Below the pieces are notes generated by a model. That model was not told the DNA's origin. It ran no database searches and saw only the letters and a program-made list of their open reading frames with translations. A stretch of DNA of 64,000 bases, taken from positions 1-64,000 of the forward strand of contig CADCBQ010000002.1 of the NCBI GenBank assembly GCA_902799745.1, given 5' to 3'. Below, piece after piece: positions 1 to 64,000 of this stretch. Numbering within the stretch: position 1 is the stretch's first letter; each line of letters starts with the position of its first letter. The DNA is from Fibrobacter succinogenes. Its GTDB lineage: Bacteria > Fibrobacterota > Fibrobacteria > Fibrobacterales > Fibrobacteraceae. Position numbers and translations under genes: made by a program.

Positions 1-1
1 G

Positions 2-520
2 GAACGGAATACCAAGGATATTGCAGTCATTCAGTCCGACCTTCAGAAGGTCATGGAAAACTTCGTCGATCCTTCGACTTTCAAGCATTTCTTGATTTTA
101 AATGGGCGGAGGCTAGACGCCGATGTCGCCTATACGCAAATTTACGGTATGGCAAAGAAGTCCATCACGATTATCGATGACTATGTCGGTGTAAAGACGC
201 TTGACCTGCTGCGCGGAATCGCCAAGGGCGTTTCCGTGAGGATCTATAGTGACGAGAAAGGTTATGAATCACTAACCGAACAGATTCAGAAAGATTTCCT
301 GAAGGCGCGTCCCGATATCAAATTCGACATGAAAAAGACAAAGGAAAAATTCCACGACCGCTATATCTTCTTGGACTACGGATTAAAAGGCGAGAAGCTT
401 TTCCACTGTGGAGCTTCGAGCAAGGATGCCGGCAATAAAATCACCACCATCATGCAGATTGAAAATACGGAAATTTATCATGTACTGATAGAAAAATTAT
501 TAGTCAATCCTCGTTTATAA
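2..520 (+). CDS. C-terminal part of an ORF6N/RhuM-type protein with a phospholipase-D-like domain (5' end outside window)
   Basis: The reading frame is open from base 2, so the gene starts upstream of the window; a Met at base 53 is internal to the conserved stretch and is probably not the start. The segment resembles the C-terminal half of ORF6N-domain proteins as I recall them: a short helix, a conserved stretch around DPSTFKHFLILNG, then an alpha/beta domain ending in HDRYIFLD and GASSKDAGNK. This looks like a degenerate PLD-type H-x-R/K-x4-D motif. Proteins of this kind occur on prophages and in defence islands, often with an N-terminal DNA-binding ORF6N or KilA-N domain, which cannot be seen here. 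It overlaps the converging SLOG gene by 17 bases. Biochemical role unknown. Confidence 0.6.
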   Translation, partial: ERNTKDIAVIQSDLQKVMENFVDPSTFKHFLILNGRRLDADVAYTQIYGMAKKSITIIDDYVGVKTLDLLRGIAKGVSVRIYSDEKGYESLTEQIQKDFLKARPDIKFDMKKTKEKFHDRYIFLDYGLKGEKLFHCGASSKDAGNKITTIMQIENTEIYHVLIEKLLVNPRL

Positions 521-914
521 TTCTGTACGGTTTCCCCATTTCCTTTATGCGGCGGATGTTTTCGCCAGTGCCTTTGCTTTTTCCGTCCCATATCATAATT
601 GCCTGATCGCAGTCTTTGGCCATTTGAATATCTTTCACATACTGGAATGCACTGCCTGTAAGGCCCTTGGCGGCTTCTGCGCAAGAACGCACTTTTGCAC
701 CTGTAACATAGTTGTTCCTTGGCGTTTCACCGCTGCAATAAATGGTCACGTTACCGCACCCTTTGGATTCCAAATACTTTTGTACCGCAACGTCAACGCC
801 GTAACAATCTCCTACAAGAAATTCTGTACCCAGGGCAATATGTTCGTCAAGTAAAGATTTCACTTCTTCGGACAATGCCGAAATTGACTTTGAACCGGAG
901 ATGAAAACTTTCAT
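504..914 (-). CDS. SLOG-fold protein (YspA/YAcAr-like, DUF2493 type)
   Basis: A 136-residue protein that appears to be a single Rossmann-like SLOG domain. It begins with a beta strand and a glycine/serine turn (KVFISGSKS, residues 2-10), followed by the family-like GDCYGVD motif at residues 35-41 and a later IMIWDGKSKGT strand-loop. SLOG proteins are thought to bind nucleotides or nucleotide-derived signals, and several act as sensors or processors in conflict systems. It is the last gene of the leftward operon; its ATG overlaps the stop of the preceding gene in an ATGA arrangement, which suggests translational coupling. Its ligand and any enzymatic activity cannot be read from the sequence. 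Confidence 0.7.
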   Translation of the reverse strand: MKVFISGSKSISALSEEVKSLLDEHIALGTEFLVGDCYGVDVAVQKYLESKGCGNVTIYCSGETPRNNYVTGAKVRSCAEAAKGLTGSAFQYVKDIQMAKDCDQAIMIWDGKSKGTGENIRRIKEMGKPYRIINED

Positions 915-1291
915 CAGCCCTCCTTTTTTATATAGAAGAATCGGTTAAGTTCGTGGTCGGTTCCGATGGTTTTACCATAGCAGATAAGAACCCACGGGTT
1001 TGGCCACGCCTTGTCAATGGCGTCTAAGAAGGCTTTTTCCATTTCTACGGCTCTTTTGTCAAGATCCGTGGCGTCGACAACGATGTCGGTGTGGGCAAGG
1101 AGCCCTTTATGTTCGGTAAACCGCGAAAACGCCTCTAAATTGTTTTCCTGGATCTCGTTCCCATTGTTCGCAAGAATGTAGCCTGCGATATATTCCCACA
1201 TCTCGTTCCGTTCTTTTTCGTCTGCATACGAACGCTTTACTAGCGATTTCAAGTCGTTGTATTTTTGTGTCGGTGTCATGATAATGTTCAT
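914..1291 (-). CDS. hypothetical protein in the WYL-linked AAA+ operon
   Basis: A 125-residue soluble protein I do not recognise. There is no signal peptide or membrane segment. The first half is charged and predicted helical; the second half contains a DIVVDATDLDKRA stretch and ends in WVLICYGKTIG, which could be a small alpha/beta fold. The start at 1291 is supported by AAGGAGT about eight bases upstream. The gene lies 11 bases after the hydrolase gene and overlaps the SLOG gene by one base, so it is surely part of the same transcript. A role as partner or substrate-binding subunit of the SLOG protein is only a guess from position. Confidence 0.6.
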   Translation of the reverse strand: MNIIMTPTQKYNDLKSLVKRSYADEKERNEMWEYIAGYILANNGNEIQENNLEAFSRFTEHKGLLAHTDIVVDATDLDKRAVEMEKAFLDAIDKAWPNPWVLICYGKTIGTDHELNRFFYIKKEG

Positions 1292-1302
1292 ATTCGCACT
1301 CC

Positions 1303-1914
1303 TTATTTTAATTTATCTTCATAATTTAGCAGCTTCATCAACTCTATTAGTCGAAATTCATTTCTTGAAAAATGATGGTCTTGCCTAGGCACAACCACAA
1401 CGCGCATGTTTTCGTGCTCGTGGAGCTTGAGAAGCCCTGCTAAATGAGCTGAAGGATCGAGACTCCCGAAAACGAATGTCATCATGTCTCCGTCAAATGT
1501 CTTGGCGCTGCGGCATATCCGAGTCGTGTTAATCATGAGTGGGGGATTCACCAACAGGAATCGGCTGATTTCCGGAAATAGAGATCGACCAATGCACCCG
1601 ATGGAGGCGCCCATTGACATTCCCATAAAATAGATTTGTGTCTGCCCGCTAATCTCAAATTCAGATTTTACCACTTCGGCAAATTGAATCATTTGGATTA
1701 TGTCCGATGATGGAGTAGATGCGCAAACTACCGAAAACCCGTACAGGTCCCGCATTTCGCAAGCGAGTTTCGAGTACTTGTTGCGATACCCATAAATGGA
1801 ACCGCCTTGTCCCGCCTTTATCAGCAAAACCTTTTGACGGTCGCTAGCAAAGACGAATCCGTAATCAACGTGATTTTCTCCATTGCCGAAAGGTTTAATT
1901 AAATCGAATTGCAT
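1303..1914 (-). CDS. alpha/beta-hydrolase-fold protein
   Basis: A 203-residue protein with a complete-looking alpha/beta-hydrolase catalytic set. The nucleophile elbow is GMSMG at residues 98-102 (Ser100), a likely acid is Asp153 in FGSLDPS, and the histidine is His180 or His181 in RQDHHF. Nothing in the sequence points to export, so it should act in the cytoplasm. The substrate is unknown; esterase, thioesterase or peptidase activities are all possible. It follows the tandem AAA+ gene by 16 bases on the same strand and precedes two small genes, so it belongs to the operon. Its pairing with a AAA+ ATPase and a SLOG protein is unusual in my experience. Confidence 0.72.
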   Translation of the reverse strand: MQFDLIKPFGNGENHVDYGFVFASDRQKVLLIKAGQGGSIYGYRNKYSKLACEMRDLYGFSVVCASTPSSDIIQMIQFAEVVKSEFEISGQTQIYFMGMSMGASIGCIGRSLFPEISRFLLVNPPLMINTTRICRSAKTFDGDMMTFVFGSLDPSAHLAGLLKLHEHENMRVVVVPRQDHHFSRNEFRLIELMKLLNYEDKLK

Positions 1915-1930
1915 GAAAACTCCTGATATT

Positions 1931-4258
1931 TTACAATCCCATCCTACGGCCTTCGCGAGTATTTTTGCATTCTATTTCATGACGGAGAGCCTCCAGGATG
2001 CTGTCTGTGGTTACTTCGCTTTCTTCGTAGTATTTGAAGGTGTCATGAACGGCCTTGAAGTCGCCTGGGGTAAGCGCCTTCAGATCGCGTGCGGTTGCGG
2101 AACATTCTACTTTTGGGAAGAATGCTTGCCACACCTTTTCGATTCCGTCGGGTTTCAGATAGTTGAATTTGAGTTTAAGCGCAAAGCGCCTGCGTGAGGC
2201 GGCATCCAAATTGTCATTGAAGTTGGTTGCCGCGATGAATATCCCCTTGAAGTTTTCCATCTGCGTCAGGAGTTCGTTCACTTGCGTCACTTCCCAATTG
2301 TGTTCCGCCCCGGCGCGTTCGCTGAGCATGCTGTCGGCTTCATCTAAAAAGAGAATTGCTTTCTTTTCTTCAGCCTCGCGAAACATCTTGCGAATTTTCT
2401 TTTCGGTTTCGCCAATATAGGGACTTAGCAGATCGCTCGCTTTCTTGACAATCAATTTTCGGTTCAATGTTCTTGCGATGTGTTTCGCAAGTTCTGTTTT
2501 GCCCGTACCGGGAACACCATAGAACAATATGTTCAAAGACTCCGGACAATCCATCTCCTGCATGGTTTCCCATTTAGTGTTAAAAGACTGCACCACCTTC
2601 ATAATACGGTTCATGTCTCCTTCGACATTCAATGCGTCAAGGATATATTTGGGCGCATGGCTTTCTTTGTCGCGTTTGGTGTATTCACGACTTAAAGAAA
2701 GTAAATTTGTCTGTGCTTCTGCGATGATACGGACTGCTTTTTCTGGCGGAATTTTGCTGCCTGTTTCCTGTAGTAGTTTCGCTCCGGCAATCGCCTGGGT
2801 CACGCCACCGGCGGTAATGGGGTAGGTGTCGGCAAACTGTTGCACCGTCAAGGGTTCAAGCATTTTACCGGTGCCCTGCTCGCTAATGACGGACTGCCAA
2901 ATTTGTAAACGCTTTTCGGAATCAAGGCGCTCAAATTCAATGGAATAATCAAAACGACGAAGTGTACTGTCTTCGATAAAGCGAATGTTGTTTGAAATCC
3001 AAATAACAGGGACATTTATTTGTTCCAAGAAAAAGTTGAGAGCTCCCTTTTCACAACAATTTAAGATTACATCGGCTTCATCCACCAAGAGAATGGCTCG
3101 CTTGTTTTGGTACTTGGTCGCCGCGAACATGATGCTTCCCAAACGCTCTTGGATAGTTGAATCTTCCTTGCTTTCTCTATGAACGCCATCAATGCTGATA
3201 TTGGTAAGAACCAGCGAACGTTTGAGTTCTTTTGCGATAGCCTTCGCAAGTTCAGTCTTGCCGGTACCTTCGACTCCGTAGAAGAAAATATTGATTCCTT
3301 GATTTGCCTTTACATGTTTCAATAAGTCAAAGGCGACTTCTACTTTCGGGTTGTTGTTGCACAGCTTTTTATAGGGCACACTATTGCCGTCATAAATCTT
3401 GAAATAGAGTGAATCAAGGTCGTTTCCCGAGACCCCGTCTAGAAACAGTCCGATTCTCTTTGAAATTTCCAGATCGTTATCAACAAGTCCCATCCGCTTG
3501 AGTGATGACTTGTTGGAACACGCCTTTTCTATATCCAATTCAGGATAAATGGATGCGAATACATCGGTAAAAACGCAATCACCGAATCTTCGCGAACCAA
3601 TCATGTCGCGAAGGGGGTCGCAAATGTCCTTCTTAAAGAAAATCCACGAGAATATCAAGATTTCCATTTCGACGGAGTCTAGGTTGAACGCTTTCTGCAC
3701 AATGTCAAGACGCTTTAAGTATGGATCGTAGATGTTCTTTTGGTGCTTGAGAAGGTCCATGAGTTCCTTGATGATGCCTTCGTAAAAAATCTTTTTGGCT
3801 GGGCCGTTGAAGATATCTTCGCCAACAAGAGTGCAGTGTGTGACATGTTTTATATCTTCGCTGGAGCCGCTATTCTTGATAGTGTCGCGAATTTTGCCGA
3901 CGGCTCTTTTGCGCTCTCGATAGGATTCCGATTTACCTTCATCTTCTTCGATCCCGTAAAAGCATTCGTCGATTTTATTTCGTGGGGAACGTGATTTTGG
4001 GTCTTTGGTTTTGGGCAGTCTGTCTTCTGCCTTGTTCAGGAGTTCAAAATGCGTTGTAATCCCCCTCAAAATTCGGGAAGCGTTTTCTATAGGGAATATG
4101 CCGATGCTGTCGTCTGCATCGGGATAGTTTTTGGAAATCCTCAGCATACGAATCCAGTATTCATAGCCTTTGAGAGTTACAAAATTGATGCCCAAAGACT
4201 TCTTTTCAGTATTCTTTTGCAGGGATTTAAAAACGTCCTTAAAATATCCTTTTTTCAT
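1931..4258 (-). CDS. tandem AAA+ ATPase (two Walker A/B modules)
   Basis: A 775-residue cytoplasmic protein with about 310 residues of unrecognised helical N-terminal region and two AAA+ modules. Module 1 has Walker A GVEGTGKTE at 328-336, Walker B ILLVDEAD at 389-396, and an arginine pair near 434. Module 2 has Walker A GVPGTGKT at 581-588, Walker B ILFLDEAD at 635-642, a sensor-like ATN, and an arginine finger candidate in SRRRF near 688. Both modules look competent. The layout recalls Cdc48/p97-type classical AAA remodellers, but the N-terminal region differs. AAGGAGC precedes the ATG by about seven bases. It is the first gene of the operon, and a palindrome shared with the WYL regulator lies 47 bases upstream. 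Confidence 0.85.
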   Translation of the reverse strand: MKKGYFKDVFKSLQKNTEKKSLGINFVTLKGYEYWIRMLRISKNYPDADDSIGIFPIENASRILRGITTHFELLNKAEDRLPKTKDPKSRSPRNKIDECFYGIEEDEGKSESYRERKRAVGKIRDTIKNSGSSEDIKHVTHCTLVGEDIFNGPAKKIFYEGIIKELMDLLKHQKNIYDPYLKRLDIVQKAFNLDSVEMEILIFSWIFFKKDICDPLRDMIGSRRFGDCVFTDVFASIYPELDIEKACSNKSSLKRMGLVDNDLEISKRIGLFLDGVSGNDLDSLYFKIYDGNSVPYKKLCNNNPKVEVAFDLLKHVKANQGINIFFYGVEGTGKTELAKAIAKELKRSLVLTNISIDGVHRESKEDSTIQERLGSIMFAATKYQNKRAILLVDEADVILNCCEKGALNFFLEQINVPVIWISNNIRFIEDSTLRRFDYSIEFERLDSEKRLQIWQSVISEQGTGKMLEPLTVQQFADTYPITAGGVTQAIAGAKLLQETGSKIPPEKAVRIIAEAQTNLLSLSREYTKRDKESHAPKYILDALNVEGDMNRIMKVVQSFNTKWETMQEMDCPESLNILFYGVPGTGKTELAKHIARTLNRKLIVKKASDLLSPYIGETEKKIRKMFREAEEKKAILFLDEADSMLSERAGAEHNWEVTQVNELLTQMENFKGIFIAATNFNDNLDAASRRRFALKLKFNYLKPDGIEKVWQAFFPKVECSATARDLKALTPGDFKAVHDTFKYYEESEVTTDSILEALRHEIECKNTREGRRMGL

Positions 4259-4304
4259 ATTTTTGCTCCTTGTTTCGATTTGTTATCAAAATAGGTTTTT
4301 ACTG

Positions 4305-4319
4305 CGACAAATAATGTCG
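4305..4319. promoter_or_regulatory. inverted repeat upstream of the AAA+ operon, probable WYL-regulator operator
   Basis: A perfect 5-bp inverted repeat, CGACA-AATAA-TGTCG, 47 bases before the AAA+ start codon. The surrounding TACTGCGACAAA is also found before the WYL gene (5533-5544), where the same palindrome recurs. Two copies of one palindrome before a regulator gene and its neighbour operon indicate a shared operator. That the WYL protein binds it is inferred. Confidence 0.7.
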
Positions 4320-4409
4320 TATATAGAGGCGCAAAATAGATGCCCGCCAGGTCCTATCGCCACTATGTGGCTCTGGGGTGGTGGGGCATGTCAAATTGAA
4401 TGCTATTGG

Positions 4410-4424
4410 CGACGAATAATGTGA
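4410..4424. promoter_or_regulatory. degenerate third copy of the putative WYL operator
   Basis: CGACG-AATAA-TGTGA keeps the spacing and the same AATAA spacer as the site at 4305-4319 but has lost three arm bases. It lies about 90 bases further upstream. It could be a weak auxiliary site or a decayed duplicate. Confidence 0.35.
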
Positions 4425-4459
4425 TTCTGGATTCCGTCGCCTCTGCGAGGCTCCAGAAT
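4424..4459. repeat. intergenic palindrome (ATTCTGGA ... TCCAGAAT)
   Basis: An 8-bp perfect inverted repeat encloses a second one (GCCTC-tgc-GAGGC), giving a two-step hairpin between the WYL gene and the AAA+ operon. It could fold after the WYL stop codon as a 3' end structure, though no T-run follows. It loosely resembles other intergenic palindromes in the window. Confidence 0.5.
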
Positions 4460-4472
4460 GATGTTTGGCTCT

Positions 4473-5501
4473 TTAACGCCAGGGGTTTTGGCGGTAGGTG
4501 CTGTCGAGGAAATACGAAAAGTCGCGGAGCTTTTTGCGGAGGGCGACAGGTTTGATGACTTCGGCGCTGTCGGCGTACGAAAGTACCCAGCGGAAAAGGA
4601 GCTCGTCGTTTAGGGCCTTCATCGTGACCAGCAGACGGCCGTCGCGGAGTTTTTCCACCTTCATGGAGCGTTGGAACGGCTTTTCTTCGAGGTAATGCTG
4701 CGCATGGCTGCTGAACACAATTTCGACATCTTCGGCTTTCGGGTCTTGCGGCCCAAAAATGGCAGAACCGAGCTGCACACGCTTGCGCAACATTTCAAGT
4801 GTCTTTGGGTTGTCCTGAAAGGTTTCCTTGGTGAGTTCGACCTTCTGGATTCGACGGAATTTGAGTGTATAAGTCTCGCCAGGATGCGACTGTGACTCGC
4901 AACCGATGTAGATTTCGCCCTGGTACAAGATGACCATCAGCGGAATCCGCATGCGAGGGATATTCCCAGTTTCGCTGATATAGGTGACGAGGATTTTTCG
5001 GCGTTCGTGAATCGCCCGCAGAATCACCTTGAGTTTTTCGCTGGAATCTTCCTCGAACATGGGAGGGGTTCCCGCAAAAAGAATTCGCGAATTCAGGTCT
5101 TGAGCGAGCTGTTCCACGGCCTTTTTTTCGTTCGAAGGCAGACTTTTCTGGATTTTTTCAAGCAGATCCGTGACGGTCTCGCTTGCGGCGGGGTACATAT
5201 TCGCGATGCGCTGCAGGAACACGAAATGCAGCATGGTGTTTTCAAAATTCGGGAACAACAGGTTGTCCGCCGATTTAATTGCAGATTGATAAAGGTAGGC
5301 TCGTCGGTCGCCGCTCACGCGGATATAGGCGCCTCCATTAATGGAGGCAAGGAAATTCATGTCTCGTTGCACATTGCGACGCTCGTTTTCAGGAATCTCC
5401 AATGCGGCCATCAAATCGTTGATGGTGTAGGCTCTGCTCGGATTCGAAATCAGGAGCGCAAAAAGCTGGACTGTGCGTTCGCCGCGGGTAATTTCTGCCA
5501 T
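4473..5501 (-). CDS. HTH-WYL transcriptional regulator
   Basis: A 342-residue regulator. Residues 1-75 form an N-terminal winged helix-turn-helix (RTVQLFALLISNPSRAYTIN, then RRNVQRDMNFL as recognition region). A helical linker follows, then a WYL-type SH3-like domain around residues 165-235 (ILVTYISETGN, MVILYQGEIYIG, LKFRRIQKVEL) and a C-terminal extension domain to 342. WYL regulators commonly control phage-defence or stress genes and may bind nucleic-acid or nucleotide ligands. The gene precedes the AAA+ operon on the same strand with a 214-base gap. A 6-bp perfect palindrome (5536-5552) sits 35 bases before its start, matching the one before the operon, so self-regulation is likely. Confidence 0.88.
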   Translation of the reverse strand: MAEITRGERTVQLFALLISNPSRAYTINDLMAALEIPENERRNVQRDMNFLASINGGAYIRVSGDRRAYLYQSAIKSADNLLFPNFENTMLHFVFLQRIANMYPAASETVTDLLEKIQKSLPSNEKKAVEQLAQDLNSRILFAGTPPMFEEDSSEKLKVILRAIHERRKILVTYISETGNIPRMRIPLMVILYQGEIYIGCESQSHPGETYTLKFRRIQKVELTKETFQDNPKTLEMLRKRVQLGSAIFGPQDPKAEDVEIVFSSHAQHYLEEKPFQRSMKVEKLRDGRLLVTMKALNDELLFRWVLSYADSAEVIKPVALRKKLRDFSYFLDSTYRQNPWR

Positions 5502-5535
5502 AATAAACCTCTAAAACTTAATATATCTTATTACT

Positions 5536-5552
5536 GCGACAAAAGATGTCGC
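5536..5552. promoter_or_regulatory. inverted repeat before the WYL gene, probable autoregulatory operator
   Basis: GCGACA-AAAGA-TGTCGC is a perfect 6-bp inverted repeat with a 5-base spacer. It shares the TACTGCGACAAA context with the site at 4305-4319. Its position, 35 bases upstream of the WYL start codon, suits an operator overlapping the promoter. Confidence 0.7.
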
Positions 5553-5610
5553 GATGCTTCTGCTTTTGCGTTTTTTGGGTGAAAAATGTAGGACAACTTG
5601 AATAGTAAAC

Positions 5611-5647
5611 AAAAATGCCCCTGCTCAGAGCTACTTGAGCGGGGGCA
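5611..5647 (-). terminator. intrinsic terminator hairpin on the minus strand with no gene feeding it
   Basis: TGCCCCTGCTCA pairs with TGAGCGGGGGCA (one G-U) and on the minus strand is followed by five T residues. It lies between two divergent genes (the WYL gene to the left, dtxR to the right), so no annotated gene ends here. It may end an unannotated small RNA or insulate the WYL promoter. Confidence 0.6.
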
Positions 5648-5652
5648 CCTTT

Positions 5653-5690
5653 ATTCCCAAAGAGACACAAAAGAGGGAATTGATTTTTTG
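5653..5690 (+). terminator. weak terminator-like hairpin on the plus strand
   Basis: ATTCCC at 5653-5658 pairs with GGGAAT at 5675-5680 across a 16-base loop, followed by TTTTTT at 5685-5690. With the minus-strand hairpin just to its left, it would block transcription from both directions between the divergent promoters. Confidence 0.3.
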
Positions 5691-5737
5691 ATTCAACCTA
5701 ACAAGCCTGAGTCCGAAAGCTATGGCGACATTCTGAG

Positions 5738-5909
5738 TTAGACTTGTCTAACCAAAAGTTAGATAAAACTAACTGCAAAAACAAGGGTAAAATGGCGAAA
5801 ATAATGTAAATTTTTCTTATAAAATTAGACTAATCTAAATAAATACGAAATCGGTAATATTTTTAGCCTTGCCTAATTAGATTGATTAAACTATATTAGC
5901 CGCGTCTAA
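5738..5909. promoter_or_regulatory. array of five TTAG-N6-CTAA boxes before the first dtxR-feoAB unit (putative DtxR-family operators)
   Basis: Five 14-base boxes fit TTAG-N6-CTAA: 5738-5751 (TTAGACTTGTCTAA, a perfect palindrome), 5759-5772, 5825-5838 (TTAGACTAATCTAA), 5863-5876 and 5896-5909. The arms match the ends of DtxR/MntR-type operators, which are rich in TTAG/CTAA. The last box ends 15 bases before the dtxR ATG, so a bound repressor would block transcription. The same boxes recur before the porin and the second dtxR gene. Confidence 0.72.
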
Positions 5910-5924
5910 ATAAGGCTGGTTGAA

Positions 5925-6365
5925 ATGGACCATACAAAACTGACTCAAAGCTTAGAAGATTACCTGGAAATGGTGCATATGTTGCGCCTGGCGAACGGGC
6001 TTGCCCGCGTCAAAGACATTGCTGCCGCTCTCGCCGTGAAAATGCCGTCGGTGGCAAAGGCCATGGTTGAACTCAAGAAAATGGGCCTTGTAAGGCAGGA
6101 ACCCTATAGCGGTGTGGAACTCACCGAAGAGGGCGAACGCGTTGCCGCAATGATTCTGAACCGTCATATTCTTCTGAAGGGATTCCTTATTAAGTTGGGC
6201 GTGTCCGAGGCGATTGCCGACAAGGATGCTTGCAGTATGGAACACATTCTTTCGGCAGAAACGCTCGGTAAGATTGAAGATTTTGTGAAACCGTCGAATG
6301 CGATTGCCTCGGCAAAAGTTTCTTCGGTGAAAAAACTAAGGGTTGTCAAAAACACAAAGGAATGA
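5925..6365 (+). CDS. DtxR/MntR-family metal-dependent repressor (copy 1)
   Basis: A 146-residue protein of MntR-like length: an N-terminal winged helix (residues 8-75, recognition region PSVAKAMVELKKMGL) and a short dimerisation/metal domain, without a C-terminal SH3 domain. Aligned by eye to MntR, the metal ligands would be Asp12, Glu15, His81, Cys103, Glu106 and His107. Asp12/Glu15 look like MntR, while Cys103 is the DtxR/IdeR choice, so the sequence does not settle iron against manganese. Context favours iron: feoA and feoB follow directly. Five TTAG-N6-CTAA boxes precede the gene, consistent with self-repression. The C-terminal tail (122-146) is basic and variable. A close paralogue lies at 10984. 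Confidence 0.88.
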   Translation: MDHTKLTQSLEDYLEMVHMLRLANGLARVKDIAAALAVKMPSVAKAMVELKKMGLVRQEPYSGVELTEEGERVAAMILNRHILLKGFLIKLGVSEAIADKDACSMEHILSAETLGKIEDFVKPSNAIASAKVSSVKKLRVVKNTKE

Positions 6366-6366
6366 T

Positions 6367-6651
6367 ATGAGCTGTAATTGTGGTTGCGGCGGAAAGTCGC
6401 AGACGAAAAAGTGGAGTACCGAGCCCAAGTTCTCGGAACTCAAAAAGGGCGACAAGGTAGAGATCGTCGGTTATAACGAGGGCGATTCTGCTTATAAGTC
6501 CAAGTTGCTTTCGATGGGCCTTGTGCGTGGCGTCCAGATCGAAGTCTTGCAAGCTGCCCCGCTCGGCGATCCGATCGAAGTGGCCGTGCTTTCTTATAGA
6601 CTCTCGCTCCGTAAAGAAGAAGCGAACGTGCTCAAGCTGAGGAGGGTATAA
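6367..6651 (+). CDS. feoA: FeoA, ferrous iron transport accessory protein (copy 1)
   Basis: A 94-residue protein with a FeoA-type SH3-like domain over residues 20-94 (FSELKKGDKVEIVGYNEG, SMGLVRGVQIEVLQ, LSYRLSLRKEEANVLKLRRV). FeoA is thought to interact with and modulate FeoB. The start at 6367 is chosen because AAAGGA lies six bases upstream and because an earlier ATG would overlap the dtxR gene by 23 bases. The N-terminus MSCNCGCGG carries three cysteines that the second FeoA lacks; they might bind metal. It follows dtxR by one base and its TAA overlaps the feoB ATG, so the three genes form one operon. Confidence 0.88.
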   Translation: MSCNCGCGGKSQTKKWSTEPKFSELKKGDKVEIVGYNEGDSAYKSKLLSMGLVRGVQIEVLQAAPLGDPIEVAVLSYRLSLRKEEANVLKLRRV

Positions 6652-9260
6652 TGGCTGCTAGAAAACTTTTGACGATTGCTATTGCCGGTAACCCGAACTG
6701 CGGTAAGACGGCTCTCTTTAACGCCCTTACGGGTGCCCGTCAGCATGTGGGTAACTGGCCCGGCGTGACTGTCGAAAAGAAAGAAGGTTACTTTGAACTG
6801 GGCGACCGCCAGATTCGCCTGGTGGACCTTCCGGGTACTTACGCTCTGTTCGCAAATGCCGAAGACGAACGCGCTGCTGTCGATTACTTGCTTAGCCGCG
6901 AAGCAAGCTTGATCATCAACATCGTCGATGCCACGAACCTGGAACGTAACCTGTTCCTCACGAGTCAGCTTGCCGATATGCATATCCCGATGGTGATTGC
7001 CGTCAATATGATGGATATCGCCGAAAATCGTGGAATCCAGCTGGATCTCGATGAACTTTCTGACGTTTACGGCGTGCCGTGCATTCCGCTTTCCGCTGTG
7101 AGCGAAAAGAGCGTCACTAACTTTATCAGCCAAATGGGCCATGTGCTGGCATCTCCGATGCCGCTCCCGAAACAGATGGTTTATGGTGACAAGATTGAAG
7201 AAACCGTTAAGGTCTTGGAACCGAAGGTGGCTCCGGTCGCAAAGCTCTTGGATGCGGACGCTCGTTGGGTTTCGCTCATGTATTTGGGCAACCAGAATAG
7301 CTATGCCGACAAGTTTGCCGAAGCTGGCGTAAAGATTAACAAGGCCGACGTTACAAAGATTCTTGGCGAAGAACCGGAATTTGCGATGGCCGAAAACCGC
7401 TATTCCATTTCGCACAGTGTGGCAGGCAAGGCAATTGTCGCTGCACGCGAAAAGAAGACCTTCTCGGATAAACTTGACGCCGTACTTTTGAACCGCTGGG
7501 CGGCGCTCCCGATCTTCCTTGTCATCATGTATTTGGTGTTCTGGGTAGCAGTCACTATCGGTTCTGCATTCATTGATTTCTTTGATGTACTGTTTGGTGC
7601 AATTTTTGTGGACGGCCTCGGCTACGTGCTCACGGATGTTCTCCATGCGCCGAGTTTTGTGTCCGCTATTCTCGCCGACGGTATCGGTGCCGGTATCCAG
7701 ACGGTTTCGACCTTTATCCCGGTGATTTTCTTCATGTTCCTGTGCCTTTCCTTCTTGGAAGACTCGGGTTACATGGCTCGTGCCGCTTTCGTTGCAGACC
7801 GCTTCATGAGATTCCTTGGCCTTCCGGGTCGCGCCTTCGTGCCGATGATGGTGGGCTTTGGTTGCGGCGTGCCTGGCATTATGGGCTCTCGCGTGCTGGA
7901 ATCCAAGCGTGAACGTTTCCTCACCATCTTCTTGGTGCCGTTCATGAGCTGCGGCGCTCGCCTTCCGGTGTATGCGCTGTTTGCCGCTGCATTCTTTGGT
8001 AAAATGGCGGGCACGGTTGTGTTCCTGCTTTACCTCGCCGGCGTGCTGTTCGCAGTTGCTTACGGTCTCTTCTTGAAGAAGTCCCTGTTCCAGGGCCAGG
8101 CCAGCAACTTTGTGATGGAACTTCCGCCGTATCATTTGCCGAAGTTCAAGTCCTTGATGATTCACTGCTGGCAGCGCCTGCGTGACTACATCTGGCGTGC
8201 TGGTAAGGTGATTACGATCGCCGTTGCTATTCTTGGCTTCCTCAACAGCTTCGGTATTGTCGAGAAGGCTGCGGACGAAAATGCTCCGGCCGATGAACCT
8301 GCCGGATTTGAATTTACAGCTGGTAATGGAGACTCTGAAAACAGCTTGCTCTCTGTAATCGGTAAGGCGATTACGCCGGTGTTCGAACCGTTCGGTGTCG
8401 AAAAGGAAAACTGGCCGGCCTCTGTGTCTCTGTTCACGGGTCTCTTGGCTAAGGAAGCCGTTATCGGTACTATGAACTCGCTGTATTCCATGGCGGGTGA
8501 AAATGCCGAGGCTCCCGCAGAAGAAAAACCGCTTATCGCCGGTGTAGACGAATGCCCCGCCGAAGAAGAGGAAGAAGGTGGCGCTCCCGATATCAAGGGC
8601 GCCGTGCTCGAAGCCCTCGGCTCGATTCCTGCTAACCTCGCCGAAGTCTTTGGCTCCCTCACCGACCCGCTCGGAACTACCGGCGAATTGGAAGGCCAGG
8701 AAGCTGCCGAACTTAAGAAAGAAACTCTGGACAAGATTACCGACGCCAAGGTGCTGACCTGCGAAGAATTCGCTGCCATCGAAACCTTCGGCGAAGAAGA
8801 GGATGACGAAAAGACCCGCGAAGCCGTGTTTGCAAAGCTCGCTGCCGCAGGCCTCGAACTCTCCGAAGACGAAATGGGCGCTCTCGAAGAAGGCGACCTT
8901 TCCGAAACCGCCGACATCTACGCGAACCTCCGCTCTTACTTCCATAATCCGGACAAGAACGGTAACCCGGTGGATGGCTTTAACTGGCAGGTGTTTGCGT
9001 TCCTCATCTTCATCTTGCTTTACGTGCCGTGCCTTGCCGCTATGGGCGTGGTCGCTCGCGAAATCGGCCTCGGCCTCGCTGTGCTCATGGCGACCGTGCA
9101 GACGCTCCTTGCCTGGGCGATTGCCGTGCTCCTCTACCAGGTTCCTGTTGGCGGAAACATGACATGGATTGTCGCCGCCATTGTGGTGCTCGTGGGTACG
9201 GGGATTTTCCTCAAGCTCTTCGGCATGAAGGCGAATAAAGAAAAGCGTTTCGAAGACTAA
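6651..9260 (+). CDS. feoB: FeoB ferrous iron permease (copy 1)
   Basis: An 869-residue inner-membrane Fe(II) transporter. The N-terminal G domain has GNPNCGKT (G1, about residues 11-18), DLPGTYAL (G3) and VNMMD (G4). A helical insertion follows, then the membrane domain from about residue 280 with the two Gate-type segments (GFGCGVPGIMG and FMSCGARLPVY). A long acidic, low-complexity segment (about residues 540-770, many EE and DE runs) lies between late membrane helices, making this copy longer than typical FeoB and than its paralogue (783). Expected to be derepressed when iron is low, through the boxes before dtxR. A hairpin terminator follows at 9279. Confidence 0.93.
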   Translation: MAARKLLTIAIAGNPNCGKTALFNALTGARQHVGNWPGVTVEKKEGYFELGDRQIRLVDLPGTYALFANAEDERAAVDYLLSREASLIINIVDATNLERNLFLTSQLADMHIPMVIAVNMMDIAENRGIQLDLDELSDVYGVPCIPLSAVSEKSVTNFISQMGHVLASPMPLPKQMVYGDKIEETVKVLEPKVAPVAKLLDADARWVSLMYLGNQNSYADKFAEAGVKINKADVTKILGEEPEFAMAENRYSISHSVAGKAIVAAREKKTFSDKLDAVLLNRWAALPIFLVIMYLVFWVAVTIGSAFIDFFDVLFGAIFVDGLGYVLTDVLHAPSFVSAILADGIGAGIQTVSTFIPVIFFMFLCLSFLEDSGYMARAAFVADRFMRFLGLPGRAFVPMMVGFGCGVPGIMGSRVLESKRERFLTIFLVPFMSCGARLPVYALFAAAFFGKMAGTVVFLLYLAGVLFAVAYGLFLKKSLFQGQASNFVMELPPYHLPKFKSLMIHCWQRLRDYIWRAGKVITIAVAILGFLNSFGIVEKAADENAPADEPAGFEFTAGNGDSENSLLSVIGKAITPVFEPFGVEKENWPASVSLFTGLLAKEAVIGTMNSLYSMAGENAEAPAEEKPLIAGVDECPAEEEEEGGAPDIKGAVLEALGSIPANLAEVFGSLTDPLGTTGELEGQEAAELKKETLDKITDAKVLTCEEFAAIETFGEEEDDEKTREAVFAKLAAAGLELSEDEMGALEEGDLSETADIYANLRSYFHNPDKNGNPVDGFNWQVFAFLIFILLYVPCLAAMGVVAREIGLGLAVLMATVQTLLAWAIAVLLYQVPVGGNMTWIVAAIVVLVGTGIFLKLFGMKANKEKRFED

Positions 9261-9278
9261 CCTTTGGAATCAAGAACA

Positions 9279-9307
9279 GGGCTGGTAGGCCCAAAACCTA
9301 CCGGCCC
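9279..9307 (+). terminator. hairpin after feoB copy 1
   Basis: GGGCTGGTAGG pairs with CCTACCGGCCC around a seven-base loop 18 bases after the feoB stop. The following tract is only moderately T-rich. Confidence 0.6.
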
Positions 9308-9325
9308 TTCATTAAAAATCTTGAA

Positions 9326-9339
9326 TTAGATTAGTCTAA
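9326..9339. promoter_or_regulatory. TTAG-N6-CTAA box before the porin gene
   Basis: TTAGATTAGTCTAA is the exact reverse complement of the box at 5825-5838. It lies 25 bases upstream of the sigma-54 promoter element, an upstream placement that would suit either activation or interference. Confidence 0.65.
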
Positions 9340-9364
9340 TTTTTGGAACTAAGCTGAAACATCT

Positions 9365-9380
9365 TGGCACGCATTTTGCA
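9365..9380 (+). promoter_or_regulatory. sigma-54 promoter (-24/-12) of the porin gene
   Basis: TGGCACGCATTTTGCA matches the sigma-54 consensus TGGCAC-N5-TTGCA at every defined base. Transcription would begin near 9391, leaving a leader of about 97 bases before the ATG at 9488. No enhancer-binding protein gene is in the window. Confidence 0.8.
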
Positions 9381-9487
9381 ACAATAGCACACAGAAGGCG
9401 ATAGCCAAGCGTTTTTGTAGCACTATTTGTAAAAAACCTGACGGAGTGTTACAAAAACAGAAAATCAATCCGTCAAGGGAGAGAAAT

Positions 9488-10825
9488 ATGAAGAACCGTT
9501 TGACGTCTAATCTTTTGTTCGGTCTTGCAGCCGCTTCCTTCTTTGCTGTGTCTGCATTTGCTCAGGGTGCCGCCCCTGCCGCCGAAGCCCCCGCTGCAGC
9601 CCCTGTACAGGAAGCCCCTGCCGCCGCTCCGGCACAGGAAACTCCTGTCGCTGCCGCTCCTGCCGAAGAAAAAAACGCTGAATCCGCTCCTGCCGAAAAC
9701 ACTAACCCGGGCGAAGTCGCTGACGCCGCCGGTAACGCTCTTGGCATGCTCAAGGCTAGCATGAACGAAGGCACTTCGGAAGCCCAGATGGAAGTCAAGT
9801 ACAATGGCGAAGTTGAATTCGATGCTTACACAGGCAATGTCTGGGCAGAAGATGACCTGAACCATTCCTATGCTTCTACCTTCGATCTGAATTTTGAAGT
9901 CAAGTTCAACGAAAAGTGGTCTGCGTTCGTGGGCCTCGAAGCCGATGGCGAAACCACTGATCCGGGTGCCATTTACAATGGTGCTTACGTTCAGTACCAG
10001 CCGGCTGATTTCTTCGCCGTCAAGCTGGGTGATCTGACCTTCTCGGAAGGTGCATTCGTTGCCTACTATGACTACGACGATCCTGCCGACAATGCTGCTG
10101 GTATGAAGGAACACGATATCCGCGGTTTTGAAATCGACTTGGCAGGCTTTATTCTCGGCTTTGGCTTTGGCCGTGGCGATAACGACTGGGCCGATGAAGA
10201 AGGTGCCAAGGTTTATGATGTCCACGCCGCTTACGAATTCGACTACGCCGGTCAGCACTTGCGTCCGTATGTGGACTATAAGAGCTTCCAGACCGCTCAG
10301 CATAACGAACTCCATGCCGGTGTCGAAGCGGGCCTCTCTATCGGTGGCTTTGGCTTCAGGGCCGTGTATGGTTTCCATGCTGATTACCTGATGGACGACG
10401 GTGATGTCGTGGAAGGTCAGGACTGGACTTCTACTGCCCACGCCTTCTTGGTTGAGCCGACCTTCGAAGTGGGTATGTTCGATATCAAGACGACTGCCTT
10501 CTACGCCCTCATCGACAGAGGTGATGCTGCCGAGGATGCTAGCGACCTTGATAACGGCGAAATCCCGGAATACTTCTTCCTGTACGCCGAACCGGCCTTC
10601 AAGTTTGCTGAATTCATCAAGGTTGGCATTCCTGTAGAATACCACACGCACACTTTGGATGATGATGACGATACCGCTGCTACGTTCGATGTCGGTGCCC
10701 GTGTCTACATCACTCCGGTCGAAAACCTGGAAATCACCGCTTTCGGCATGGTGGATGTTGCCGTGCAGGATAACGAAGACGACAATGCTCTGCGTTTCGG
10801 TCTTGAAACGGTGTACAGCTTCTAA
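9488..10825 (+). CDS. outer-membrane porin-like beta-barrel protein with Ala/Pro-rich N-terminus
   Basis: A 445-residue exported protein. A signal peptide covers residues 1-25 (MKNRLTSNLLFGLAAASFFA ... FAQG), followed by an Ala/Pro/Glu linker (about 26-75) that could lie in the periplasm, then repeated amphipathic strands with many Asp, Tyr and Gly residues, ending in a terminal aromatic (VYSF), typical of barrel proteins. The start at 9488 follows an AGGGAGAG ribosome site; an earlier ATG at 9446 lacks one. It lies between two feo operons, with a TTAG-N6-CTAA box and a perfect sigma-54 promoter upstream. A role in bringing iron or another solute across the outer membrane is inferred from position only. 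Confidence 0.72.
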   Translation: MKNRLTSNLLFGLAAASFFAVSAFAQGAAPAAEAPAAAPVQEAPAAAPAQETPVAAAPAEEKNAESAPAENTNPGEVADAAGNALGMLKASMNEGTSEAQMEVKYNGEVEFDAYTGNVWAEDDLNHSYASTFDLNFEVKFNEKWSAFVGLEADGETTDPGAIYNGAYVQYQPADFFAVKLGDLTFSEGAFVAYYDYDDPADNAAGMKEHDIRGFEIDLAGFILGFGFGRGDNDWADEEGAKVYDVHAAYEFDYAGQHLRPYVDYKSFQTAQHNELHAGVEAGLSIGGFGFRAVYGFHADYLMDDGDVVEGQDWTSTAHAFLVEPTFEVGMFDIKTTAFYALIDRGDAAEDASDLDNGEIPEYFFLYAEPAFKFAEFIKVGIPVEYHTHTLDDDDDTAATFDVGARVYITPVENLEITAFGMVDVAVQDNEDDNALRFGLETVYSF

Positions 10826-10850
10826 TTACCTCGCATAATGCGCAAAAACG

Positions 10851-10880
10851 GGACTGTGGCGTTTTGCCGCGGTCCTTTTT
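10851..10880 (+). terminator. intrinsic terminator after the porin gene
   Basis: GGACTGTGGC pairs with GCCGCGGTCC (two G-U pairs) around a five-base loop, followed immediately by TTTTT, 25 bases after the stop. Confidence 0.85.
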
Positions 10881-10897
10881 GATATGCTTTCCGCAGT

Positions 10898-10945
10898 TTA
10901 GCCTTTACTAATTAGCCGAGGCTTTCTAAATTTAGCTATGACTAA
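10898..10945. promoter_or_regulatory. two TTAG-N6-CTAA boxes before the second dtxR-feoAB unit
   Basis: Boxes at 10898-10911 (TTAGCCTTTACTAA) and 10932-10945 (TTAGCTATGACTAA) have the arms and spacing seen before the first unit. A further TTAG/CTAA pair at 10912-10929 has the wrong spacing. The ATG is 38 bases downstream of the last box. Confidence 0.65.
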
Positions 10946-10983
10946 TATATCAGGTGTGTTTTTCGTCTAATCGGAGCTGTCCT

Positions 10984-11406
10984 ATGGAACAAGTAAAGTT
11001 AAGCCAGAGCCTTGAAGACTACTTGGAAATGGTGCACATGCTGCGCCTTGCGAACGGGATTGCCCGTGTCCGCGACATTGCGGCGGCGCTCAAGGTCAAG
11101 ATGCCGTCGGTGGCCAAGGCGGTAATCGAACTCAAGAAGTTGGGCCTTGTGACGCAGGAGCCTTACAGCGGCATCGAACTCACGTCGGAAGGTGCGCTCG
11201 TGGCGTCCCAGATTCTGAACCGTCACATTCTGCTGAAGAGTTTTTTGATCAAGCTCGGTATCTCCGAGGCGATTGCCGACAAGGATGCCTGCTGCATGGA
11301 ACACATTCTTTCGGCGGAGACTCTCGAAAAAATCGAAGAGTTTGTGAACGCTCCCAATGAGCCGGCGAAAAAGTCGAAGACTGCCGCTAAATCTACGAAA
11401 AAGTAA
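10984..11406 (+). CDS. DtxR/MntR-family metal-dependent repressor (copy 2)
   Basis: A 140-residue close paralogue of the repressor at 5925, nearly identical through the DNA-binding and metal-binding regions and different only in the lysine-rich tail. Predicted ligands are Asp12, Glu15, His81, Cys103, Glu106 and His107, with an extra Cys104. The start at 10984 is favoured because it aligns with the paralogue; the in-frame ATG at 10954 would add ten unrelated residues. Two TTAG-N6-CTAA boxes lie upstream. It heads a second dtxR-feoA-feoB operon, with 11 bases to feoA. Near-identical recognition helices suggest that the two repressors bind the same sites. Confidence 0.87.
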   Translation: MEQVKLSQSLEDYLEMVHMLRLANGIARVRDIAAALKVKMPSVAKAVIELKKLGLVTQEPYSGIELTSEGALVASQILNRHILLKSFLIKLGISEAIADKDACCMEHILSAETLEKIEEFVNAPNEPAKKSKTAAKSTKK

Positions 11407-11417
11407 ATCGTTGGTGT

Positions 11418-11657
11418 ATGAATAACGAACCGAAGTTTTCGGAACTTAAAAAAGGCGACAAGGCCGAAATTATTGGATACAACACGGGTGATTCTCAATA
11501 CAAGTCCAAACTTTTGTCGATGGGACTTGTGCGTGGTGTGGTGTTGCAGGTTTTGCAGGTGGCCCCGCTGGGCGATCCGGTCGAGGTCAGCGTGCTTTCG
11601 TATAGGCTCTCGCTCCGCAAGCAAGAAGCCAATGTGCTTCAGTTGAGGAGAGTCTAA
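11418..11657 (+). CDS. feoA: FeoA, ferrous iron transport accessory protein (copy 2)
   Basis: A 79-residue FeoA-domain protein, nearly the same as residues 18-94 of the first copy (KFSELKKGDKAEIIGYNTGD, LSYRLSLRKQEANVLQLRRV) but without its cysteine-rich N-terminus. The TAA stop overlaps the feoB ATG as in the first operon, so the coupled layout has been kept. No strong ribosome site is seen before the ATG; translation may depend on the dtxR gene 11 bases upstream. Confidence 0.87.
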   Translation: MNNEPKFSELKKGDKAEIIGYNTGDSQYKSKLLSMGLVRGVVLQVLQVAPLGDPVEVSVLSYRLSLRKQEANVLQLRRV

Positions 11658-14008
11658 TGCCTATCGAGAAAGAAACTTTCACGATTGCGATTGCAGGCAA
11701 CCCGAACTGCGGAAAGACCGCGTTGTTCAACTCGCTTACCGGCTCGAACCAGATTGTGGGCAACTGGCCGGGCGTGACCGTCGAAAAGAAAGAAGGTCAG
11801 TTCAAGCTCGACAACCACACGATTCGCGTGGTGGACTTGCCGGGTATTTACGCGCTGTTTGCAAACTCCGAAGACGAACGCGCCGCTCTCGATTACCTGC
11901 TCAAGGGCGAGGCGGACCTGGTCGTGAACATTCTGGATGCTACGAACCTGGAACGCAACCTGTTCCTCACGAGCCAGTTGATGGAAAAAGGCGTGCCGAT
12001 GGTCTTGGCGGTGAACATGATGGACATCGCGGCGAGCCGCGGCATCCATGTGGACCTGCACAAGCTCGAAGAAATCCTCGGCGTGACGGCGATTGGCCTT
12101 ACGGCGGTGTCGCCCAAGAGTTGCGAAGGCTTCGTGAACGACTTGCATAAGCTGCTGCACAATAGTCGTGAATTGCCACTCCCGAAGGCGGTCAAGCATT
12201 CCGAAGTCCTTGAAAAGCTGATTGAAGAAATCTCGGTGCCGCTTAAGCCCGTGGCTGACAAGCTCGGTGCAAGCCCGCGCTGGACGGCGGTGCAGTACCT
12301 GGAGCATAGCGGGCGAGTGCTGGAACTTGCTGACGAACTCGGTGTCGAAATTCCGCACGACAAGATCGAAGAGGACTTGGGCGAAGAGGTGGAATTTGCG
12401 TTAGCCGATTCCCGCTACTCCTACGCCCGCGATATTGCGAAGGCGGTGATTCGCGACAACACGAACAAGCGTACGCGAACCGACAAACTCGATAAGCTCT
12501 TCTTGAACCGCGTCTTGGGAATACCGCTTTTCCTGATCGCCATGTATCTGGTGTTCTGGTTTGCGGTGAAGGTCGGCAGTGCGTTTATTGATTTCTTTGA
12601 CATTTTGTTCGGCGGAATTTTCGTGGATGGCATGACGGAACTCCTGACAAAGATTGGAGCGCCTGGCGTTGTCGTAGCGCTCTTGGCGAACGGCATCGGT
12701 ACGGGTATCCAGACGGTATCGACGTTCATTCCGGTCATCTTCTTCATGTTCCTTTGCCTTTCGTTCCTCGAAGATTCCGGCTACATGTCCCGTGCAGCGT
12801 TCGTGGCAGATCGCTTTATGCGGTTCCTCGGGCTCCCGGGCAAGGCCTTTGTGCCGATGATTGTGGGCTTTGGCTGCTCGGTGCCGGCGCTTATGGGCAC
12901 ACGTACGCTCGAAAACAAGCGCGAAAGGTTCCTTACTTTGTTCCTGGTGCCGTTTATGAGCTGCGGCGCGCGCCTCCCGGTGTATGCGCTGTTCGGTGCG
13001 GCATTTTTCGGCGAAAGCGCAGGGACGCTCGTGTTCGGAATTTACCTGACGGGTATCGTGATTGCCTTGATTTACGGTTTGCTCCTGCGCCATACGGTTT
13101 TCATGGGCAAGGAATCGACATTCATCATGGAACTGCCGCCTTACCATTTGCCCAAGGTGCGCAACCTTTTCCGCCACGCATGGCTCCGCCTCAAGGAATT
13201 CGTTTTCCGTGCGGGCAAGGTCGTGCTCATTATGGTGACGGTGCTTGGCTTTATGGGCTCCGTCGGCACGGATGGCAGTTTTGGTAATGACAACAACGAA
13301 AAGTCGGTGCTGAGTGCCGTGGGTACGGTGATTACGCCAGTGTTTGAACCTTTCGGCGTTGAACGCGACAACTGGCCTGCATCTGTCGCGCTCTTTACGG
13401 GGCTCTTTGCGAAGGAAGCGATTGTGGGTACGCTTAACTCGCTGTATGCCATCGAGGGCACGGGCGACGCTGACGCTGCTAACGCTGCCGAAAAAGCGGG
13501 GGAGGCCGGCGCGCTTGCTGCTGCCGACGCGGCCCCGGAAGAAACTGCGGCGGACGAAGGCTTTAGCCTGAAATCTACGGTGAAAGATGCTCTCGTGAGC
13601 GTCCCGGCGAACCTGGTAGAAGTCTTTACGTCCATCGCGAACCCGCTGGGAGTCAAGGCTGCGATTGAAGAATCCGAAGGTGCCGGAAACGAAGGTGCGT
13701 ACAAGACCATGCAGGCGCATTTCAACCTGGGGCGTTTCCAGGTGCTGGCCTACCTGCTGTTCATCTTGCTCTATGTGCCGTGCCTTGCCGCCATGGGAAC
13801 CGCCTTCCGTGAACTCGGGCGCTTCTACGGAACGCTCATGATGGTGTTTCAGACGGTTATCGGCTGGAGTCTCTCGGTGCTGTTCTTCCAGCTGACCTGC
13901 GGGCATTCCGTCGCGCTGATTATCACCTCGGTGGTGCTTCTCGCCGGTGTGGTCGTCGCACTTGTAGCCATCGGACGTGACCAACGCAAGAAGAGAGTGT
14001 TCGAATAG
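11657..14008 (+). CDS. feoB: FeoB ferrous iron permease (copy 2)
   Basis: A 783-residue Fe(II) permease paralogous to the protein at 6651. The G domain has GNPNCGKT, DLPGIYAL and VNMMD. The membrane domain has the Gate-type segments GFGCSVPALMG and FMSCGARLPVY; the first differs from copy 1 (GCGVPGIMG). The loop between late membrane helices (about residues 595-690) is shorter and richer in alanine than the acidic insert of copy 1. The two FeoBs therefore differ at a pore-lining motif and in a cytoplasmic or periplasmic loop, which could mean different affinity or regulation. Codon choice is similar to copy 1. Confidence 0.93.
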   Translation: MPIEKETFTIAIAGNPNCGKTALFNSLTGSNQIVGNWPGVTVEKKEGQFKLDNHTIRVVDLPGIYALFANSEDERAALDYLLKGEADLVVNILDATNLERNLFLTSQLMEKGVPMVLAVNMMDIAASRGIHVDLHKLEEILGVTAIGLTAVSPKSCEGFVNDLHKLLHNSRELPLPKAVKHSEVLEKLIEEISVPLKPVADKLGASPRWTAVQYLEHSGRVLELADELGVEIPHDKIEEDLGEEVEFALADSRYSYARDIAKAVIRDNTNKRTRTDKLDKLFLNRVLGIPLFLIAMYLVFWFAVKVGSAFIDFFDILFGGIFVDGMTELLTKIGAPGVVVALLANGIGTGIQTVSTFIPVIFFMFLCLSFLEDSGYMSRAAFVADRFMRFLGLPGKAFVPMIVGFGCSVPALMGTRTLENKRERFLTLFLVPFMSCGARLPVYALFGAAFFGESAGTLVFGIYLTGIVIALIYGLLLRHTVFMGKESTFIMELPPYHLPKVRNLFRHAWLRLKEFVFRAGKVVLIMVTVLGFMGSVGTDGSFGNDNNEKSVLSAVGTVITPVFEPFGVERDNWPASVALFTGLFAKEAIVGTLNSLYAIEGTGDADAANAAEKAGEAGALAAADAAPEETAADEGFSLKSTVKDALVSVPANLVEVFTSIANPLGVKAAIEESEGAGNEGAYKTMQAHFNLGRFQVLAYLLFILLYVPCLAAMGTAFRELGRFYGTLMMVFQTVIGWSLSVLFFQLTCGHSVALIITSVVLLAGVVVALVAIGRDQRKKRVFE

Positions 14009-14046
14009 TACTTTTTTTCAAAATAGAAGTTTTTTCTATATTAAAA

Positions 14047-15909
14047 ATGATGAAAAAACTTTCCTATAGCGTTTTGTTTGCCTTGCTGTTTGCTGCATGC
14101 GGAGAAAATGATAATTCTGCTGCTGGGGTAGAACAGTTAGAATCACTTAGTTCTAATACAGAGGTTGAATATTTGTCTAGCTCCGCTGAAACGGAGCTGT
14201 CTTCGTCCGCGAAAATATCTTCGTCTTCCGCAAAAGAAATTCCTTTGGGAGAAAGTTCCTCTTCCAAAATGGAGAATTCTTCATCGAGCGAATCTGCTGT
14301 GTCGTCGAGTTCTCAAACGAAAGAATCTTCATCTAGTGCAACAGCGTCTTCTTCAAATTCAAACAATATGTCCTCGGATTCTGCTGAAAATTCCTCGTCA
14401 AGCGAAGAGGATCTCTCGAGTTCTTCGGAAATAGATTTGAGCCTGATTTCAGATGACGAAAACACCGAAGGCCTGATTTGTAATGAGGAAGGTGAAAAGG
14501 CTAAAGGTCTTATTGATACGTCGAGAACATACTATTGTCGTAAAGAATGGGGGAATATGAGGTGGCACAATATGGACATTCATTTCGGAGTCGTTCCAAT
14601 AGAAGAATATGTAAACAAGGATTTTAAATATGGAACCCTGATTGATCCCCGTGACGGTCGAACCTATAGGACTACGGAAATAGGGAATCAAACCTGGATG
14701 GCCGAAAATCTTAAATTCGCCAAGTTCACTAATGGAGAGGCGGATGCCGTTCTTGAAAATAATTTGCTTAATCAGACAAGCTGTAATTTGAACGAAGGAA
14801 ATAAAATACAATACGAAAGTGAATGTGAAGATAATGGCCGTCGGTATAGTTGGACTGCTGCTATGAACGTAAGTTATGTGAACCAAGCCGGTAGAGTCCC
14901 TGAAGGTGAAATCTGGCTTGAACACCAGGGGGTGTGTCCAGAAGGGTGGCATATTCCGAATAATGCAGACTGGAATGAACTGAGATCTTTTATCAGTACA
15001 CGGGAAGGCAATGGTAATGTTGCTATGAGCCTACAATCTATATATGGATGGGGTCCAGGTAGGCTTGATAAATATGGGTTCACTGCATTCCCTATTTTTG
15101 TTGAGCGATCTGACAATGCTTTATTTTGGAGCGTTGATGAATACAATTCTGCTAAATATGAGGACCGTGCAGATTGTGGCTATGTATTTAGTCTAGCAAA
15201 GAATTCGAATGAACTTACTGCGTATTACAAGCAAAACAAACTGTATGTCCGCTGTATAAAAAATCGAGGAAATGTTGAAACTATAAATTACGATACAACA
15301 GGTTTGTTGTCGCATACATTTGAACGAAATCAAATCTTTTCTTCGAAAGCTCAATATGGTTCGTTTCAGGATGAACGCGATGGAACAGTTTATAAAACTG
15401 TCGTTGTCGGTGACCAGGAGTGGTTTGCCGAGAATCTAAATTACAAAGCCATCTATGGAAGTTCCTGCTACAACAATAATGCGGCGAATTGTGAAGTCTA
15501 TGGGCGACTTTATAAACGAAAAACAGCAATGGCGAAACAGAATGATTTGTATCGAGACGTTTGTCCTATAGGGTGGCATATTCCATCGAAAAAAGACTGG
15601 AAAATCTTGAATGATTACGTGGCTTCACAGACGGATACTCCGGTAGGGACTGCTTTGAAATCGTCGGTTGGTTTCACCTCTAATGAAAAATCTGCGCCAA
15701 CGGGAACAAATGAATTTGGCTTTTCTGCGATTGCTGCTGGATGGGACTTGTCGGGAAGAATGTCAAGCGAAGGAGTTGGTGCGATATTTTGGATAAGCGA
15801 CCGATCGGATGAGGCGAAAGATCTATTGTTCCGGACAGAAACTCTCGATTCTCTCTATCTTGATAAATCGTTATCTTTTAGCTTGTCGGTTCGCTGCGTC
15901 AAGAATTAA
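14047..15909 (+). CDS. FISUMP-domain lipoprotein with two domains and serine-rich linker
   Basis: A 620-residue predicted lipoprotein: signal peptide with lipobox FAAC (Cys18), a long serine-rich linker (about 35-140, many SSSS runs), and two copies of the FISUMP-type domain, about residues 195-415 and 435-620. Each copy has the typical opening (DPRDGRTYRTTEIGNQTWMA; DERDGTVYKTVVVGDQEWFA), a CP-GWHIP-WN segment, and a closing VRC-I/V-K. The fold recalls formylglycine/C-type-lectin-like modules; the function in Fibrobacter is not established, but surface display is likely. A second Met three bases later is an equally good start. Base composition is more AT-rich than in neighbouring housekeeping genes. 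Confidence 0.85.
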   Translation: MMKKLSYSVLFALLFAACGENDNSAAGVEQLESLSSNTEVEYLSSSAETELSSSAKISSSSAKEIPLGESSSSKMENSSSSESAVSSSSQTKESSSSATASSSNSNNMSSDSAENSSSSEEDLSSSSEIDLSLISDDENTEGLICNEEGEKAKGLIDTSRTYYCRKEWGNMRWHNMDIHFGVVPIEEYVNKDFKYGTLIDPRDGRTYRTTEIGNQTWMAENLKFAKFTNGEADAVLENNLLNQTSCNLNEGNKIQYESECEDNGRRYSWTAAMNVSYVNQAGRVPEGEIWLEHQGVCPEGWHIPNNADWNELRSFISTREGNGNVAMSLQSIYGWGPGRLDKYGFTAFPIFVERSDNALFWSVDEYNSAKYEDRADCGYVFSLAKNSNELTAYYKQNKLYVRCIKNRGNVETINYDTTGLLSHTFERNQIFSSKAQYGSFQDERDGTVYKTVVVGDQEWFAENLNYKAIYGSSCYNNNAANCEVYGRLYKRKTAMAKQNDLYRDVCPIGWHIPSKKDWKILNDYVASQTDTPVGTALKSSVGFTSNEKSAPTGTNEFGFSAIAAGWDLSGRMSSEGVGAIFWISDRSDEAKDLLFRTETLDSLYLDKSLSFSLSVRCVKN

Positions 15910-16063
15910 AAGTGTGTGTTAAAGTTTATGCTTTACATCTGATGTAAAATCGCTGTAATTCTTTACAATTTTTGAAATTGAAAATTTAGCCGAATTTTAG
16001 GATTCGGCTTTTGTTTTACATTTTTGACCGCTTTTTCAATAATTGGCGGGTGTTTCGTCCGTT

Positions 16064-16079
16064 TGGCACGGATTTTGCA
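16064..16079 (+). promoter_or_regulatory. sigma-54 promoter (-24/-12) of gltBD
   Basis: TGGCACGGATTTTGCA is a perfect match to TGGCAC-N5-TTGCA, 37 bases before the gltB start codon, predicting transcription from about 16090. Sigma-54 control fits nitrogen-regulated glutamate synthase in other bacteria. The rest of 15910-16116 is AT-rich and shows no gene. Confidence 0.85.
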
Positions 16080-16116
16080 AATACGGAGCGCAAAAAAGTA
16101 AAAACAAGGATTATTT

Positions 16117-19100
16117 ATGAACGCTCAAGCACTTTACGATCCGGCCAACGAACATGACGCCTGCGGTGTCGGTCTTGTTGCCAATATTAATAATGTTGCC
16201 TCGCACCAGATTGTGCTGCAGGGTATTACGGTCTTGAAGAGACTCATGCACCGCGGTGCGGCTGGTGGCGACCCTGAAACGGGTGACGGCGCTGGCCTTT
16301 TGCTTTCTATGCCGCATAAGTTCTTCCGCAAGCTCTACCCGAATCTTCCGGCCCGTTACGGCGTGGCGATGTACTTTGTGGAAAACACGCTTGCCGCCGA
16401 TGCCCTGGATGCCGAAATCAAGCGCGTTGCTGAATCCGAAGGTGTCGATGTCATCCAGTTCCGCGAAGTCCCGGTGAACCCCGCTACGATCGGCCACACG
16501 GCTCGCGAAACCTTGCCTCACATACGTCAGGTGTTCTTTGACGGCTCCAAGTTCAAGACCAACGAAGAATTCGATATCAAGCTTTATGTGGTGCGTCGCC
16601 TGATCGAAAAGACCTGCAAGGGTGTGTATGTTTGCAGCTGCAGCCGCAAGAGCATCGTTTACAAGGGTCTGTTGCTTGCAAGCCAGATCGAAGGTTTCTA
16701 CAAGGACCTGAACGACCTCGATTTCGAAAGCCCCTTGGCTCTCGTTCACCAGCGTTATTCTACCAACACGTTCCCGACTTGGCCGCTGGCACACCCGTTC
16801 CGCTACCTCGCTCATAACGGTGAAATCAACACCCTGCGCGGTAACCTGAACAGCCTCCGTGCCCGCGAACCGCTCCTGAAGAGCGAAGTCATCGGTGACG
16901 ATTTGCCGAAGCTCTTGCCGCTCATTATGCCGGGCCAGAGCGACTCTGCTAGCCTCGATAACATGTTTGAGCTCCTCGTCGCAGCGGGCCGTAGCCTCCC
17001 GCATGCGATGATGATGCTCTTGCCGCAGGCATGGGGTCAAAAGCATTACCTCGGTCGCGACGTGCGTGGCTTCTTTGAATACGAATCCATGCTCATGGAA
17101 CCGTGGGACGGGCCGGCCGCTGTCGCGTTCAGCGATGGTGTGAACGCCGGTGCAATCCTCGACCGTAACGGTCTTCGTCCGGCACGTTACACATTGTGTA
17201 AAGACGGCCTCTTCGTGATGGCCTCTGAAACGGGCGTGCTCGACCTGCAAGATGACGAAGTCGAAGAAAAGGGCCGCCTCAAACCCGGTGAAATCATTTA
17301 CCTCGACCTCGAAAATCACCACATCTTGAAGAACGCCGAAATGAAGGCTTACGTGGCCCGTAGCAAGCCGTACCGCCGCTGGGTCGCCGAAAACAAGATG
17401 AGCGTTCGTGGCCTCTTTAGCGAAATCAACCCGGCCGACGTTCCTGACGATATTCTGGTGCAGCAGAAGCGCTTCGGTTACTCTGCCGAAGACCTCTCCA
17501 TCATCTTGCAGCCCATGGCCAAGAACGGTGCAGAACCTATCGGTTCTATGGGTAACGACGCCGCTCTCGCCGTGCTCTCTGACAAGCCGCAGCCGCTGTT
17601 CAACTACTTCAAGCAGCTGTTCGCTCAGGTGACGAACCCGCCGATTGACCCGATTCGTGAAGAATTGGTGATGAGCCTTACGACTTACATCGGTAACCAC
17701 GGCAACATCCTCGAAGAAACTCCGGAACAGGCGCATCTCATCAAGATTCCGCGCCCGATTGTGACCGAAGACGAAATCCGCCGCTTTGAAAACATCGGCG
17801 ATAAGGCCTTCAAGGCCAAGGAACTCAAGATGCAGTTCCCGCTCGGTGGCAATGGGGAAGTCCTCGAAGCCGCCTTGCAGAACCTCGCTGGCGACGCTGT
17901 GCGTGCCGTGAATGACGGCTTCGATATCATCGTTCTGACCGATAAGAACATCGATTGGGGCTACGTGCCTATTCCGTCGCTGCTTGCCACGGCCAGCGTG
18001 AACCGCGCCCTTGTGGAAGCCGGTGTACGTCCTGAAATCGGTCTGGTGGTGCAGTCTGGCGAAGTCCGCGAAGTCATGCACTTTGCCTTGTTGCTCGGTT
18101 TCGGTGCCACGGTCATCAACCCGTATCTTGCCTTCCAGAGCATTACCAATATGTGCCATAACGGCGACCTCGATGTCGATCCGGTGACGGCTGCCGCTAA
18201 CTACGTGAAGGCTGTTGATAAGGGCCTCCTCAAGATTATGTCGAAGATGGGTATTTCTACCCTCCGTAGCTACCGCAGCGCTCAGATTTTCGAAGCGGTC
18301 GGCTTGAACAAGGAACTCGTCGAAAAGTTCCTGCCGGGGACAGCAAGCCGCATCGAAGGTATCGGTCTCGAAGAAATCGCTACCGAAGTGGGCGAACGCC
18401 AGAAGATTGCCTTTGCCGACGCAAGCAAGGTGCTTCAGTCCGGTGGTCAGTACGCTTACCGCAAGGAAGGCGAAAGGCACTTGTGGACTCCGCAGTCCTT
18501 GGCTGCATTCCGTCAGGCTGTGCAGGGCGGCGACTACGAAAAGTTCAAGGTTTACAGCAAGCTCATCAACGATCAGTCTGAACGTCAGGCAACGCTCCGC
18601 GGCCTGTTCAAGTTCAAGGAAGCAACTCCGATCGATATTTCCGAAGTCGAAAGCCGTGAATCCATTGTTAAGCACTTTGTGGCTGGCGCTATGAGCCTTG
18701 GCTCTTTGAGCCCTGAAGCTCACGAAACCATCGCAATCGCCATGAACCGCATCGGTGCCATGAGTAACTGCGGCGAAGGTGGTGAAGACCCGGATCGTGA
18801 TACTCCGGCTCCTAACGGTGATATCCGTAGCTCTGCTATTCGTCAGATTGCGTCTGGCCGCTTTGGTGTCACGATTGACTACCTGCGCCACGCAAAGGAT
18901 TTGCAAATCAAGATGGCTCAGGGTGCAAAGCCCGGTGAAGGTGGCCAGCTGCCGGCTCACAAGGTGAACGACTTTGTGGCTCGCATCCGTCACAGTACGC
19001 CGAATGTGTCGCTGATTTCTCCTCCGCCGCACCATGATATTTACTCTATCGAAGACTTGGCCCAGCTCATTTACGACCTGCGTAACTCCAACCCGAAGGC

Positions 19101-20535
19101 TCGTGTTTCCGTGAAGCTCGTGTCCGAAGTGGGTGTGGGTACGGTTGCTGCGGGCGTGGCAAAGGCTCATGCCGACGTGGTGCTCATTTCTGGCCACGAT
19201 GGCGGTACGGGTGCATCTCCGCTCACCTCTATTAAGCATGCCGGCCTTCCGTGGGAACTCGGTATTGCCGAAGCGGAACAGACCCTTGTGCTCAACGACT
19301 TGCGCGGTCGTATCAAGCTCCAGGTCGATGGCCAGCTCAAGACGGGCCGCGACATTGTGGTGGCGGCCCTCCTCGGTGCCGAAGAATTCGGCTTTGCTAC
19401 GAACCTGCTTGTTAGCCTTGGCTGCGTGATGGACCGCAAGTGCCATACGAACCAGTGCCCCATGGGTATTGCAACGCAGGATGCCGACTTCCGCAAGCGC
19501 TTTGCAGGCAAGCCGGAATATGTTGAAAACTTCCTGTTCTTCATCGCCGACGAAGTCCGCGAAATCCTCGCAAGCCTCGGTCTCCGCTCTCTTGAAGAAG
19601 CCTGCGGCCGTAGCGACCTCCTCGAAAAGGATTCTGCTATCGCCTTCTACAAGGCCAAGAACCTTGACTTCTCCAAGATTTTCGAAACCGTCAAGGGTGG
19701 CGTCAAGTCCTTCGACAAGAACTATGTCAAGGAAGAACTGGTCAACTTCGACCGCCGCGAACTCTTGCCGTTTGTCAAGGAAACGCTCGAAAAGGGGATT
19801 GCCGTGGAACTCAGCGCGATGGTGCACAACACCGACCGTACGGTGGGTACGGAACTTTCCGGCGAAGTGGACGAACACTTTGGCGTGAAGGGCCTCCCCG
19901 AAGATACCATCCGCATTCACCTTCAGGGGGTCGCGGGCCAAAGCTTTGGAGCCTTCCTTGCTCCGGGTGTCACGCTCGATTTGGAAGGCGAAGCCAACGA
20001 CTTTATGGGTAAGGGCCTCTCGGGCGGTAAGATTATCGTGCGTCCGCCGCACAACGCCACCTTCAAGGCCGAAGACAACGTCATTGCCGGTAACGTGATC
20101 GGTTACGGTGGTACCAGCGGTAAGGTGTTCATCAACGGTCTTGCTGGCGAACGCTTCGGTATCCGTAACTCCGGCATGCTCCTTGTCTCGGAAGGCGTGG
20201 GTGACCACGGCTGCGAATACATGACGGGTGGCCGCGTGGTCGTGCTCGGTCGCGTAGGCGTGAACTTCGCCGCAGGTATGACGGGTGGCTTTGCTTACGT
20301 GTACGACGAAACGGGTCACTTCGACCTGAGCTGCAACGTGGGCTCCGTGGACCTTGAAAGCGTGCTTGCCGGTACCGACAGCGAACGCGAACTCATTGAC
20401 TTTATTGAACAGCACGTTCAGGCAACGGGTAGCGAAAAGGGTAAGCGCATCCTTGAAAACTGGAACAGCGAACGTCCGAAGTTCGTAAAGATTTTCCCGG
20501 TCGACTATCGTAACGCATTGGCAAAGAAGGGCTGA
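16117..20535 (+). CDS. gltB: glutamate synthase large subunit
   Basis: A 1472-residue enzyme that makes two glutamates from glutamine and 2-oxoglutarate. Cys16 (HDACGVG) would be the N-terminal nucleophile of the class II glutaminase domain after propeptide removal. Glutaminase spans about 16-420, the central domain 430-790, the FMN-binding synthase domain 800-1190 with the 3Fe-4S cysteine set CVMDRKCHTNQC, and the C-terminal beta-helix (GXGXG repeats) to 1472. Length is normal for bacterial GltB. AAGGA lies before the ATG. gltD follows by seven bases, and a perfect sigma-54 promoter precedes, indicating nitrogen control. Confidence 0.97.
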   Translation: MNAQALYDPANEHDACGVGLVANINNVASHQIVLQGITVLKRLMHRGAAGGDPETGDGAGLLLSMPHKFFRKLYPNLPARYGVAMYFVENTLAADALDAEIKRVAESEGVDVIQFREVPVNPATIGHTARETLPHIRQVFFDGSKFKTNEEFDIKLYVVRRLIEKTCKGVYVCSCSRKSIVYKGLLLASQIEGFYKDLNDLDFESPLALVHQRYSTNTFPTWPLAHPFRYLAHNGEINTLRGNLNSLRAREPLLKSEVIGDDLPKLLPLIMPGQSDSASLDNMFELLVAAGRSLPHAMMMLLPQAWGQKHYLGRDVRGFFEYESMLMEPWDGPAAVAFSDGVNAGAILDRNGLRPARYTLCKDGLFVMASETGVLDLQDDEVEEKGRLKPGEIIYLDLENHHILKNAEMKAYVARSKPYRRWVAENKMSVRGLFSEINPADVPDDILVQQKRFGYSAEDLSIILQPMAKNGAEPIGSMGNDAALAVLSDKPQPLFNYFKQLFAQVTNPPIDPIREELVMSLTTYIGNHGNILEETPEQAHLIKIPRPIVTEDEIRRFENIGDKAFKAKELKMQFPLGGNGEVLEAALQNLAGDAVRAVNDGFDIIVLTDKNIDWGYVPIPSLLATASVNRALVEAGVRPEIGLVVQSGEVREVMHFALLLGFGATVINPYLAFQSITNMCHNGDLDVDPVTAAANYVKAVDKGLLKIMSKMGISTLRSYRSAQIFEAVGLNKELVEKFLPGTASRIEGIGLEEIATEVGERQKIAFADASKVLQSGGQYAYRKEGERHLWTPQSLAAFRQAVQGGDYEKFKVYSKLINDQSERQATLRGLFKFKEATPIDISEVESRESIVKHFVAGAMSLGSLSPEAHETIAIAMNRIGAMSNCGEGGEDPDRDTPAPNGDIRSSAIRQIASGRFGVTIDYLRHAKDLQIKMAQGAKPGEGGQLPAHKVNDFVARIRHSTPNVSLISPPPHHDIYSIEDLAQLIYDLRNSNPKARVSVKLVSEVGVGTVAAGVAKAHADVVLISGHDGGTGASPLTSIKHAGLPWELGIAEAEQTLVLNDLRGRIKLQVDGQLKTGRDIVVAALLGAEEFGFATNLLVSLGCVMDRKCHTNQCPMGIATQDADFRKRFAGKPEYVENFLFFIADEVREILASLGLRSLEEACGRSDLLEKDSAIAFYKAKNLDFSKIFETVKGGVKSFDKNYVKEELVNFDRRELLPFVKETLEKGIAVELSAMVHNTDRTVGTELSGEVDEHFGVKGLPEDTIRIHLQGVAGQSFGAFLAPGVTLDLEGEANDFMGKGLSGGKIIVRPPHNATFKAEDNVIAGNVIGYGGTSGKVFINGLAGERFGIRNSGMLLVSEGVGDHGCEYMTGGRVVVLGRVGVNFAAGMTGGFAYVYDETGHFDLSCNVGSVDLESVLAGTDSERELIDFIEQHVQATGSEKGKRILENWNSERPKFVKIFPVDYRNALAKKG

Positions 20536-20542
20536 GGTATAT

Positions 20543-21904
20543 ATGGAAGAAATTAAAAGAATTGCAGATGTTTACCGCCCTGTCGAAGAGCGAATCAAGG
20601 ACAACAACGAAGTCGAACGTCGCTTGACTTCACTGGAAATCGTGCAGCAGGGCTCACGCTGCCATACGTGTGGCATTCCGTTCTGTCACGGTGCGGGTTG
20701 CCCGCTTGGTAACCTGGTGCCCGAATTCAATGCGGCTGTCGCTGCAGGGAATGCCGAACGTGCCTTCAACATCATCAGCAAGACAGCGTTCTTCCCCGAA
20801 TTTACGGGCCGCGTTTGCCCTGCGCTTTGCGAATCCGCTTGTACGGGCAATGTGCATAACGACCCCGTGATGGTTCGCCAGATTGAAAAGTACATCATCG
20901 AAACCGCCTTCGAAGAAGGCCGCGTAACGCTCCCTGCTGCAGAATGGAACGGCAAGACAGCCGCGGTGATCGGCTCGGGTCCTGCAGGTCTCTTTGCTGC
21001 CGAAGCGCTCCGCCGCAAGGGCTACGCCGTTACCGTTTACGAAAAACGTGAAAAGGTGGGTGGCCTCCTGCGTTATGGTATTCCGAACTGGAAACTCGAT
21101 AAGTCGGTCATCGATCGCCGCGTCAAGCTCCTCGAAGAAGCCGGCATCAAGTTCGTTTGCAGCACCGAAATCGGCAAGGACATCTCGGCGGAATACATCC
21201 ACAAGAATTTTGACTATGTATTCCTCGCCATCGGTACGCCGAACGCCCGCGACTTGAAAATCCCGGGCCGCGAAGCCGAAGGAATCTTCCTCGCGCTCGA
21301 CTTCTTGCACGGCGCAAACAAGCCCGGCGAAACGAATCCTGAAAAGTTCAGCGCCAAGGGCCGCAAGGTGCTTGTGATTGGCGGTGGCGATACGGGTAAC
21401 GATTGCGTGGGCAAGGCGATCCGCGAAGGCTGCGAAAGCGTGCTCCAGGTGGAATTCATGCCCAAGCCGCCCGAGGAACGTTCCCCGTCCACTCCGTGGC
21501 CGGATTGGCCGTACATGCTGCGTACCAGCTACGCCCAGCATGAAGGTGGCGAACGCCGCTGGAATGTGTCTTCTAAGCAGTTTATCGTGAAAGATGGCCG
21601 CGTCGCCGGCGTTGAAGCTGTCCGCGTGGAATGGGAAATGTCGCCGCAGGGCCGTCCGCTCAAACCCAACGAAGTCCCGAATTCCACCGAAGTCATTGAT
21701 ACCGACTTGGTGGTGCTCGCCATGGGCTTCACCGGGGTCCCGGCAGAAGGCATCGTGAACGATTTGGGCCTGCAACTCACGCCGCGTACCGCGATCATTC
21801 CGGACCCGGCTCGCCACATTTACGCAGTCGGTGACTGCGCAAATGGCGCGTCCCTTGTGGTCCGCGCCATGGCCGATGCTAAACGAGTTGTCGGTTCGCT
21901 TTAA
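20543..21904 (+). CDS. gltD: glutamate synthase small subunit
   Basis: A 453-residue FAD-dependent NAD(P)H oxidoreductase that feeds electrons to GltB. The N-terminal domain carries the 4Fe-4S cysteine groups (CHTCGIPFCHGAGC; CPALCESAC). The FAD-binding motif is VIGSGPAGLFAAEAL near residue 135 and the NADPH-binding motif is VIGGGDTGNDC near 280; the closing FAD segment is YAVGDCANGASLVVRAM. It lies seven bases after gltB in the same operon and converges with a lipoprotein gene; only 13 bases separate their stop codons, and no clear terminator is visible. Confidence 0.96.
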   Translation: MEEIKRIADVYRPVEERIKDNNEVERRLTSLEIVQQGSRCHTCGIPFCHGAGCPLGNLVPEFNAAVAAGNAERAFNIISKTAFFPEFTGRVCPALCESACTGNVHNDPVMVRQIEKYIIETAFEEGRVTLPAAEWNGKTAAVIGSGPAGLFAAEALRRKGYAVTVYEKREKVGGLLRYGIPNWKLDKSVIDRRVKLLEEAGIKFVCSTEIGKDISAEYIHKNFDYVFLAIGTPNARDLKIPGREAEGIFLALDFLHGANKPGETNPEKFSAKGRKVLVIGGGDTGNDCVGKAIREGCESVLQVEFMPKPPEERSPSTPWPDWPYMLRTSYAQHEGGERRWNVSSKQFIVKDGRVAGVEAVRVEWEMSPQGRPLKPNEVPNSTEVIDTDLVVLAMGFTGVPAEGIVNDLGLQLTPRTAIIPDPARHIYAVGDCANGASLVVRAMADAKRVVGSL

Positions 21905-21917
21905 GAGATAAAGCGGA

Positions 21918-23453
21918 TTAACAATCGAGGCCTTCTCCGCACTCCTGGCAAGTAGAACTGCTTGCGCAGGGGAGCAATTCGTCTTCCTCGAACAAAGGCT
22001 TTACACGATCGTCGTCTTTGTACCTCAGGTATTTGACGTTTGTGTATTCCTTGCTGACGGTAAACGTGAGCGCGCTAATCTGGTAGGAGTGTAGGTTTGC
22101 TCCGTCAGGGTAGATGACGTCTACGATGATGGTATCACCAGAAAGTTCTGTGTAAACATCTTTGATAACGAAGTTGTTTGTGACGTAGTAACCGTCATCG
22201 CGGATAGAAACGGTTCCGTCGGCATTCTTTACTATCACGACACGCGGGGTTACGGCCATTCCCTGGCGAGGCAGTACCGAGACATTACGTGCCTGGGAAT
22301 AGGTGCTGTCCGGGCCCGGAGGCGGCAGGTACACCCACTTGTTTTCAATGCACTGGTAACTGCGTCCGTAGAAATAGAGCAATGTGTCGGTATCGCAGGG
22401 CTCCAAGTCAATTCTGCGAACTCCGTCAGGAATGCCGTCACCGTCACAGTCGCTGCCCGGTGCGCAAGCATTTGCGCGTGTCCAATAATTGTCAACACAT
22501 TTCATTTCTTCGCCGGTAACGCAATCGATAACGGTTTCGGTGTCGGTACTGGAGTTGCAATTGGCACCTTGCTTCAATGCTTCGTTATCTGAAATGTGCC
22601 TGCACGTTTCGATTTCCTTGCTGGAGCTGGATGCCGGATTTTCTGCGGCAGAAGAACTCGGTGTTTCCGAAGAGGAACTCGTGACGATATCCTTCGAGTC
22701 AATCACGTTGACCCACTCGTCGTCGGTCTTGCTGGCAGGGCAGTTTTCCTTGGCGATGTCCGACTTTGCCGTGGTGCGTTCAACGACCGGTTCCTCGCTC
22801 ACGTCACCGCAGTAGCTGAACAGGAATCGAACAATCTGGTTGCTCGTATTTTCTTCGCAGTTCTTGGCTTCGATATCCACGACCTTCATGGTGTCGGGGG
22901 AGACGTATTCCAGCACGTGGCCGGCATACTTTTCGTTACCGTAGAGGTTGAAGGAGTAGAGCGAACATTCGTTCGAACCATTCTTAGTTGCTTCAACCAG
23001 GTCGGTGTACTTGGCTGCAGCCTTCGGGAACAGCGCTTCTATAGCGCCGATGTTCTGCTGTACAAACTTGCGGACACCTTCGCCATCAAATTCTGTGGAA
23101 TTTGTGGAGCCATCCATAGCCGGAGTCCTGGAAACCATTTCGCTCTTGTTAAATGCGAGCACGGCCTTGTCGAAACGGTGCTTGGTTTCGAGACCGTATT
23201 GCTGCAGGTAGGCTTCCAGCGAGCCGTCGTTAATCTGCGGAGTCTGAACATCTCCGCTCGACGAAGAATTCGGATTCTGATCGTTGATGCTGCTCGAGGA
23301 TTCTGTACCGGGTGTGCCCGAGCTAGAGGAACCCTTGTCGGCGATTTCGTTCACGTCTTCGGCTGTGCCCGTGACGTTTACGCTATTGGAATCTCCGCAG
23401 TTGGTGCAGAGAAGGGCGAGTGCGCCCGCGATGCAAATGTTAAGCTTCTTCAT
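21918..23453 (-). CDS. serine-rich lipoprotein, TIGR02147-linked
   Basis: A 511-residue exported protein. The hydrophobic N-terminus ends in LLCTNC (Cys19); the asparagine at -1 is unusual for a lipobox, so lipidation is likely but not certain. Serine-rich linkers (about 41-70 and 265-285) separate domains of unknown function. The middle part has several cysteines and a stretch CAPGSDCDGDGIPDGVRR that resembles thrombospondin type 3 or EF-hand calcium loops. The C-terminus is cysteine-rich (CASSSTCQECGEGLDC). Its start overlaps the end of the upstream TIGR02147 gene by 14 bases, so the two are translated together. Confidence 0.7.
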   Translation of the reverse strand: MKKLNICIAGALALLCTNCGDSNSVNVTGTAEDVNEIADKGSSSSGTPGTESSSSINDQNPNSSSSGDVQTPQINDGSLEAYLQQYGLETKHRFDKAVLAFNKSEMVSRTPAMDGSTNSTEFDGEGVRKFVQQNIGAIEALFPKAAAKYTDLVEATKNGSNECSLYSFNLYGNEKYAGHVLEYVSPDTMKVVDIEAKNCEENTSNQIVRFLFSYCGDVSEEPVVERTTAKSDIAKENCPASKTDDEWVNVIDSKDIVTSSSSETPSSSAAENPASSSSKEIETCRHISDNEALKQGANCNSSTDTETVIDCVTGEEMKCVDNYWTRANACAPGSDCDGDGIPDGVRRIDLEPCDTDTLLYFYGRSYQCIENKWVYLPPPGPDSTYSQARNVSVLPRQGMAVTPRVVIVKNADGTVSIRDDGYYVTNNFVIKDVYTELSGDTIIVDVIYPDGANLHSYQISALTFTVSKEYTNVKYLRYKDDDRVKPLFEEDELLPCASSSTCQECGEGLDC

Positions 23454-24273
23454 TTTTGCTCTCCTTTACGCTTTTAGTAAGCGGGAATAATTGTAAATTC
23501 AAACGATAAACTTGTTCGATGCTCTTGTCTTCGGCGGCAATCGCGATAATCTGTCGGCGGCATTCGTCCAATACTTTGACAATGCGGTCGTAACTCTCGC
23601 GAGACACTCCCATGGTGACGCCGCTAAAGTTGCGTTCGCCAGCAGGGAGGTCGATCGCGGGCGTGGCGAGCTTGGACATCATGCGATGCATACCCCTTAA
23701 AGCAAGTCGCGTGGCGTCCGGTGTGCCCTTGATCGATGTCTCGGCAAGCGTAAAGGAATCTCCGGCCTTCTTGAGGAGACCCGCTTTGGTCAGGAAGTTC
23801 AGACTCTGCTGCACTTCGGCTGCCGAAACTTCGGGATAGCACATTTTGGCCATTTCGCCGGGGGTTGCTCCCGGCATCAAGGGTGCAAGCTCGCGTACCA
23901 CCGGATTCTGCCAGGAATCATAGAATTCGAACAGGTCGCCTTCCATCACGCGGACTTTGTGAACCTTGGCAATCGAAAGCATTCTCTCGTAGGCGGCTTT
24001 CTTCTTGTCTTCGGTCCCGGCCTGCCCAAATTCCACGAGGGCTCGGAAATACTCCATTTCAAATCCCACGAGGCCCATGGCGACCCCGGTGCGTTCCACG
24101 CCGATTTTACTCAGCTTGCTTTTGCCATCGCACACGACCTTCATGTACGACGATGATGTAAATCCAGCGGCCTTCGAAAAATCACGCCACGAAAACGCGG
24201 AACGACGCTTGCGGTCTTCGTAGTAGTCCAGCATCAGCTGGCGAAAGTCGGTGTATTCAGTTATCGGTTTCAT
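23440..24273 (-). CDS. TIGR02147-family protein, probable regulator
   Basis: A 277-residue cytoplasmic protein of the type known as TIGR02147, a paralogous family first described in Fibrobacter. The N-terminus (MKPITEYTDFRQLMLDYYED, then FSWRDFSKAAGFTSSSY) is characteristic and includes a helix-turn-helix-like segment near residues 20-45; a second winged-helix-like region lies near 140-170. The start at 24273 is chosen by family alignment and a GGATGG ribosome site; an in-frame ATG 69 bases upstream is not supported. Overlap with the lipoprotein gene indicates an operon. The exact role, perhaps regulation of the partner lipoprotein, is not established. Confidence 0.82.
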   Translation of the reverse strand: MKPITEYTDFRQLMLDYYEDRKRRSAFSWRDFSKAAGFTSSSYMKVVCDGKSKLSKIGVERTGVAMGLVGFEMEYFRALVEFGQAGTEDKKKAAYERMLSIAKVHKVRVMEGDLFEFYDSWQNPVVRELAPLMPGATPGEMAKMCYPEVSAAEVQQSLNFLTKAGLLKKAGDSFTLAETSIKGTPDATRLALRGMHRMMSKLATPAIDLPAGERNFSGVTMGVSRESYDRIVKVLDECRRQIIAIAAEDKSIEQVYRLNLQLFPLTKSVKESKNEEA

Positions 24274-24454
24274 TGTTTTCCATCCTGTTATGTCAAGAAT
24301 ATATCTATTTTTCATCCCCCTGTCAATAGTTTTATGCAACAAAAGTTAAGTTTTTTAAGAAAAATCACAAGATTTTGCAATTCTTTTTAAAAATATTTTC
24401 TATATGCAACGCGGTGTTTCATATAGAGGGACTGGCGATTACTGACGCCTGTTT

Positions 24455-25186
24455 TTATTTCGGGAATTTATGACGGAATCTACGGGCTGCCAAAAGTCCG
24501 GCTTCAAAAAGCAGGTAAGTCGGCGCGCCCAGAATAATCTGGCTCAAAATATCGGGCGGCGTGAGCAAGGCCGCCACTACAAGAATTGCAATGACTACAT
24601 ACGGACGCTTGTCGCAAACCGTTTCGTAGCTCACGATGCCTCCGCGAATCAAGGCGTATGTCACCAGCGGGAATTGGAACATGCAACCGAACGCAAGCGA
24701 AAGCCAGAGCGCAAGCGAAATCAAATTCGAAACGCCGAATACAGGCGTAAGCGTTTCACCCGCAAAGCTCATGCCGAACTGCACAATCAACGGAAAGCAT
24801 ACTATCAGGCAGAATGCAACGCCTGCAATAAACAACGCGCTTGTAAGCCCGACAATCGAGCGGATGAATCGCTTTTCTTTTTCGTAAAGCGCGGGCAGCA
24901 CGAACTGCCAAATGTTCCAGGCGATATAAGGCGAAAATAAAACGACGTCTAGGAGGGCTGCGATCTTAAGCTGCAGCAGGAATACTTCCATTGGAGAAAA
25001 GTAATGCAGCGTGATTCCGCTCTGTAAGGTAATTTGTTCGCAAAACCAGTCCAGTACGTAGGGCGAAGCTAAAAAGAGCGGGACAATGCCAATCGCAAGC
25101 GCGGCAAAAGATCGAATCAGCGCTCGCCGGAGCGCTTCCAGGTGAGAAACTAAACTAGATTCCGCGTCTTGCATTTGAGATGTCAT
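24455..25186 (-). CDS. tatC: Sec-independent protein translocase TatC
   Basis: A 243-residue inner-membrane protein with six hydrophobic segments and the TatC hallmarks: SLVSHLEALRRALI near residue 11 (the S/T-H-L-x-E-L-R motif that binds twin-arginine signals) and PLIVQFGMSFAGE in the middle loop. Two in-frame ATGs (25186 and 25174) are possible; neither has a clear ribosome site, and the first lies inside a dispersed GTCATTCTGA repeat, so the second may be the true start. tatA lies 42 bases upstream on the same strand, giving a minimal TatA-TatC set without TatB in this window. Confidence 0.95.
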   Translation of the reverse strand: MTSQMQDAESSLVSHLEALRRALIRSFAALAIGIVPLFLASPYVLDWFCEQITLQSGITLHYFSPMEVFLLQLKIAALLDVVLFSPYIAWNIWQFVLPALYEKEKRFIRSIVGLTSALFIAGVAFCLIVCFPLIVQFGMSFAGETLTPVFGVSNLISLALWLSLAFGCMFQFPLVTYALIRGGIVSYETVCDKRPYVVIAILVVAALLTPPDILSQIILGAPTYLLFEAGLLAARRFRHKFPK

Positions 25187-25226
25187 TCTGAGCGTAGAAC
25201 CGTATGGTTCGGAGTCGAAGAATCTT
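25182..25226. repeat. dispersed intergenic repeat (GTCATTCTGAG ... GAAGAATC)
   Basis: The element opens with GTCATTCTGAGC and closes with GAAGAATC between tatA and tatC. A similar GTCATTC/GTCACCC opening with a palindromic body is seen at 41948, 45553, 48653 and 54682. Confidence 0.5.
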
Positions 25227-25228
25227 AT

Positions 25229-25429
25229 TTACTTCTTGTCTTCGGCTTCGGCGGCTTTCTCGACGGTCTTCTGCAAGTCTTCGGCTTCTTCCTTCAGGGC
25301 GTCCTTCGCCTTCTTGTATTCGTTCTGGGCCTTGCCGAGCGAACGGGCGAGTTCAGGAATGCGCTTTGCCCCGAACAGCAAAAGCACCACGACCACAATC
25401 AAGATGATTTCAGGAATTCCGATAGACAT
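25229..25429 (-). CDS. tatA: Sec-independent protein translocase TatA
   Basis: A 66-residue protein with one N-terminal membrane helix (IPEIILIVVVVLLLFG), the conserved FGAKRIPELARSLGKA hinge and amphipathic helix, and a charged tail. It forms the translocation pore with TatC. The start at 25429 is set by the usual TatA N-terminus (MSIGIPEI) and by AAGGAAGG upstream; a longer frame reaching 25468 runs into a terminator hairpin. Confidence 0.93.
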   Translation of the reverse strand: MSIGIPEIILIVVVVLLLFGAKRIPELARSLGKAQNEYKKAKDALKEEAEDLQKTVEKAAEAEDKK

Positions 25430-25458
25430 GTTACCTTCCTTTTTTATGAAATATAATA

Positions 25459-25486
25459 TAAAAAACACCCCGATAAAATCGGGGTG
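25459..25486 (-). terminator. hairpin between tatA and the metal GTPase gene
   Basis: CACCCCGAT pairs with ATCGGGGTG around a three-base loop; on the minus strand six or more T residues follow. It ends the transcript of the GTPase gene just before tatA begins. Confidence 0.85.
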
Positions 25487-25512
25487 CCTTGAATTTAATT
25501 TATTCTAGTCGA

Positions 25513-26760
25513 TTACTCGCCCAAGCAAGAATCCATTGCGGCGATAATCTTCTTCTTGTTCATGTGCTGGCCAATGAAGACAAGGCGAATAATGCGGTCG
25601 CCGTACTTTTCGTCCCACACCTTGAGCAAATCCGGATTTTCGCGCAGAATGCGCTTCTGTTCGGCTTCGCTTTCGCTGGCGAACCAAGGTCCGAAATTCT
25701 GGGCAGAAGCCTGCTTGCCGGCCTGTTCGAACAGGTAGCTGTTATCGCGTTCGTCTTCGAACCACACGAGACCCTTGGTGCGGATGATGCTGGTCGGATA
25801 GTCGTCGAGCAACACTTCGAAGCGTTCACGAATCAGCGGACGGCGGCGTTCGTACACGAACGTACTGATGCCGTATTCGTCACCATGCGGATGGTCCTTG
25901 TCGTGGTGGTGGCCGCAATGGCATACGCCGTGTTCGTGATCGCAGTGGCTATGGTCTTCATGATCGTGGTCGTGGTGGTGATGTTCATGCTCATCGTGGT
26001 CATCATCTTCGTCTTCAGGAGACGTTTCCTTCATGAGTTCCTTGGCCCAAGCGGCGGAGTTACCGACCTTTTCAAAGTCGAACTGCTTGGTGTCCAAGAT
26101 ATCCTTCATTTCGACCTTGCCGTAATTCGTCTCGATCATCTTGGCTTCAGGCTGCAAGGCGCGAACCACTGCCTTCACGTGTTCAAGGTCGGTTTTAGAC
26201 AAACTATCAACCTTGTTCATCACGATCGTGTTGCAGAATTCAATCTGCTGGATGAGCAAGTTCGCGATGTCTTCTTCTTCAAGATCCTTGGACAAAAGCT
26301 TCTGGCCACCGGCGAATTCGTCGGCAAGGCGTGCTACGTCAACCACGGATACGATGTTGTCCAAGTGGCAGGGGAGCGGGCGACCGTCGCGGCTCTGCAA
26401 TTGGGCGCCGGCCATGCAAATGGTCTGTGCGATAGGAATCGGTTCGCAAATGCCGCTCGCTTCGATCAAAATGTAGTCAAACTTGCCCATTTCCAACAGT
26501 TCGGCAATTTGTTCCAAAAGGTCGGTCTTCAGGGAGCAGCAAATGCAACCGTTCGACAGCGGTACCACCTTGCCGGAGTCTTCCTTGGTAATGTTTCCGC
26601 CCTTTTCGATGAGCGTCTGGTCAATGTTCACTTCGCCAATGTCGTTCACGATCACGGCGACATGGTAACCTTGCTGGTTGTTGAGTACAAAGTTGAGGAG
26701 GGTGGTTTTTCCGGCTCCGAGGTAGCCGGTGAGCAGCGTAATAGGTACTGACTTTTTCAT
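25513..26760 (-). CDS. COG0523/CobW-type G3E GTPase with histidine-rich loop
   Basis: A 415-residue P-loop GTPase of the COG0523 metal-chaperone class. Walker A is GYLGAGKT (12-19), the metal motif is C72-I-C74-C75, Walker B is ILIEASGICEP, and the nucleotide-specificity motif is NKVD. A loop of about 50 residues in the second half is packed with His, Asp and Glu (for example HHHHDHDHEDHSHCDHE) and should bind zinc, nickel or cobalt. The C-terminal CobW_C-type domain carries WFEDERDN. Family members deliver metals to enzymes; the target here is unknown. Start at 26760 is chosen by family alignment; an ATG 39 bases upstream is possible. A hairpin lies in the upstream leader (26807). Confidence 0.85.
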   Translation of the reverse strand: MKKSVPITLLTGYLGAGKTTLLNFVLNNQQGYHVAVIVNDIGEVNIDQTLIEKGGNITKEDSGKVVPLSNGCICCSLKTDLLEQIAELLEMGKFDYILIEASGICEPIPIAQTICMAGAQLQSRDGRPLPCHLDNIVSVVDVARLADEFAGGQKLLSKDLEEEDIANLLIQQIEFCNTIVMNKVDSLSKTDLEHVKAVVRALQPEAKMIETNYGKVEMKDILDTKQFDFEKVGNSAAWAKELMKETSPEDEDDDHDEHEHHHHDHDHEDHSHCDHEHGVCHCGHHHDKDHPHGDEYGISTFVYERRRPLIRERFEVLLDDYPTSIIRTKGLVWFEDERDNSYLFEQAGKQASAQNFGPWFASESEAEQKRILRENPDLLKVWDEKYGDRIIRLVFIGQHMNKKKIIAAMDSCLGE

Positions 26761-26806
26761 AGTATCCCAAAATTTAGCTTTTTTTGCTTTTTTCGGCAAA
26801 ATCCAT

Positions 26807-26842
26807 AAAAAAACTAGCCCAGCAGAGCCGGACTAGTTTTTT
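26807..26842. terminator. bidirectional terminator-like hairpin upstream of the GTPase gene
   Basis: AAAAAACTAG pairs with CTAGTTTTTT across a central region that can extend the stem (GCCC against GCCGG imperfectly). T-runs flank both sides. It sits between divergent genes, 47 bases from the GTPase start, so it may act as a leader attenuator or end a small RNA. From 26843 to 27087 the DNA is AT-rich and shows no gene. Confidence 0.5.
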
Positions 26843-27087
26843 GGGGGTTAGGAGGAGAACAAAGAGTTCTGTTGTATAAGATATAAAAATTTGGGGGGTG
26901 TGACAAGGTAAAAGCTGAAAATTTTCTTATTTTTTTATTATTTATGTCAAAAAAATGTGATATAAAAAATTTGCATGGTACAAAAAGTTCCGCTTTGCTG
27001 GTTTTAGGGCTTTCGGTGCCCCTTTTGTAATCAAAAGTTCATTTTTGAGCTAAAAACGGCTATATTTGCTTTAAGAATGGAGATTCT

Positions 27088-27501
27088 ATGAATTGTCGAA
27101 TACTGATGCGCTTCGTTGGAACCACCGACGAACTTTCTGCCGTATATGATGCTTTAATGGAGCAGTACCCCGAAATGGACCTGCCCAGTGAAGATAGTGG
27201 CGACTGGTACTCGGTTGACGACGTGATGATGGATGAATACGAATGCCGTTTCGAGGAACTCCCCGAAGGCGAACTCTTGGCAATGGATGGTTCCGTCCTC
27301 ATCGAAGATGAACTCCCCGAAGATTTCTTTGCCGATCTCATGGAACGCTTTGAACGCGTGTTTGCCGCATTCAAGTGGTCTTCTTTAGACGTGGGCGTGG
27401 GTTGCGGCGTCAGCGATGGCTGGGGCGAATTCAATCCGGACTACGCCGACGATTATTCCGACGAAGCCAACGAGATCTCCGAAGCCGTTCTCGGCTTCTA
27501 A
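27088..27501 (+). CDS. small highly acidic hypothetical protein
   Basis: A 137-residue cytoplasmic protein I do not recognise. It has an unusually high content of Asp and Glu and clusters of glycine near the C-terminus (VGVGCGVSDGWGEF). No signal peptide or membrane helix is seen. TGGAG precedes the ATG by about six bases, supporting the start. The first 25 residues (ILMRFVGTTDELSAVYDAL) look like a beta-alpha unit of a small ferredoxin-like fold. It stands alone between a GTPase gene on the other strand and a converging radical-SAM gene. Confidence 0.6.
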   Translation: MNCRILMRFVGTTDELSAVYDALMEQYPEMDLPSEDSGDWYSVDDVMMDEYECRFEELPEGELLAMDGSVLIEDELPEDFFADLMERFERVFAAFKWSSLDVGVGCGVSDGWGEFNPDYADDYSDEANEISEAVLGF

Positions 27502-27523
27502 TCCAAGTTTTTAATCATTAAGT

Positions 27524-27592
27524 TGTCGCATTGACTGCCAAGGCGAGCGGGCGACCGCGCTTGCGCGGGCATTTGCGAGCCGCAGTAGTCAA
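27524..27592. repeat. GC-rich intergenic element with inverted ends
   Basis: The 70-base stretch between the acidic-protein gene and the radical-SAM gene is far more GC-rich than its surroundings and begins with TTGACTGC and ends with GCAGTAGTCAA. Its core carries overlapping GCG/CGC inverted repeats (GGGCGACCGCGC, TGCGCGGGC). It looks like a REP-type palindromic unit; the family copy number cannot be judged here. Confidence 0.4.
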
Positions 27593-28683
27593 GTGATTCT
27601 GTTATTTATCATAACAGAATCACAAATTTCGGCGAGCATGCGTTCGTGCGTGCAGACTTCAGGCGATACGCCTTCGATAGAACCGGTGCTGTAAAAAGAA
27701 GTGCAGGCGCATTCGTGTGCGCAGCAACGGTAGCGTATGTCACAACCTTCGCATTCTTTTTTGTCGTTGTCCAGAAATTGCTTAATTTGTTTGCAGGCTT
27801 CTTCGTCGAATCCGGTAAAGACATTACCTTGTAAGTAAGGAGGGTTCTCGTTCGAGGTAATGAACCTCGTGCACGGGAACATATTGCCGTTGGTTGCAAC
27901 GCCAATGGCGCCGTTGTATACGTGGCAAGAATATTGCCTGTATCGCAAATTTGAAAGGAACAGCTTTATTTTGTCTTGAATCGTGCCCAGGAACATCTTG
28001 TCGCCTTTTTCGCGACATTCCTTCCAGTACAAGGCCATCTTCTGGTATTGCAAGGCGAGTCTGTCAAAGTCTTCGCCGGTCCATTTACCGTCAAAGTCGA
28101 CGCTCGTGGTGAGGCTCCTGAATCCTTGCTCGTGCAGCCACTTGACGCTTTCGGCAAGGGTCTCGATGTGGGCGCGTGTTACGGTGCTTAAGGCGACTGC
28201 TCCTAACTTGACGAATCGCGGAATGTGCTTCTCGATGTCCTTGAAACTGCCGCCGTTGTTTACCGTGCGGCGAGCAATGTTGTGATGGTAATCCGGGCCG
28301 TCGAGCGAAAGGTAAATGCGAAAATGTTCGCGTTCGCAAAAATCAAAGAATGAATCGTCAAAGAGCGTTCCGTTCGTGTTGACGGCAAAGTTGAGCTTAA
28401 AGTTGCTGGGTGCTTCGCCTTTGTCTATGGCCTCGGCAAGAAAAGCCTTGGCTAGGTTTACTCCTTTGAAAATGGCGTCTTTGCGCAATAACGGCTCGCC
28501 GCCGAAAAAGGTAATGTTTAAATAAGCCTGCTTGAAAAACAGACTACGTTCTAGCCCTACGCGAATTGCCTGCTCGAGCGTTTCGTCGTCCATTACGTTA
28601 TGACGGGCAGATTGCGTGTCCTTATAATAACAATAGGAACAGCGCAAGTTGCACTGTTCCGTAAGGCATAGAACTAAATTCAT
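27589..28683 (-). CDS. radical SAM/SPASM protein, probable peptide or protein maturase
   Basis: A 364-residue radical SAM enzyme. The cluster motif is C11-x3-C15-x2-C18 (CNLRCSYC), followed by FFGGEPLL, the SAM-binding GGE motif. The C-terminal SPASM-type region supplies cysteines for auxiliary clusters (SCHVYNGAIG, FPCTRF, CEGCDIRYRCCAHECAC). This architecture belongs to anaerobic sulfatase-maturase-like and RiPP-maturase enzymes. Its ATG overlaps the stop of the upstream lipoprotein gene (ATGA), so the lipoprotein is a candidate substrate. The last codons lie in a perfect 13-bp inverted repeat that probably ends the transcript. Confidence 0.85.
   Translation of the reverse strand: MNLVLCLTEQCNLRCSYCYYKDTQSARHNVMDDETLEQAIRVGLERSLFFKQAYLNITFFGGEPLLRKDAIFKGVNLAKAFLAEAIDKGEAPSNFKLNFAVNTNGTLFDDSFFDFCEREHFRIYLSLDGPDYHHNIARRTVNNGGSFKDIEKHIPRFVKLGAVALSTVTRAHIETLAESVKWLHEQGFRSLTTSVDFDGKWTGEDFDRLALQYQKMALYWKECREKGDKMFLGTIQDKIKLFLSNLRYRQYSCHVYNGAIGVATNGNMFPCTRFITSNENPPYLQGNVFTGFDEEACKQIKQFLDNDKKECEGCDIRYRCCAHECACTSFYSTGSIEGVSPEVCTHERMLAEICDSVMINNRIT
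27593..27623 (-). terminator. 13-bp perfect inverted repeat overlapping the radical-SAM stop region
   Basis: GTGATTCTGTTAT pairs perfectly with ATAACAGAATCAC around a five-base loop. The hairpin covers the last codons of the radical-SAM gene. There is no long T-run after it on the minus strand, so the terminator role is tentative. Confidence 0.5.
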
Positions 28684-29354
28684 CCGGCGGTGTCAAATCG
28701 TTCGTAAGTGGATACCATGCTTGCGACCATGCAGCCATCTTCGTTGTTGCACATGTGAACCTGGATGCAGAACGGGTCGTTGTTCGGGCATACTTCATGT
28801 ATATCGACGGACGAACTGGAGGGCTGTTCCACTTCGCTCGAAGAACTTTCTTCTATAATGGGGTCGCCAGCGAGCGGTACCGGTTCTTCAGCGGAACTGC
28901 TTTGCGCATTCACTTCGCTTGAAGAACTGCTTTCGAAGTCGCTTTCATCGGGAGCTTCGATAACGCCTGCTTCGGGAGGCGGATACGGTTCATCGTAAGA
29001 TGAACTGCTCAGTGGCTTAGCTTCAGAAGAAGAGCTGGATTCTGGGTAGAGATCGTCTGGAGGAATGACTCCAGCTTGAGGGGGAAAATCTGGTTCTGCG
29101 GCAGATGAAAGCGCTTCGACGGCCGAACTGCTGAGAGCTTCGTGGCTCAGAGGAATGTCGACAACGCTCGAACTGCTCGGAGTCTCGGTTTCGGGAGCCC
29201 CTGTTTCAGGATCTTGAGCGGGGGACGCGGCGGTGGCGCTTTCTTCGCAAGCGGTCAATGCAACGGCTGCGATTCCGAACGAGGCTGCAATGGCGCTTTT
29301 GGCGGCAATGCTTAGCTTCGTGCTGTTTTTGACGATTTTCTTCTCGATTTTCAT
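28680..29354 (-). CDS. serine-rich lipoprotein coupled to radical SAM enzyme, candidate modified substrate
   Basis: A 224-residue predicted lipoprotein: a lysine-rich leader, hydrophobic segment and lipobox LTAC (Cys36). The mature part is low-complexity, with SSSSS runs alternating with Pro/Asp/Glu blocks. A short motif occurs twice: FPPQAGVIPPDD and PPPEAGVIEAPD. The C-terminal 40 residues carry four cysteines (VCPNNDPFC, MCNNEDGC) and end in MVSTYERFDTAG. It overlaps the radical-SAM gene by four bases. Families of lipoproteins encoded next to radical SAM enzymes (TIGR04133/TIGR04134 type) are known in Bacteroidetes; membership here is inferred from layout. The repeated PPxAGVI motif or the cysteine-rich tail could be the modified part. 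Confidence 0.7.
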   Translation of the reverse strand: MKIEKKIVKNSTKLSIAAKSAIAASFGIAAVALTACEESATAASPAQDPETGAPETETPSSSSVVDIPLSHEALSSSAVEALSSAAEPDFPPQAGVIPPDDLYPESSSSSEAKPLSSSSYDEPYPPPEAGVIEAPDESDFESSSSSEVNAQSSSAEEPVPLAGDPIIEESSSSEVEQPSSSSVDIHEVCPNNDPFCIQVHMCNNEDGCMVASMVSTYERFDTAG

Positions 29355-29449
29355 AGCTGAACTCCTTCCATCATTTTAAAATATATATAAACACCCCCTT
29401 GATTTCTACAAGAAATTCTAATCTGCAAAAACCTGTGACTTAATACAAG

Positions 29450-29476
29450 AAAATCCGCCCTTTCGGGGCGGATTTT
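29450..29476. terminator. bidirectional terminator after ilvH
   Basis: AAAATCCGCCC pairs with GGGCGGATTTT around a five-base loop. On the minus strand it follows the structured element after ilvH and ends in TTTTC, 95 bases before the lipoprotein start. Confidence 0.85.
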
Positions 29477-29504
29477 AAATCTACATGGTCGCGAACGGAT
29501 TCTG

Positions 29505-29590
29505 TGAGCCTCAAGCGACTCGTCTTAACGAGTCGTGGAGGCGAGAGGACTGGCTCCATGGTACGAACCTTGAAGCATTAGCCAGTCCGG
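29505..29590 (-). other. structured RNA element in the ilvH 3' region
   Basis: Two strong adjacent hairpins lie between the ilvH stop and its terminator. Hairpin A (29508-29542) is CGACTCGT-CTTA-ACGAGTCG extended by an outer GCCTC/GAGGC pair. Hairpin B (29547-29588) closes with GGACTGGCT and AGCCAGTCC and contains an inner GGTACGAACC near-palindrome. The structure could be read on either strand; no known RNA family is recognised. Confidence 0.55.
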
Positions 29591-29595
29591 TCTTG

Positions 29596-30093
29596 TTAGG
29601 TCTGTTCTTCGCCGCGGAGCATGATGACCTTACCCGTGCGAATATATTCGACGATTTCGAACTTCTGCAACAGGCTCTTGAGCGTGTCGACCTTCTGGCT
29701 GTTTCCGGTGATCTGGATGATCATCGAAGTAGCGGTCATGTCCACGGTATTGGCGTGGAAGTGGTCGCAAAGCTGCAGAATTTCGGTACGCTGGTCCGGA
29801 GTGCAACGCACCTTGATGAGTGCGAGTTCCTTTTCCACGGCGTCGGTATCGGTATGGTCCTTCGCCTGCACCACGTCCACGAGCTTTTCGAGCTGCTTGA
29901 TAATCTGCATCAAGATCTCGGGATTGCCGTGAGCGATGATGTTCATGCGGCTAAAGTTCGGGTCGAGCGTGGGGGAGACCACCAGGGAGTCGATGTTGTA
30001 ACCACGGCGGGAGAACACGAGGGCGATGCGCACGAGCACGCCCGGGCGGTTTGCAACTAACAAACTAATAGAATGTGCTTTATCCTTTAACAT
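29596..30093 (-). CDS. ilvH: acetolactate synthase small (regulatory) subunit
   Basis: A 165-residue regulatory subunit of acetohydroxyacid synthase. The N-terminal ACT domain is typical (HSISLLVANRPGVLVRIALVFSRRGYNIDSLVV, shown here only in part as residues 8-40), followed by the C-terminal domain. It binds valine and gives feedback control of the catalytic subunit. AAGGAG lies about eight bases before the ATG. It lies 11 bases after ilvB on the same strand. Length matches the single-ACT IlvH form. Confidence 0.94.
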   Translation of the reverse strand: MLKDKAHSISLLVANRPGVLVRIALVFSRRGYNIDSLVVSPTLDPNFSRMNIIAHGNPEILMQIIKQLEKLVDVVQAKDHTDTDAVEKELALIKVRCTPDQRTEILQLCDHFHANTVDMTATSMIIQITGNSQKVDTLKSLLQKFEIVEYIRTGKVIMLRGEEQT

Positions 30094-30104
30094 GGCTTAT
30101 CTCC

Positions 30105-31823
30105 TTAGGTCGATCCCGTGGGCTTTTCAAGTTGAGTCTTCGGCTGTTCGGTAATCATGCTCGTAATCGGAGCACCGGCCGGAATCATCGGGAACACGTT
30201 GTCTTCCTTTTCGCATTCGCAGTGGATGAGCACCGGGCCTTCGTTGTATTCCAAAGCCTTCTGAATCACGCGTTCGGCGTCGGCGCTACGCTTGATGCGG
30301 AGCCCCAGAATGCCGTAAGCTTCAGCGAGCTTCACGAAGTCGGGGTTGCCCTTCATGTCCACGCAGCTGTAACGCTTGTCGTAGAACATGTCCTGCCACT
30401 GGCGCACCATGCCCAGGTACTTGTTGTCCATCACGAAGATCTTGATGGGGAGTTTGTGGATAGCGGCCGTCGCAAGTTCTGCTTCGGTCATCTGGAAACC
30501 ACCGTCGCCGCAGAAGGTCACCACCGGCCAACCGGTTTCGTTGCCGAAAGCGGCGCCAATGCAAGACGGAAGGCCAAAGCCCATGGTGCCTGCGCCGCCA
30601 CTGGAGTGGAGCTGGCGCGGATAATTGGTGTGGAAGAACTGTGCCACCCACATCTGGTGCTGGCCCACGTCGGTCGTGACGATAGCCTTACCCTGAGTGA
30701 GGTCGCTCACCGTCTGAATCACATGCTGCATACGGAGACCGCCCTGCTTCGGGTAGGTCAGCGGGAAACGCTTCTTCCAAGACTGGCAAGTCTTCACCCA
30801 TTCGGCGGTGTCGAGCTTACCCACGAGCGGCAAGAGCTGTTCCAGAACGAGCTTTGCATCGCCGCACATGAACACATCCGGCTGCAAAACCTTGCCTTCT
30901 TCGGCGGGGTCGATGTCGATGTGCATCTTGATGGCGTCTTTACAGAAAACATCAAGCTTACCGGTAATACGGTCATCCCAGCGGCTACCGATCGAAAGAA
31001 TCAAGTCGCAGTCGAGAACGGCCTTGTTGGCGTACACGGTGCCGTGCATACCGAGCATGCCGAGAGAAAGTTCATGGTCGGTCGGGAAGGTGCCGAGGCC
31101 GAGCAAGGTGCATGCCACCGGGGCGTTCAGCTTTTCGGCGAGTTCCTTCACCTGGCGGCTAGCTCCAGAAATCATGGCGCCGTGGCCCACGAGCAAGAGC
31201 GGCTTCTTGGACTTCTTCAAATATTCTGCAGCCTTTTCGACGCTTTCAGTAGAAGCGTAGCTCGGGATCTTGTAACCCGGAAGGTCCATCTTGTCGGTGA
31301 ACGGAGCGGTGCAGGGACCTGCAGTCACATCCTTCGGCAAGTCAATCAGCACGGGACCCGGACGGCCGCTGCGTGCGATGTGGAAGGCTTCTTTCATAAT
31401 GCGCGGAAGGTCGTTGGAATCCTTCACCAAGTAAGAATGCTTCACGGCTGCAAAAGTCATACCGCTGGTATCGCATTCCTGGAAGGCGTCCTTACCCAAG
31501 TTCGGAGTAGTCGTCTGAGCGGCAAGAACCACGATCGGGCTAGAATCCATAAGGGCGGTGTAGATACCGGTAAAGGTGTTGGTGGCGCCCGGACCAGAAG
31601 TGACGAGAGCGACGCCGACCTTGCCGGTCTGGCGAGCGTAACCGTCGGCCATGTGGGTAGCACCCTGTTCGTGGCGGGTCAACACTACTTTAATATTGGA
31701 ATCCAGAATGGCATCGAACATCGGGATGGCCGATCCACCGGGATAACCGAAAATGGTATCAATTCCTTCGCGCTTGAGGCATTCAATAATCACCTCTGCG
31801 CCACTTAATGGAGAATTTGCCAT
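30105..31823 (-). CDS. ilvB: acetolactate synthase large (catalytic) subunit
   Basis: A 572-residue thiamine-diphosphate enzyme for the first step of valine, leucine and isoleucine synthesis. The N-terminal Pyr domain contains [16 protein letters not shown], with the [14 protein letters not shown] segment; the central domain carries the FAD-binding part; and the C-terminal PP domain has the ThDP motif [15 protein letters not shown] and [21 protein letters not shown] precedes the ATG. No T-box or leader peptide is recognised in the AT-rich upstream region. Confidence 0.95.
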
Positions 31824-32111
31824 AACTTTTCCTATCTAAATTAGGTTCTTGTTTTAAAAATATGGCTGAAATATAGAACGAATACCCCCTAGTGGCAAGA
31901 GATTTACTCTAAAATATCTAAAAATTTTTAAGATTTTTTGAAAAGTTGTAAAATTTTGTGCTGTGTATTCTAAAAAGTTTGCCTGTTTTTGGTGTACTTT
32001 TAAGAATTCTTTTGCTTTTGATTGTAAAAATCTGTGTGTTTTTGGTATAAGTTTGGTTGAATTTGGATTTTGAATAAAGTAAATCGTATGTTTTTATGGC
32101 AAAGTTTAAAT
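31824..32111. other. AT-rich non-coding stretch upstream of ilvB
   Basis: About 290 bases of AT-rich DNA with runs of A and T. It must hold the ilvB promoter, but no convincing operator, riboswitch or small gene is seen. Confidence 0.6.
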
Positions 32112-32143
32112 AAAAAGACCCTTTCGGAGGCCGAAAGGGTCTT
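32112..32143 (-). terminator. intrinsic terminator after the RidA-family gene
   Basis: AAGACCCTTTCGG pairs with CCGAAAGGGTCTT around a three-base loop, followed on the minus strand by TTTTTA, 34 bases after the RidA stop. Confidence 0.9.
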
Positions 32144-32176
32144 GAAAAGGGTGTTTTTTATGAAAAAACGACTTTT

Positions 32177-32683
32177 TTAGCCTTCAATCCAGCCGTAGCG
32201 GCCGTTGAACTTGGCTTCAGCCTTTAAAACCTGGAAGGTGCAGCTGATTTCGACCGCTACATTCTTGGGCAAATTCGATACGCCTACTGCCGTACGGGCA
32301 TGCTTTCCGTTTTCGCCAAAAATCTTCACGGCAAGTTCGCTGGCGCCGTTCAGTACGGCGGGCTGTTCGTGGAATCCTTCGGCAGACTGCACAAAACCTT
32401 GCATCTGCACGAGTCTAAGGGTTTCGCCTTCTTCAAGCTGGGTTACGGCGGCGGCAATATTGTTCATCAAGCAGATGGCGGCGCCTTCGGCAGCCTTTTC
32501 AACAGAAACTTCTGTCGGAACAGAACCGCAGAATGCAGAGAAATCTCCGTTAATCGAGGGCAGTTGGCCCGAAACGTAAATGGTATCGCCATTACGGGTG
32601 GCAGGTACGTAAGCGGCAAGAGGTGCCGGGCATTTGGGAAGTGTGAGTCCTAGTTCTTGAACCTTTTTAACAATCTGATCCAT
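32177..32683 (-). CDS. RidA/YjgF-family protein
   Basis: A 168-residue member of the RidA (YjgF/YER057c/UK114) family, of the longer subgroup. Seen are the family strands VPATRNGDTIYVSGQLP and ENGKHARTAVGVSNLPKNVAVEISC; the arginine of HARTAVG matches the active-site arginine that binds the carboxylate of imine/enamine substrates. RidA proteins hydrolyse reactive 2-aminoacrylate and related enamines made by PLP enzymes, protecting branched-chain enzymes among others. It lies upstream of ilvB but is separated by its own terminator and about 290 bases, so the genes are not one operon. Confidence 0.87.
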   Translation of the reverse strand: MDQIVKKVQELGLTLPKCPAPLAAYVPATRNGDTIYVSGQLPSINGDFSAFCGSVPTEVSVEKAAEGAAICLMNNIAAAVTQLEEGETLRLVQMQGFVQSAEGFHEQPAVLNGASELAVKIFGENGKHARTAVGVSNLPKNVAVEISCTFQVLKAEAKFNGRYGWIEG

Positions 32684-32761
32684 TTTTTCTCCTTGGCGTT
32701 CTTCTCCAATGAACCATAATATACAATTTTATCTATAAAAAAGGAGCTGTTTTAAATGGGA

Positions 32762-35700
32762 CTAGGCTTTCTTTTCGACAAGCTCCAAGGCCAGTTTCTT
32801 CATTCCGTTGAAGTCCCATTTGCCAGACCCCAGTTTCGGAATGTTGTCTACGACAAATACCGCACCCGGTTGCATGAGTGGCGGAATGCCTGCCTTGCGG
32901 AGGTTGCGGGAAATGTCTTCGGCGTTCACGTTGCCTTTGACCAGGAGCACGATCTTTTCGCCCTTGGCGGAATCCGGCACGGCTGTAACGGCGAATTCGC
33001 AATCTTCCATGACCTTGGATTCTGCAATACGCAGTTCCACGGCGGTCAACGAAATCATTTCGCCACCGAGCTTTGCAAATCGACTGTAACGACCGAGAAT
33101 CTGCACGAATCCGTCCGGGGTGAGCTTGCACTTGTCGCCTGTCTTGTACCAGCGACGGCCATTGATATTGATGACTACGGCGTCAGTCTTTTCCTTATCC
33201 TTCAAGTAACCCTTCATCACTTGCGGGCCAGTCACCACCAACATGCCTTCTTCGCCGTTGGGCAAGAACTCGTTGGTTTCCGGATCGATGATTGCGCAAA
33301 TGGCTCCAGGCACCGACATACCGATACTGGAATTGTCACTGCACTTTTCCATGGTCAAGAAGTCGTCCAGCAATACGTTCGGGGCGTTGAGCGTTGCAAG
33401 TGGCGTGAGCTCGGTGCAACCGTAGCCTTCGTAAATGTCCTTGCCGAACTTGAGCTTGAACGTTTCGCGCATTTCGGGGCGGAGCTTTTCAGCACCGGCA
33501 ATGATGTAGCGCAGAGAATCCAGACACATGGGGTGGACCCAGCGGTTAATGGCGATAGCGCGCAGGAACGTGGGCGTACCCATCATGATAGTGGTCTTGT
33601 ACTGGGCGCACACGCGGGCCAAGGTCTTGATGTCGGTCGGGTCCGGGCAAAGCACCATCGGCACGCCATCTAACAGCGGCATCATGAAGGTCATGGTAAA
33701 GCCGAAGGAATGGAACAGCGGGAGCAATGTGGTCATCACGTCGGTGCGGCGCAGCTTGAGAATATGGTCTCCCTGCTGGGCGTTACTAATCACGTTCTTG
33801 TGGGTAAGTTCAACACCCTTCGGCGTGCCTTCGGAACCCGAGCTGAACAAGATCACGGCATCGTCATCGAGCTTGGCCGAAGTGAACCACAGACGGCGCA
33901 AAATGGCGGCCGGGCAGACGCGGATAATGAATGCCGAAACAAAACGGCAAACTGTCGACATCTTGGCTTCTTCTTCTTCCAGATAAATCATCTGGCACTT
34001 GCCGGCAATCTGGCTGAAGGCCGGGTTCTTGCCACAGAGTTTTTCAAAGAAGGGGCGAGTCGTCACAACCGTAGAAAGGTCTGCCTTCTCTATGCAACCA
34101 AGAATCGTATCCACCGGAGCGGAGTAGTTCAGGTTCACCGTCGTCTTGCCGACGCCGAGAATCGACATGATACCGAGTGCGGCGTCGCGGCTGGTGGGCA
34201 TCATGAAGCCCACGTTCTTGTCGTTCTTGGTGGCAGACTTGATCACTTTACCGAGGTAGTGGCACAGGCGAATCATGCCGTAACCGTTTACGTGGTTACC
34301 GGCAGGGTCAATCAAAATCATGCGGCTACGGCGCTTGCGCATGGCCTTGAACCAGAGCGGAACAATGGAGGCGGAATGGCTCATGGCAATGTTCCAAATG
34401 TCGGTATCCAAAAGTTCCAGGTCGTGGCGGATTTCTTTTTCGGTTGCGTTCGTCGGCAGCGGCTTCGAGAATCCGACGCTAATGATGCGGTTAAAGGACT
34501 GCGGACGGTTCACGCATTCGCTGGCGTGGCTGTAACGGCTGCCCCAAAGACCTTGAATGTAGAAAGGAATAATCGGAGCTTCGGTGCCTTCAATCGCCTT
34601 GGAGTAATCGAGCGAGAAGGTCGATACAAACGGTGTCTTCGACACTTCGCCTTCAGGGAAGATGACGACCACTTCGCCGTTCAAAAGTGCCTTGTGGATT
34701 TCTTCCATGGCCGGGCCCGGGTCGCGGCGGTTAATGCTAATCAAGAAGTTCCCATGGAAGAACCAACGCTGGTACCAGTCGGCAAAGGTGTTGCGGTTGC
34801 TGGCGATACGGAGTGGTCTTGGAGATGCAATCTGGAGCACGGCCCAGTCGATAAAGCTGAAGTGCGGACCTACAAGAAGCGCGGGGCCGTTTTCGGGAAT
34901 GTTCTGTACGCCCATGACCTTCACCTTGTAGCGGAATACGAAGGCGAACGCAAAACGGAGTGCGGCACGCAAAAGGGCCATCGGGTTGTTCTTGAGGTTT
35001 GCGATAAAGCAGAGAGCAAGAATCACTGCCAAAATCATGAAGCAGTAATCAAGCGTAATCGGCGTAAAGATTAAGAGCAGAGTCTGACCGCCCATAATCA
35101 CCACGAGCAAGGCCATCTGAATGGCATTTGCCACAGCGTGAATACGGCCTGCGGTATCAGGACGTGTAAAGTTCTGGATCACGGTACGCAAAATCACGAA
35201 GGCTGAACCGGCACACCAGCCGATGACGCCGTATAGAATCGCTTGAACCCATCCGTTTACCAGCGGAAGTGCGAACATGGTAATGGCGGAGGCTACTGCA
35301 GAGAACGGAATGAGGCCCGTTTCCACAAAGCCCTTCGAAGCCTTGCTCGCAGAGAAGGCGCCAACCACGTAGCCGGCGGTCACGATGAACATGGAAACCG
35401 GAATCACCGCGGTGCTGAGCATGTCGGCCATGTTCTGAATCAAAATCAAGAAAATCTGAGTCACGCCCCAGAAGGCGGCAAGACCGAGAATCGAAAGGCG
35501 TACAATCGGGTGGCTCCAGGTAGCTGAAAAGTTGCGCATGGGGGAGCGCATCTTGAGGCTGTCATGGGTTTCGCCGACCTTGATGCAAAAGCCCGCAATC
35601 GTTGTCACGACGCTTAAGCCAAGATAAATCCAGAGAGTTAAATCAATGCTTACCGGAGAATCGGGTCTGCCCGAAAGTCCCATGGCAAAGAAGGCGGCGG

Positions 35701-36154
35701 CTGCGGTGCCGAGAACCGAAAGGGCCATGTACCAAGAGTTAATCTTGACTAGGTCTTCGCTTTCGACCATTTCTTTCATGATGCCGAGCTTAGCCGGGCT
35801 GAGTACTGCAAGGAAAATTCCGTACAGACCAAGGAGCCCGTAGGCAACCCATTCTGCGCCTGCCACATAGCAAACCACGATTGCGATTACCGAGGCGAGC
35901 ATGCCCACCGAAGACCACGCCATGACGCGACCCTTGTGGAATCGGCCTGCAAAGTAGCTCGCTGCAGGGAGCATAAAGATGCTCGGTGCAAAAATGGCTA
36001 CCTGCAACAGCATGCTGCGCCACCAGAAGGCGGAACCTTCGAACGAGAACGAGAGCCATCGCTGGAAATGGACGAACAAGCCCATTTGCACAAAAATGCT
36101 ACAGAAAACAAAAATCAGGTACGCAATGGAACTCGGGTACTTCGTAAGTTTCAT
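32762..36154 (-). CDS. LplT-PlsC-acyl-ACP/CoA ligase fusion (Aas-like lysophospholipid repair protein)
   Basis: A 1130-residue three-part inner-membrane protein. Residues 1-400 are an MFS-type transporter like LplT (twelve hydrophobic segments). Residues about 420-620 are a PlsC-type acyltransferase with the HFSFID motif (H-x4-D) and FPEGEVSKT. Residues about 640-1130 are an AMP-forming ligase with SSGSEGTPKGVELTHKN and YKTGDKCKLTPDG. E. coli has the same functions as separate LplT and Aas proteins that import and re-acylate lysophosphatidylethanolamine; fused forms are known in other phyla. Substrate here is inferred. An inverted-repeat region lies upstream (36171-36260). Confidence 0.88.
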   Translation of the reverse strand: MKLTKYPSSIAYLIFVFCSIFVQMGLFVHFQRWLSFSFEGSAFWWRSMLLQVAIFAPSIFMLPAASYFAGRFHKGRVMAWSSVGMLASVIAIVVCYVAGAEWVAYGLLGLYGIFLAVLSPAKLGIMKEMVESEDLVKINSWYMALSVLGTAAAAFFAMGLSGRPDSPVSIDLTLWIYLGLSVVTTIAGFCIKVGETHDSLKMRSPMRNFSATWSHPIVRLSILGLAAFWGVTQIFLILIQNMADMLSTAVIPVSMFIVTAGYVVGAFSASKASKGFVETGLIPFSAVASAITMFALPLVNGWVQAILYGVIGWCAGSAFVILRTVIQNFTRPDTAGRIHAVANAIQMALLVVIMGGQTLLLIFTPITLDYCFMILAVILALCFIANLKNNPMALLRAALRFAFAFVFRYKVKVMGVQNIPENGPALLVGPHFSFIDWAVLQIASPRPLRIASNRNTFADWYQRWFFHGNFLISINRRDPGPAMEEIHKALLNGEVVVIFPEGEVSKTPFVSTFSLDYSKAIEGTEAPIIPFYIQGLWGSRYSHASECVNRPQSFNRIISVGFSKPLPTNATEKEIRHDLELLDTDIWNIAMSHSASIVPLWFKAMRKRRSRMILIDPAGNHVNGYGMIRLCHYLGKVIKSATKNDKNVGFMMPTSRDAALGIMSILGVGKTTVNLNYSAPVDTILGCIEKADLSTVVTTRPFFEKLCGKNPAFSQIAGKCQMIYLEEEEAKMSTVCRFVSAFIIRVCPAAILRRLWFTSAKLDDDAVILFSSGSEGTPKGVELTHKNVISNAQQGDHILKLRRTDVMTTLLPLFHSFGFTMTFMMPLLDGVPMVLCPDPTDIKTLARVCAQYKTTIMMGTPTFLRAIAINRWVHPMCLDSLRYIIAGAEKLRPEMRETFKLKFGKDIYEGYGCTELTPLATLNAPNVLLDDFLTMEKCSDNSSIGMSVPGAICAIIDPETNEFLPNGEEGMLVVTGPQVMKGYLKDKEKTDAVVININGRRWYKTGDKCKLTPDGFVQILGRYSRFAKLGGEMISLTAVELRIAESKVMEDCEFAVTAVPDSAKGEKIVLLVKGNVNAEDISRNLRKAGIPPLMQPGAVFVVDNIPKLGSGKWDFNGMKKLALELVEKKA

Positions 36155-36170
36155 GATTCCTCAAATTAGT

Positions 36171-36260
36171 TCAGATTTCAGAATTCAGAGTTCAGAATGA
36201 AAAAATTTGGCGGCGAAGCCGTGATTACAAATAATTCCGAATTCCGAAATCCGAATTCAT
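36171..36260. repeat. imperfect inverted repeat of TTCAGA/TTCCGA units
   Basis: The left arm (36171-36199) is a run of TTCAGA-like units and the right arm (36234-36260) a run of ATTCCGAA-like units. Each contains AGAATTCAGA or CGAATTCCGA, and the two arms are roughly reverse complements. It lies between the lysophospholipid gene and the small MetS-like gene. Confidence 0.45.
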
Positions 36261-36262
36261 AA

Positions 36263-36364
36263 CTATTTCTTCTTGAACACCTTGTAGAAGCAGAAGGTGC
36301 ACATCCCGATAATGCCGGCCCACGAAAGGACCATAAAAATCAGGCCACTAGTAGAAAATTCCAT
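36263..36364 (-). CDS. metS: MetS-like small subunit of NSS-family transporter (33 residues)
   Basis: A 33-residue single-span membrane protein (N-terminus MEFSTSGLIFMVLSWAG, C-terminus FYKVFKKK). A strong ribosome site (GAGGAGG) lies seven bases before the ATG, and the gene begins one base after the transporter stop. Size, hydrophobicity, ending in FYK plus lysines and position match the MetS small subunits that accompany MetP/NSS transporters in other bacteria. Its exact contribution to transport is not known from sequence. Confidence 0.8.
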   Translation of the reverse strand: MEFSTSGLIFMVLSWAGIIGMCTFCFYKVFKKK

Positions 36365-36365
36365 A

Positions 36366-38018
36366 TTATGCCTCCTCGTTGTCGGAATCGCCGACAGTCA
36401 TGTTCTGCTTGTGGAGAACGGTAGTCTTTCTGGCCGGGCCGTTCACCTTCCAGGCGTAGTAGATGGCAATATTCAAGAGCACCACGAGGGCGAGCAGGAA
36501 TCCGCGAACGCCCCAGGTAAAGCCAATTTGCGAGAATTCGCTGCCGAGGAAAGTCACCTTGGCATCGGCGGGAACGTTGCTCAACAGGAGCACGCCCATG
36601 CCATCGTGAATTATCCAGGCGACCAGCACGACTGCCAGGTAAATCGGGCACACGTACATAATGATCGGCCTAAAGAAGCGGGGGAGCTTGAGCGCGGCGC
36701 CGTCGTTCATCAAGGCGAAAGCTTCGCATTCCGGCTTGCCGTCTTCGCCAATCACGTCTGACTTGCGGCGACCGAGTACGAACGAGAAAATGAATGCCTG
36801 AATCGTGCCGAGAACCACGAGTAAGAAGCTTCCGCCCCAGAAGTCGAGCTCATCGACCGCGCCCGCGGCAAGACCGAAGATGCCCACAAGGCCTCCCAAG
36901 AAGGTCACGGTACCGGTGGCGGTAATGGAGCCCTTGCGGCTAAACTTCAGGTCGTCTTCGCAGAAACTGATCAGCGGCTGGATAATCGAAATGGCGCTGG
37001 TGACGCCTGCGATAAAGAGCATCGCAAACCAAAGCGTCTGGAAGAATCCGCCAAAGGGTAGCTGGCCGAACACGAACGGCATGGTCTGGAAACCGAGGCC
37101 GAAGGTGCCGAGCTTCGCGCATTCTTCAATATTGTTGCCGGCAATGAGCACTGCCATCGGAATCACAATCGTGCCGCCGAGGATAATTTCGGCAAAGCCG
37201 TTGGTGGCGCCTGCGGTCAAGGACGAAAGCACCAGGTCTTCCTTGGGCTTCAGGTAGCTTGCGTAGCAGAAGACGATGCCCATACCGAGGCTCATGGTAA
37301 AGAATACCTGGCCGGAGGCGGCAAGCCAAACGGCGGGGTTAAGAATTTCGGAAAGATTCGGGTTCCACACGAAAGCGAGTCCCTTACCGATATCGCTAAT
37401 GGTAAGCACGCGCACCACAAGGATAATGCCCATGATCAAAAGAATCGGCATGGTAATCTTGTTCACGCGTTCAATGCCCTTGCGCACGCCGAACGACAGG
37501 AGCCCCATGTTGCAGGCGAACGTAATCAAGAAGAAGAGAATGGCGGCAGGAACCGGGCCAATCTTGGTGTTCAGCATGATGTAGTTGCCGAAGAATTCCT
37601 TCATCGGTTCGTAACCGCCGGCGACCACTTCCATCAGTTTGCCTGTGGCAGAGTAGTAGGTGAACGCCAGAATCCAAGACTGGATAAAGATATAGTAGAA
37701 GCTGATGAACAGCGGGGGCAAGAGCCCGAGCGAACCGAGGTGCTTGGCCCAGGGTTTCTTGTTCAGAATGTAGTGGAATCCGCCCGGAGCGGTACCGTGG
37801 TGCTTGTTACCAGCTGCGCGGCCAAGCGTCCATTCCATCCACGAAAGGGGAATTCCCAAAAGCAAGAAGGCGATGAGGTAGGGGATAATGAATGCGCCAC
37901 CACCGTTTGTGGCTGCCTGTACCGGAAAACGCAAAAAGTTGCCGAGTCCGACGGCGGAACCCGCGACTGCGAGAATCACACCAAGTTTCGAACCCCAGTT
38001 GTCTCTAGAGCTTTTCAT
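36366..38018 (-). CDS. NSS-family sodium-dependent amino-acid transporter
   Basis: A 550-residue inner-membrane sodium symporter of the neurotransmitter:sodium symporter family with about 12 hydrophobic helices. The sodium/substrate site motif GSAVGLGNFLRFP lies in helix 1 (about residues 20-32), and the conserved helix-6 region QVFFTMSLGMG is present. Likely substrates are hydrophobic amino acids such as methionine or alanine; the adjacent metS-like gene favours a MetP-type methionine/alanine transporter, but this is inferred. AAAGGATG precedes the ATG. Confidence 0.93.
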   Translation of the reverse strand: MKSSRDNWGSKLGVILAVAGSAVGLGNFLRFPVQAATNGGGAFIIPYLIAFLLLGIPLSWMEWTLGRAAGNKHHGTAPGGFHYILNKKPWAKHLGSLGLLPPLFISFYYIFIQSWILAFTYYSATGKLMEVVAGGYEPMKEFFGNYIMLNTKIGPVPAAILFFLITFACNMGLLSFGVRKGIERVNKITMPILLIMGIILVVRVLTISDIGKGLAFVWNPNLSEILNPAVWLAASGQVFFTMSLGMGIVFCYASYLKPKEDLVLSSLTAGATNGFAEIILGGTIVIPMAVLIAGNNIEECAKLGTFGLGFQTMPFVFGQLPFGGFFQTLWFAMLFIAGVTSAISIIQPLISFCEDDLKFSRKGSITATGTVTFLGGLVGIFGLAAGAVDELDFWGGSFLLVVLGTIQAFIFSFVLGRRKSDVIGEDGKPECEAFALMNDGAALKLPRFFRPIIMYVCPIYLAVVLVAWIIHDGMGVLLLSNVPADAKVTFLGSEFSQIGFTWGVRGFLLALVVLLNIAIYYAWKVNGPARKTTVLHKQNMTVGDSDNEEA

Positions 38019-38067
38019 TTTTCACATCCTTTCAAATTTTGGAACAAATGTAGAATATACTGCTTTT

Positions 38068-38094
38068 GTCTTCCCCGCGTAGGCGGGAATCCCC
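38068..38094. repeat. short palindrome (CCCGCGTAGGCGGG)
   Basis: The core CCCCGCGTAGGCGGGAATCCCC between divergent genes is nearly the same as GTCATTCCCGC-AAAA-GCGGGAATC at 48653, suggesting a dispersed palindromic repeat. Confidence 0.45.
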
Positions 38095-38233
38095 TCTTGT
38101 TTTTTTGACGTTATTTACTCTTGTATACAGATTTTCCAAAAAAAACGCTGATTTGGGACAGCGAAAGAGTATCTTTATACACAGAAATCAGAAAAACGGG
38201 TTGAACTGTTTTTCATACAAAAAAGGATGAATT

Positions 38234-38968
38234 ATGATCGACGTTAAGGGCAAATGGACCTTGATTACGGGCGGCTGCCGCGGAGTGGGCCGCCTCACCG
38301 CCATCGAAATGGCTAAACTCGGCGCAAATATCATTCTGCAGGGCCGAGACAAGTCCCATGCTGAACCGGTAATGAACGAAATCAAGAAGTACGGTGTCGA
38401 AGTTCGCGCTGTGGGTTGTAATCTCGAAGTCGCTTGTGAAATCGACGCAGCCCTCTCTGAAATTGATTCTTGGGGCGTGCAGGTCGACATCGTGTTCAAC
38501 AACGCCGGTCTCATGAGCCACTACTTTACCGATTATCTCACCAATACCATGGAAGACTTCCATCAGGCCATGGCGGTGAATTTCTTGGCTCCGATCAAGA
38601 TTGCCTATCACTTCTTGCCGGGCATGATCAAGCGCGGCTTTGGTCGTATGCAGCTTACCACTAGCGGCATTGCCAACGAACCTGAACTCATGGGCTACGC
38701 CTGCGCTAAGGCTGCCCTGACAAAATTTGTCAAGGATTTTGCTTGCAAGTTGAACGGTACCGATGTCATGATGAACGTGATGGATCCGGGTTGGCTCCGT
38801 ACCGATTTGGGTGGCCCCAACGCCCCTAACGCACCTGAAAGCGTGATTCCGGGCTCCATGGTGTCGGTGATGCTTGACGATAAGAAGAGCGGTCGCTGGT
38901 TCAGCGCTCAGGAATTTACAGGCATGACCCTTGCCGACGCTGTTGAAAAGGGCAAGTCTGTGGAGTAA
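38234..38968 (+). CDS. short-chain dehydrogenase/reductase
   Basis: A 244-residue classical SDR enzyme. The cofactor motif TGGCRGVG (residues 14-21) is followed by NNAG, and the active site is Y-x3-K in YACAK with a preceding serine in TTSGIANEP. The residues after the first glycine motif (LQGRDKSH) suggest NADP(H) preference. No substrate can be assigned. It appears to be a single-gene unit, followed by two hairpins. Confidence 0.85.
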   Translation: MIDVKGKWTLITGGCRGVGRLTAIEMAKLGANIILQGRDKSHAEPVMNEIKKYGVEVRAVGCNLEVACEIDAALSEIDSWGVQVDIVFNNAGLMSHYFTDYLTNTMEDFHQAMAVNFLAPIKIAYHFLPGMIKRGFGRMQLTTSGIANEPELMGYACAKAALTKFVKDFACKLNGTDVMMNVMDPGWLRTDLGGPNAPNAPESVIPGSMVSVMLDDKKSGRWFSAQEFTGMTLADAVEKGKSVE

Positions 38969-39035
38969 TTGTAAAATCGAGGTGTTTGAAATTTTACAAT
39001 GGAGAAAGTCCTGCCTTCGGGTGGGACTTTCTTTT
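38968..39035 (+). terminator. double hairpin after the SDR gene
   Basis: A 10-bp perfect inverted repeat (ATTGTAAAAT/ATTTTACAAT, 38968-39000) overlaps the stop codon and is followed at 39004-39035 by GAAAGTCC/GGGACTTTC with TTTTGT after it. The second is a good intrinsic terminator. Confidence 0.75.
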
Positions 39036-39182
39036 GTAAAAAGATGTTTAAGGAAACGGCGCTTATTGGGCTCATTTTTTGTTATAAAAAATATTACAAG
39101 GAAATTACGCATTGCTTTACTATTTTTTCTTTGGGAACTATAAGGGATTGGTGTCCACATAAACCAAAAAGGGCCACGAAGA

Positions 39183-41879
39183 ATGAAAAAGATTCTTTCA
39201 ATTATGGCTATGGCTGCGGTGTCCGCCATGGCAATCAGTGCGAACAGGGTGGGTCCTGTAAGCACTTACGGTGAACTTAAAGCAAATGGCAGCAAACTTT
39301 CGGGTTCTTGCCCGCAGTATGCAAATGAAGCCGTCCAGGTGAAGGGCATGAGCCTTTTCTGGAGTTCCGCTGCTGACAGTGCTACGGCATTCTATACCGA
39401 AAAGGCCGTGAACCTCATGGTAAAGGACATGGGTATCGAAGTGCTCCGCTTTGCTATGGGCGTGAGCAACAGCTTTGACAAGGGTCGTGGCTATATCACC
39501 GGTGGTGAAGACCTGCAGAAGGCTTACCTCAAGAACGTGGTGAACGCCGCTATCGAAAACGACATTTACGTGATTATCGACTGGCACATCGAAAGCTCTA
39601 CGGGCTATACCGATGATGCCGTCAAGTTCTTTGACTATGCCGCAGAAACCTACGGTGAATACAACAACGTGATTTTCGAAGTCTGGAACGAACCCACCGG
39701 TGGCTGGAGCGAAGTCAAGAGCCATGCTGATAGGGTTATTTCTGCCATTCGTAAGCACTCTGACAACCTGATTCTTATCGGTAGCACGGGTTGGTCCAGT
39801 AACCCTGCTGAATGTGCCGGTTCCTTTAGCGATAAAAACTACGGCTGTACGCTTCACTTCTACGCAGCCACCCACCCTGCTAACGGTGACAAGGCTCAGT
39901 CTGCAGCAAGTGCCATGAGCAAGGGCGTTCCGGTGTTTGCAACGGAATGGGGTACCGTTTCTGCCGATGGTAACGGCGGTGCCAACCAGGGTGAAAGCGA
40001 AAAGTGGATTTCCTGGATGGATCAGAACAAGATTTCTTGGGCAAACTGGTCCGCTTCTGCTGTGAACGAAGGTTCTGCAGCATTTAACAAGATTAACCTT
40101 GATAACGGCCTTTCTTACTCCACCTCCGGTAACATGGTTAAGGGCTGGATGAACAAGGGCAAGTCTTACAAGGATTGCGGCCTTCAGAACGGTAGCAGCT
40201 CTGGTAACTCCGGCTTCTCTACTGGTGTGGCCAACGGCGCAAAGACCGATTTGATCGACGACGTGGAAGACAATGACCATTATGCCTATACCGGTGGTTT
40301 CTGGTCTGCATGGACAGACGCTGGCGAAAGCGGCACCAATGGTGTTGGTAAGTCTACCTTGACCAATGCTAAGTGGGAAAATGACTTCGGCAAGGAAGTT
40401 TATGATGTGTTGCTCCCGTCCGATGGTGGCAAGAACACCTCTAAGTATATGGTTGGTATGAAGGGTATCAAGCTCGCTAGAGGTTCCTATGAATACGCTC
40501 CGTATGCTGACCTCGGCTTGAATCTCACGAAGGACACCACCGTGTTCAACATGAAGTCCTGCAAGTCCATCAGCTACAAGTTCAAGGGCGCTAGCCACAA
40601 CTTCCGTCTCGAAACCTCTCTCGTAACTAACTGGAACTTCCACCACGTGAACAAGGACGCTTCCGAAGAATGGAAGGAAGTGGAACTCACTTGGGATCAG
40701 TTCAACCAGGAAGACTGGGGCGATAACGACAAGCACTTCAACCTCAAGGACAAGGGCCTCGACAAGGTCATGCGCCTCGCTTGGGAAGTCAAGGGTGTGC
40801 TGAACGTTCCGGATGCTCAGAACCAGCCTTCTCTCGATTACCTCTATGTGGATGACGTTCGCTGCGATGGCATGTCCATTTCCGCAATTAGTGGTGGTGC
40901 TGGCGATACTCCGAAGTCCTCTTCTTCTTCCAATGGTGGCAAGTCTAGCTCCAGCAAGGGCGGCAAGTCCAGCTCCAGCATCGCTCCGACTCAGTCTTCT
41001 TCTTCTGTCGCTCCGGTGATTAAGGACCTCTTGGTGATTGACGATGTTGAAGACGTTGATGAAGTTCTCAATACCACTGGTACTTGGTACGCTTACACCG
41101 ACGTTGAAGGCGGTGGACAGTCTGCAATTACCAACACCTATGATCCGGCTCTTCCGGGTTATGTCGTTGTGTTCCCGGGTACCAAGGATGCTACTAACGG
41201 CACGAAGGGCTTTGTTGGCCTCGAAGGAATTTCTTGGAAAGACGGTACGCTCTCATACGATCCGTTTGTTGCTCTTGGTGTAAACCTGAATGCCGATACC
41301 TCTAAGGGTGTTGACCTGACTAACTGCCCGGCTATCAGCTACCGCTATAAGGGTAATGGTCATACCATCAAGCTTCAGGACGGTCAGGTGACTGACTTCG
41401 CCTTCCATAACCGTAGGGTTGAATCCGCTGCTGAATGGACCACGATTACCTTCGCTCAGGATGAATTCAAGCAGCCGAGCTGGACTGAAACTAAGGTTGA
41501 CTTCAACTGGGCAAATGTCAAGAAGATGTCCTGGGAAGTCATCGGTGCTCTCGGTTACTCCGACGAATTCCAGCCGGAATTCAACTACCTCTATGTGGAT
41601 GACCTGAAGTGCGTCTCTGCATCTGCTGTGGGTGTCCGCGTGTCTCGCAAGGCCGCAAGCGACCTCAAGCTCACTGTGAACGGTGATATGCTGAACGTGG
41701 TGACTACTGCCGCTGCCCGCATCCAGGTGTTCGACATGCAGGGTAACATGGTGATGAACCGCGTCGAAAATGCCGCCGGTAATCATCAGGTATCCTTCCA
41801 GGGTATGAACCGCGGTAACTATGTTGTCCGCGTGAAGTCTGCTGGCATGGCCAAGACTGCTCGCGTCAGCATCCGCTAA
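39183..41879 (+). CDS. secreted GH5 glycanase with two CBM-like domains and C-terminal sorting domain
   Basis: An 898-residue exported enzyme. Signal peptide about 1-21, then a GH5 domain (about 25-320) with the acid/base Glu in EVWNEP and the nucleophile Glu in FATEWG, consistent with endoglucanase activity. Two related beta-sandwich modules (about 355-555 and 610-800), each closing with YLYVDDVRC or YLYVDDLKC, resemble CBM11 or CIA30-type domains. A serine/glycine linker lies between them. The last 80 residues (VFDMQGNMVMNRVENAAG, NYVVRVKS) look like the C-terminal domain of type IX-style secreted proteins. Expected to act on cellulose or beta-glucan outside the cell. Confidence 0.88.
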   Translation: MKKILSIMAMAAVSAMAISANRVGPVSTYGELKANGSKLSGSCPQYANEAVQVKGMSLFWSSAADSATAFYTEKAVNLMVKDMGIEVLRFAMGVSNSFDKGRGYITGGEDLQKAYLKNVVNAAIENDIYVIIDWHIESSTGYTDDAVKFFDYAAETYGEYNNVIFEVWNEPTGGWSEVKSHADRVISAIRKHSDNLILIGSTGWSSNPAECAGSFSDKNYGCTLHFYAATHPANGDKAQSAASAMSKGVPVFATEWGTVSADGNGGANQGESEKWISWMDQNKISWANWSASAVNEGSAAFNKINLDNGLSYSTSGNMVKGWMNKGKSYKDCGLQNGSSSGNSGFSTGVANGAKTDLIDDVEDNDHYAYTGGFWSAWTDAGESGTNGVGKSTLTNAKWENDFGKEVYDVLLPSDGGKNTSKYMVGMKGIKLARGSYEYAPYADLGLNLTKDTTVFNMKSCKSISYKFKGASHNFRLETSLVTNWNFHHVNKDASEEWKEVELTWDQFNQEDWGDNDKHFNLKDKGLDKVMRLAWEVKGVLNVPDAQNQPSLDYLYVDDVRCDGMSISAISGGAGDTPKSSSSSNGGKSSSSKGGKSSSSIAPTQSSSSVAPVIKDLLVIDDVEDVDEVLNTTGTWYAYTDVEGGGQSAITNTYDPALPGYVVVFPGTKDATNGTKGFVGLEGISWKDGTLSYDPFVALGVNLNADTSKGVDLTNCPAISYRYKGNGHTIKLQDGQVTDFAFHNRRVESAAEWTTITFAQDEFKQPSWTETKVDFNWANVKKMSWEVIGALGYSDEFQPEFNYLYVDDLKCVSASAVGVRVSRKAASDLKLTVNGDMLNVVTTAAARIQVFDMQGNMVMNRVENAAGNHQVSFQGMNRGNYVVRVKSAGMAKTARVSIR

Positions 41880-41913
41880 GATTTATCCCCGGCCTCGCGC
41901 CGGGATTCCCTTT

Positions 41914-41947
41914 AACAAAAACCCCGGTTTTAACCGGGGTTTTTGTT
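41914..41947. terminator. bidirectional terminator between GH5 gene and tgt
   Basis: AACAAAAACCCCGGTT pairs perfectly with AACCGGGGTTTTTGTT around two bases. It serves the converging GH5 and tgt genes. Confidence 0.9.
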
Positions 41948-41977
41948 GTCACCCTGAACTCGTTTCAGGGTCAGCAT
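41948..41977. repeat. dispersed palindrome (GTCACCCTGAA ... TTCAGGGTCAGCATT)
   Basis: CACCCTGAAC and GTTTCAGGGT form an inverted repeat. The same element with GGACGC in the centre occurs at 54682-54711, and a related one at 45553. Confidence 0.6.
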
Positions 41978-41997
41978 TCCTACCTAAATACAAATAC

Positions 41998-43155
<1,158 letters not shown>

Positions 43156-43293
43156 TCAGGCGTTTTTTCCTATAGAGGGCTATTGTCAATTTATCCATAG
43201 CAATATTGATAATAAACGGATTTTTACGCAAAAAAGGGGTAATTTTACCTTTGGATGGGTCCGCGTGTGTGGACTCCCGCATGGAGTGATTAT

Positions 43294-45480
43294 ATGTTAA
43301 GGACTAATAAGGCCCGTTTTGTGGGGTTAGCCGCTTTTGGGCTCGCGGCGACTACGGCTTTGGCCGATAACCCGATTTCCAGTTACCATTATTTGGCAGA
43401 CCCCTCTTGCGCTTCCGATGGTGACACCTTCTACATTTTGACTGACGTCGATGACTACAACAACCAGACCAACTGGAACTACGACATCGTCGGCCTTTAT
43501 GCCTTTACGTCCGAAGATATGAAAAACTGGACCGACCACGGCATGATTTTCCGCTCCAAGCGTGAATTCGGCAACTATCCGAACAACACTTGGGCTTCGG
43601 GCATTGCTGTCAAGAATGGTAAGGTCTATATCGTTTACCCTGATGGCGCAAGCGGCGTGGGCATGATTACCGCTCCGGCTATCGATGGTCCTTATACCGA
43701 CCCGGTCAAGGAAACCCATGGCGTCAATAGAATTGCGGGTGGTGGCAGCCTTATCGGTGGTTGCGACGGCATTGCGCACTGCTTTGACCCGGGCATCTTG
43801 ATTGATGACGATGGCAAGGGTTACGTGATTTTCGGTGGTGGCGAAAGCTCTAGCCGTCCCTACGGCAACAACTTCGACATTATCAGCTTTACCGAAAGCA
43901 ATGGCAAGATTACTTTCGACAAGAATTCCTTGAAGAAGGTCTCTTTGCCGAACTCTTTCGAAGCTCCTTACCTGCATAAGAAGGGTAGCACCTATTACTT
44001 GAGCTTCAACAACCGTAGCCAGGTGATTGACTATGGTATGTCCAACAATATTTGGGGTCCGTATACCTTTGTGGGCACGGTCATTCCGGGAATCGGCTCT
44101 GTGCCTGATGCTCATGGCGAAGGTGGTAACAACCACCAGGGTTTCGCTCCGTTCAAGGATAAGTGGTATGCCGTGTATCACGACCGCCGCTTGGTGACCT
44201 CTGACAACCATCCGGCCGCAACGACTCAGGCGGGCGTGCGTTCCGAAAACCCGAACTACGAAAACCATAGAAGCGTGTCCATCGACGAACTCACCTGGAG
44301 TGGCGACAAGATGAACAAGCTGACCTTCACTCGTGAAGGACCTAAGCAGATCAAGAATTTTGATCCGTACAAGACCTACAAGGCAACGACGAGCTCCAAG
44401 CAGATGAACATCCGTAGCCGTACCGATTGGACTCAGGGTCAGCCGGTGAAGCACGTGCTCTTGCCGCTTACGAGCCGTAGCGAATCTTGGATCCGCGTTA
44501 CTGGCGTGGACTTTGGTAACGGTGCTCAGAATCTTCGTATCAAGGCTGCAAACGTAGGCGATGGTAACAAGATTGAAATCCATACGGGTAGCGCCAGCGG
44601 TACGTTGGCCGGTACTTGTGAACTTGCAAAGACTGCCAATAACAAGACCTTTACTGATAACGATTGCGAAATGAAGGGCCTTACTGGCGTTGTCGACCAG
44701 GTGTTCTTCGTGTTCAAGAATAATGGCAAGGACTCTACCATGGGTATTCTTGAATGGGAATTCCAGGGCACAAAGCGCGAACCTGAACCGCAGACTGCTT
44801 TCGGCGGCAAGGCTTGGGATATTCCGGGCAAGATTGAAGCCGAAAACTTCGATGAACCGGGCTATGGCGCAGGCAACGATTCCTATGCCGAAAATGATTC
44901 TGACAACCATGGTGATAGCGAATTGCGCAAAGGCACCGGCGTTGACCTTTACGAAAAAGAAACCGGCGTAGTGGTGGGCTACAACCAGGCTGGCGAATGG
45001 CTCGAATACACCGTGAACGTGAAGGAAGCAGGTGATTACACCATGTACGCTTCTGTTGCCACAGACAATTCGACTGCTGGCTTCAAGCTCTCTATCGATG
45101 GCGATGCCGTGGCCGAAGTTCAGGTCTCTGGTTCTAGCTGGGATGAATTCACCAAGGTGAAGGCTAACCTGACGCTCCCTGCAGGCGAACATATCCTCCG
45201 CTTCGAAGTGACGGGCGATTGGTTCGATATCGACTACTTCAACTTTGTGGCCGGTAAGGATGCTCCGGAAGGCACGACTGCTATTACCGCTGTCAAGCTC
45301 CAGAACAAGGTTGCAAAGACCTACGATGTGTTCAGCCTGACCGGCGTGAAGGTCGGTACGGTTGACCTGTCCCGCATGGATGCCCCGAAGGCTCTCAAGG
45401 CCGCTGGCTTTGCCAAGGGTGTCTATATGCTCAAGCAGACGCAGGGCAGCAAGAAGTTTATGGTGAATACGACCAAGTAA
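43294..45480 (+). CDS. secreted GH43 glycosidase with CBM6 and C-terminal sorting domain
   Basis: A 728-residue exported protein. Signal peptide about 1-25, then a five-bladed propeller GH43 domain (about 27-320) with the general base Asp in LADPS, the modulating Asp in CFDPGILIDDD, and the acid Glu in SFEAPYLH. A middle beta domain (345-505) is followed by a CBM6-type domain (about 525-650, ending in WFDIDYFNF). The final 70 residues (TYDVFSLTGVKVGTVDL, KGVYMLKQ, KFMV) look like a C-terminal secretion tag. Likely an arabinofuranosidase or xylosidase acting on arabinoxylan. The start at 43294 follows GGAG; an earlier ATG at 43255 adds an unlikely N-terminus. Confidence 0.9.
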   Translation: MLRTNKARFVGLAAFGLAATTALADNPISSYHYLADPSCASDGDTFYILTDVDDYNNQTNWNYDIVGLYAFTSEDMKNWTDHGMIFRSKREFGNYPNNTWASGIAVKNGKVYIVYPDGASGVGMITAPAIDGPYTDPVKETHGVNRIAGGGSLIGGCDGIAHCFDPGILIDDDGKGYVIFGGGESSSRPYGNNFDIISFTESNGKITFDKNSLKKVSLPNSFEAPYLHKKGSTYYLSFNNRSQVIDYGMSNNIWGPYTFVGTVIPGIGSVPDAHGEGGNNHQGFAPFKDKWYAVYHDRRLVTSDNHPAATTQAGVRSENPNYENHRSVSIDELTWSGDKMNKLTFTREGPKQIKNFDPYKTYKATTSSKQMNIRSRTDWTQGQPVKHVLLPLTSRSESWIRVTGVDFGNGAQNLRIKAANVGDGNKIEIHTGSASGTLAGTCELAKTANNKTFTDNDCEMKGLTGVVDQVFFVFKNNGKDSTMGILEWEFQGTKREPEPQTAFGGKAWDIPGKIEAENFDEPGYGAGNDSYAENDSDNHGDSELRKGTGVDLYEKETGVVVGYNQAGEWLEYTVNVKEAGDYTMYASVATDNSTAGFKLSIDGDAVAEVQVSGSSWDEFTKVKANLTLPAGEHILRFEVTGDWFDIDYFNFVAGKDAPEGTTAITAVKLQNKVAKTYDVFSLTGVKVGTVDLSRMDAPKALKAAGFAKGVYMLKQTQGSKKFMVNTTK

Positions 45481-45512
45481 TTCCCGACAAGCTTACATAC
45501 ACCTCCAACAAG

Positions 45513-45548
45513 TCTTCCTGGCACTTCGGTGCCGGGAGGATTTTTTTT
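45513..45548 (+). terminator. intrinsic terminator after the GH43 gene
   Basis: TCCTGGCAC pairs with GTGCCGGGA (one G-U) around TTCG, followed by GGA and eight T residues. Confidence 0.92.
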
Positions 45549-45552
45549 GCAA

Positions 45553-45578
45553 GTCATTCTGAACTTGGTTCAGAATCG
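45553..45578. repeat. dispersed palindrome (GTCATTCTGAAC ... GGTTCAGAATC)
   Basis: ATTCTGAAC and GTTCAGAAT form an inverted repeat. Sister elements are at 41948 and 54682. Confidence 0.55.
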
Positions 45579-45592
45579 GCTTCGCAAAAACG

Positions 45593-45620
45593 AAAAAAGA
45601 CTCAGTTTTCACTGAGTCTT
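45593..45620 (-). terminator. terminator of the tRNA-Leu copy after murD
   Basis: AAGACTCAGT pairs with ACTGAGTCTT around TTTC; on the minus strand TTTTTT follows. Confidence 0.88.
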
Positions 45621-45625
45621 TCTTC

Positions 45626-45709
45626 TGCGGTCGGACAGACTTGAACTGTCATGGGATCGCTCCCACTAGCACCTCAAGCTAGCGTGTCTACCAATTCCAC
45701 CACGACCGC
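45626..45709 (-). tRNA. tRNA-Leu (GAG), copy 2
   Basis: An 84-base cloverleaf reads GCGGTCGTGGTGGAATTGGT at its 5' end. The acceptor pairs GCGGTCG with the 3' CGACCGC region, the anticodon loop is TTGAGGT with anticodon GAG, a long class II variable arm (TGGGAGCGATCCCA) is present, and the T arm contains GTTCAAGTC. CCA is not encoded. Sequence is identical to the copy at 47227-47310. It follows murD. Confidence 0.97.
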
Positions 45710-45812
45710 GTGGTCCTTAGCGGAACGACCCAAATTTAGATTAAATCGCTCCGCTTGTAAAGGGGTAAGGATGAATTTTTTGAAAAAAATTGATTTTTTT
45801 TTTCGCCTTTTA

Positions 45813-47168
45813 TTACTTCACTTCTGCAACGAGCTTGTCGAAGACTTGGCCGCGGACTTTGTAGTTCTTGAACAGCCCGAAACTTGCGCAGGCGGGGCTC
45901 ATAATAACGGTGCCGCCTTCGCCGATTTGCAAGCTGTCTGCAAATGCTTCTTCAAGAGTGGGGAAGATATTTGCGGTGACTTTGAGCCCGGCCTGCTTCA
46001 GCGATTCCAGCATGCGTTCTGCTGTAGCGCCGATGAGTGCTACGCGCTTGAGGTTCGGACGTTCGTTCACTAGGATCTGCGAAAGTTCGGTGAAGTCTGC
46101 GTTCTTTTCGGAACCGCCGAGAATCAGCGCGAAGGGGCGCTTCATGCTGGCCGTTGCAGCGATTGTTGCATCGGGGCGGGTGGCATAGCTATCATTAAAG
46201 AATTCGATGCCGTTCTTTTCGCCTTTGAATTCCATGCGGAAGGGGAGTGTCTCGTAACTCTTCAATGCTTCGAATGCGTCTGCCACCTTGATGCCCAAGG
46301 CCTTGCAAGCGAGCGTTGCTGCGGCCATGTTTTCAAGCTGGTAAATGCCGCGCACCTTGCAGTCCGAAAGGTAAAGCTTTTCACCGTCGATGGCGAGGGT
46401 GGCGCCGTCAATGACTGCATCTCCATCGCCCGCGCTCGGACCGTCTTTAAGACTAACCGCATACTTGGTCCCAGCGGGGCTTTCTGCGGCAATCTTTGCG
46501 GTGGGAGCGGCATCCTTCAAGTATACGCATGTACCGGCGCGCTTCTGCCAACGAACTAGGTTCGCCTTTGCGTCGCGGTATTCTTCAACAGTCTTGTGCC
46601 AGTCGAGGTGCTCCGTGGAAACACGCAGCACTACGCCCACATCCGGCGACAGCGACAAAGTCATCAACTGAAAACTCGAAAGTTCCAGAATGCTGATTCG
46701 GTCTGCCGTTTCCGTTTCGAGTAAGTCAAGCGCCGGCACACCGAAGTTGCCTCCAATCTCGTTGTTCACGCCGCACTTGGTCAGAATGTGGCTGATCATG
46801 CTCACGGTAGAACCCTTGCCGAGCGTACCCGTAACGCCGACAACCTTCTTGGATTTAGTTTGTTCTAAAAACAGCTGGATCTGGCTTGTCATGAGTCCGC
46901 CGTTCATCTGGAACTTGAACAGCTCCTGGCTCATCGGGTAAACACCTGCGGAACGTACCACAGTCACGCAATCCTTGAGACCGTCCAGGTAGCTTTCTCC
47001 GCTGCAAACTTTTACGTTCACGTCTGCAGGCACTTGCGGCAGGTTCACCGGGTTCTTGTCCATCACCACGATGTCCTTGACTCCGTTACGAACAAGGTAA
47101 TTGAATGTGCTCTGACCTTCAACGCCAAAGCCTAAAACGCCAACCGGTGCGACTAATGTATTCTGCAT
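45813..47168 (-). CDS. murD: UDP-N-acetylmuramoylalanine--D-glutamate ligase
   Basis: A 451-residue cytoplasmic Mur ligase that adds D-glutamate to UDP-MurNAc-L-Ala. The N-terminal Rossmann domain has GVLGFGVEGQST. The ATP loop reads GVTGTLGKGST (111-121), one glycine longer than the usual GTNGKST and like the FolC form. ILELSSFQL and the HLDWHKTVEEYRDAK segment are the MurD-type motifs of the central domain, and NDSYATRPDATIAA is the C-terminal ATP/UDP-MurNAc segment. It stands alone here, not in a mur-fts cluster, and is flanked on both sides by identical tRNA-Leu genes. Confidence 0.9.
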   Translation of the reverse strand: MQNTLVAPVGVLGFGVEGQSTFNYLVRNGVKDIVVMDKNPVNLPQVPADVNVKVCSGESYLDGLKDCVTVVRSAGVYPMSQELFKFQMNGGLMTSQIQLFLEQTKSKKVVGVTGTLGKGSTVSMISHILTKCGVNNEIGGNFGVPALDLLETETADRISILELSSFQLMTLSLSPDVGVVLRVSTEHLDWHKTVEEYRDAKANLVRWQKRAGTCVYLKDAAPTAKIAAESPAGTKYAVSLKDGPSAGDGDAVIDGATLAIDGEKLYLSDCKVRGIYQLENMAAATLACKALGIKVADAFEALKSYETLPFRMEFKGEKNGIEFFNDSYATRPDATIAATASMKRPFALILGGSEKNADFTELSQILVNERPNLKRVALIGATAERMLESLKQAGLKVTANIFPTLEEAFADSLQIGEGGTVIMSPACASFGLFKNYKVRGQVFDKLVAEVK

Positions 47169-47189
47169 ATAAAACCTCGGAATGAAATT

Positions 47190-47218
47190 AAAAAATCCGC
47201 CCTTTTCACAAGGGCGGA
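47190..47218 (-). terminator. terminator after the secG-linked tRNA-Leu
   Basis: TCCGCCCTT pairs with AAGGGCGGA around six bases, with TTTTTAA on the minus strand. It separates the secG-tRNA unit from murD. Confidence 0.88.
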
Positions 47219-47226
47219 CTTCGTAA

Positions 47227-47310
47227 TGCGGTCGGACAGACTTGAACTGTCATGGGATCGCTCCCACTAGCACCTCAAGCTAGCGTGTCTACCAATTCCA
47301 CCACGACCGC
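47227..47310 (-). tRNA. tRNA-Leu (GAG), copy 1
   Basis: The same 84-base gene as at 45626-45709, with anticodon GAG and no encoded CCA. It lies 39 bases after secG, an arrangement also known in E. coli (secG-leuU), which suggests that this is the ancestral copy. Confidence 0.97.
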
Positions 47311-47349
47311 AGGCTGTTGGCGAGCGCCTAAGCTTCGCCAAACAAAACC

Positions 47350-47751
47350 TTATTCAGCTGCGGGAGCGGCCGGAGCTTCGGTAGCCGGAGCAACATCGGC
47401 GGCCGGTGCAGCGGGTGCTGCAAAGTCAGCCGGAAGAGCCGGTGCCGGAGCTTGCTGCTGGGCAGCGTTTTCGCGAGTTGCCTTCTGCATCGAAGATTCT
47501 TCGACAGCCTGGTCCTGCTTAGCAGTGATCAAGCCGAGGGCGAACACGACGATAAAGAAGATCACGGCCACGACGCGGGTCAACTTCTGGATGAAGGTCG
47601 CGGCACCTGCGGTAGAGAAAGCAGACTGGGAAGTCATGCCGCCGAGGCCTGCGAGGCCGCCCATCTTGTCGTTCTGAACCAGAACGAGCAACATGAGGAA
47701 CAAGCACAGGAACACGTGCAGAACGATACCAATCCAAAAGAGTGTTGTCAT
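47350..47751 (-). CDS. secG: SecG, preprotein translocase subunit
   Basis: A 133-residue inner-membrane protein with two hydrophobic helices (residues 5-25 and 60-80) and the conserved loop QNDKMGGLAGLGGMTSQSAF. It assists SecYE in protein export. The C-terminal 45 residues are a low-complexity Ala/Pro tail, longer than in E. coli SecG. It follows tpiA by 37 bases on the same strand and precedes tRNA-Leu. Confidence 0.93.
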   Translation of the reverse strand: MTTLFWIGIVLHVFLCLFLMLLVLVQNDKMGGLAGLGGMTSQSAFSTAGAATFIQKLTRVVAVIFFIVVFALGLITAKQDQAVEESSMQKATRENAAQQQAPAPALPADFAAPAAPAADVAPATEAPAAPAAE

Positions 47752-47788
47752 AGTCGTTTTACCTTGAATTTAAAGTTTTTATCGGAAA

Positions 47789-48550
47789 TTACTTGGCTTC
47801 GGCAGCGTCGATGATTTCCTTGAAGGTGTTAGCCTTGAGGCCTGCACCACCGATCAAACCACCGTCGATATCCTTCTGAGCGAGGAGGCCGGCAGCGTTG
47901 GCACCCTTCATGGAGCCACCGTACTGGATGCGCATGCCTTCGGCAACAGCTTCACCGTAGATTTCCTTCACAACGGAGCGAGCATAGGCCTGGGTGTCCT
48001 GAGCCTGTTCGTCGGTAGCGGTAACGCCGGTGCCGATTGCCCAAACCGGTTCGTAAGCGAGAACGCACTTGGCGGCGTCTTCGGCAGAAACGTCCTTGAA
48101 GGCGCCCTTGATCTGGAGGCCGAGGACTTCCTTCAGGATGCCGCCGTTGCGCTGGTCGAGGGTTTCGCCAATGCAAATGATCGGCTTCAGACCGGCTTCG
48201 AGGGTCTTCTTGACCTTGAGGTTCACAGTTTCTTCGGTTTCGTGGAAGTACTGACGCTGTTCGGAGTGACCGATGATGATGTATTCAGCACCGATTTCCT
48301 TGACCATGTCAACAGAAACCTTACCAGTGTATGCGCCCTGGTCCTTCCAGTGGATGTCCTGGATGGCGAGCTTCACGTTGGAACCCTTGATGACGTCGGC
48401 GACCTTGGCGGCGGCGAGGTAAGTCGGGGCGATGACCACTTCGGTCTTCTTCACGTCCTTGACGGCTTCCACGATATCCTTAGCGAGCTGAATGGATTCG
48501 CTAACGGTCTTGTTCATCTTCCAGTTACCAGCAATGATATACTGACGCAT
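47789..48550 (-). CDS. tpiA: triosephosphate isomerase
   Basis: A 253-residue TIM-barrel enzyme that interconverts dihydroxyacetone phosphate and glyceraldehyde 3-phosphate. The substrate Lys is in AGNWKMN (residues 7-13), the catalytic His in IIIGHSEQRQ, the catalytic Glu in YEPVWAIGTG, and the phosphate loop in QYGGSMKGANA. The start at 48550 follows AAGGAG; an open frame further upstream runs through a palindromic repeat and is not coding. Length is standard. Confidence 0.97.
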   Translation of the reverse strand: MRQYIIAGNWKMNKTVSESIQLAKDIVEAVKDVKKTEVVIAPTYLAAAKVADVIKGSNVKLAIQDIHWKDQGAYTGKVSVDMVKEIGAEYIIIGHSEQRQYFHETEETVNLKVKKTLEAGLKPIICIGETLDQRNGGILKEVLGLQIKGAFKDVSAEDAAKCVLAYEPVWAIGTGVTATDEQAQDTQAYARSVVKEIYGEAVAEGMRIQYGGSMKGANAAGLLAQKDIDGGLIGGAGLKANTFKEIIDAAEAK

Positions 48551-48652
48551 AATTAACTCCTTGAGAGGTTTAAAATTTAACGCGCCTAAATTTAGTAAAA
48601 AAAGACCGCCCCCGGTAGTCCGAGGGCGTATCTTTTCGCATAAATTGCTTGT

Positions 48653-48675
48653 GTCATTCCCGCAAAAGCGGGAAT
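48653..48675. repeat. dispersed palindrome (GTCATTCCCGC-AAAA-GCGGGAAT)
   Basis: ATTCCCGC and GCGGGAAT are perfect inverted arms. The element lies between tpiA and the lipoprotein gene and is close in sequence to 38068-38094. Confidence 0.55.
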
Positions 48676-48686
48676 CTCCACTTAAA

Positions 48687-49127
48687 TTAGTAGTTGGAGG
48701 AATGCTTGGAGGTCGGAGCCGGAGATCCACCGTAGCGGTCGCCTTCGATCTTTTCCAGGATCCATTCTTCTTCGTAGCCCTTCAAGCGAGCCTGGTCGGG
48801 GTGCTTCCAGAAGAGGCGGGTAATGAGTTCGCCTTCGCGGGTGTAGTATTCCCAAATGCTCTGCTTTTCGGTGGTCTTTTCGTGGTCAGGAGGTCCCCAC
48901 AAGAGGTTCACCATGTCGTTGGTCATGCCTTCTTCGATATAGCCCTGCTTGAACACGTCTTTCAGGCGCTTGTCGATACCCATACTTTCCTTAACGGCAA
49001 AGTATTCGCGTTCGTATTCGTTACGACCTTCACCGCGTTCGATCAGAATGGGGGAGGAATAGCGGTTGGCACAGGCCCAGAACATCAGGGCGCTCACGCC
49101 AAGCAAGCAAATATGAGAGAGTTTCAT
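48687..49127 (-). CDS. lipoprotein with SmpA/BamE-like segment
   Basis: A 146-residue predicted lipoprotein with lipobox FWAC (Cys19). Residues about 65-130 (IEEGMTNDMVNLLWGPPDHE, then WEYYT and EEWILE) have the helix-plus-strands pattern of SmpA/OmlA/BamE-type domains, in which GM-x-V-x-LLG-P is the hallmark. BamE supports outer-membrane protein assembly; whether this protein does so is unknown. The tail (SPAPTSKHSSNY) is flexible. It lies upstream of tpiA but a palindromic repeat and over 130 bases intervene. Confidence 0.7.
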   Translation of the reverse strand: MKLSHICLLGVSALMFWACANRYSSPILIERGEGRNEYEREYFAVKESMGIDKRLKDVFKQGYIEEGMTNDMVNLLWGPPDHEKTTEKQSIWEYYTREGELITRLFWKHPDQARLKGYEEEWILEKIEGDRYGGSPAPTSKHSSNY

Positions 49128-49206
49128 TGTGACTCCTATAAATTAATGCCTACAAAATAAGAATTTATGGCGCAAATGGGGAAATTATTTTAAATTTTAT
49201 TCCGAA

Positions 49207-50184
49207 ATGACTTATTTTAAGAAATTATTGGCCTTTTCTATAATTTTTTTTACTTGTAACGTCGCGTCTTTTGCCGATGGTTTCAACGAAAATGCGAATT
49301 TTGGATTCCGCTACGGGCCTAACCTTTCGTGGAGCGTTCTAGGCAATGCTCCTTTTGTATGGGGGCAGTGGCTGCCGCAGGCGACCGGCATGCTCCATTA
49401 CTCTTGGCTTGAACCGCTCGACGAACTGGCCTATGGTGAACGCCTCGATAGGCTCCCGACCTATTTGCGCATGGATGCCGCTGTCGAACTTTCTCCGTTC
49501 TATGCGGGTTACCTGGCTGGCATTGGTATTCGCCCCTTCAAGACCAATCCGCAAATCGAGGCGAATGTGGTTTATGAAAGCTACCTCTATCTGCGTTCGA
49601 ACCTTGAAATGGTCACCGCCGAAGTGGAGGGCGAAGGGCGTATTGCCGAAAGTTGGGATGCCGACTATATCGTTGACAACATCTATAAGGATGATGCCGC
49701 CTTTGACTATACCCAGTTGATTGACATGTCCTTCAGCTTGAGCTATTCTTTGCCCAGGGGTTCTATTGTTGGCGTCAAGTTCCACTATATCTTGCTGGAT
49801 GTCAGCACCGATTTCGATGGCAAGAGCTACGACTACCGCCGTAATATCCCCGTGTTCAGCCGCGATTTCTTGCTGGTGCTCGATACCTACGGTCGCATTC
49901 CCTTGTCGAACCATTTTGCCGCCGTCTTTGAATCCAACTTCTACAAGACGGGCTTCTTGCGCGAAAAGAATACGGTGCAAAAAGAATCGCTTGGCTATGG
50001 CAAGGCCATGCTTGGCGGCCATTTCTTCTGGAACGAAGGCCTGCAGAATATTATTCTTGAAGTGGGTGGCTGGAAACGTGTTGAAAAGCGATTCTATGAC
50101 GGATCACTCGCGCAGCAGTTCCTGATTCAGCTTGAGTATCAGGGGTATCTTTCGTTCCCCTTTCACAGGAATTTTTCTAAATAA
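49207..50184 (+). CDS. exported beta-barrel-like hypothetical protein
   Basis: A 325-residue protein with a signal peptide (about 1-24, ending ASFADG) and many alternating aromatic/polar strands (GFRYGPNLSWSVLG, FSLSYSLPRGSIVGVKFHYILL), suggesting an outer-membrane barrel. No conserved family is recognised. The ATG has no clear ribosome site. The last 81 bases overlap the 3' end of the gene on the opposite strand, an unusually long convergent overlap. Confidence 0.6.
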   Translation: MTYFKKLLAFSIIFFTCNVASFADGFNENANFGFRYGPNLSWSVLGNAPFVWGQWLPQATGMLHYSWLEPLDELAYGERLDRLPTYLRMDAAVELSPFYAGYLAGIGIRPFKTNPQIEANVVYESYLYLRSNLEMVTAEVEGEGRIAESWDADYIVDNIYKDDAAFDYTQLIDMSFSLSYSLPRGSIVGVKFHYILLDVSTDFDGKSYDYRRNIPVFSRDFLLVLDTYGRIPLSNHFAAVFESNFYKTGFLREKNTVQKESLGYGKAMLGGHFFWNEGLQNIILEVGGWKRVEKRFYDGSLAQQFLIQLEYQGYLSFPFHRNFSK

Positions 50185-50883
50185 GTCCGGCAGTGGCGGT
50201 TTCGGTTTGCCCTCGACGTTGTTCTTGAGCGGATCGGCCTGCAATGCCTGAACGGTATAGGCGGAACGTATCCAGAGTTCACCGTTGTATCGTTCATTTT
50301 CGACCTTGACGAGGGTCGGGAGCATTTCACCTGAGTAATTGCGCCATTGGCGAATCGTAAAGACGCGTCTTTCCTTGCGCGGGCCGTTCATGGTCACGCG
50401 AGTCGGATGCGGTAGACTGTCGGCGATAAGGCTCCACCAGGCCATCGAAAAGGCGGTCGAAAGAATATTCGGCTTCTGGATGCTCGAATCCCTGCACAGG
50501 AACTGCCCGTTGGCCAAAAGTTCCATGTCGTCGAGTTTCAGCGGCGTTTCGCCAATATGTTCCTTTAAATGGTGCGTTCCGAGCTGCCTTTTTACCTTGA
50601 TATCCGGAAATTCCATGTAGCGGTACTCGCCGGCGGTAATAAAGTTGAACTTGGGCACGTCGGGCTGGTTCACGAAAAAGGTATCGAGCGCTTCGGGATG
50701 GTGTCTCCATTCGACATCTAGGGATACTCGAGACATCTTTTCGTTAATGAAAAAGCCCTCGATATTCACGACCATCGGACTTTCCAACAAAAAATGCGGG
50801 CAAGATGTCTGGGCTTGGCAGAATACTGCTACGCCGGCAATCGCTATCATCGCACTTTTTATTTTGTTGAACATGGTGGTCAT
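50104..50883 (-). CDS. exported hypothetical protein
   Basis: A 259-residue protein with a signal peptide (about 1-25, cleavage near CQAQ). The mature part is soluble-looking with mixed strands; a central segment ILSTAFSMAWWSLIADSLPHPT recalls DUF3108-like periplasmic proteins, but I cannot assign it. It has two Met codons at the start and no clear ribosome site. It converges with the barrel-like gene and overlaps it by 81 bases, so each gene encodes residues antisense to the other. Confidence 0.6.
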   Translation of the reverse strand: MTTMFNKIKSAMIAIAGVAVFCQAQTSCPHFLLESPMVVNIEGFFINEKMSRVSLDVEWRHHPEALDTFFVNQPDVPKFNFITAGEYRYMEFPDIKVKRQLGTHHLKEHIGETPLKLDDMELLANGQFLCRDSSIQKPNILSTAFSMAWWSLIADSLPHPTRVTMNGPRKERRVFTIRQWRNYSGEMLPTLVKVENERYNGELWIRSAYTVQALQADPLKNNVEGKPKPPLPDLFRKIPVKGERKIPLILKLNQELLRE

Positions 50884-50987
50884 AAAATAGCAAATAAATT
50901 AGAACAGGAAAACCCCGACCCATCCCAATGGCTAAAGGATAGGCCAGGGTTTGTTGCTCTTCAGGAAGAAAATATTTGGATAGGGTT

Positions 50988-52088
50988 CTATGCTTCGTCG
51001 CTTACGGAAACTTCGTCGCCGTCGTCAGCTTCGATGGCATCGCCTTCGTTCAGCTTGAACAGCTCCACGTCCTTCATGCTTTCGCGGATCTTCTGCTCGA
51101 TTTCGTTGCAGAGTTCCTCGTTGTCCTTCAGGAACAGGCGGGTGTTTTCACGACCCTGGCCAATGCGTTCGTTGTTGTAGCTGAACCAGGAACCGCTCTT
51201 CTGGATAATGTCGAGTTCGGTTGCGAGGTCGAGGATAGAGGCTTCGCGCGAAATACCGCAACCGTAAAGGATGTCGAATTCGCACTGGGTAAACGGAGCG
51301 GCCACCTTGTTCTTGACCACCTTGACGCGGGTGCGGTTACCGATCACTTCTTCGCCGTCCTTGATGGCGGCGATGCGACGGATGTCGATACGCTGGGTGG
51401 CGTAGAACTTCAGGGCGTTACCGCCGGTGGTCGTTTCGGGGTTGCCGAACATCACGCCGATCTTCATACGCAGCTGGTTAATGAACAGCATGCAGGTGTT
51501 AGACTTCGAAAGAATACCGGTGAGCTTACGCAGGGCCTGGCTCATGAGGCGAGCCTGCAGACCCACATGGTTGTCGCCCATTTCGCCGTTGATTTCGGCC
51601 TGCGGCACGAGCGCTGCCACGGAGTCGATCACGATGATATCGATAGCGCCGGAACGCACGAGGGTCTCGGCAATGTCCAAGGCCTGTTCACCGGTATCCG
51701 GCTGGGAAACTAGGAGGGATTCGATATCGACACCGAGCTTGCGGGCGTAGACGGCGTCAAAAGCGTGTTCTGCATCGATAAAGGCTGCAACGCCGCCGAG
51801 TTTCTGGGCTTCGGCAATGGCGTGCAAGGTCAATGTTGTCTTACCGGAAGATTCGGGTCCGTAAATTTCGATAATGCGGCCGCGCGGGAAACCGCCTACG
51901 CCAAGAGCCATGTCAAGCTGGATACAACCCGTAGGAATAACGGGGATATCTTCGACGGGCTGCTGGCCGAGTGCCATGATGGAACCTTTACCATAATTCT
52001 TTTCAATCTGGGCGATAGCAGCTTCAACTGCCTTGGCTTTATCTGCGGAAAGGTTGCTGGTCGGGGTGTTTGTTGTTTTCTTAGCCAT
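50988..52088 (-). CDS. recA: recombinase RecA
   Basis: A 366-residue recombinase for homologous repair and SOS induction. Walker A is [10 protein letters not shown] near residue 70, Walker B is [12 protein letters not shown], the L1/L2 DNA-binding loops include [21 protein letters not shown] in part and [17 protein letters not shown] in part, and the C-terminus is acidic. The start at 52088 (MAKKTTN) is chosen because GGAG lies eight bases upstream; an ATG four codons earlier includes that site. An imperfect hairpin at about 50911-50952 may end the transcript. Confidence 0.98.
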
Positions 52089-52128
52089 GTTGGACTCCAT
52101 TTTGTTTTTTCGTTTCTAAATATAACAT

Positions 52129-52680
52129 TTAGTGTTCACTTGTGCAAGTGCTTTTTTGGTTATTCAATAAAAAAAGTAACTTGCCCATAACACATAACAC
52201 GCTTTTTTCACGTACTTGAGTACGGTTTCCTTCGAAAATTTTACAAAAAGCCTCGTTTTGCAAACTATTGGCGACAGCCATCCACACTGTACCAACAGGT
52301 TTGCCGGGCTCTGCGCCGGTGGGGCCTGCAATACCCGAGGTGGCAATGGCCCATTCGCAACCGAATTTTTTGCGGGCGCCTTCGGCCATGGCCTTTACGG
52401 TTTCGGCCGAAACGGCACCCTTTTCTTCGAGCACCTGGTGGGGTACCCCAAGCAAGGCTTCTTTAACTTCGTTCTGGTAGGCGACAATGCCGCCGGCAAG
52501 TACAGCCGAGGTTCCGGCCTCGTTCACGATGCTGCTTGCCACAAGGCCGCCCGTAAGCGATTCGGCGGTAGCCATCATTTCGCCACGTGCGATGAGCGTA
52601 TCCTTGATTGCCTTGACCAACAGGGAAATCTTGTTTTCGAAGTCTTCGCTTTGAAGATCAAAATCTTTTGTATCGCTCAT
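52129..52680 (-). CDS. CinA C-terminal-type nicotinamide-nucleotide amidohydrolase
   Basis: A 183-residue protein equal to the C-terminal domain of CinA, as in E. coli PncC. Conserved segments are ATAESLTGGLVASSIVN, GGIVAYQNEVKEALLGV, and ATSGIAGPTGAEPGKPVGTVW. Family members deamidate NMN for NAD recycling. The start at 52680 (MSDTKDF) is nine bases after GGAG; an upstream in-frame ATG at 52716 is less likely. It lies 40 bases upstream of recA on the same strand, an arrangement (cinA-recA) common in bacteria. Confidence 0.9.
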   Translation of the reverse strand: MSDTKDFDLQSEDFENKISLLVKAIKDTLIARGEMMATAESLTGGLVASSIVNEAGTSAVLAGGIVAYQNEVKEALLGVPHQVLEEKGAVSAETVKAMAEGARKKFGCEWAIATSGIAGPTGAEPGKPVGTVWMAVANSLQNEAFCKIFEGNRTQVREKSVLCVMGKLLFLLNNQKSTCTSEH

Positions 52681-52863
52681 TTTCATACTCCATAATTTAG
52701 AATTATTTTGTGTCATAAAATGACAATTAAGTAAAAACCTGAAATTTTTTTGAAAATATACCTTTTGGAACCTCGGTATGCTGTTCCTTTGCGAAAAAAT
52801 GAAAAATTATTGCCAAAGATCGAAAAAAACATATATTTGTACAAACGAATATAAAGGAGAACA

Positions 52864-53628
52864 ATGATGAATTACTTAAAATATGCACTCTTGACCTGTG
52901 CCATGCTTCTTGCCGCTTGCGGTGATGACTCTTCTACGTCTGCATCCGATGTTCCTAAAGAGCCTGCCAAAACATCCTATGTCACGACGAGCTACCTTAA
53001 TCCCGATTATTCGTACGGGGAGATGACGGATGCTCGCGACGGTCAGGTGTACAAGACGACTACAATCGGTTCGCAGACTTGGCTTGCGCAAAATTTGAAC
53101 TATGAAACGACGAATTCTGTCTGCTTCAATAATGCTGCCGATAGTTGCGCCAAATATGGAAGGCTTTATTCATGGAACGATGCTAAGGAGGCTTGCCCGT
53201 CTGGTTGGCACTTGCCCGATACAACGGAGTGGAACGTATTGTTGGATGAAGTGGGTGGAAAGGATTCGGCTACCGTAAATCTTATTTCGAAGAATGGCTG
53301 GCCCAGAAGCGAAAGTGCCGCTGCGTCTATGGATTCTATCGTATCCCAATTGGATTCCGCTTTGATGGACAGAATTCCCAAGGGTTGGGGCGGTTCGGAC
53401 CCTTATGGGTTTTCTGCTCTTCCGGCAGGTCAAAAGCATAAAGGTGGCTATTTTATGGGGGTCGGTGGCATGAGTGATTTTTGGCTAGCTACAGAATACT
53501 TGGTAAATCTGTTTGGCGATAGTGTCGATGAAGCCTTGTATGCGAATCTGCTCATTTTGGGATATTATGTCTACGTGGTTCAAGAAGAAAAGACCAGCTT
53601 CAAGTCTGTTCGTTGCGTCAAGGATTAG
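52864..53628 (+). CDS. FISUMP-domain lipoprotein with a single domain
   Basis: A 254-residue lipoprotein with lipobox LAAC (Cys19) and one FISUMP-type domain (about residues 55-254). Seen are DARDGQVYKTTTIGSQTWLA, ACPSGWHLPDTTEWN, GFSALPAG and the closing VRCVKD. The linker is short and less serine-rich than in the paralogue at 14047. AGGAG is four to five bases before the first ATG and seven to eight before the second (52867), so the second Met may be the start. Function unknown; cell-surface location is likely. Confidence 0.85.
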   Translation: MMNYLKYALLTCAMLLAACGDDSSTSASDVPKEPAKTSYVTTSYLNPDYSYGEMTDARDGQVYKTTTIGSQTWLAQNLNYETTNSVCFNNAADSCAKYGRLYSWNDAKEACPSGWHLPDTTEWNVLLDEVGGKDSATVNLISKNGWPRSESAAASMDSIVSQLDSALMDRIPKGWGGSDPYGFSALPAGQKHKGGYFMGVGGMSDFWLATEYLVNLFGDSVDEALYANLLILGYYVYVVQEEKTSFKSVRCVKD

Positions 53629-53655
53629 GTCATCTTTTTCTATATTGTCAAGCCG

Positions 53656-54672
53656 ATGTCAAATCGTCTGCTTGCTATAATCTTGTTTGTATGCCTCGCC
53701 TTTGCTGCGGGGGCTAGTGCGCAGACGGTTCCGGCGGATTCCTCGCAAGCAGAAGAATCTGCCGATACCTTGGCAAGTGACCCTATGCAAAAGGGCAAAA
53801 CGGGCATTGTTGCTATCGATACACTTGCGGTAAACGAATGGGATATTCCTACCAAGCGCAATTCGCTTGCTATGACTATGCTGTTTGCCATTTTCCCGGG
53901 TGGTGGCCAGTACTATACCGAACATTATGTACGTGGCGGCTTTATTACGGGTATAGAACTCCTGTTGCTTTACGAAGTTACGGCGAACAAGAGCTATCAG
54001 CATAAGCGAGTGCTTGAACAGGCGGAACCTTTCCGCGATTCGGTGGCGTTCTATACCGATAAGGTCTTGCATGAACGAAACCGTGATAGCCTTGCTTACT
54101 ACCACGAAAAACGGTCTGAATTCATTGGCCGCGTTCACGAAAAGAGCGACAAGAAAATGGAACAGGAAGACCTGCGCAAGGCTGAAACCGCCTGGATGTA
54201 CGGCCTTTACCTGTACAGTTTCTTTGACGCCTTTGGAATCTGGTACAACAACAATTACCGTAGCGTAGAGCTCAAGAGCATGAAAACGGCTCTGCTCTGG
54301 TCCATTATCCCTGGTTTTGGGCAAATGTACAATCGCGAATTTGGTAAGCAGGGCCTTTTGTATATGGCACTCATCGGTTCTGCCACCAGTATCTGGACCT
54401 CGCAGAACATGGTGGAATACTATCTGGACCGTAAGCATGTGGTGGAACGCGAAAGTACCACATCCGAAGAATACGAACGCGTCGAAGAGCGCGTTACCTA
54501 TTACCGCAAGAACCGTAACCAGTACATTTGGGCTATGGCCTTAATTTATCTGTATTCTATGGGCGATGCGGCGGTCGATGCCCTTCTGAGCGACTTCGAC
54601 AATCCTATGCACCTGGCCGTTCTGCCGCAGCTCGGCGGCGGTGTCCAGGCTTTGCTGTCCTTTGATTTTTAA
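53656..54672 (+). CDS. DUF5683-like exported membrane protein
   Basis: A 338-residue protein with a signal peptide (cleavage near SAQT, residue 23) and two related hydrophobic hairpins marked by PGGGQYY (81-87) and PGFGQMY (219-225). This P-G-x-GQ-x-Y motif is the mark of DUF5683 and TM2-like proteins of Bacteroidota and relatives. Between the hairpins lies a charged, helical segment (115-175) that may form a coiled coil. Role unknown. It follows the FISUMP lipoprotein by 27 bases and may share its transcript. Confidence 0.7.
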   Translation: MSNRLLAIILFVCLAFAAGASAQTVPADSSQAEESADTLASDPMQKGKTGIVAIDTLAVNEWDIPTKRNSLAMTMLFAIFPGGGQYYTEHYVRGGFITGIELLLLYEVTANKSYQHKRVLEQAEPFRDSVAFYTDKVLHERNRDSLAYYHEKRSEFIGRVHEKSDKKMEQEDLRKAETAWMYGLYLYSFFDAFGIWYNNNYRSVELKSMKTALLWSIIPGFGQMYNREFGKQGLLYMALIGSATSIWTSQNMVEYYLDRKHVVERESTTSEEYERVEERVTYYRKNRNQYIWAMALIYLYSMGDAAVDALLSDFDNPMHLAVLPQLGGGVQALLSFDF

Positions 54673-54681
54673 CCCTGAACA

Positions 54682-54711
54682 GTCACCCTGAGGACGCTCA
54701 GGGTCAGCATT
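54682..54711. repeat. dispersed palindrome (GTCACCCTGAG ... CTCAGGGTCAGCATT)
   Basis: CACCCTGAG and CTCAGGGT are inverted arms. It differs from the element at 41948 mainly in its centre. Confidence 0.6.
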
Positions 54712-54723
54712 TCAAGCAAAATG

Positions 54724-55341
54724 TTAGCCGATTTTCAACGGCGCCATCTGGATGCCGTCGTGAATCTTCGTGAACGTGCCACGGTAGTGCCCGTCGGCAT
54801 CACGCTTGAATTCGAACTTGGTCACCATCGCATAGCTGAACGCGCCTTCCACGAACTGCTCGTCGGGGAGTCCGCAGGCGAAATGCTGCAGGGCGGCTAT
54901 CACGCCAGCGTGTGTAATCCACAGGAATTCGCCATTGTCGTCGAGCGTGTCGAGGAGCGACTGCACGCGGCGGTCGATGTCGTAAAAGCATTCGCCACCT
55001 TCAAAGCGGTATCCGCGCAGGTCGTGAGCCCAGGCTGCCATTTCTTCGCGGGGCACAGCTGTCAGTTTCTGACCTTCCCATGTACCGAAGTTCATTTCGA
55101 TGATTTCTTCTCGCGGTTCCTTGGTAAGTCCCGTGGCCTTTTCCACCTTTTCGGCGAGCCTCAGGCAACGCTTTAGGGGGCTGGTGAACATGCGCGTGGG
55201 CTTGGCGCCTGCACCTAATAAAGCCTTCAATGCCCCGTCGCATTCTTCTTCAAAAGTAGGGGAGACGTCAAAGTCCAGTCTGCCGTAGCAGACATCGTTC
55301 GGGTTGTAAGGCTTGGTGTGGCGAATAGTCCAAAGAATCAT
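54724..55341 (-). CDS. histidine phosphatase (alpha-ribazole phosphatase/phosphoglycerate mutase-like)
   Basis: A 205-residue histidine-phosphatase-superfamily enzyme. The catalytic motif is RHTKP (residues 7-11), followed by VCYGRLDFD as in CobC-type alpha-ribazole phosphatases; the acid Glu is in EMNFGTWEG and the second His in WITHAGVI. CobC completes the lower ligand of cobalamin, but no cobalamin genes are nearby, so the assignment is open. The terminator of the SRP RNA lies immediately upstream. Confidence 0.78.
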   Translation of the reverse strand: MILWTIRHTKPYNPNDVCYGRLDFDVSPTFEEECDGALKALLGAGAKPTRMFTSPLKRCLRLAEKVEKATGLTKEPREEIIEMNFGTWEGQKLTAVPREEMAAWAHDLRGYRFEGGECFYDIDRRVQSLLDTLDDNGEFLWITHAGVIAALQHFACGLPDEQFVEGAFSYAMVTKFEFKRDADGHYRGTFTKIHDGIQMAPLKIG

Positions 55342-55352
55342 AAAATCCCAAC

Positions 55353-55374
55353 AAAAAATGCCCTGTTAAGGGCA
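55353..55374 (-). terminator. terminator downstream of the SRP RNA
   Basis: TGCCCT pairs with AGGGCA around four bases; TTTTTT follows on the minus strand. A first T-run lies directly after the RNA (55378-55383). Confidence 0.8.
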
Positions 55375-55377
55375 AAT

Positions 55378-55477
55378 AAAAAATCCTAGGCGACCTGAGC
55401 ACATAAAAATTCACAAGTCCGTTGCTGCTTTCGCCCTGGCGAGTTGCCCGCAAATAGTCATTGCGCAGGGCCTAGGA
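55378..55477 (-). ncRNA. ffs: signal recognition particle RNA (small bacterial type)
   Basis: The minus strand reads as a hairpin of about 94 bases closed by a perfect TCCTAGGC/GCCTAGGA stem. The apical part contains GCCAGG-GC-GAAA-GC-AGCAACGG, the conserved AGG/AGCA internal loop and GNRA tetraloop of the SRP domain IV that binds Ffh. A T-run follows. Length matches the 4.5S-type RNA without Alu domain. The 5' end is set by the stem and is uncertain by several bases. Confidence 0.85.
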
Positions 55478-55548
55478 ACCCGCAATTTAGCAATATCTCG
55501 TGATTTTTGTCAAGGGAAAGCGGCAAAAACAAATTTTCGGAACAAAAG

Positions 55549-55563
55549 TGGACGATTTGTCCA
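55549..55563. promoter_or_regulatory. small inverted repeat before the first cadherin-like gene
   Basis: TGGAC-GATTT-GTCCA is a perfect 5-bp inverted repeat about 104 bases before the start codon. It could be an operator, but no second copy was found. Confidence 0.25.
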
Positions 55564-55666
55564 TGAAAAAGGCTAGCTTTGTGAAAAAAAATAAACCTAT
55601 GTAAAGTTTTTTTATTTATTTTTGGAACAGGAGTCAAAATCCTGTAATAATACAGGGGGGTATAAG

Positions 55667-58600
55667 ATGGTTAGAGTAAAAACAATGTTAAATAAACTGT
55701 GGTTGGTTTTAGCCGTGGCAGGGGTAGCCTCTGCCGCCGATGTCGTACCGTTGGTCTTTGATAGTCTTACAACGTATTACAATAACCTTACGGATGTGAA
55801 TGATCCCGCTACTATGGATACTGCCATAAAGCAGCTGCACAAAAAGTATTGGGATAAGTTGATGACCTTCAAAATGTGGGGTACTTTTGGTATTTCCATG
55901 GGGCATGCGAGTGCGCCCGATGTCAATGGTGCTATTGGTACGGCTCATGGCGACATGACGTTGACCAATGGTGACCATAAATTGGGTGGTCCGATTTATA
56001 TTGGTGGTAGCGTTGTGTTCGAAGATGGTCCCGATGTTTTTTTGAGTGGCCCTGTACGTGTGATGGGTGATTTTGCAACGGGTTCAAATAACAATTCATT
56101 TTATGGAACACATTGCATAGAGGGCGCTGCTTACACCAAAAACCAAAATATCTCGTTTGAATCTGAATTTAAAAGTGATGAGGACCACCCTGAAGGTCGT
56201 GTTGCTCAAGGGGGTGCCGCCAGTGTTGGAATGTGCTCTTATGATAGCGTGCCTGCTGTCCCGACGTATCTTACTATCCCTGATGTTCCGGCGCTTCCTT
56301 TAAATGCGAACGTTATTTATGGTGACATCAATATTTCGAATGGTCAGAAGTATATCATTGATGTTCCTTCTTTTGCTAGTAGTGGCACAAGGATGCACGA
56401 TATATATGTTGGCGGAAATATCAACATGGGTGCAAATTCAAGCCTTATTATCCGTATGGAGAACTCGAAGAGCTTGTTGCGTCTATTTATAAGTGGTACG
56501 ATTGTCGCTAACTCTAGTTCGACGATTCAAGTTGTTTATGTTGATTCGCTAGCCCAATATGTTGGTACGACTTGGACAAATGTAACAGCTCCTAAATATG
56601 TAGAGAACAAAGACTATGCAGGTAATGTGTTGTTCCATTGTAAAGAGGACATAGATTGGTCTGCTATGAATGGGGGCTCTTTCTTCCAGGGGTCATTCTT
56701 GTCCAAGAAAACGATTAAGGTGGGTGCGAACTTGGTCTTGGCTGGTCAGCTTTTGGCTAATGAACTTATTATCGGTCATGAATTTGATGGCAGTTCTTTC
56801 CGCTATGTTCAGTTCGATCCTCCTGTTTTGAGTACGGCAGAAGGTGTAAAGACTTATTTGGTTGAAGGCCATAAGCAGGATACGGTTAAGATTTCCTTGG
56901 ACAAAAAGGCGACAACGACTATTGATTTTGAATACTGCTTTGATTTTAACGGCACTGTAGACGGTAAAGACCCCAATGGTAACGCCGCTCGCGCTGATAT
57001 CGCCACTGCAGATATTCCTTTGTTCAATGGAACGGAATGTGTCAACCCGCGTAAGGCTTATTTCGATATTGATAGCGTGAACCTTAGAACGCCTATCATC
57101 TTGACTGCCCTCGATGACAAAATTGATGAAGGAACGGACAGCAAGCCGGGAAAAGAAACCTTTAGAATTATCATCCAGAACCTGAATGCCGCAACGCTGA
57201 AGGACGGTTCTCACGATGGTTACATCACTCTGGAAATCAGCGATCCTGACCTTGATCCGCTCAAGTTTAAAAAGGATACGTTGCATGCGATTAACGAAAA
57301 TCCGCGGAATGATGCCGTGATTGATACCTTGCGCGGTGTTCACGGTATTGTTGGTTGCCCCGCTTGCGTGTATAGCCTGAGCGATACCAGCCATTATAGC
57401 GACTTTATTACGGTTGATGAAGATGGTACGGTTCGCGTCAAGGATTCGACCAAGTTTGATTTCGAAACGATCCAGTATATCGACATTCAGGTTCATGTTG
57501 AAGACGATGACAATAAGATGAAGGCCGATACGACGGTTATCATCCCGATTGGCAACGTCAACGAAAATCCGATTCTGGAAGAACAGAATTTTGAAATCGA
57601 TGAACATCTGCCGAAGCAAACTGTCGTCGGAACTCTCGTTTGGGGTGAAAGCGACTCCGTGTCGGTGTTCAGACAAGACATTTTCACCGCAGTGGGTGGC
57701 GATACGGCGTTCTTCTCCGTTTCTTCTACCGGTGTGATTACGACCAACAAGGAATTCGACTACGAAACGGAACCGGATTCTTACACGATCCAGGTGAAGT
57801 TGGTTGATAAGAACGATTCGACACTTTATGTGATCAAGCCGGTGACGATCAATATCCGTAACGTGAACGAAAATCCGAAGATTACGACGGAATTCATCAA
57901 TGTTACCGAAAATAGCCCGGAAAGCACGGTGGTCGATACCTTGAAGGCTATCGATCTCGACTTGGACGACACGGTCTTGACATGGACACTTGTCGATGAT
58001 TCGAGCAAGTGCTTCGATGTGTCTGCAAGCGGCGTTGTTACGCTCAAGTGCTCTGACATTGACTACGAAAAGACCCCGTCTATTTCGATTCGAGTCAAGG
58101 TCGAAGACCAGCATGGTGGCTCCGATACCAAGGTTATTAGGGTGAATGTCATCGATATCCCGGGCCCGACGGTTGAAATTACCGAAGCCAGCAACGAAGA
58201 TTCTACCTGGGCTCCGCCTAAGAATCCGATTTATACCAATAAGGACAGCCTGAATGTTTGCTGGGAAGTGAACCACAAGAATAAAACTTGTGCTGACACG
58301 ACCCTCAAGCCGGGTCGCAACGAAATCTGCAAGGAAGCTTGCGATGTCGATGGCTACGAAGGTTGCTCGAAGGATTGCATTGTGGCGTTCTACAGCGATG
58401 AATCTCCGGTGGTGACCATCTCTGCTGCAACCGATGCGAACTTGGGTAGCAACATCTATACGATTGTGGAACAGCCTGCCGCTTCCGACACGAACGTGTA
58501 TGTCAAGGATACGGTGAGCCAGATCCATGTGATGATTATTGATAAGGATCCGCAGAAGGGCGGAAACGACACGACCCAGTTCACGATTCCGGTTGACTTG

Positions 58601-60205
58601 ACCAAGAAGATTGATGTGCCGCAAAAGACCTACGACGCTCTTTCGACTGTGGCAAAGCAGACCGTTGCTCTTGACATTGCAGACCCCAATACGACTCGCA
58701 CGCCGATTAACGGAACGAATGTGTTGAATTCGTACCCGAAGAAGGTGGCCGGTGTCGAAGTCACTGTCAGCTATGTGACCGACAACAAGGGGAATGTCGT
58801 AAAGCAGGCTGTTGTGAACGAAAAGGGCAAGGTCGATTCGATCGAAGTCATCACGGTTTCTTACCAGACTGTGGTGGATGGCGATACGGTCACGGTTTCT
58901 TACCAGGCCGATGCGGTTACCGGCGAAGCCCTGTATGTTGATGGCAATGGCGGCTTTATTCCGACCAAGAATGTCGACAGCTCTAGCGGCCTCTTCAAGG
59001 TGTCTTACGAATACACCGACACGAAAACTGGCAATTCTGTGGAACTGACCTATGTGGTAGACAAGAAGGGTAACATGGTCAAGAACCCGGATGGCGACCG
59101 TGGCTACCAGGTGTCTTACACCTATGTCGACAAGTACGGCAATGCGGCCAAGCAGGCTGTGTTCGTGGTGCTCGACCAGACGCTTCCGAAGGTTGAAATC
59201 CTTTCGCCCGAAAATCTGGATGTAGTCCATTCCAACTTTGTAAAGGTGAAGTGGACTATCGATGGCGACGAACAGGATACCTTGACCTTGCAGGGCCTTG
59301 AAAAGGGTGCAAACGTGATTGTGCGCTTCTTCCGCGACAAGGCTGGCAACGAAGCTTCTGACACGGTGTCTGTGTACATGAAGGACGGCAAGGATATCGA
59401 CATTTCTGTGGAACAGCCTGTAACGGTTGTTTCTAAGGATAAGGTTGACGAATACTATTCCGCCAACCCGCCCGAGAAGGGCGAAACCTTTGCGGTTAGC
59501 CTCAGGAACCCCGATACCGAAGAAGAAATTGAAACTTTGATCGGTGGCAGCTTCAAGACTAAGGAAGGTAGCGGCAAGGAACCGTATCCGGGTGTCAAGG
59601 GCTCCAAGCACTTGGGACCGACCCTGGCTCTTGATGTCAAGCTCCCGACGGTAAGCGGTGTAGGTGGCCTTGCCACGCTCGACGACTTGCTCCTCCCGAA
59701 TGGAAAGATTTCGAGTAAGGGTATTGGCATCGATACTGCAAAGCTGGACGAAAAGGCCAAGGAAGGCTATGTCGAATACACCGTTGAAGAATACGTGTCC
59801 AAGTTCTGCGAAGACGGAACCAAGGTGCCGTCGGACTTGAGCAAGTTCAACTTGTACGAGACCGAGCTGAAAACCAAGGTTTGGGTCTACACGTCGCTCG
59901 GCAACTTCGTGAACTACTACAGCTTTACGCAGGAACTGAACGAACCGAGCGTTGCCAACGATGCTGGCCTTACGCAGTTGTTCTTTGAAATGAAACCAGA
60001 TACGGACGGTTTCGTACACGCCAAGAACAAGAAACTGCTTGCGACGGGTGCCTATGTGTACAAGGTGGAAGCCAGCTTGAAGAACAAGTTGCGCTGCTCC
60101 ATTCCGCCGTTCGATGGCGTAAACCCCAAGCGTGTGGGTGACGTGATCAAGTCTACCGACGATCTCCTGAAGGGATTCGGTTACAAGCGTCCGGCGAAAA
60201 AGTAA
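55667..60205 (+). CDS. giant secreted protein with cadherin-like repeats (copy 1)
   Basis: A 1512-residue exported protein. A signal peptide ends near ASAAD (about residue 25). Residues 26-380 form a domain shared with the next gene (GGPIYIGGSVVF, GPVRVMGDF), probably a beta-helix or choice-of-anchor-like fold. Residues about 530-860 hold cadherin-like repeats with the calcium-binding linker motif (VNENP) and DYE/ETxPDSY strands. The second half has repeated VSYxYVDKxGNxxKQA segments and a C-terminal domain with an YNFVNYYSF-like stretch. Likely surface adhesin or slime-associated protein. The start at 55667 is favoured over an earlier ATG at 55622, which lacks a signal sequence at its N-terminus. 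Confidence 0.75.
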   Translation: MVRVKTMLNKLWLVLAVAGVASAADVVPLVFDSLTTYYNNLTDVNDPATMDTAIKQLHKKYWDKLMTFKMWGTFGISMGHASAPDVNGAIGTAHGDMTLTNGDHKLGGPIYIGGSVVFEDGPDVFLSGPVRVMGDFATGSNNNSFYGTHCIEGAAYTKNQNISFESEFKSDEDHPEGRVAQGGAASVGMCSYDSVPAVPTYLTIPDVPALPLNANVIYGDINISNGQKYIIDVPSFASSGTRMHDIYVGGNINMGANSSLIIRMENSKSLLRLFISGTIVANSSSTIQVVYVDSLAQYVGTTWTNVTAPKYVENKDYAGNVLFHCKEDIDWSAMNGGSFFQGSFLSKKTIKVGANLVLAGQLLANELIIGHEFDGSSFRYVQFDPPVLSTAEGVKTYLVEGHKQDTVKISLDKKATTTIDFEYCFDFNGTVDGKDPNGNAARADIATADIPLFNGTECVNPRKAYFDIDSVNLRTPIILTALDDKIDEGTDSKPGKETFRIIIQNLNAATLKDGSHDGYITLEISDPDLDPLKFKKDTLHAINENPRNDAVIDTLRGVHGIVGCPACVYSLSDTSHYSDFITVDEDGTVRVKDSTKFDFETIQYIDIQVHVEDDDNKMKADTTVIIPIGNVNENPILEEQNFEIDEHLPKQTVVGTLVWGESDSVSVFRQDIFTAVGGDTAFFSVSSTGVITTNKEFDYETEPDSYTIQVKLVDKNDSTLYVIKPVTINIRNVNENPKITTEFINVTENSPESTVVDTLKAIDLDLDDTVLTWTLVDDSSKCFDVSASGVVTLKCSDIDYEKTPSISIRVKVEDQHGGSDTKVIRVNVIDIPGPTVEITEASNEDSTWAPPKNPIYTNKDSLNVCWEVNHKNKTCADTTLKPGRNEICKEACDVDGYEGCSKDCIVAFYSDESPVVTISAATDANLGSNIYTIVEQPAASDTNVYVKDTVSQIHVMIIDKDPQKGGNDTTQFTIPVDLTKKIDVPQKTYDALSTVAKQTVALDIADPNTTRTPINGTNVLNSYPKKVAGVEVTVSYVTDNKGNVVKQAVVNEKGKVDSIEVITVSYQTVVDGDTVTVSYQADAVTGEALYVDGNGGFIPTKNVDSSSGLFKVSYEYTDTKTGNSVELTYVVDKKGNMVKNPDGDRGYQVSYTYVDKYGNAAKQAVFVVLDQTLPKVEILSPENLDVVHSNFVKVKWTIDGDEQDTLTLQGLEKGANVIVRFFRDKAGNEASDTVSVYMKDGKDIDISVEQPVTVVSKDKVDEYYSANPPEKGETFAVSLRNPDTEEEIETLIGGSFKTKEGSGKEPYPGVKGSKHLGPTLALDVKLPTVSGVGGLATLDDLLLPNGKISSKGIGIDTAKLDEKAKEGYVEYTVEEYVSKFCEDGTKVPSDLSKFNLYETELKTKVWVYTSLGNFVNYYSFTQELNEPSVANDAGLTQLFFEMKPDTDGFVHAKNKKLLATGAYVYKVEASLKNKLRCSIPPFDGVNPKRVGDVIKSTDDLLKGFGYKRPAKK

Positions 60206-60234
60206 GCCGTTTGTATGTAAAATGTGTAACAAAA

Positions 60235-60256
60235 CCCCCGGGCATAAGCCTGGGGG
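60235..60256 (+). terminator. hairpin after the first cadherin-like gene
   Basis: CCCCCGGGC pairs with GCCTGGGGG (one G-U) around four bases; only a weak T-rich tract follows. Confidence 0.6.
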
Positions 60257-60339
60257 TAATTTGTATGTGGGGCATGAAATTTATATGAAATTTTGCCAAA
60301 TAGCTTACCTGTAAATGCGAATTTACGAAAATCGGGCGA

Positions 60340-60371
60340 CTGGAGGGGGTGGTTGGGGGTGTATGACGTCA
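60340..60371. other. G-rich stretch plus TGACGTCA palindrome
   Basis: In the 330-base gap between the two giant genes, a run GGAGGGGGTGGTTGGGGG is followed by TGACGTCA (60364-60371). The G-runs could form a quadruplex. Otherwise 60257-60537 shows no gene, and a small GGTGT/ACACC inverted repeat at about 60502-60517 lies near the next start. Confidence 0.35.
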
Positions 60372-60537
60372 CACAAATTTGTCATTTTTGCTTTGAAAAT
60401 GGCAAAATCGTGAGAAAAATAACAACTTGTAAACACTTTATCCCAAGTACCTATTGTAATATTTATAAAAGTTTTGTATCTTTTAAGTAGTAAAATTATA
60501 GGGGTGTGTTATACACCATAACTTTTAGGAGTTTATT

Positions 60538-63500
60538 ATGTGGTTTGGAAAGAGCATAATGACTAAACTCGGCCTTGTTCTGGCTATGGCGGTCCCTGCC
60601 CTCGCGGCAGATGTGGCTCCGTTTAATTTCTCAAAAGCGAGTTCCTCCCAGCAGCAGGATTTTTGGAACAACTTGATGAAGTACAAAGTCTTCGGTGAAC
60701 AAGGAATTAATTTCGTTGGTAGAAATATTCGTGTTACCGATAGTTCGGGCTGGTTCGGTACAGCAAATGGTGACTTTGACATGGGACATGGAAACGACTA
60801 TCATGTCGTTGGTGGCCCAATATTGATTGGTGGAGATATTTATTTAAGTAATGGACCTGATACTCTGACAACAGGTCCTGTTCGTGTAACGGGAAATGTG
60901 AGCCGTGGTAGTTATGATACCTGGAGTGGTGATGCCTTTGGTCGTCAGTGTATTTATGGAAGTGTCGAAACTTTATACATGAATGCTATTGGTACAAATT
61001 TGGGCTCCACTTGTCATGATTCTGTTCCTAAAATCAATCGTGATCTGACGATTCCAACTGTCCAAAATGCTAGTGTCTCTTTACATGACGATATTTTCCT
61101 TGATAATAAGATTTTGACAATTGATGTGCCTGCTGGCGAAGGTATGTATGATTTCCATATAAACAACATTACTATTAGTAACAATAGTATTATTGTTGTT
61201 AGAATGCCTTATGGTGGCAGATTGACGCGCATTTTTGTTCACAAAAAAATGGACTTTGGTGCTACACGTCGTAAGCTTCGTATTGCTTATTTGGATTCTG
61301 CTACTACTTATGCTGCTAATAGCTGGAATGCAACTGGCGGATATGACGGAACGGGTGGATGGACTTCTCCTCAACCGACTTTTTCTAGCTCAACGATGCA
61401 ATGGTCTCTTGCTAATGCTAAACTTGTAGAAAATATCGATTATGCCGGAAATTTGTTGATTTATTCTATGACGGACCTTATATGGAAGGCCTCTGTATCC
61501 TTGGATTCTATGCAAGGTACTTTTATTGTGGCTGATTCCATTCATATTCTCCAACAGATGACTTTGGCTGGACAGTTGCTTTCTAAAATTGTTACGATTG
61601 ATGCTAATTTTGATGGCTCTGGTTTCCGCTTTGTTCCGTTTGATCCGGATACATTGGATCCGACTGCACTTGCTAAAGGTCGTTTCCCTGAAAATGGAGA
61701 AGATGTCGAAGTTCCTATACAACTTGATTCTAATGCTCAGGTTGATGTTCATTTCAAGTATTGCTTTGATGTAGATATGAATCAAAGTGGATATGCTAAT
61801 AAGAACGACTTTAATATAACGCAGAAAGCGAAATTCCCGATTTGTTCTAAGGGCGAAAGGGAATCTGTTACGATTCCGATGAATTCGCTTGTCCCGTCTG
61901 CAGAGACGAAGGTCTATATAAACGTGGCCAAAGATAACGATAAGGAAGGTGATGAAAAGCTTGTCCTAAGAATTTATGATTTGACGGGTGCCGTCATGCC
62001 GGGTGACCAAATGCGTGAAGGTGCGTTTGAATTGACTATTGTAGACATGAATGGCCCTGAATTCAATGATAAGGTGAAATCTTACGACATTATAGAAAAT
62101 GCTCCTAAGGATACTACTTTTGCAACGATTCCTATCAAGAATGTTGATGTCGCCGCAGCTGATATTGATAATTTCAAACTTATTGTTGATGGTAGTGACG
62201 CGACTGCGGCAAAATCCTTATTCAACTTTGAATTGGAGAAGAAAGCTATCAAAAATTCTGATGTCTACGATACCGCTTATATTGTGATATCTGTTAAGAC
62301 TGCTGATCTTAACTACGAAGAGTTGACGAAAACTTCTTTCAAGCTTACATTCCGTTTGGATGATAACGGAACTATTAGTGATTCTACGACTCGTACTATT
62401 AATGTAATTGACGTGAACGAAAAGCCGGCTGTTTCTGATACTACGTTTAGCATTAAAGAAAACCCGAAGAAAAATGCTACTGTTGGTACTGTGAAGGCTA
62501 CGGATCCTGATACCAAGAATCCTACGAAGTTCGGTCATTTGGAATATGTCTTGGTTGATACCTCTGTTCCGTTTAATGTGGGTTCCTCGACGGGTGTAAT
62601 TACTGTTCGTGATTCTACAAAGTTGGATTACGAAGCGTTGAAAGATCAGGACTACAAGTTTACTTTTGATGTGAAAGTTAAAAACTGCGAACAGGCAAGT
62701 AATGGTGCTTGGACGCTGAATTGCTTGGATACGATTTCTCAGGTCACTGTTAAGGTGCTTGATGTCAATGAACCTCCGCATATCGTTAATGATGGTCATG
62801 ATCTCGAAGTGGATGAAAATACGCCGAGTGGTACTCTTGTTTTCGATGCGACTACGGGTGGTTCCGCTAAAATTGAAGTCGTTGATGTTGACGGTATTGA
62901 CAATGCTTCGAAGCTGTCGGTTGAACTGGTGGGACTCGATAATGTGTCCGGCATGCCGACCGCAGAGAAATTGTTCAAAACACCGATTCATCCGACGGAA
63001 GATCCTGCTACCGGAAAAATGGTGTTGGTTGTTGCGGTTGATGCTGATAGCCTGCTGAATTATGAAGCCGTAAAACCTTATTATACCGTAAAACTGGTTG
63101 TGACGGATCACGATGGGGCTAAGGATTCTATTACAAAGAAAATCGTCATCAACGACGTTAACGAAGCTCCGGAAATCACGGGTGTTCGTGGCGAAAATGA
63201 CGGCCTTCCTGCTGATTCTGTTAGAAAGGAATTTACGCTGTACCCGAAGGAAAACTTGGGCAAGAATGCCTCGATTGGCGTTGTCCAGGCAAAGGATCCT
63301 GATACCAAGAACGCCGAGTACAGACATTTGGAATACAGAATTATTCCTGATGCATCTAATCCGGTTCCGTTCACAATGAAGGGTACTACGGACTCTACCA
63401 TCTATGTGAGCGATTCTACCAAGATGAATCACGAAGATGGTATCGTGTATACATTTAATGTGGAAACAGCCAACTGCCTGAAGAACGCATCGACGGGTAA

Positions 63501-64000
63501 GTATACGCAGTCTTGCTTGTATGACACTGCTTTGGTTACCGTGAAAATTCAGAATGTTCCGGAAGATCCGAAAATCCAGTGCTATACGGGCGATACGAAT
63601 TGTAATGGTCCGTATGATGTGAAGGAAAATACTGCTTTGAACACACTCGTTCATGCATTCCAGATTGTTGACCCGGATAAGGACCAGGCTAAAAACATGG
63701 ATTCCGTCTGGCTTGCAGACAGGAAGAGCGGTGGCAAGGCTGCAGACTATTTCAAGGCTGTCACTAGTGGTGATTCGTTGAAGATTGTTGTGAAGAGCGG
63801 TATCAACTATGAAACAATTAAAGACACGATTTACAATGTAAGAGTGACTATTAAGGATAAAGATGGCAAGACTGCTTACATTGACCGTACGATTAATATT
63901 GTTGATGTGAACGAAAAACCGGAATTTGTTAGCGCAGATACAACGATTTCTGTTAAGGAAAATACGCCTAACAAGACTGTTGTTGCTACGTTGCCGGCTT
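60538..64000 (+). CDS. giant secreted protein with cadherin-like repeats (copy 2, 3' end outside window)
   Basis: The open frame runs from an ATG preceded by AGGAG to the window edge without a stop, at least 1154 residues. The signal peptide ends near ALAAD; the next 330 residues match the N-terminal domain of the preceding gene (GGPILIGGDIYLS, GPVRVTGNV). From about residue 480 onward, cadherin-like repeats follow one another, each ending in DVNEKP, DVNEPP or NDVNEAP, the calcium-linker motif. Many more repeats are present than in copy 1. Codons are more AT-rich than those of housekeeping genes here. A surface adhesin is the likeliest role. Confidence 0.75.
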   Translation, partial: MWFGKSIMTKLGLVLAMAVPALAADVAPFNFSKASSSQQQDFWNNLMKYKVFGEQGINFVGRNIRVTDSSGWFGTANGDFDMGHGNDYHVVGGPILIGGDIYLSNGPDTLTTGPVRVTGNVSRGSYDTWSGDAFGRQCIYGSVETLYMNAIGTNLGSTCHDSVPKINRDLTIPTVQNASVSLHDDIFLDNKILTIDVPAGEGMYDFHINNITISNNSIIVVRMPYGGRLTRIFVHKKMDFGATRRKLRIAYLDSATTYAANSWNATGGYDGTGGWTSPQPTFSSSTMQWSLANAKLVENIDYAGNLLIYSMTDLIWKASVSLDSMQGTFIVADSIHILQQMTLAGQLLSKIVTIDANFDGSGFRFVPFDPDTLDPTALAKGRFPENGEDVEVPIQLDSNAQVDVHFKYCFDVDMNQSGYANKNDFNITQKAKFPICSKGERESVTIPMNSLVPSAETKVYINVAKDNDKEGDEKLVLRIYDLTGAVMPGDQMREGAFELTIVDMNGPEFNDKVKSYDIIENAPKDTTFATIPIKNVDVAAADIDNFKLIVDGSDATAAKSLFNFELEKKAIKNSDVYDTAYIVISVKTADLNYEELTKTSFKLTFRLDDNGTISDSTTRTINVIDVNEKPAVSDTTFSIKENPKKNATVGTVKATDPDTKNPTKFGHLEYVLVDTSVPFNVGSSTGVITVRDSTKLDYEALKDQDYKFTFDVKVKNCEQASNGAWTLNCLDTISQVTVKVLDVNEPPHIVNDGHDLEVDENTPSGTLVFDATTGGSAKIEVVDVDGIDNASKLSVELVGLDNVSGMPTAEKLFKTPIHPTEDPATGKMVLVVAVDADSLLNYEAVKPYYTVKLVVTDHDGAKDSITKKIVINDVNEAPEITGVRGENDGLPADSVRKEFTLYPKENLGKNASIGVVQAKDPDTKNAEYRHLEYRIIPDASNPVPFTMKGTTDSTIYVSDSTKMNHEDGIVYTFNVETANCLKNASTGKYTQSCLYDTALVTVKIQNVPEDPKIQCYTGDTNCNGPYDVKENTALNTLVHAFQIVDPDKDQAKNMDSVWLADRKSGGKAADYFKAVTSGDSLKIVVKSGINYETIKDTIYNVRVTIKDKDGKTAYIDRTINIVDVNEKPEFVSADTTISVKENTPNKTVVATLPA

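Follow-up and report, generated by a model that had tools for sequence, protein, structure and literature searches.

WYL proteins that activate damage responses are already known from Caulobacter and from mycobacteria. In Caulobacter crescentus, the WYL activator DriD controls an SOS-independent damage response from the site ATACGAC(X)7GTCGTAT, which lies at -35, at one distance from the -10 element of promoters with a weak -35 (PMC12340889). PafBC is a heterodimer whose site is not a palindrome and which requires polymerase for binding (PMC6789036, PMC11804915). BrxR and CapW are WYL repressors, and repression of defence islands by WYL proteins has been described (PMC9122601, PMC9122588).

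The locus compared with these systems lies in a 64,000-nucleotide stretch of a Fibrobacter succinogenes genome (the window). Five genes were found on the minus strand where an earlier note on this DNA had placed them: a SLOG-like gene (504-914; a SLOG-superfamily protein of 136 aa by alignment, structure model and Foldseek), a gene for a 125-aa protein of a family without assignment (914-1291), an alpha/beta hydrolase (1303-1914), a tandem AAA+ ATPase of 775 aa (1931-4258) and a WYL/WCX regulator of 342 aa (4473-5501). The tight spacing reported for the first four, the cassette genes, was also confirmed, with overlaps or gaps of 11-16 bp. Pfam matches were obtained for the AAA+ protein (PF00004 in two stretches, the two AAA modules) and, above cut-offs, for the regulator (PF13280, WYL, and PF25583, WCX), whose N-terminal HTH was read from the alignment. 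The Pfam match of the hydrolase was weak and scored below the cut-off, and the SLOG and 125-aa proteins had no significant Pfam match. Convergent with the cassette is the C-terminal part of an ORF6N gene (2-520, plus strand; PADLOC PDC-S05), which is truncated by the contig end at the window start. The remaining end of this gene is found at G000:C4:3-635, where the N-terminal part is preceded by a standard TTGACA-N17-TATATT promoter that lacks the operator.

Both perfect CGACA-N5-TGTCG palindromes described earlier were recovered, one 46 bp upstream of the start of the AAA+ gene and the other 35 bp upstream of that of the WYL gene, compared to 0.17 matches expected in the window (1 of 100 shuffles reached two). 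In the AAA+ operon promoter (4288-4319, minus strand) the operator CGACATTATTTGTCG (4305-4319) is separated by an 11-bp spacer from the -10 element TATTTT (4288-4293), with no -35 element, and in the WYL gene's own promoter (5520-5551, minus strand) the operator CGACATCTTTTGTCG (5537-5551) is followed after 11 bp by the -10 element TATATT (5520-5525). This TAnnnT exactly 11 bp past both operators had been overlooked. A degenerate third palindrome does exist at 4410-4424 (CGACGAATAATGTGA, listed without a strand), but only one of its half-sites is preserved and no -10 lies at the required spacing, so that it is vestigial at most. The LexA box of Fibrobacter is TGCNCN4GTGCA; LexA was rejected as an explanation of the operator since this box has no match within the window. 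Matches to the box were present in four of the recA-region loci scanned, and in the two whose coordinates were compared they lay at the 3' end of cinA.

The palindrome contains CGAC-N7-GTCG, which also forms the core of the DriD site in Caulobacter. It is not an operator private to the locus, being a genus-wide promoter element. A scan of 80 genomes returned 233 matches to the composite operator-N11-TAnnnT compared to 21 in the reversed control. Of 82 intergenic sites, 61 have TAnnnT at +11, and no other offset accounts for more than 13. None of 56 distinct promoters had a -35 match greater than 3/6, compared to 11 of 30 comparison promoters that matched at 4 or more positions. Read directly from the genomes, the site replaces the -35 element at a fixed distance from the -10. 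The same 11-bp spacing is found in the RecA-NDp motif, TTGTCR-N11-TAnnnT. Genomes that contain the WYL family of the window (WYL-positive) had a mean of 4.2 sites compared to 0.66 in WYL-negative genomes (Mann-Whitney P = 5e-11), with the control unchanged. Operators were present in relatives; under the strict pattern, one stands just upstream of 11 of 17 close relatives of the AAA+ gene, which makes it frequent and not universal.

A core variant, TGWCA-N5-TGWCA-N11-TAnnnT, gave approximately 140 matches across 17 genomes compared to none in the control. All 31 sequences examined, the window among them, have it before cinA-recA; in the window, TGTCATTTTATGACA-N11-TAAATT (52694-52725) forms the promoter of the cinA-recA operon (50988-52716, minus strand). 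The variant was also found upstream of recN-, parE- and dnaQ-like genes (recN and parE identified by eye) and of recC leader genes, and mixed forms of the two motifs precede radA and cas12a. Members of this motif family stand before repair genes including recA, and the regulator of the recA-type variant may be this WYL protein or another. Core-type sites are also present in WYL-negative genomes, and because they persist there without the WYL family another regulator must serve them. A second WYL protein of approximately 330 aa, present in many genomes with no operator in its own promoter, is a candidate for this role. The earlier note had named a match to a characterised housekeeping pathway as a ground for refutation, and such a match was found for the promoter and not for the cassette genes.

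At one island beside feoB, where McrBC and MoxR/vWA genes are also located, strains differ in the AAA+, hydrolase, 125-aa and SLOG genes, which may be split up, fused or exchanged for others. Recurrence beyond this strain was supported by the relatives, as was the variable-island setting, with McrBC, ORF6N/PDC-S05 and PLD-helicase genes nearby. The exact four-gene order was seen only in the window, with relatives losing, fusing, reordering or replacing members, and the proposal of a fixed AAA+/hydrolase/unknown/SLOG system was not upheld; a fixed five-gene defence system was likewise rejected, as members are exchanged among strains. By this comparison of strains, the four-gene operon is a modular cassette, and the cluster one of several interchangeable gene sets of the rumen bacterium Fibrobacter that share one switch, laid out like known DNA-damage switches. 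The promoter signature has almost no background and could be used as a tool for finding more cassettes.

Residues 1-305 of the AAA+ protein form a helical domain (model pLDDT 81) that precedes the two AAA modules, and the model of this domain had no PDB structure match. The nearest curated models are those of IetA (the best PADLOC and NCBIfam match), with a score of 145.3 compared to a cut-off of 510 bits. No protease family match that would represent IetS was found in the operon. IetAS membership was rejected on account of this score and of the absence of IetS. Profile searches of the operon identified no core genes of BREX or CBASS, and membership of BREX, CBASS or Thoeris was rejected for lack of core genes; the claim that the gene set as a whole matches no named defence system held. 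The hydrolase contains a GxSxG motif and a putative triad (Ser100-Asp153-His180) that is invariant down to 30% identity. Searches of phage records gave one weak match to the hydrolase, and matches to the SLOG protein over short C-terminal stretches only, some of them annotated as DprA-like. The 125-aa protein occurs in 8 of 61 relatives, mostly adjoining a SLOG or hydrolase gene, and other strains carry its gene by itself behind this operator (L177). Alignment of the SLOG protein revealed a conserved WDGKSxGTxxN loop. PDB sequence searches with the SLOG and hydrolase proteins gave nothing usable; the SLOG structure model (pLDDT 95.7) had ShosA, DprA and LOG as top Foldseek matches (probability 1.00, best E 1.8e-3), and the protein is predicted to have a Rossmann-like DprA/LOG/ShosA fold with glycine-rich loops.

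The association of the operon with a WYL regulator was supported, and by analogy this protein is more probably an activator of the DriD/PafBC type that senses ssDNA than a repressor acting locally, because the operator is genus-wide, lies a fixed 11 bp before the -10 without a -35, and has a variant at repair genes. The protein had no match to PDB chains (phmmer), and its likeness to DriD is at the level of the WYL family. A repressor of the BrxR/CapW type would block polymerase from an operator over the promoter until infection or damage, making this an ordinary repressed defence operon. Such repressors of defence islands have precedents, as noted above, and autorepression agrees with the operator in the promoter of the regulator itself, but promoters without a usable -35 would leave little to repress, and the rigid spacing and DriD-like core are more readily reconciled with an activator over the -35, so that we regard repression as distinctly unlikely. 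That the palindromes arose by chance or as regulatory noise of the locus has a negligible probability: the window holds only two copies, and the full composite at up to two mismatches is not enriched there over shuffles, but the counts for the composite and for the core variant refute this for the genus.

A defence role for the cassette is suggested by its neighbours and by a weak fold similarity. The cassette could instead be a damage-inducible maintenance module for protein remodelling and lipid or metabolite turnover that takes no part in defence, as several strains have paralogous AAA+ genes immediately before recC-recB and a distant hydrolase relative (L162, Anaerovibrio) precedes AddB/AddA-like genes identified by eye; the strong strain-to-strain swapping and the McrBC, ORF6N and PLD-helicase neighbours fit conflict genes better, and we consider pure maintenance rather unlikely. 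We are similarly doubtful that the hydrolase, 125-aa and SLOG genes form a toxin-antitoxin-like trio behind a variable first gene, with a DprA-like SLOG antitoxin or sensor and a hydrolase toxin, on the model of ShosTA and PsyrTA. The SLOG model is closest to ShosA and DprA, DprA homologues serve as antitoxins in shosTA (PMC9122126), outlying SLOG relatives adjoin ShosT/PsyrT-like PRTases (in L120 and L121 only), and the hydrolase and SLOG genes are fused in L036 and paired without the AAA+ gene in L137, L138 and L157. However, the SLOG protein had no match to the PADLOC ShosA and PsyrA models, the hydrolase occurs without a nearby SLOG gene in L160, and SLOG occurs without the hydrolase in L035, L133 and L139. 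Such a trio would be compatible with the regulon explanation, as its effector step.

The explanation we consider probable places the locus, as a cassette that varies among strains, in a WYL regulon extending across the genus Fibrobacter, with the WYL protein as an ssDNA-triggered activator. A WYL dimer would bind CGAC-N7-GTCG, with its centre where the -35 is lacking and 11 bp separating the site from the -10. With DriD and PafBC as the analogy, ssDNA is the most likely signal, arising from damaged or replicating foreign DNA, and the WYL protein, rather than the SLOG protein, is the better place for the nucleotide signal proposed earlier. The signal-bound protein would recruit RNA polymerase and increase expression of WYL and of the AAA+ operon. 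The cassette products would make up an accessory stress or defence module, in which the AAA+ protein may remodel a target and the hydrolase/SLOG pair may act as effector and sensor or antitoxin. A broader scheme, which we put forward tentatively as something short of probable, is a two-tier WYL damage response on one promoter plan: the second WYL protein would control recA, recN, radA, recBCD, dnaQ and cas12a, and island WYL paralogues the AAA+/hydrolase/SLOG and MoxR/vWA cassettes, with one ssDNA-type signal for repair, CRISPR and accessory immunity. If true, CRISPR-Cas12a and swappable conflict cassettes would be placed under a damage-type promoter, and a recA/recN/Cas12a regulon in a third phylum would suggest a widespread plan.

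Compared to known systems, the AAA+ protein resembles IetA, the ATPase of the anti-phage system IetAS, in its AAA module, but has two such modules and a helical N-terminal domain, with no IetS protease identified alongside. The locus shares with ShosTA and PsyrTA a DprA-like SLOG fold and outgroup SLOG relatives paired with PRTases, whereas the partner here is an alpha/beta hydrolase, no PRTase toxin gene was found in the window cassette and the curated ShosA/PsyrA models are unmatched. Like the regulator here, BrxR and CapW adjoin a variable defence-type operon and have a palindrome in their own promoter; unlike these, the Fibrobacter promoter geometry suggests activation and the motif extends to repair genes. 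PafBC and the mycobacterial RecA-NDp promoters share a WYL factor, a half-site before the -10, no -35 and recA among the genes with such promoters, whereas the Fibrobacter site is palindromic and a single WYL gene is present. The DriD system shares the core CGAC-N7-GTCG, a site that covers the -35 at a constant distance from the -10, a WYL regulator and, for Fibrobacter as putative ones, targets in DNA metabolism. It differs in the outer base and the TGWCA variant, the Fibrobacter site being known from sequence, and the putative Fibrobacter gene set is far larger, including recA, recN, recBCD, Cas12a and exchangeable cassettes.

The observation at this locus is real, and the locus, which the earlier note had put forward as an undescribed WYL-regulated AAA+/hydrolase/SLOG system, is more interesting for its regulation than as a candidate new defence system, with a cassette function that is putative. 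All five genes and both perfect palindromes were confirmed where the note had placed them: minus-strand genes for a tandem AAA+ protein, an alpha/beta hydrolase, a 125-aa protein and a SLOG-like protein (504-4258), a WYL regulator gene (4473-5501), and the operator CGACA-N5-TGTCG ahead of the AAA+ operon and of the WYL gene. The degenerate third palindrome was present as only a half-site. The two AAA modules and the WYL/WCX domains were backed by Pfam and the hydrolase match fell under the Pfam cut-off, with no significant family match for the SLOG and 125-aa proteins in Pfam and further family-model searches. An ORF6N gene was cut by the contig end at the start of the window, and the ORF6N gene in this island had an ordinary promoter, TTGACA-N17-TATATT. 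Two DtxR-FeoA-FeoB sets in succession adjoined the island (5925-13999).

The operator is a promoter element. Among 82 distinct intergenic operator sites in the fetched loci, 61 had TAnnnT exactly 11 bp downstream, compared to at most 13 for any other offset; because part of these loci had been picked for carrying the motif, the genome scans are the less biased test. Across 80 genomes, YGNCANNNNTTGTCG-N11-TANNNT gave 233 matches compared to 21 for the reversed pattern. Genomes with the WYL family of the window carried a mean of 4.2 operator sites compared to 0.66 in those without it (P = 5e-11, a value that overstates independence because the genomes are related), and the control pattern showed no difference between the two groups. 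None of 56 distinct operator promoters displayed more than three of six matches to TTGACA at a spacing of 16-18 bp, compared to at least four of six in 11 of 30 other TATAWT promoters. One genome of another family (G040) had 16 operator matches with at most one mismatch and none in the control, so the promoter plan may extend past the genus.

Repair genes among the promoter targets, together with the DriD-type core described below, form a putative link to DNA damage. For a core variant, TGWCA-N5-TGWCA-N11-TAnnnT, approximately 140 matches were counted across 17 genomes and none for the control. This motif sits upstream of recA, recN-like, parE-like, dnaQ-like and several ORF6N genes, and in the window it lies at 52694-52725. 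The dyad preceded cinA-recA, in one form or the other, in each of the 31 sequences examined, among them the window, and a mixed-type site (YGNCA-N5-TGTCG) occurred at radA, cas12a, some recA and recC-operon promoters. Targets assigned by curated models were RecA, CinA-like, RadA, DnaQ-like (a family match), Cas12a, Cas1, Cas2 and RecC (a family match under the cut-off); RecN and ParE-like targets were identified by eye. In two genomes, cas12a-cas1-cas2 and a CRISPR array lay directly downstream of a TGTCATTATTTGTCG-N11-TATATT promoter (L204:963+, L212:606+). The WYL family of the window was absent from 29 of the 80 genomes, and recA, radA or cas12a sites were present in some genomes without it. 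At least one WYL protein was found in each of 25 genomes, and a second WYL type of approximately 330 aa, with its own promoter lacking the operator, was found in many. This second type is a candidate regulator of the core sites.

The cassette is modular. In 61 genomes searched, approximately 50 relatives of the tandem AAA+ protein were detected (32-93% identity), often several in one genome; the hydrolase was found in six genomes, the 125-aa protein in eight and the SLOG protein in 12. On the dtxR-feoB side, the island of the window has the order WYL, AAA+, hydrolase, 125-aa, SLOG. The same island in other genomes displayed the order WYL, AAA+, hydrolase, SLOG (L034, L153, L154) or WYL, AAA+, another gene, hydrolase, 125-aa, SLOG (L152), and in L138 the AAA+ gene was replaced by two genes of 360-371 aa. 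Outside that island, L035 has the order 125-aa, AAA+, SLOG and L137 has hydrolase, 125-aa and SLOG without this AAA+ gene. The hydrolase and SLOG formed a single fused gene in L036, and separate operators preceded the hydrolase and 125-aa genes of Fibrobacter intestinalis (L160). A scan of 84,980 species, which reaches only relatives with short peptide patterns in common, found relatives of the hydrolase in two Selenomonadaceae and otherwise only in Fibrobacter-type genomes. In Anaerovibrio slackiae (L162:2864-11644), a hydrolase relative with 30% identity lies upstream of two large genes that by eye are AddB/AddA-like.

Neighbouring genes at these loci and at related ones included McrBC, ORF6N/PDC-S05, MoxR with DUF2201 vWA, DnaB-like and PLD-helicase genes. 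Pairs of MoxR-like AAA and DUF2201 vWA/metallopeptidase genes occurred with small unknown genes (L138:1523-3837, L132:4733-7217, L151:13855-16232), and some of these pairs were preceded by the same operator. A three-gene set that contains a PLD-family nuclease along with a ResIII-type helicase was recurrent near the WYL genes (L140:2889-6984, L146:1361-5441, L206:4299-7999).

In the mechanism we propose, a WYL dimer would sit on the operator, bind a ligand that is probably ssDNA, and in its ligand-bound state recruit polymerase, with the WYL protein and the cassette then being expressed. Among the cassette proteins, the hydrolase has a Ser-Asp-His triad that is conserved in relatives down to 30% identity, and the SLOG predicted structure (pLDDT 95.7) was closest to ShosA, DprA and LOG. 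Outgroup SLOG relatives adjoin ShosT/PsyrT-like transferases, and in shosTA DprA homologues serve as antitoxins (PMC9122126). The lead hypothesis for the hydrolase/SLOG pair, a tentative and on balance doubtful one, is that the hydrolase would be an effector restrained by its DprA-like SLOG partner. The AAA+ N-terminal domain was modelled as helical, with no match to the model found in the PDB. In other Fibrobacterota families, SLOG relatives overlap PRTase genes matching PsyrT and ShosT models (L120:695-2085, L121:1339-2474), and these are possible undescribed ShosTA-like pairs.

The WYL regulon is of a kind already known, and what is new is the Fibrobacter variant. The DriD site is ATACGAC(X)7GTCGTAT (PMC12340889), and its core is identical to the CGAC-N7-GTCG core of the Fibrobacter operator. 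DriD sites likewise overlie a poor -35 and keep a single distance to the -10 (PMC12340889), as does the operator in Fibrobacter.
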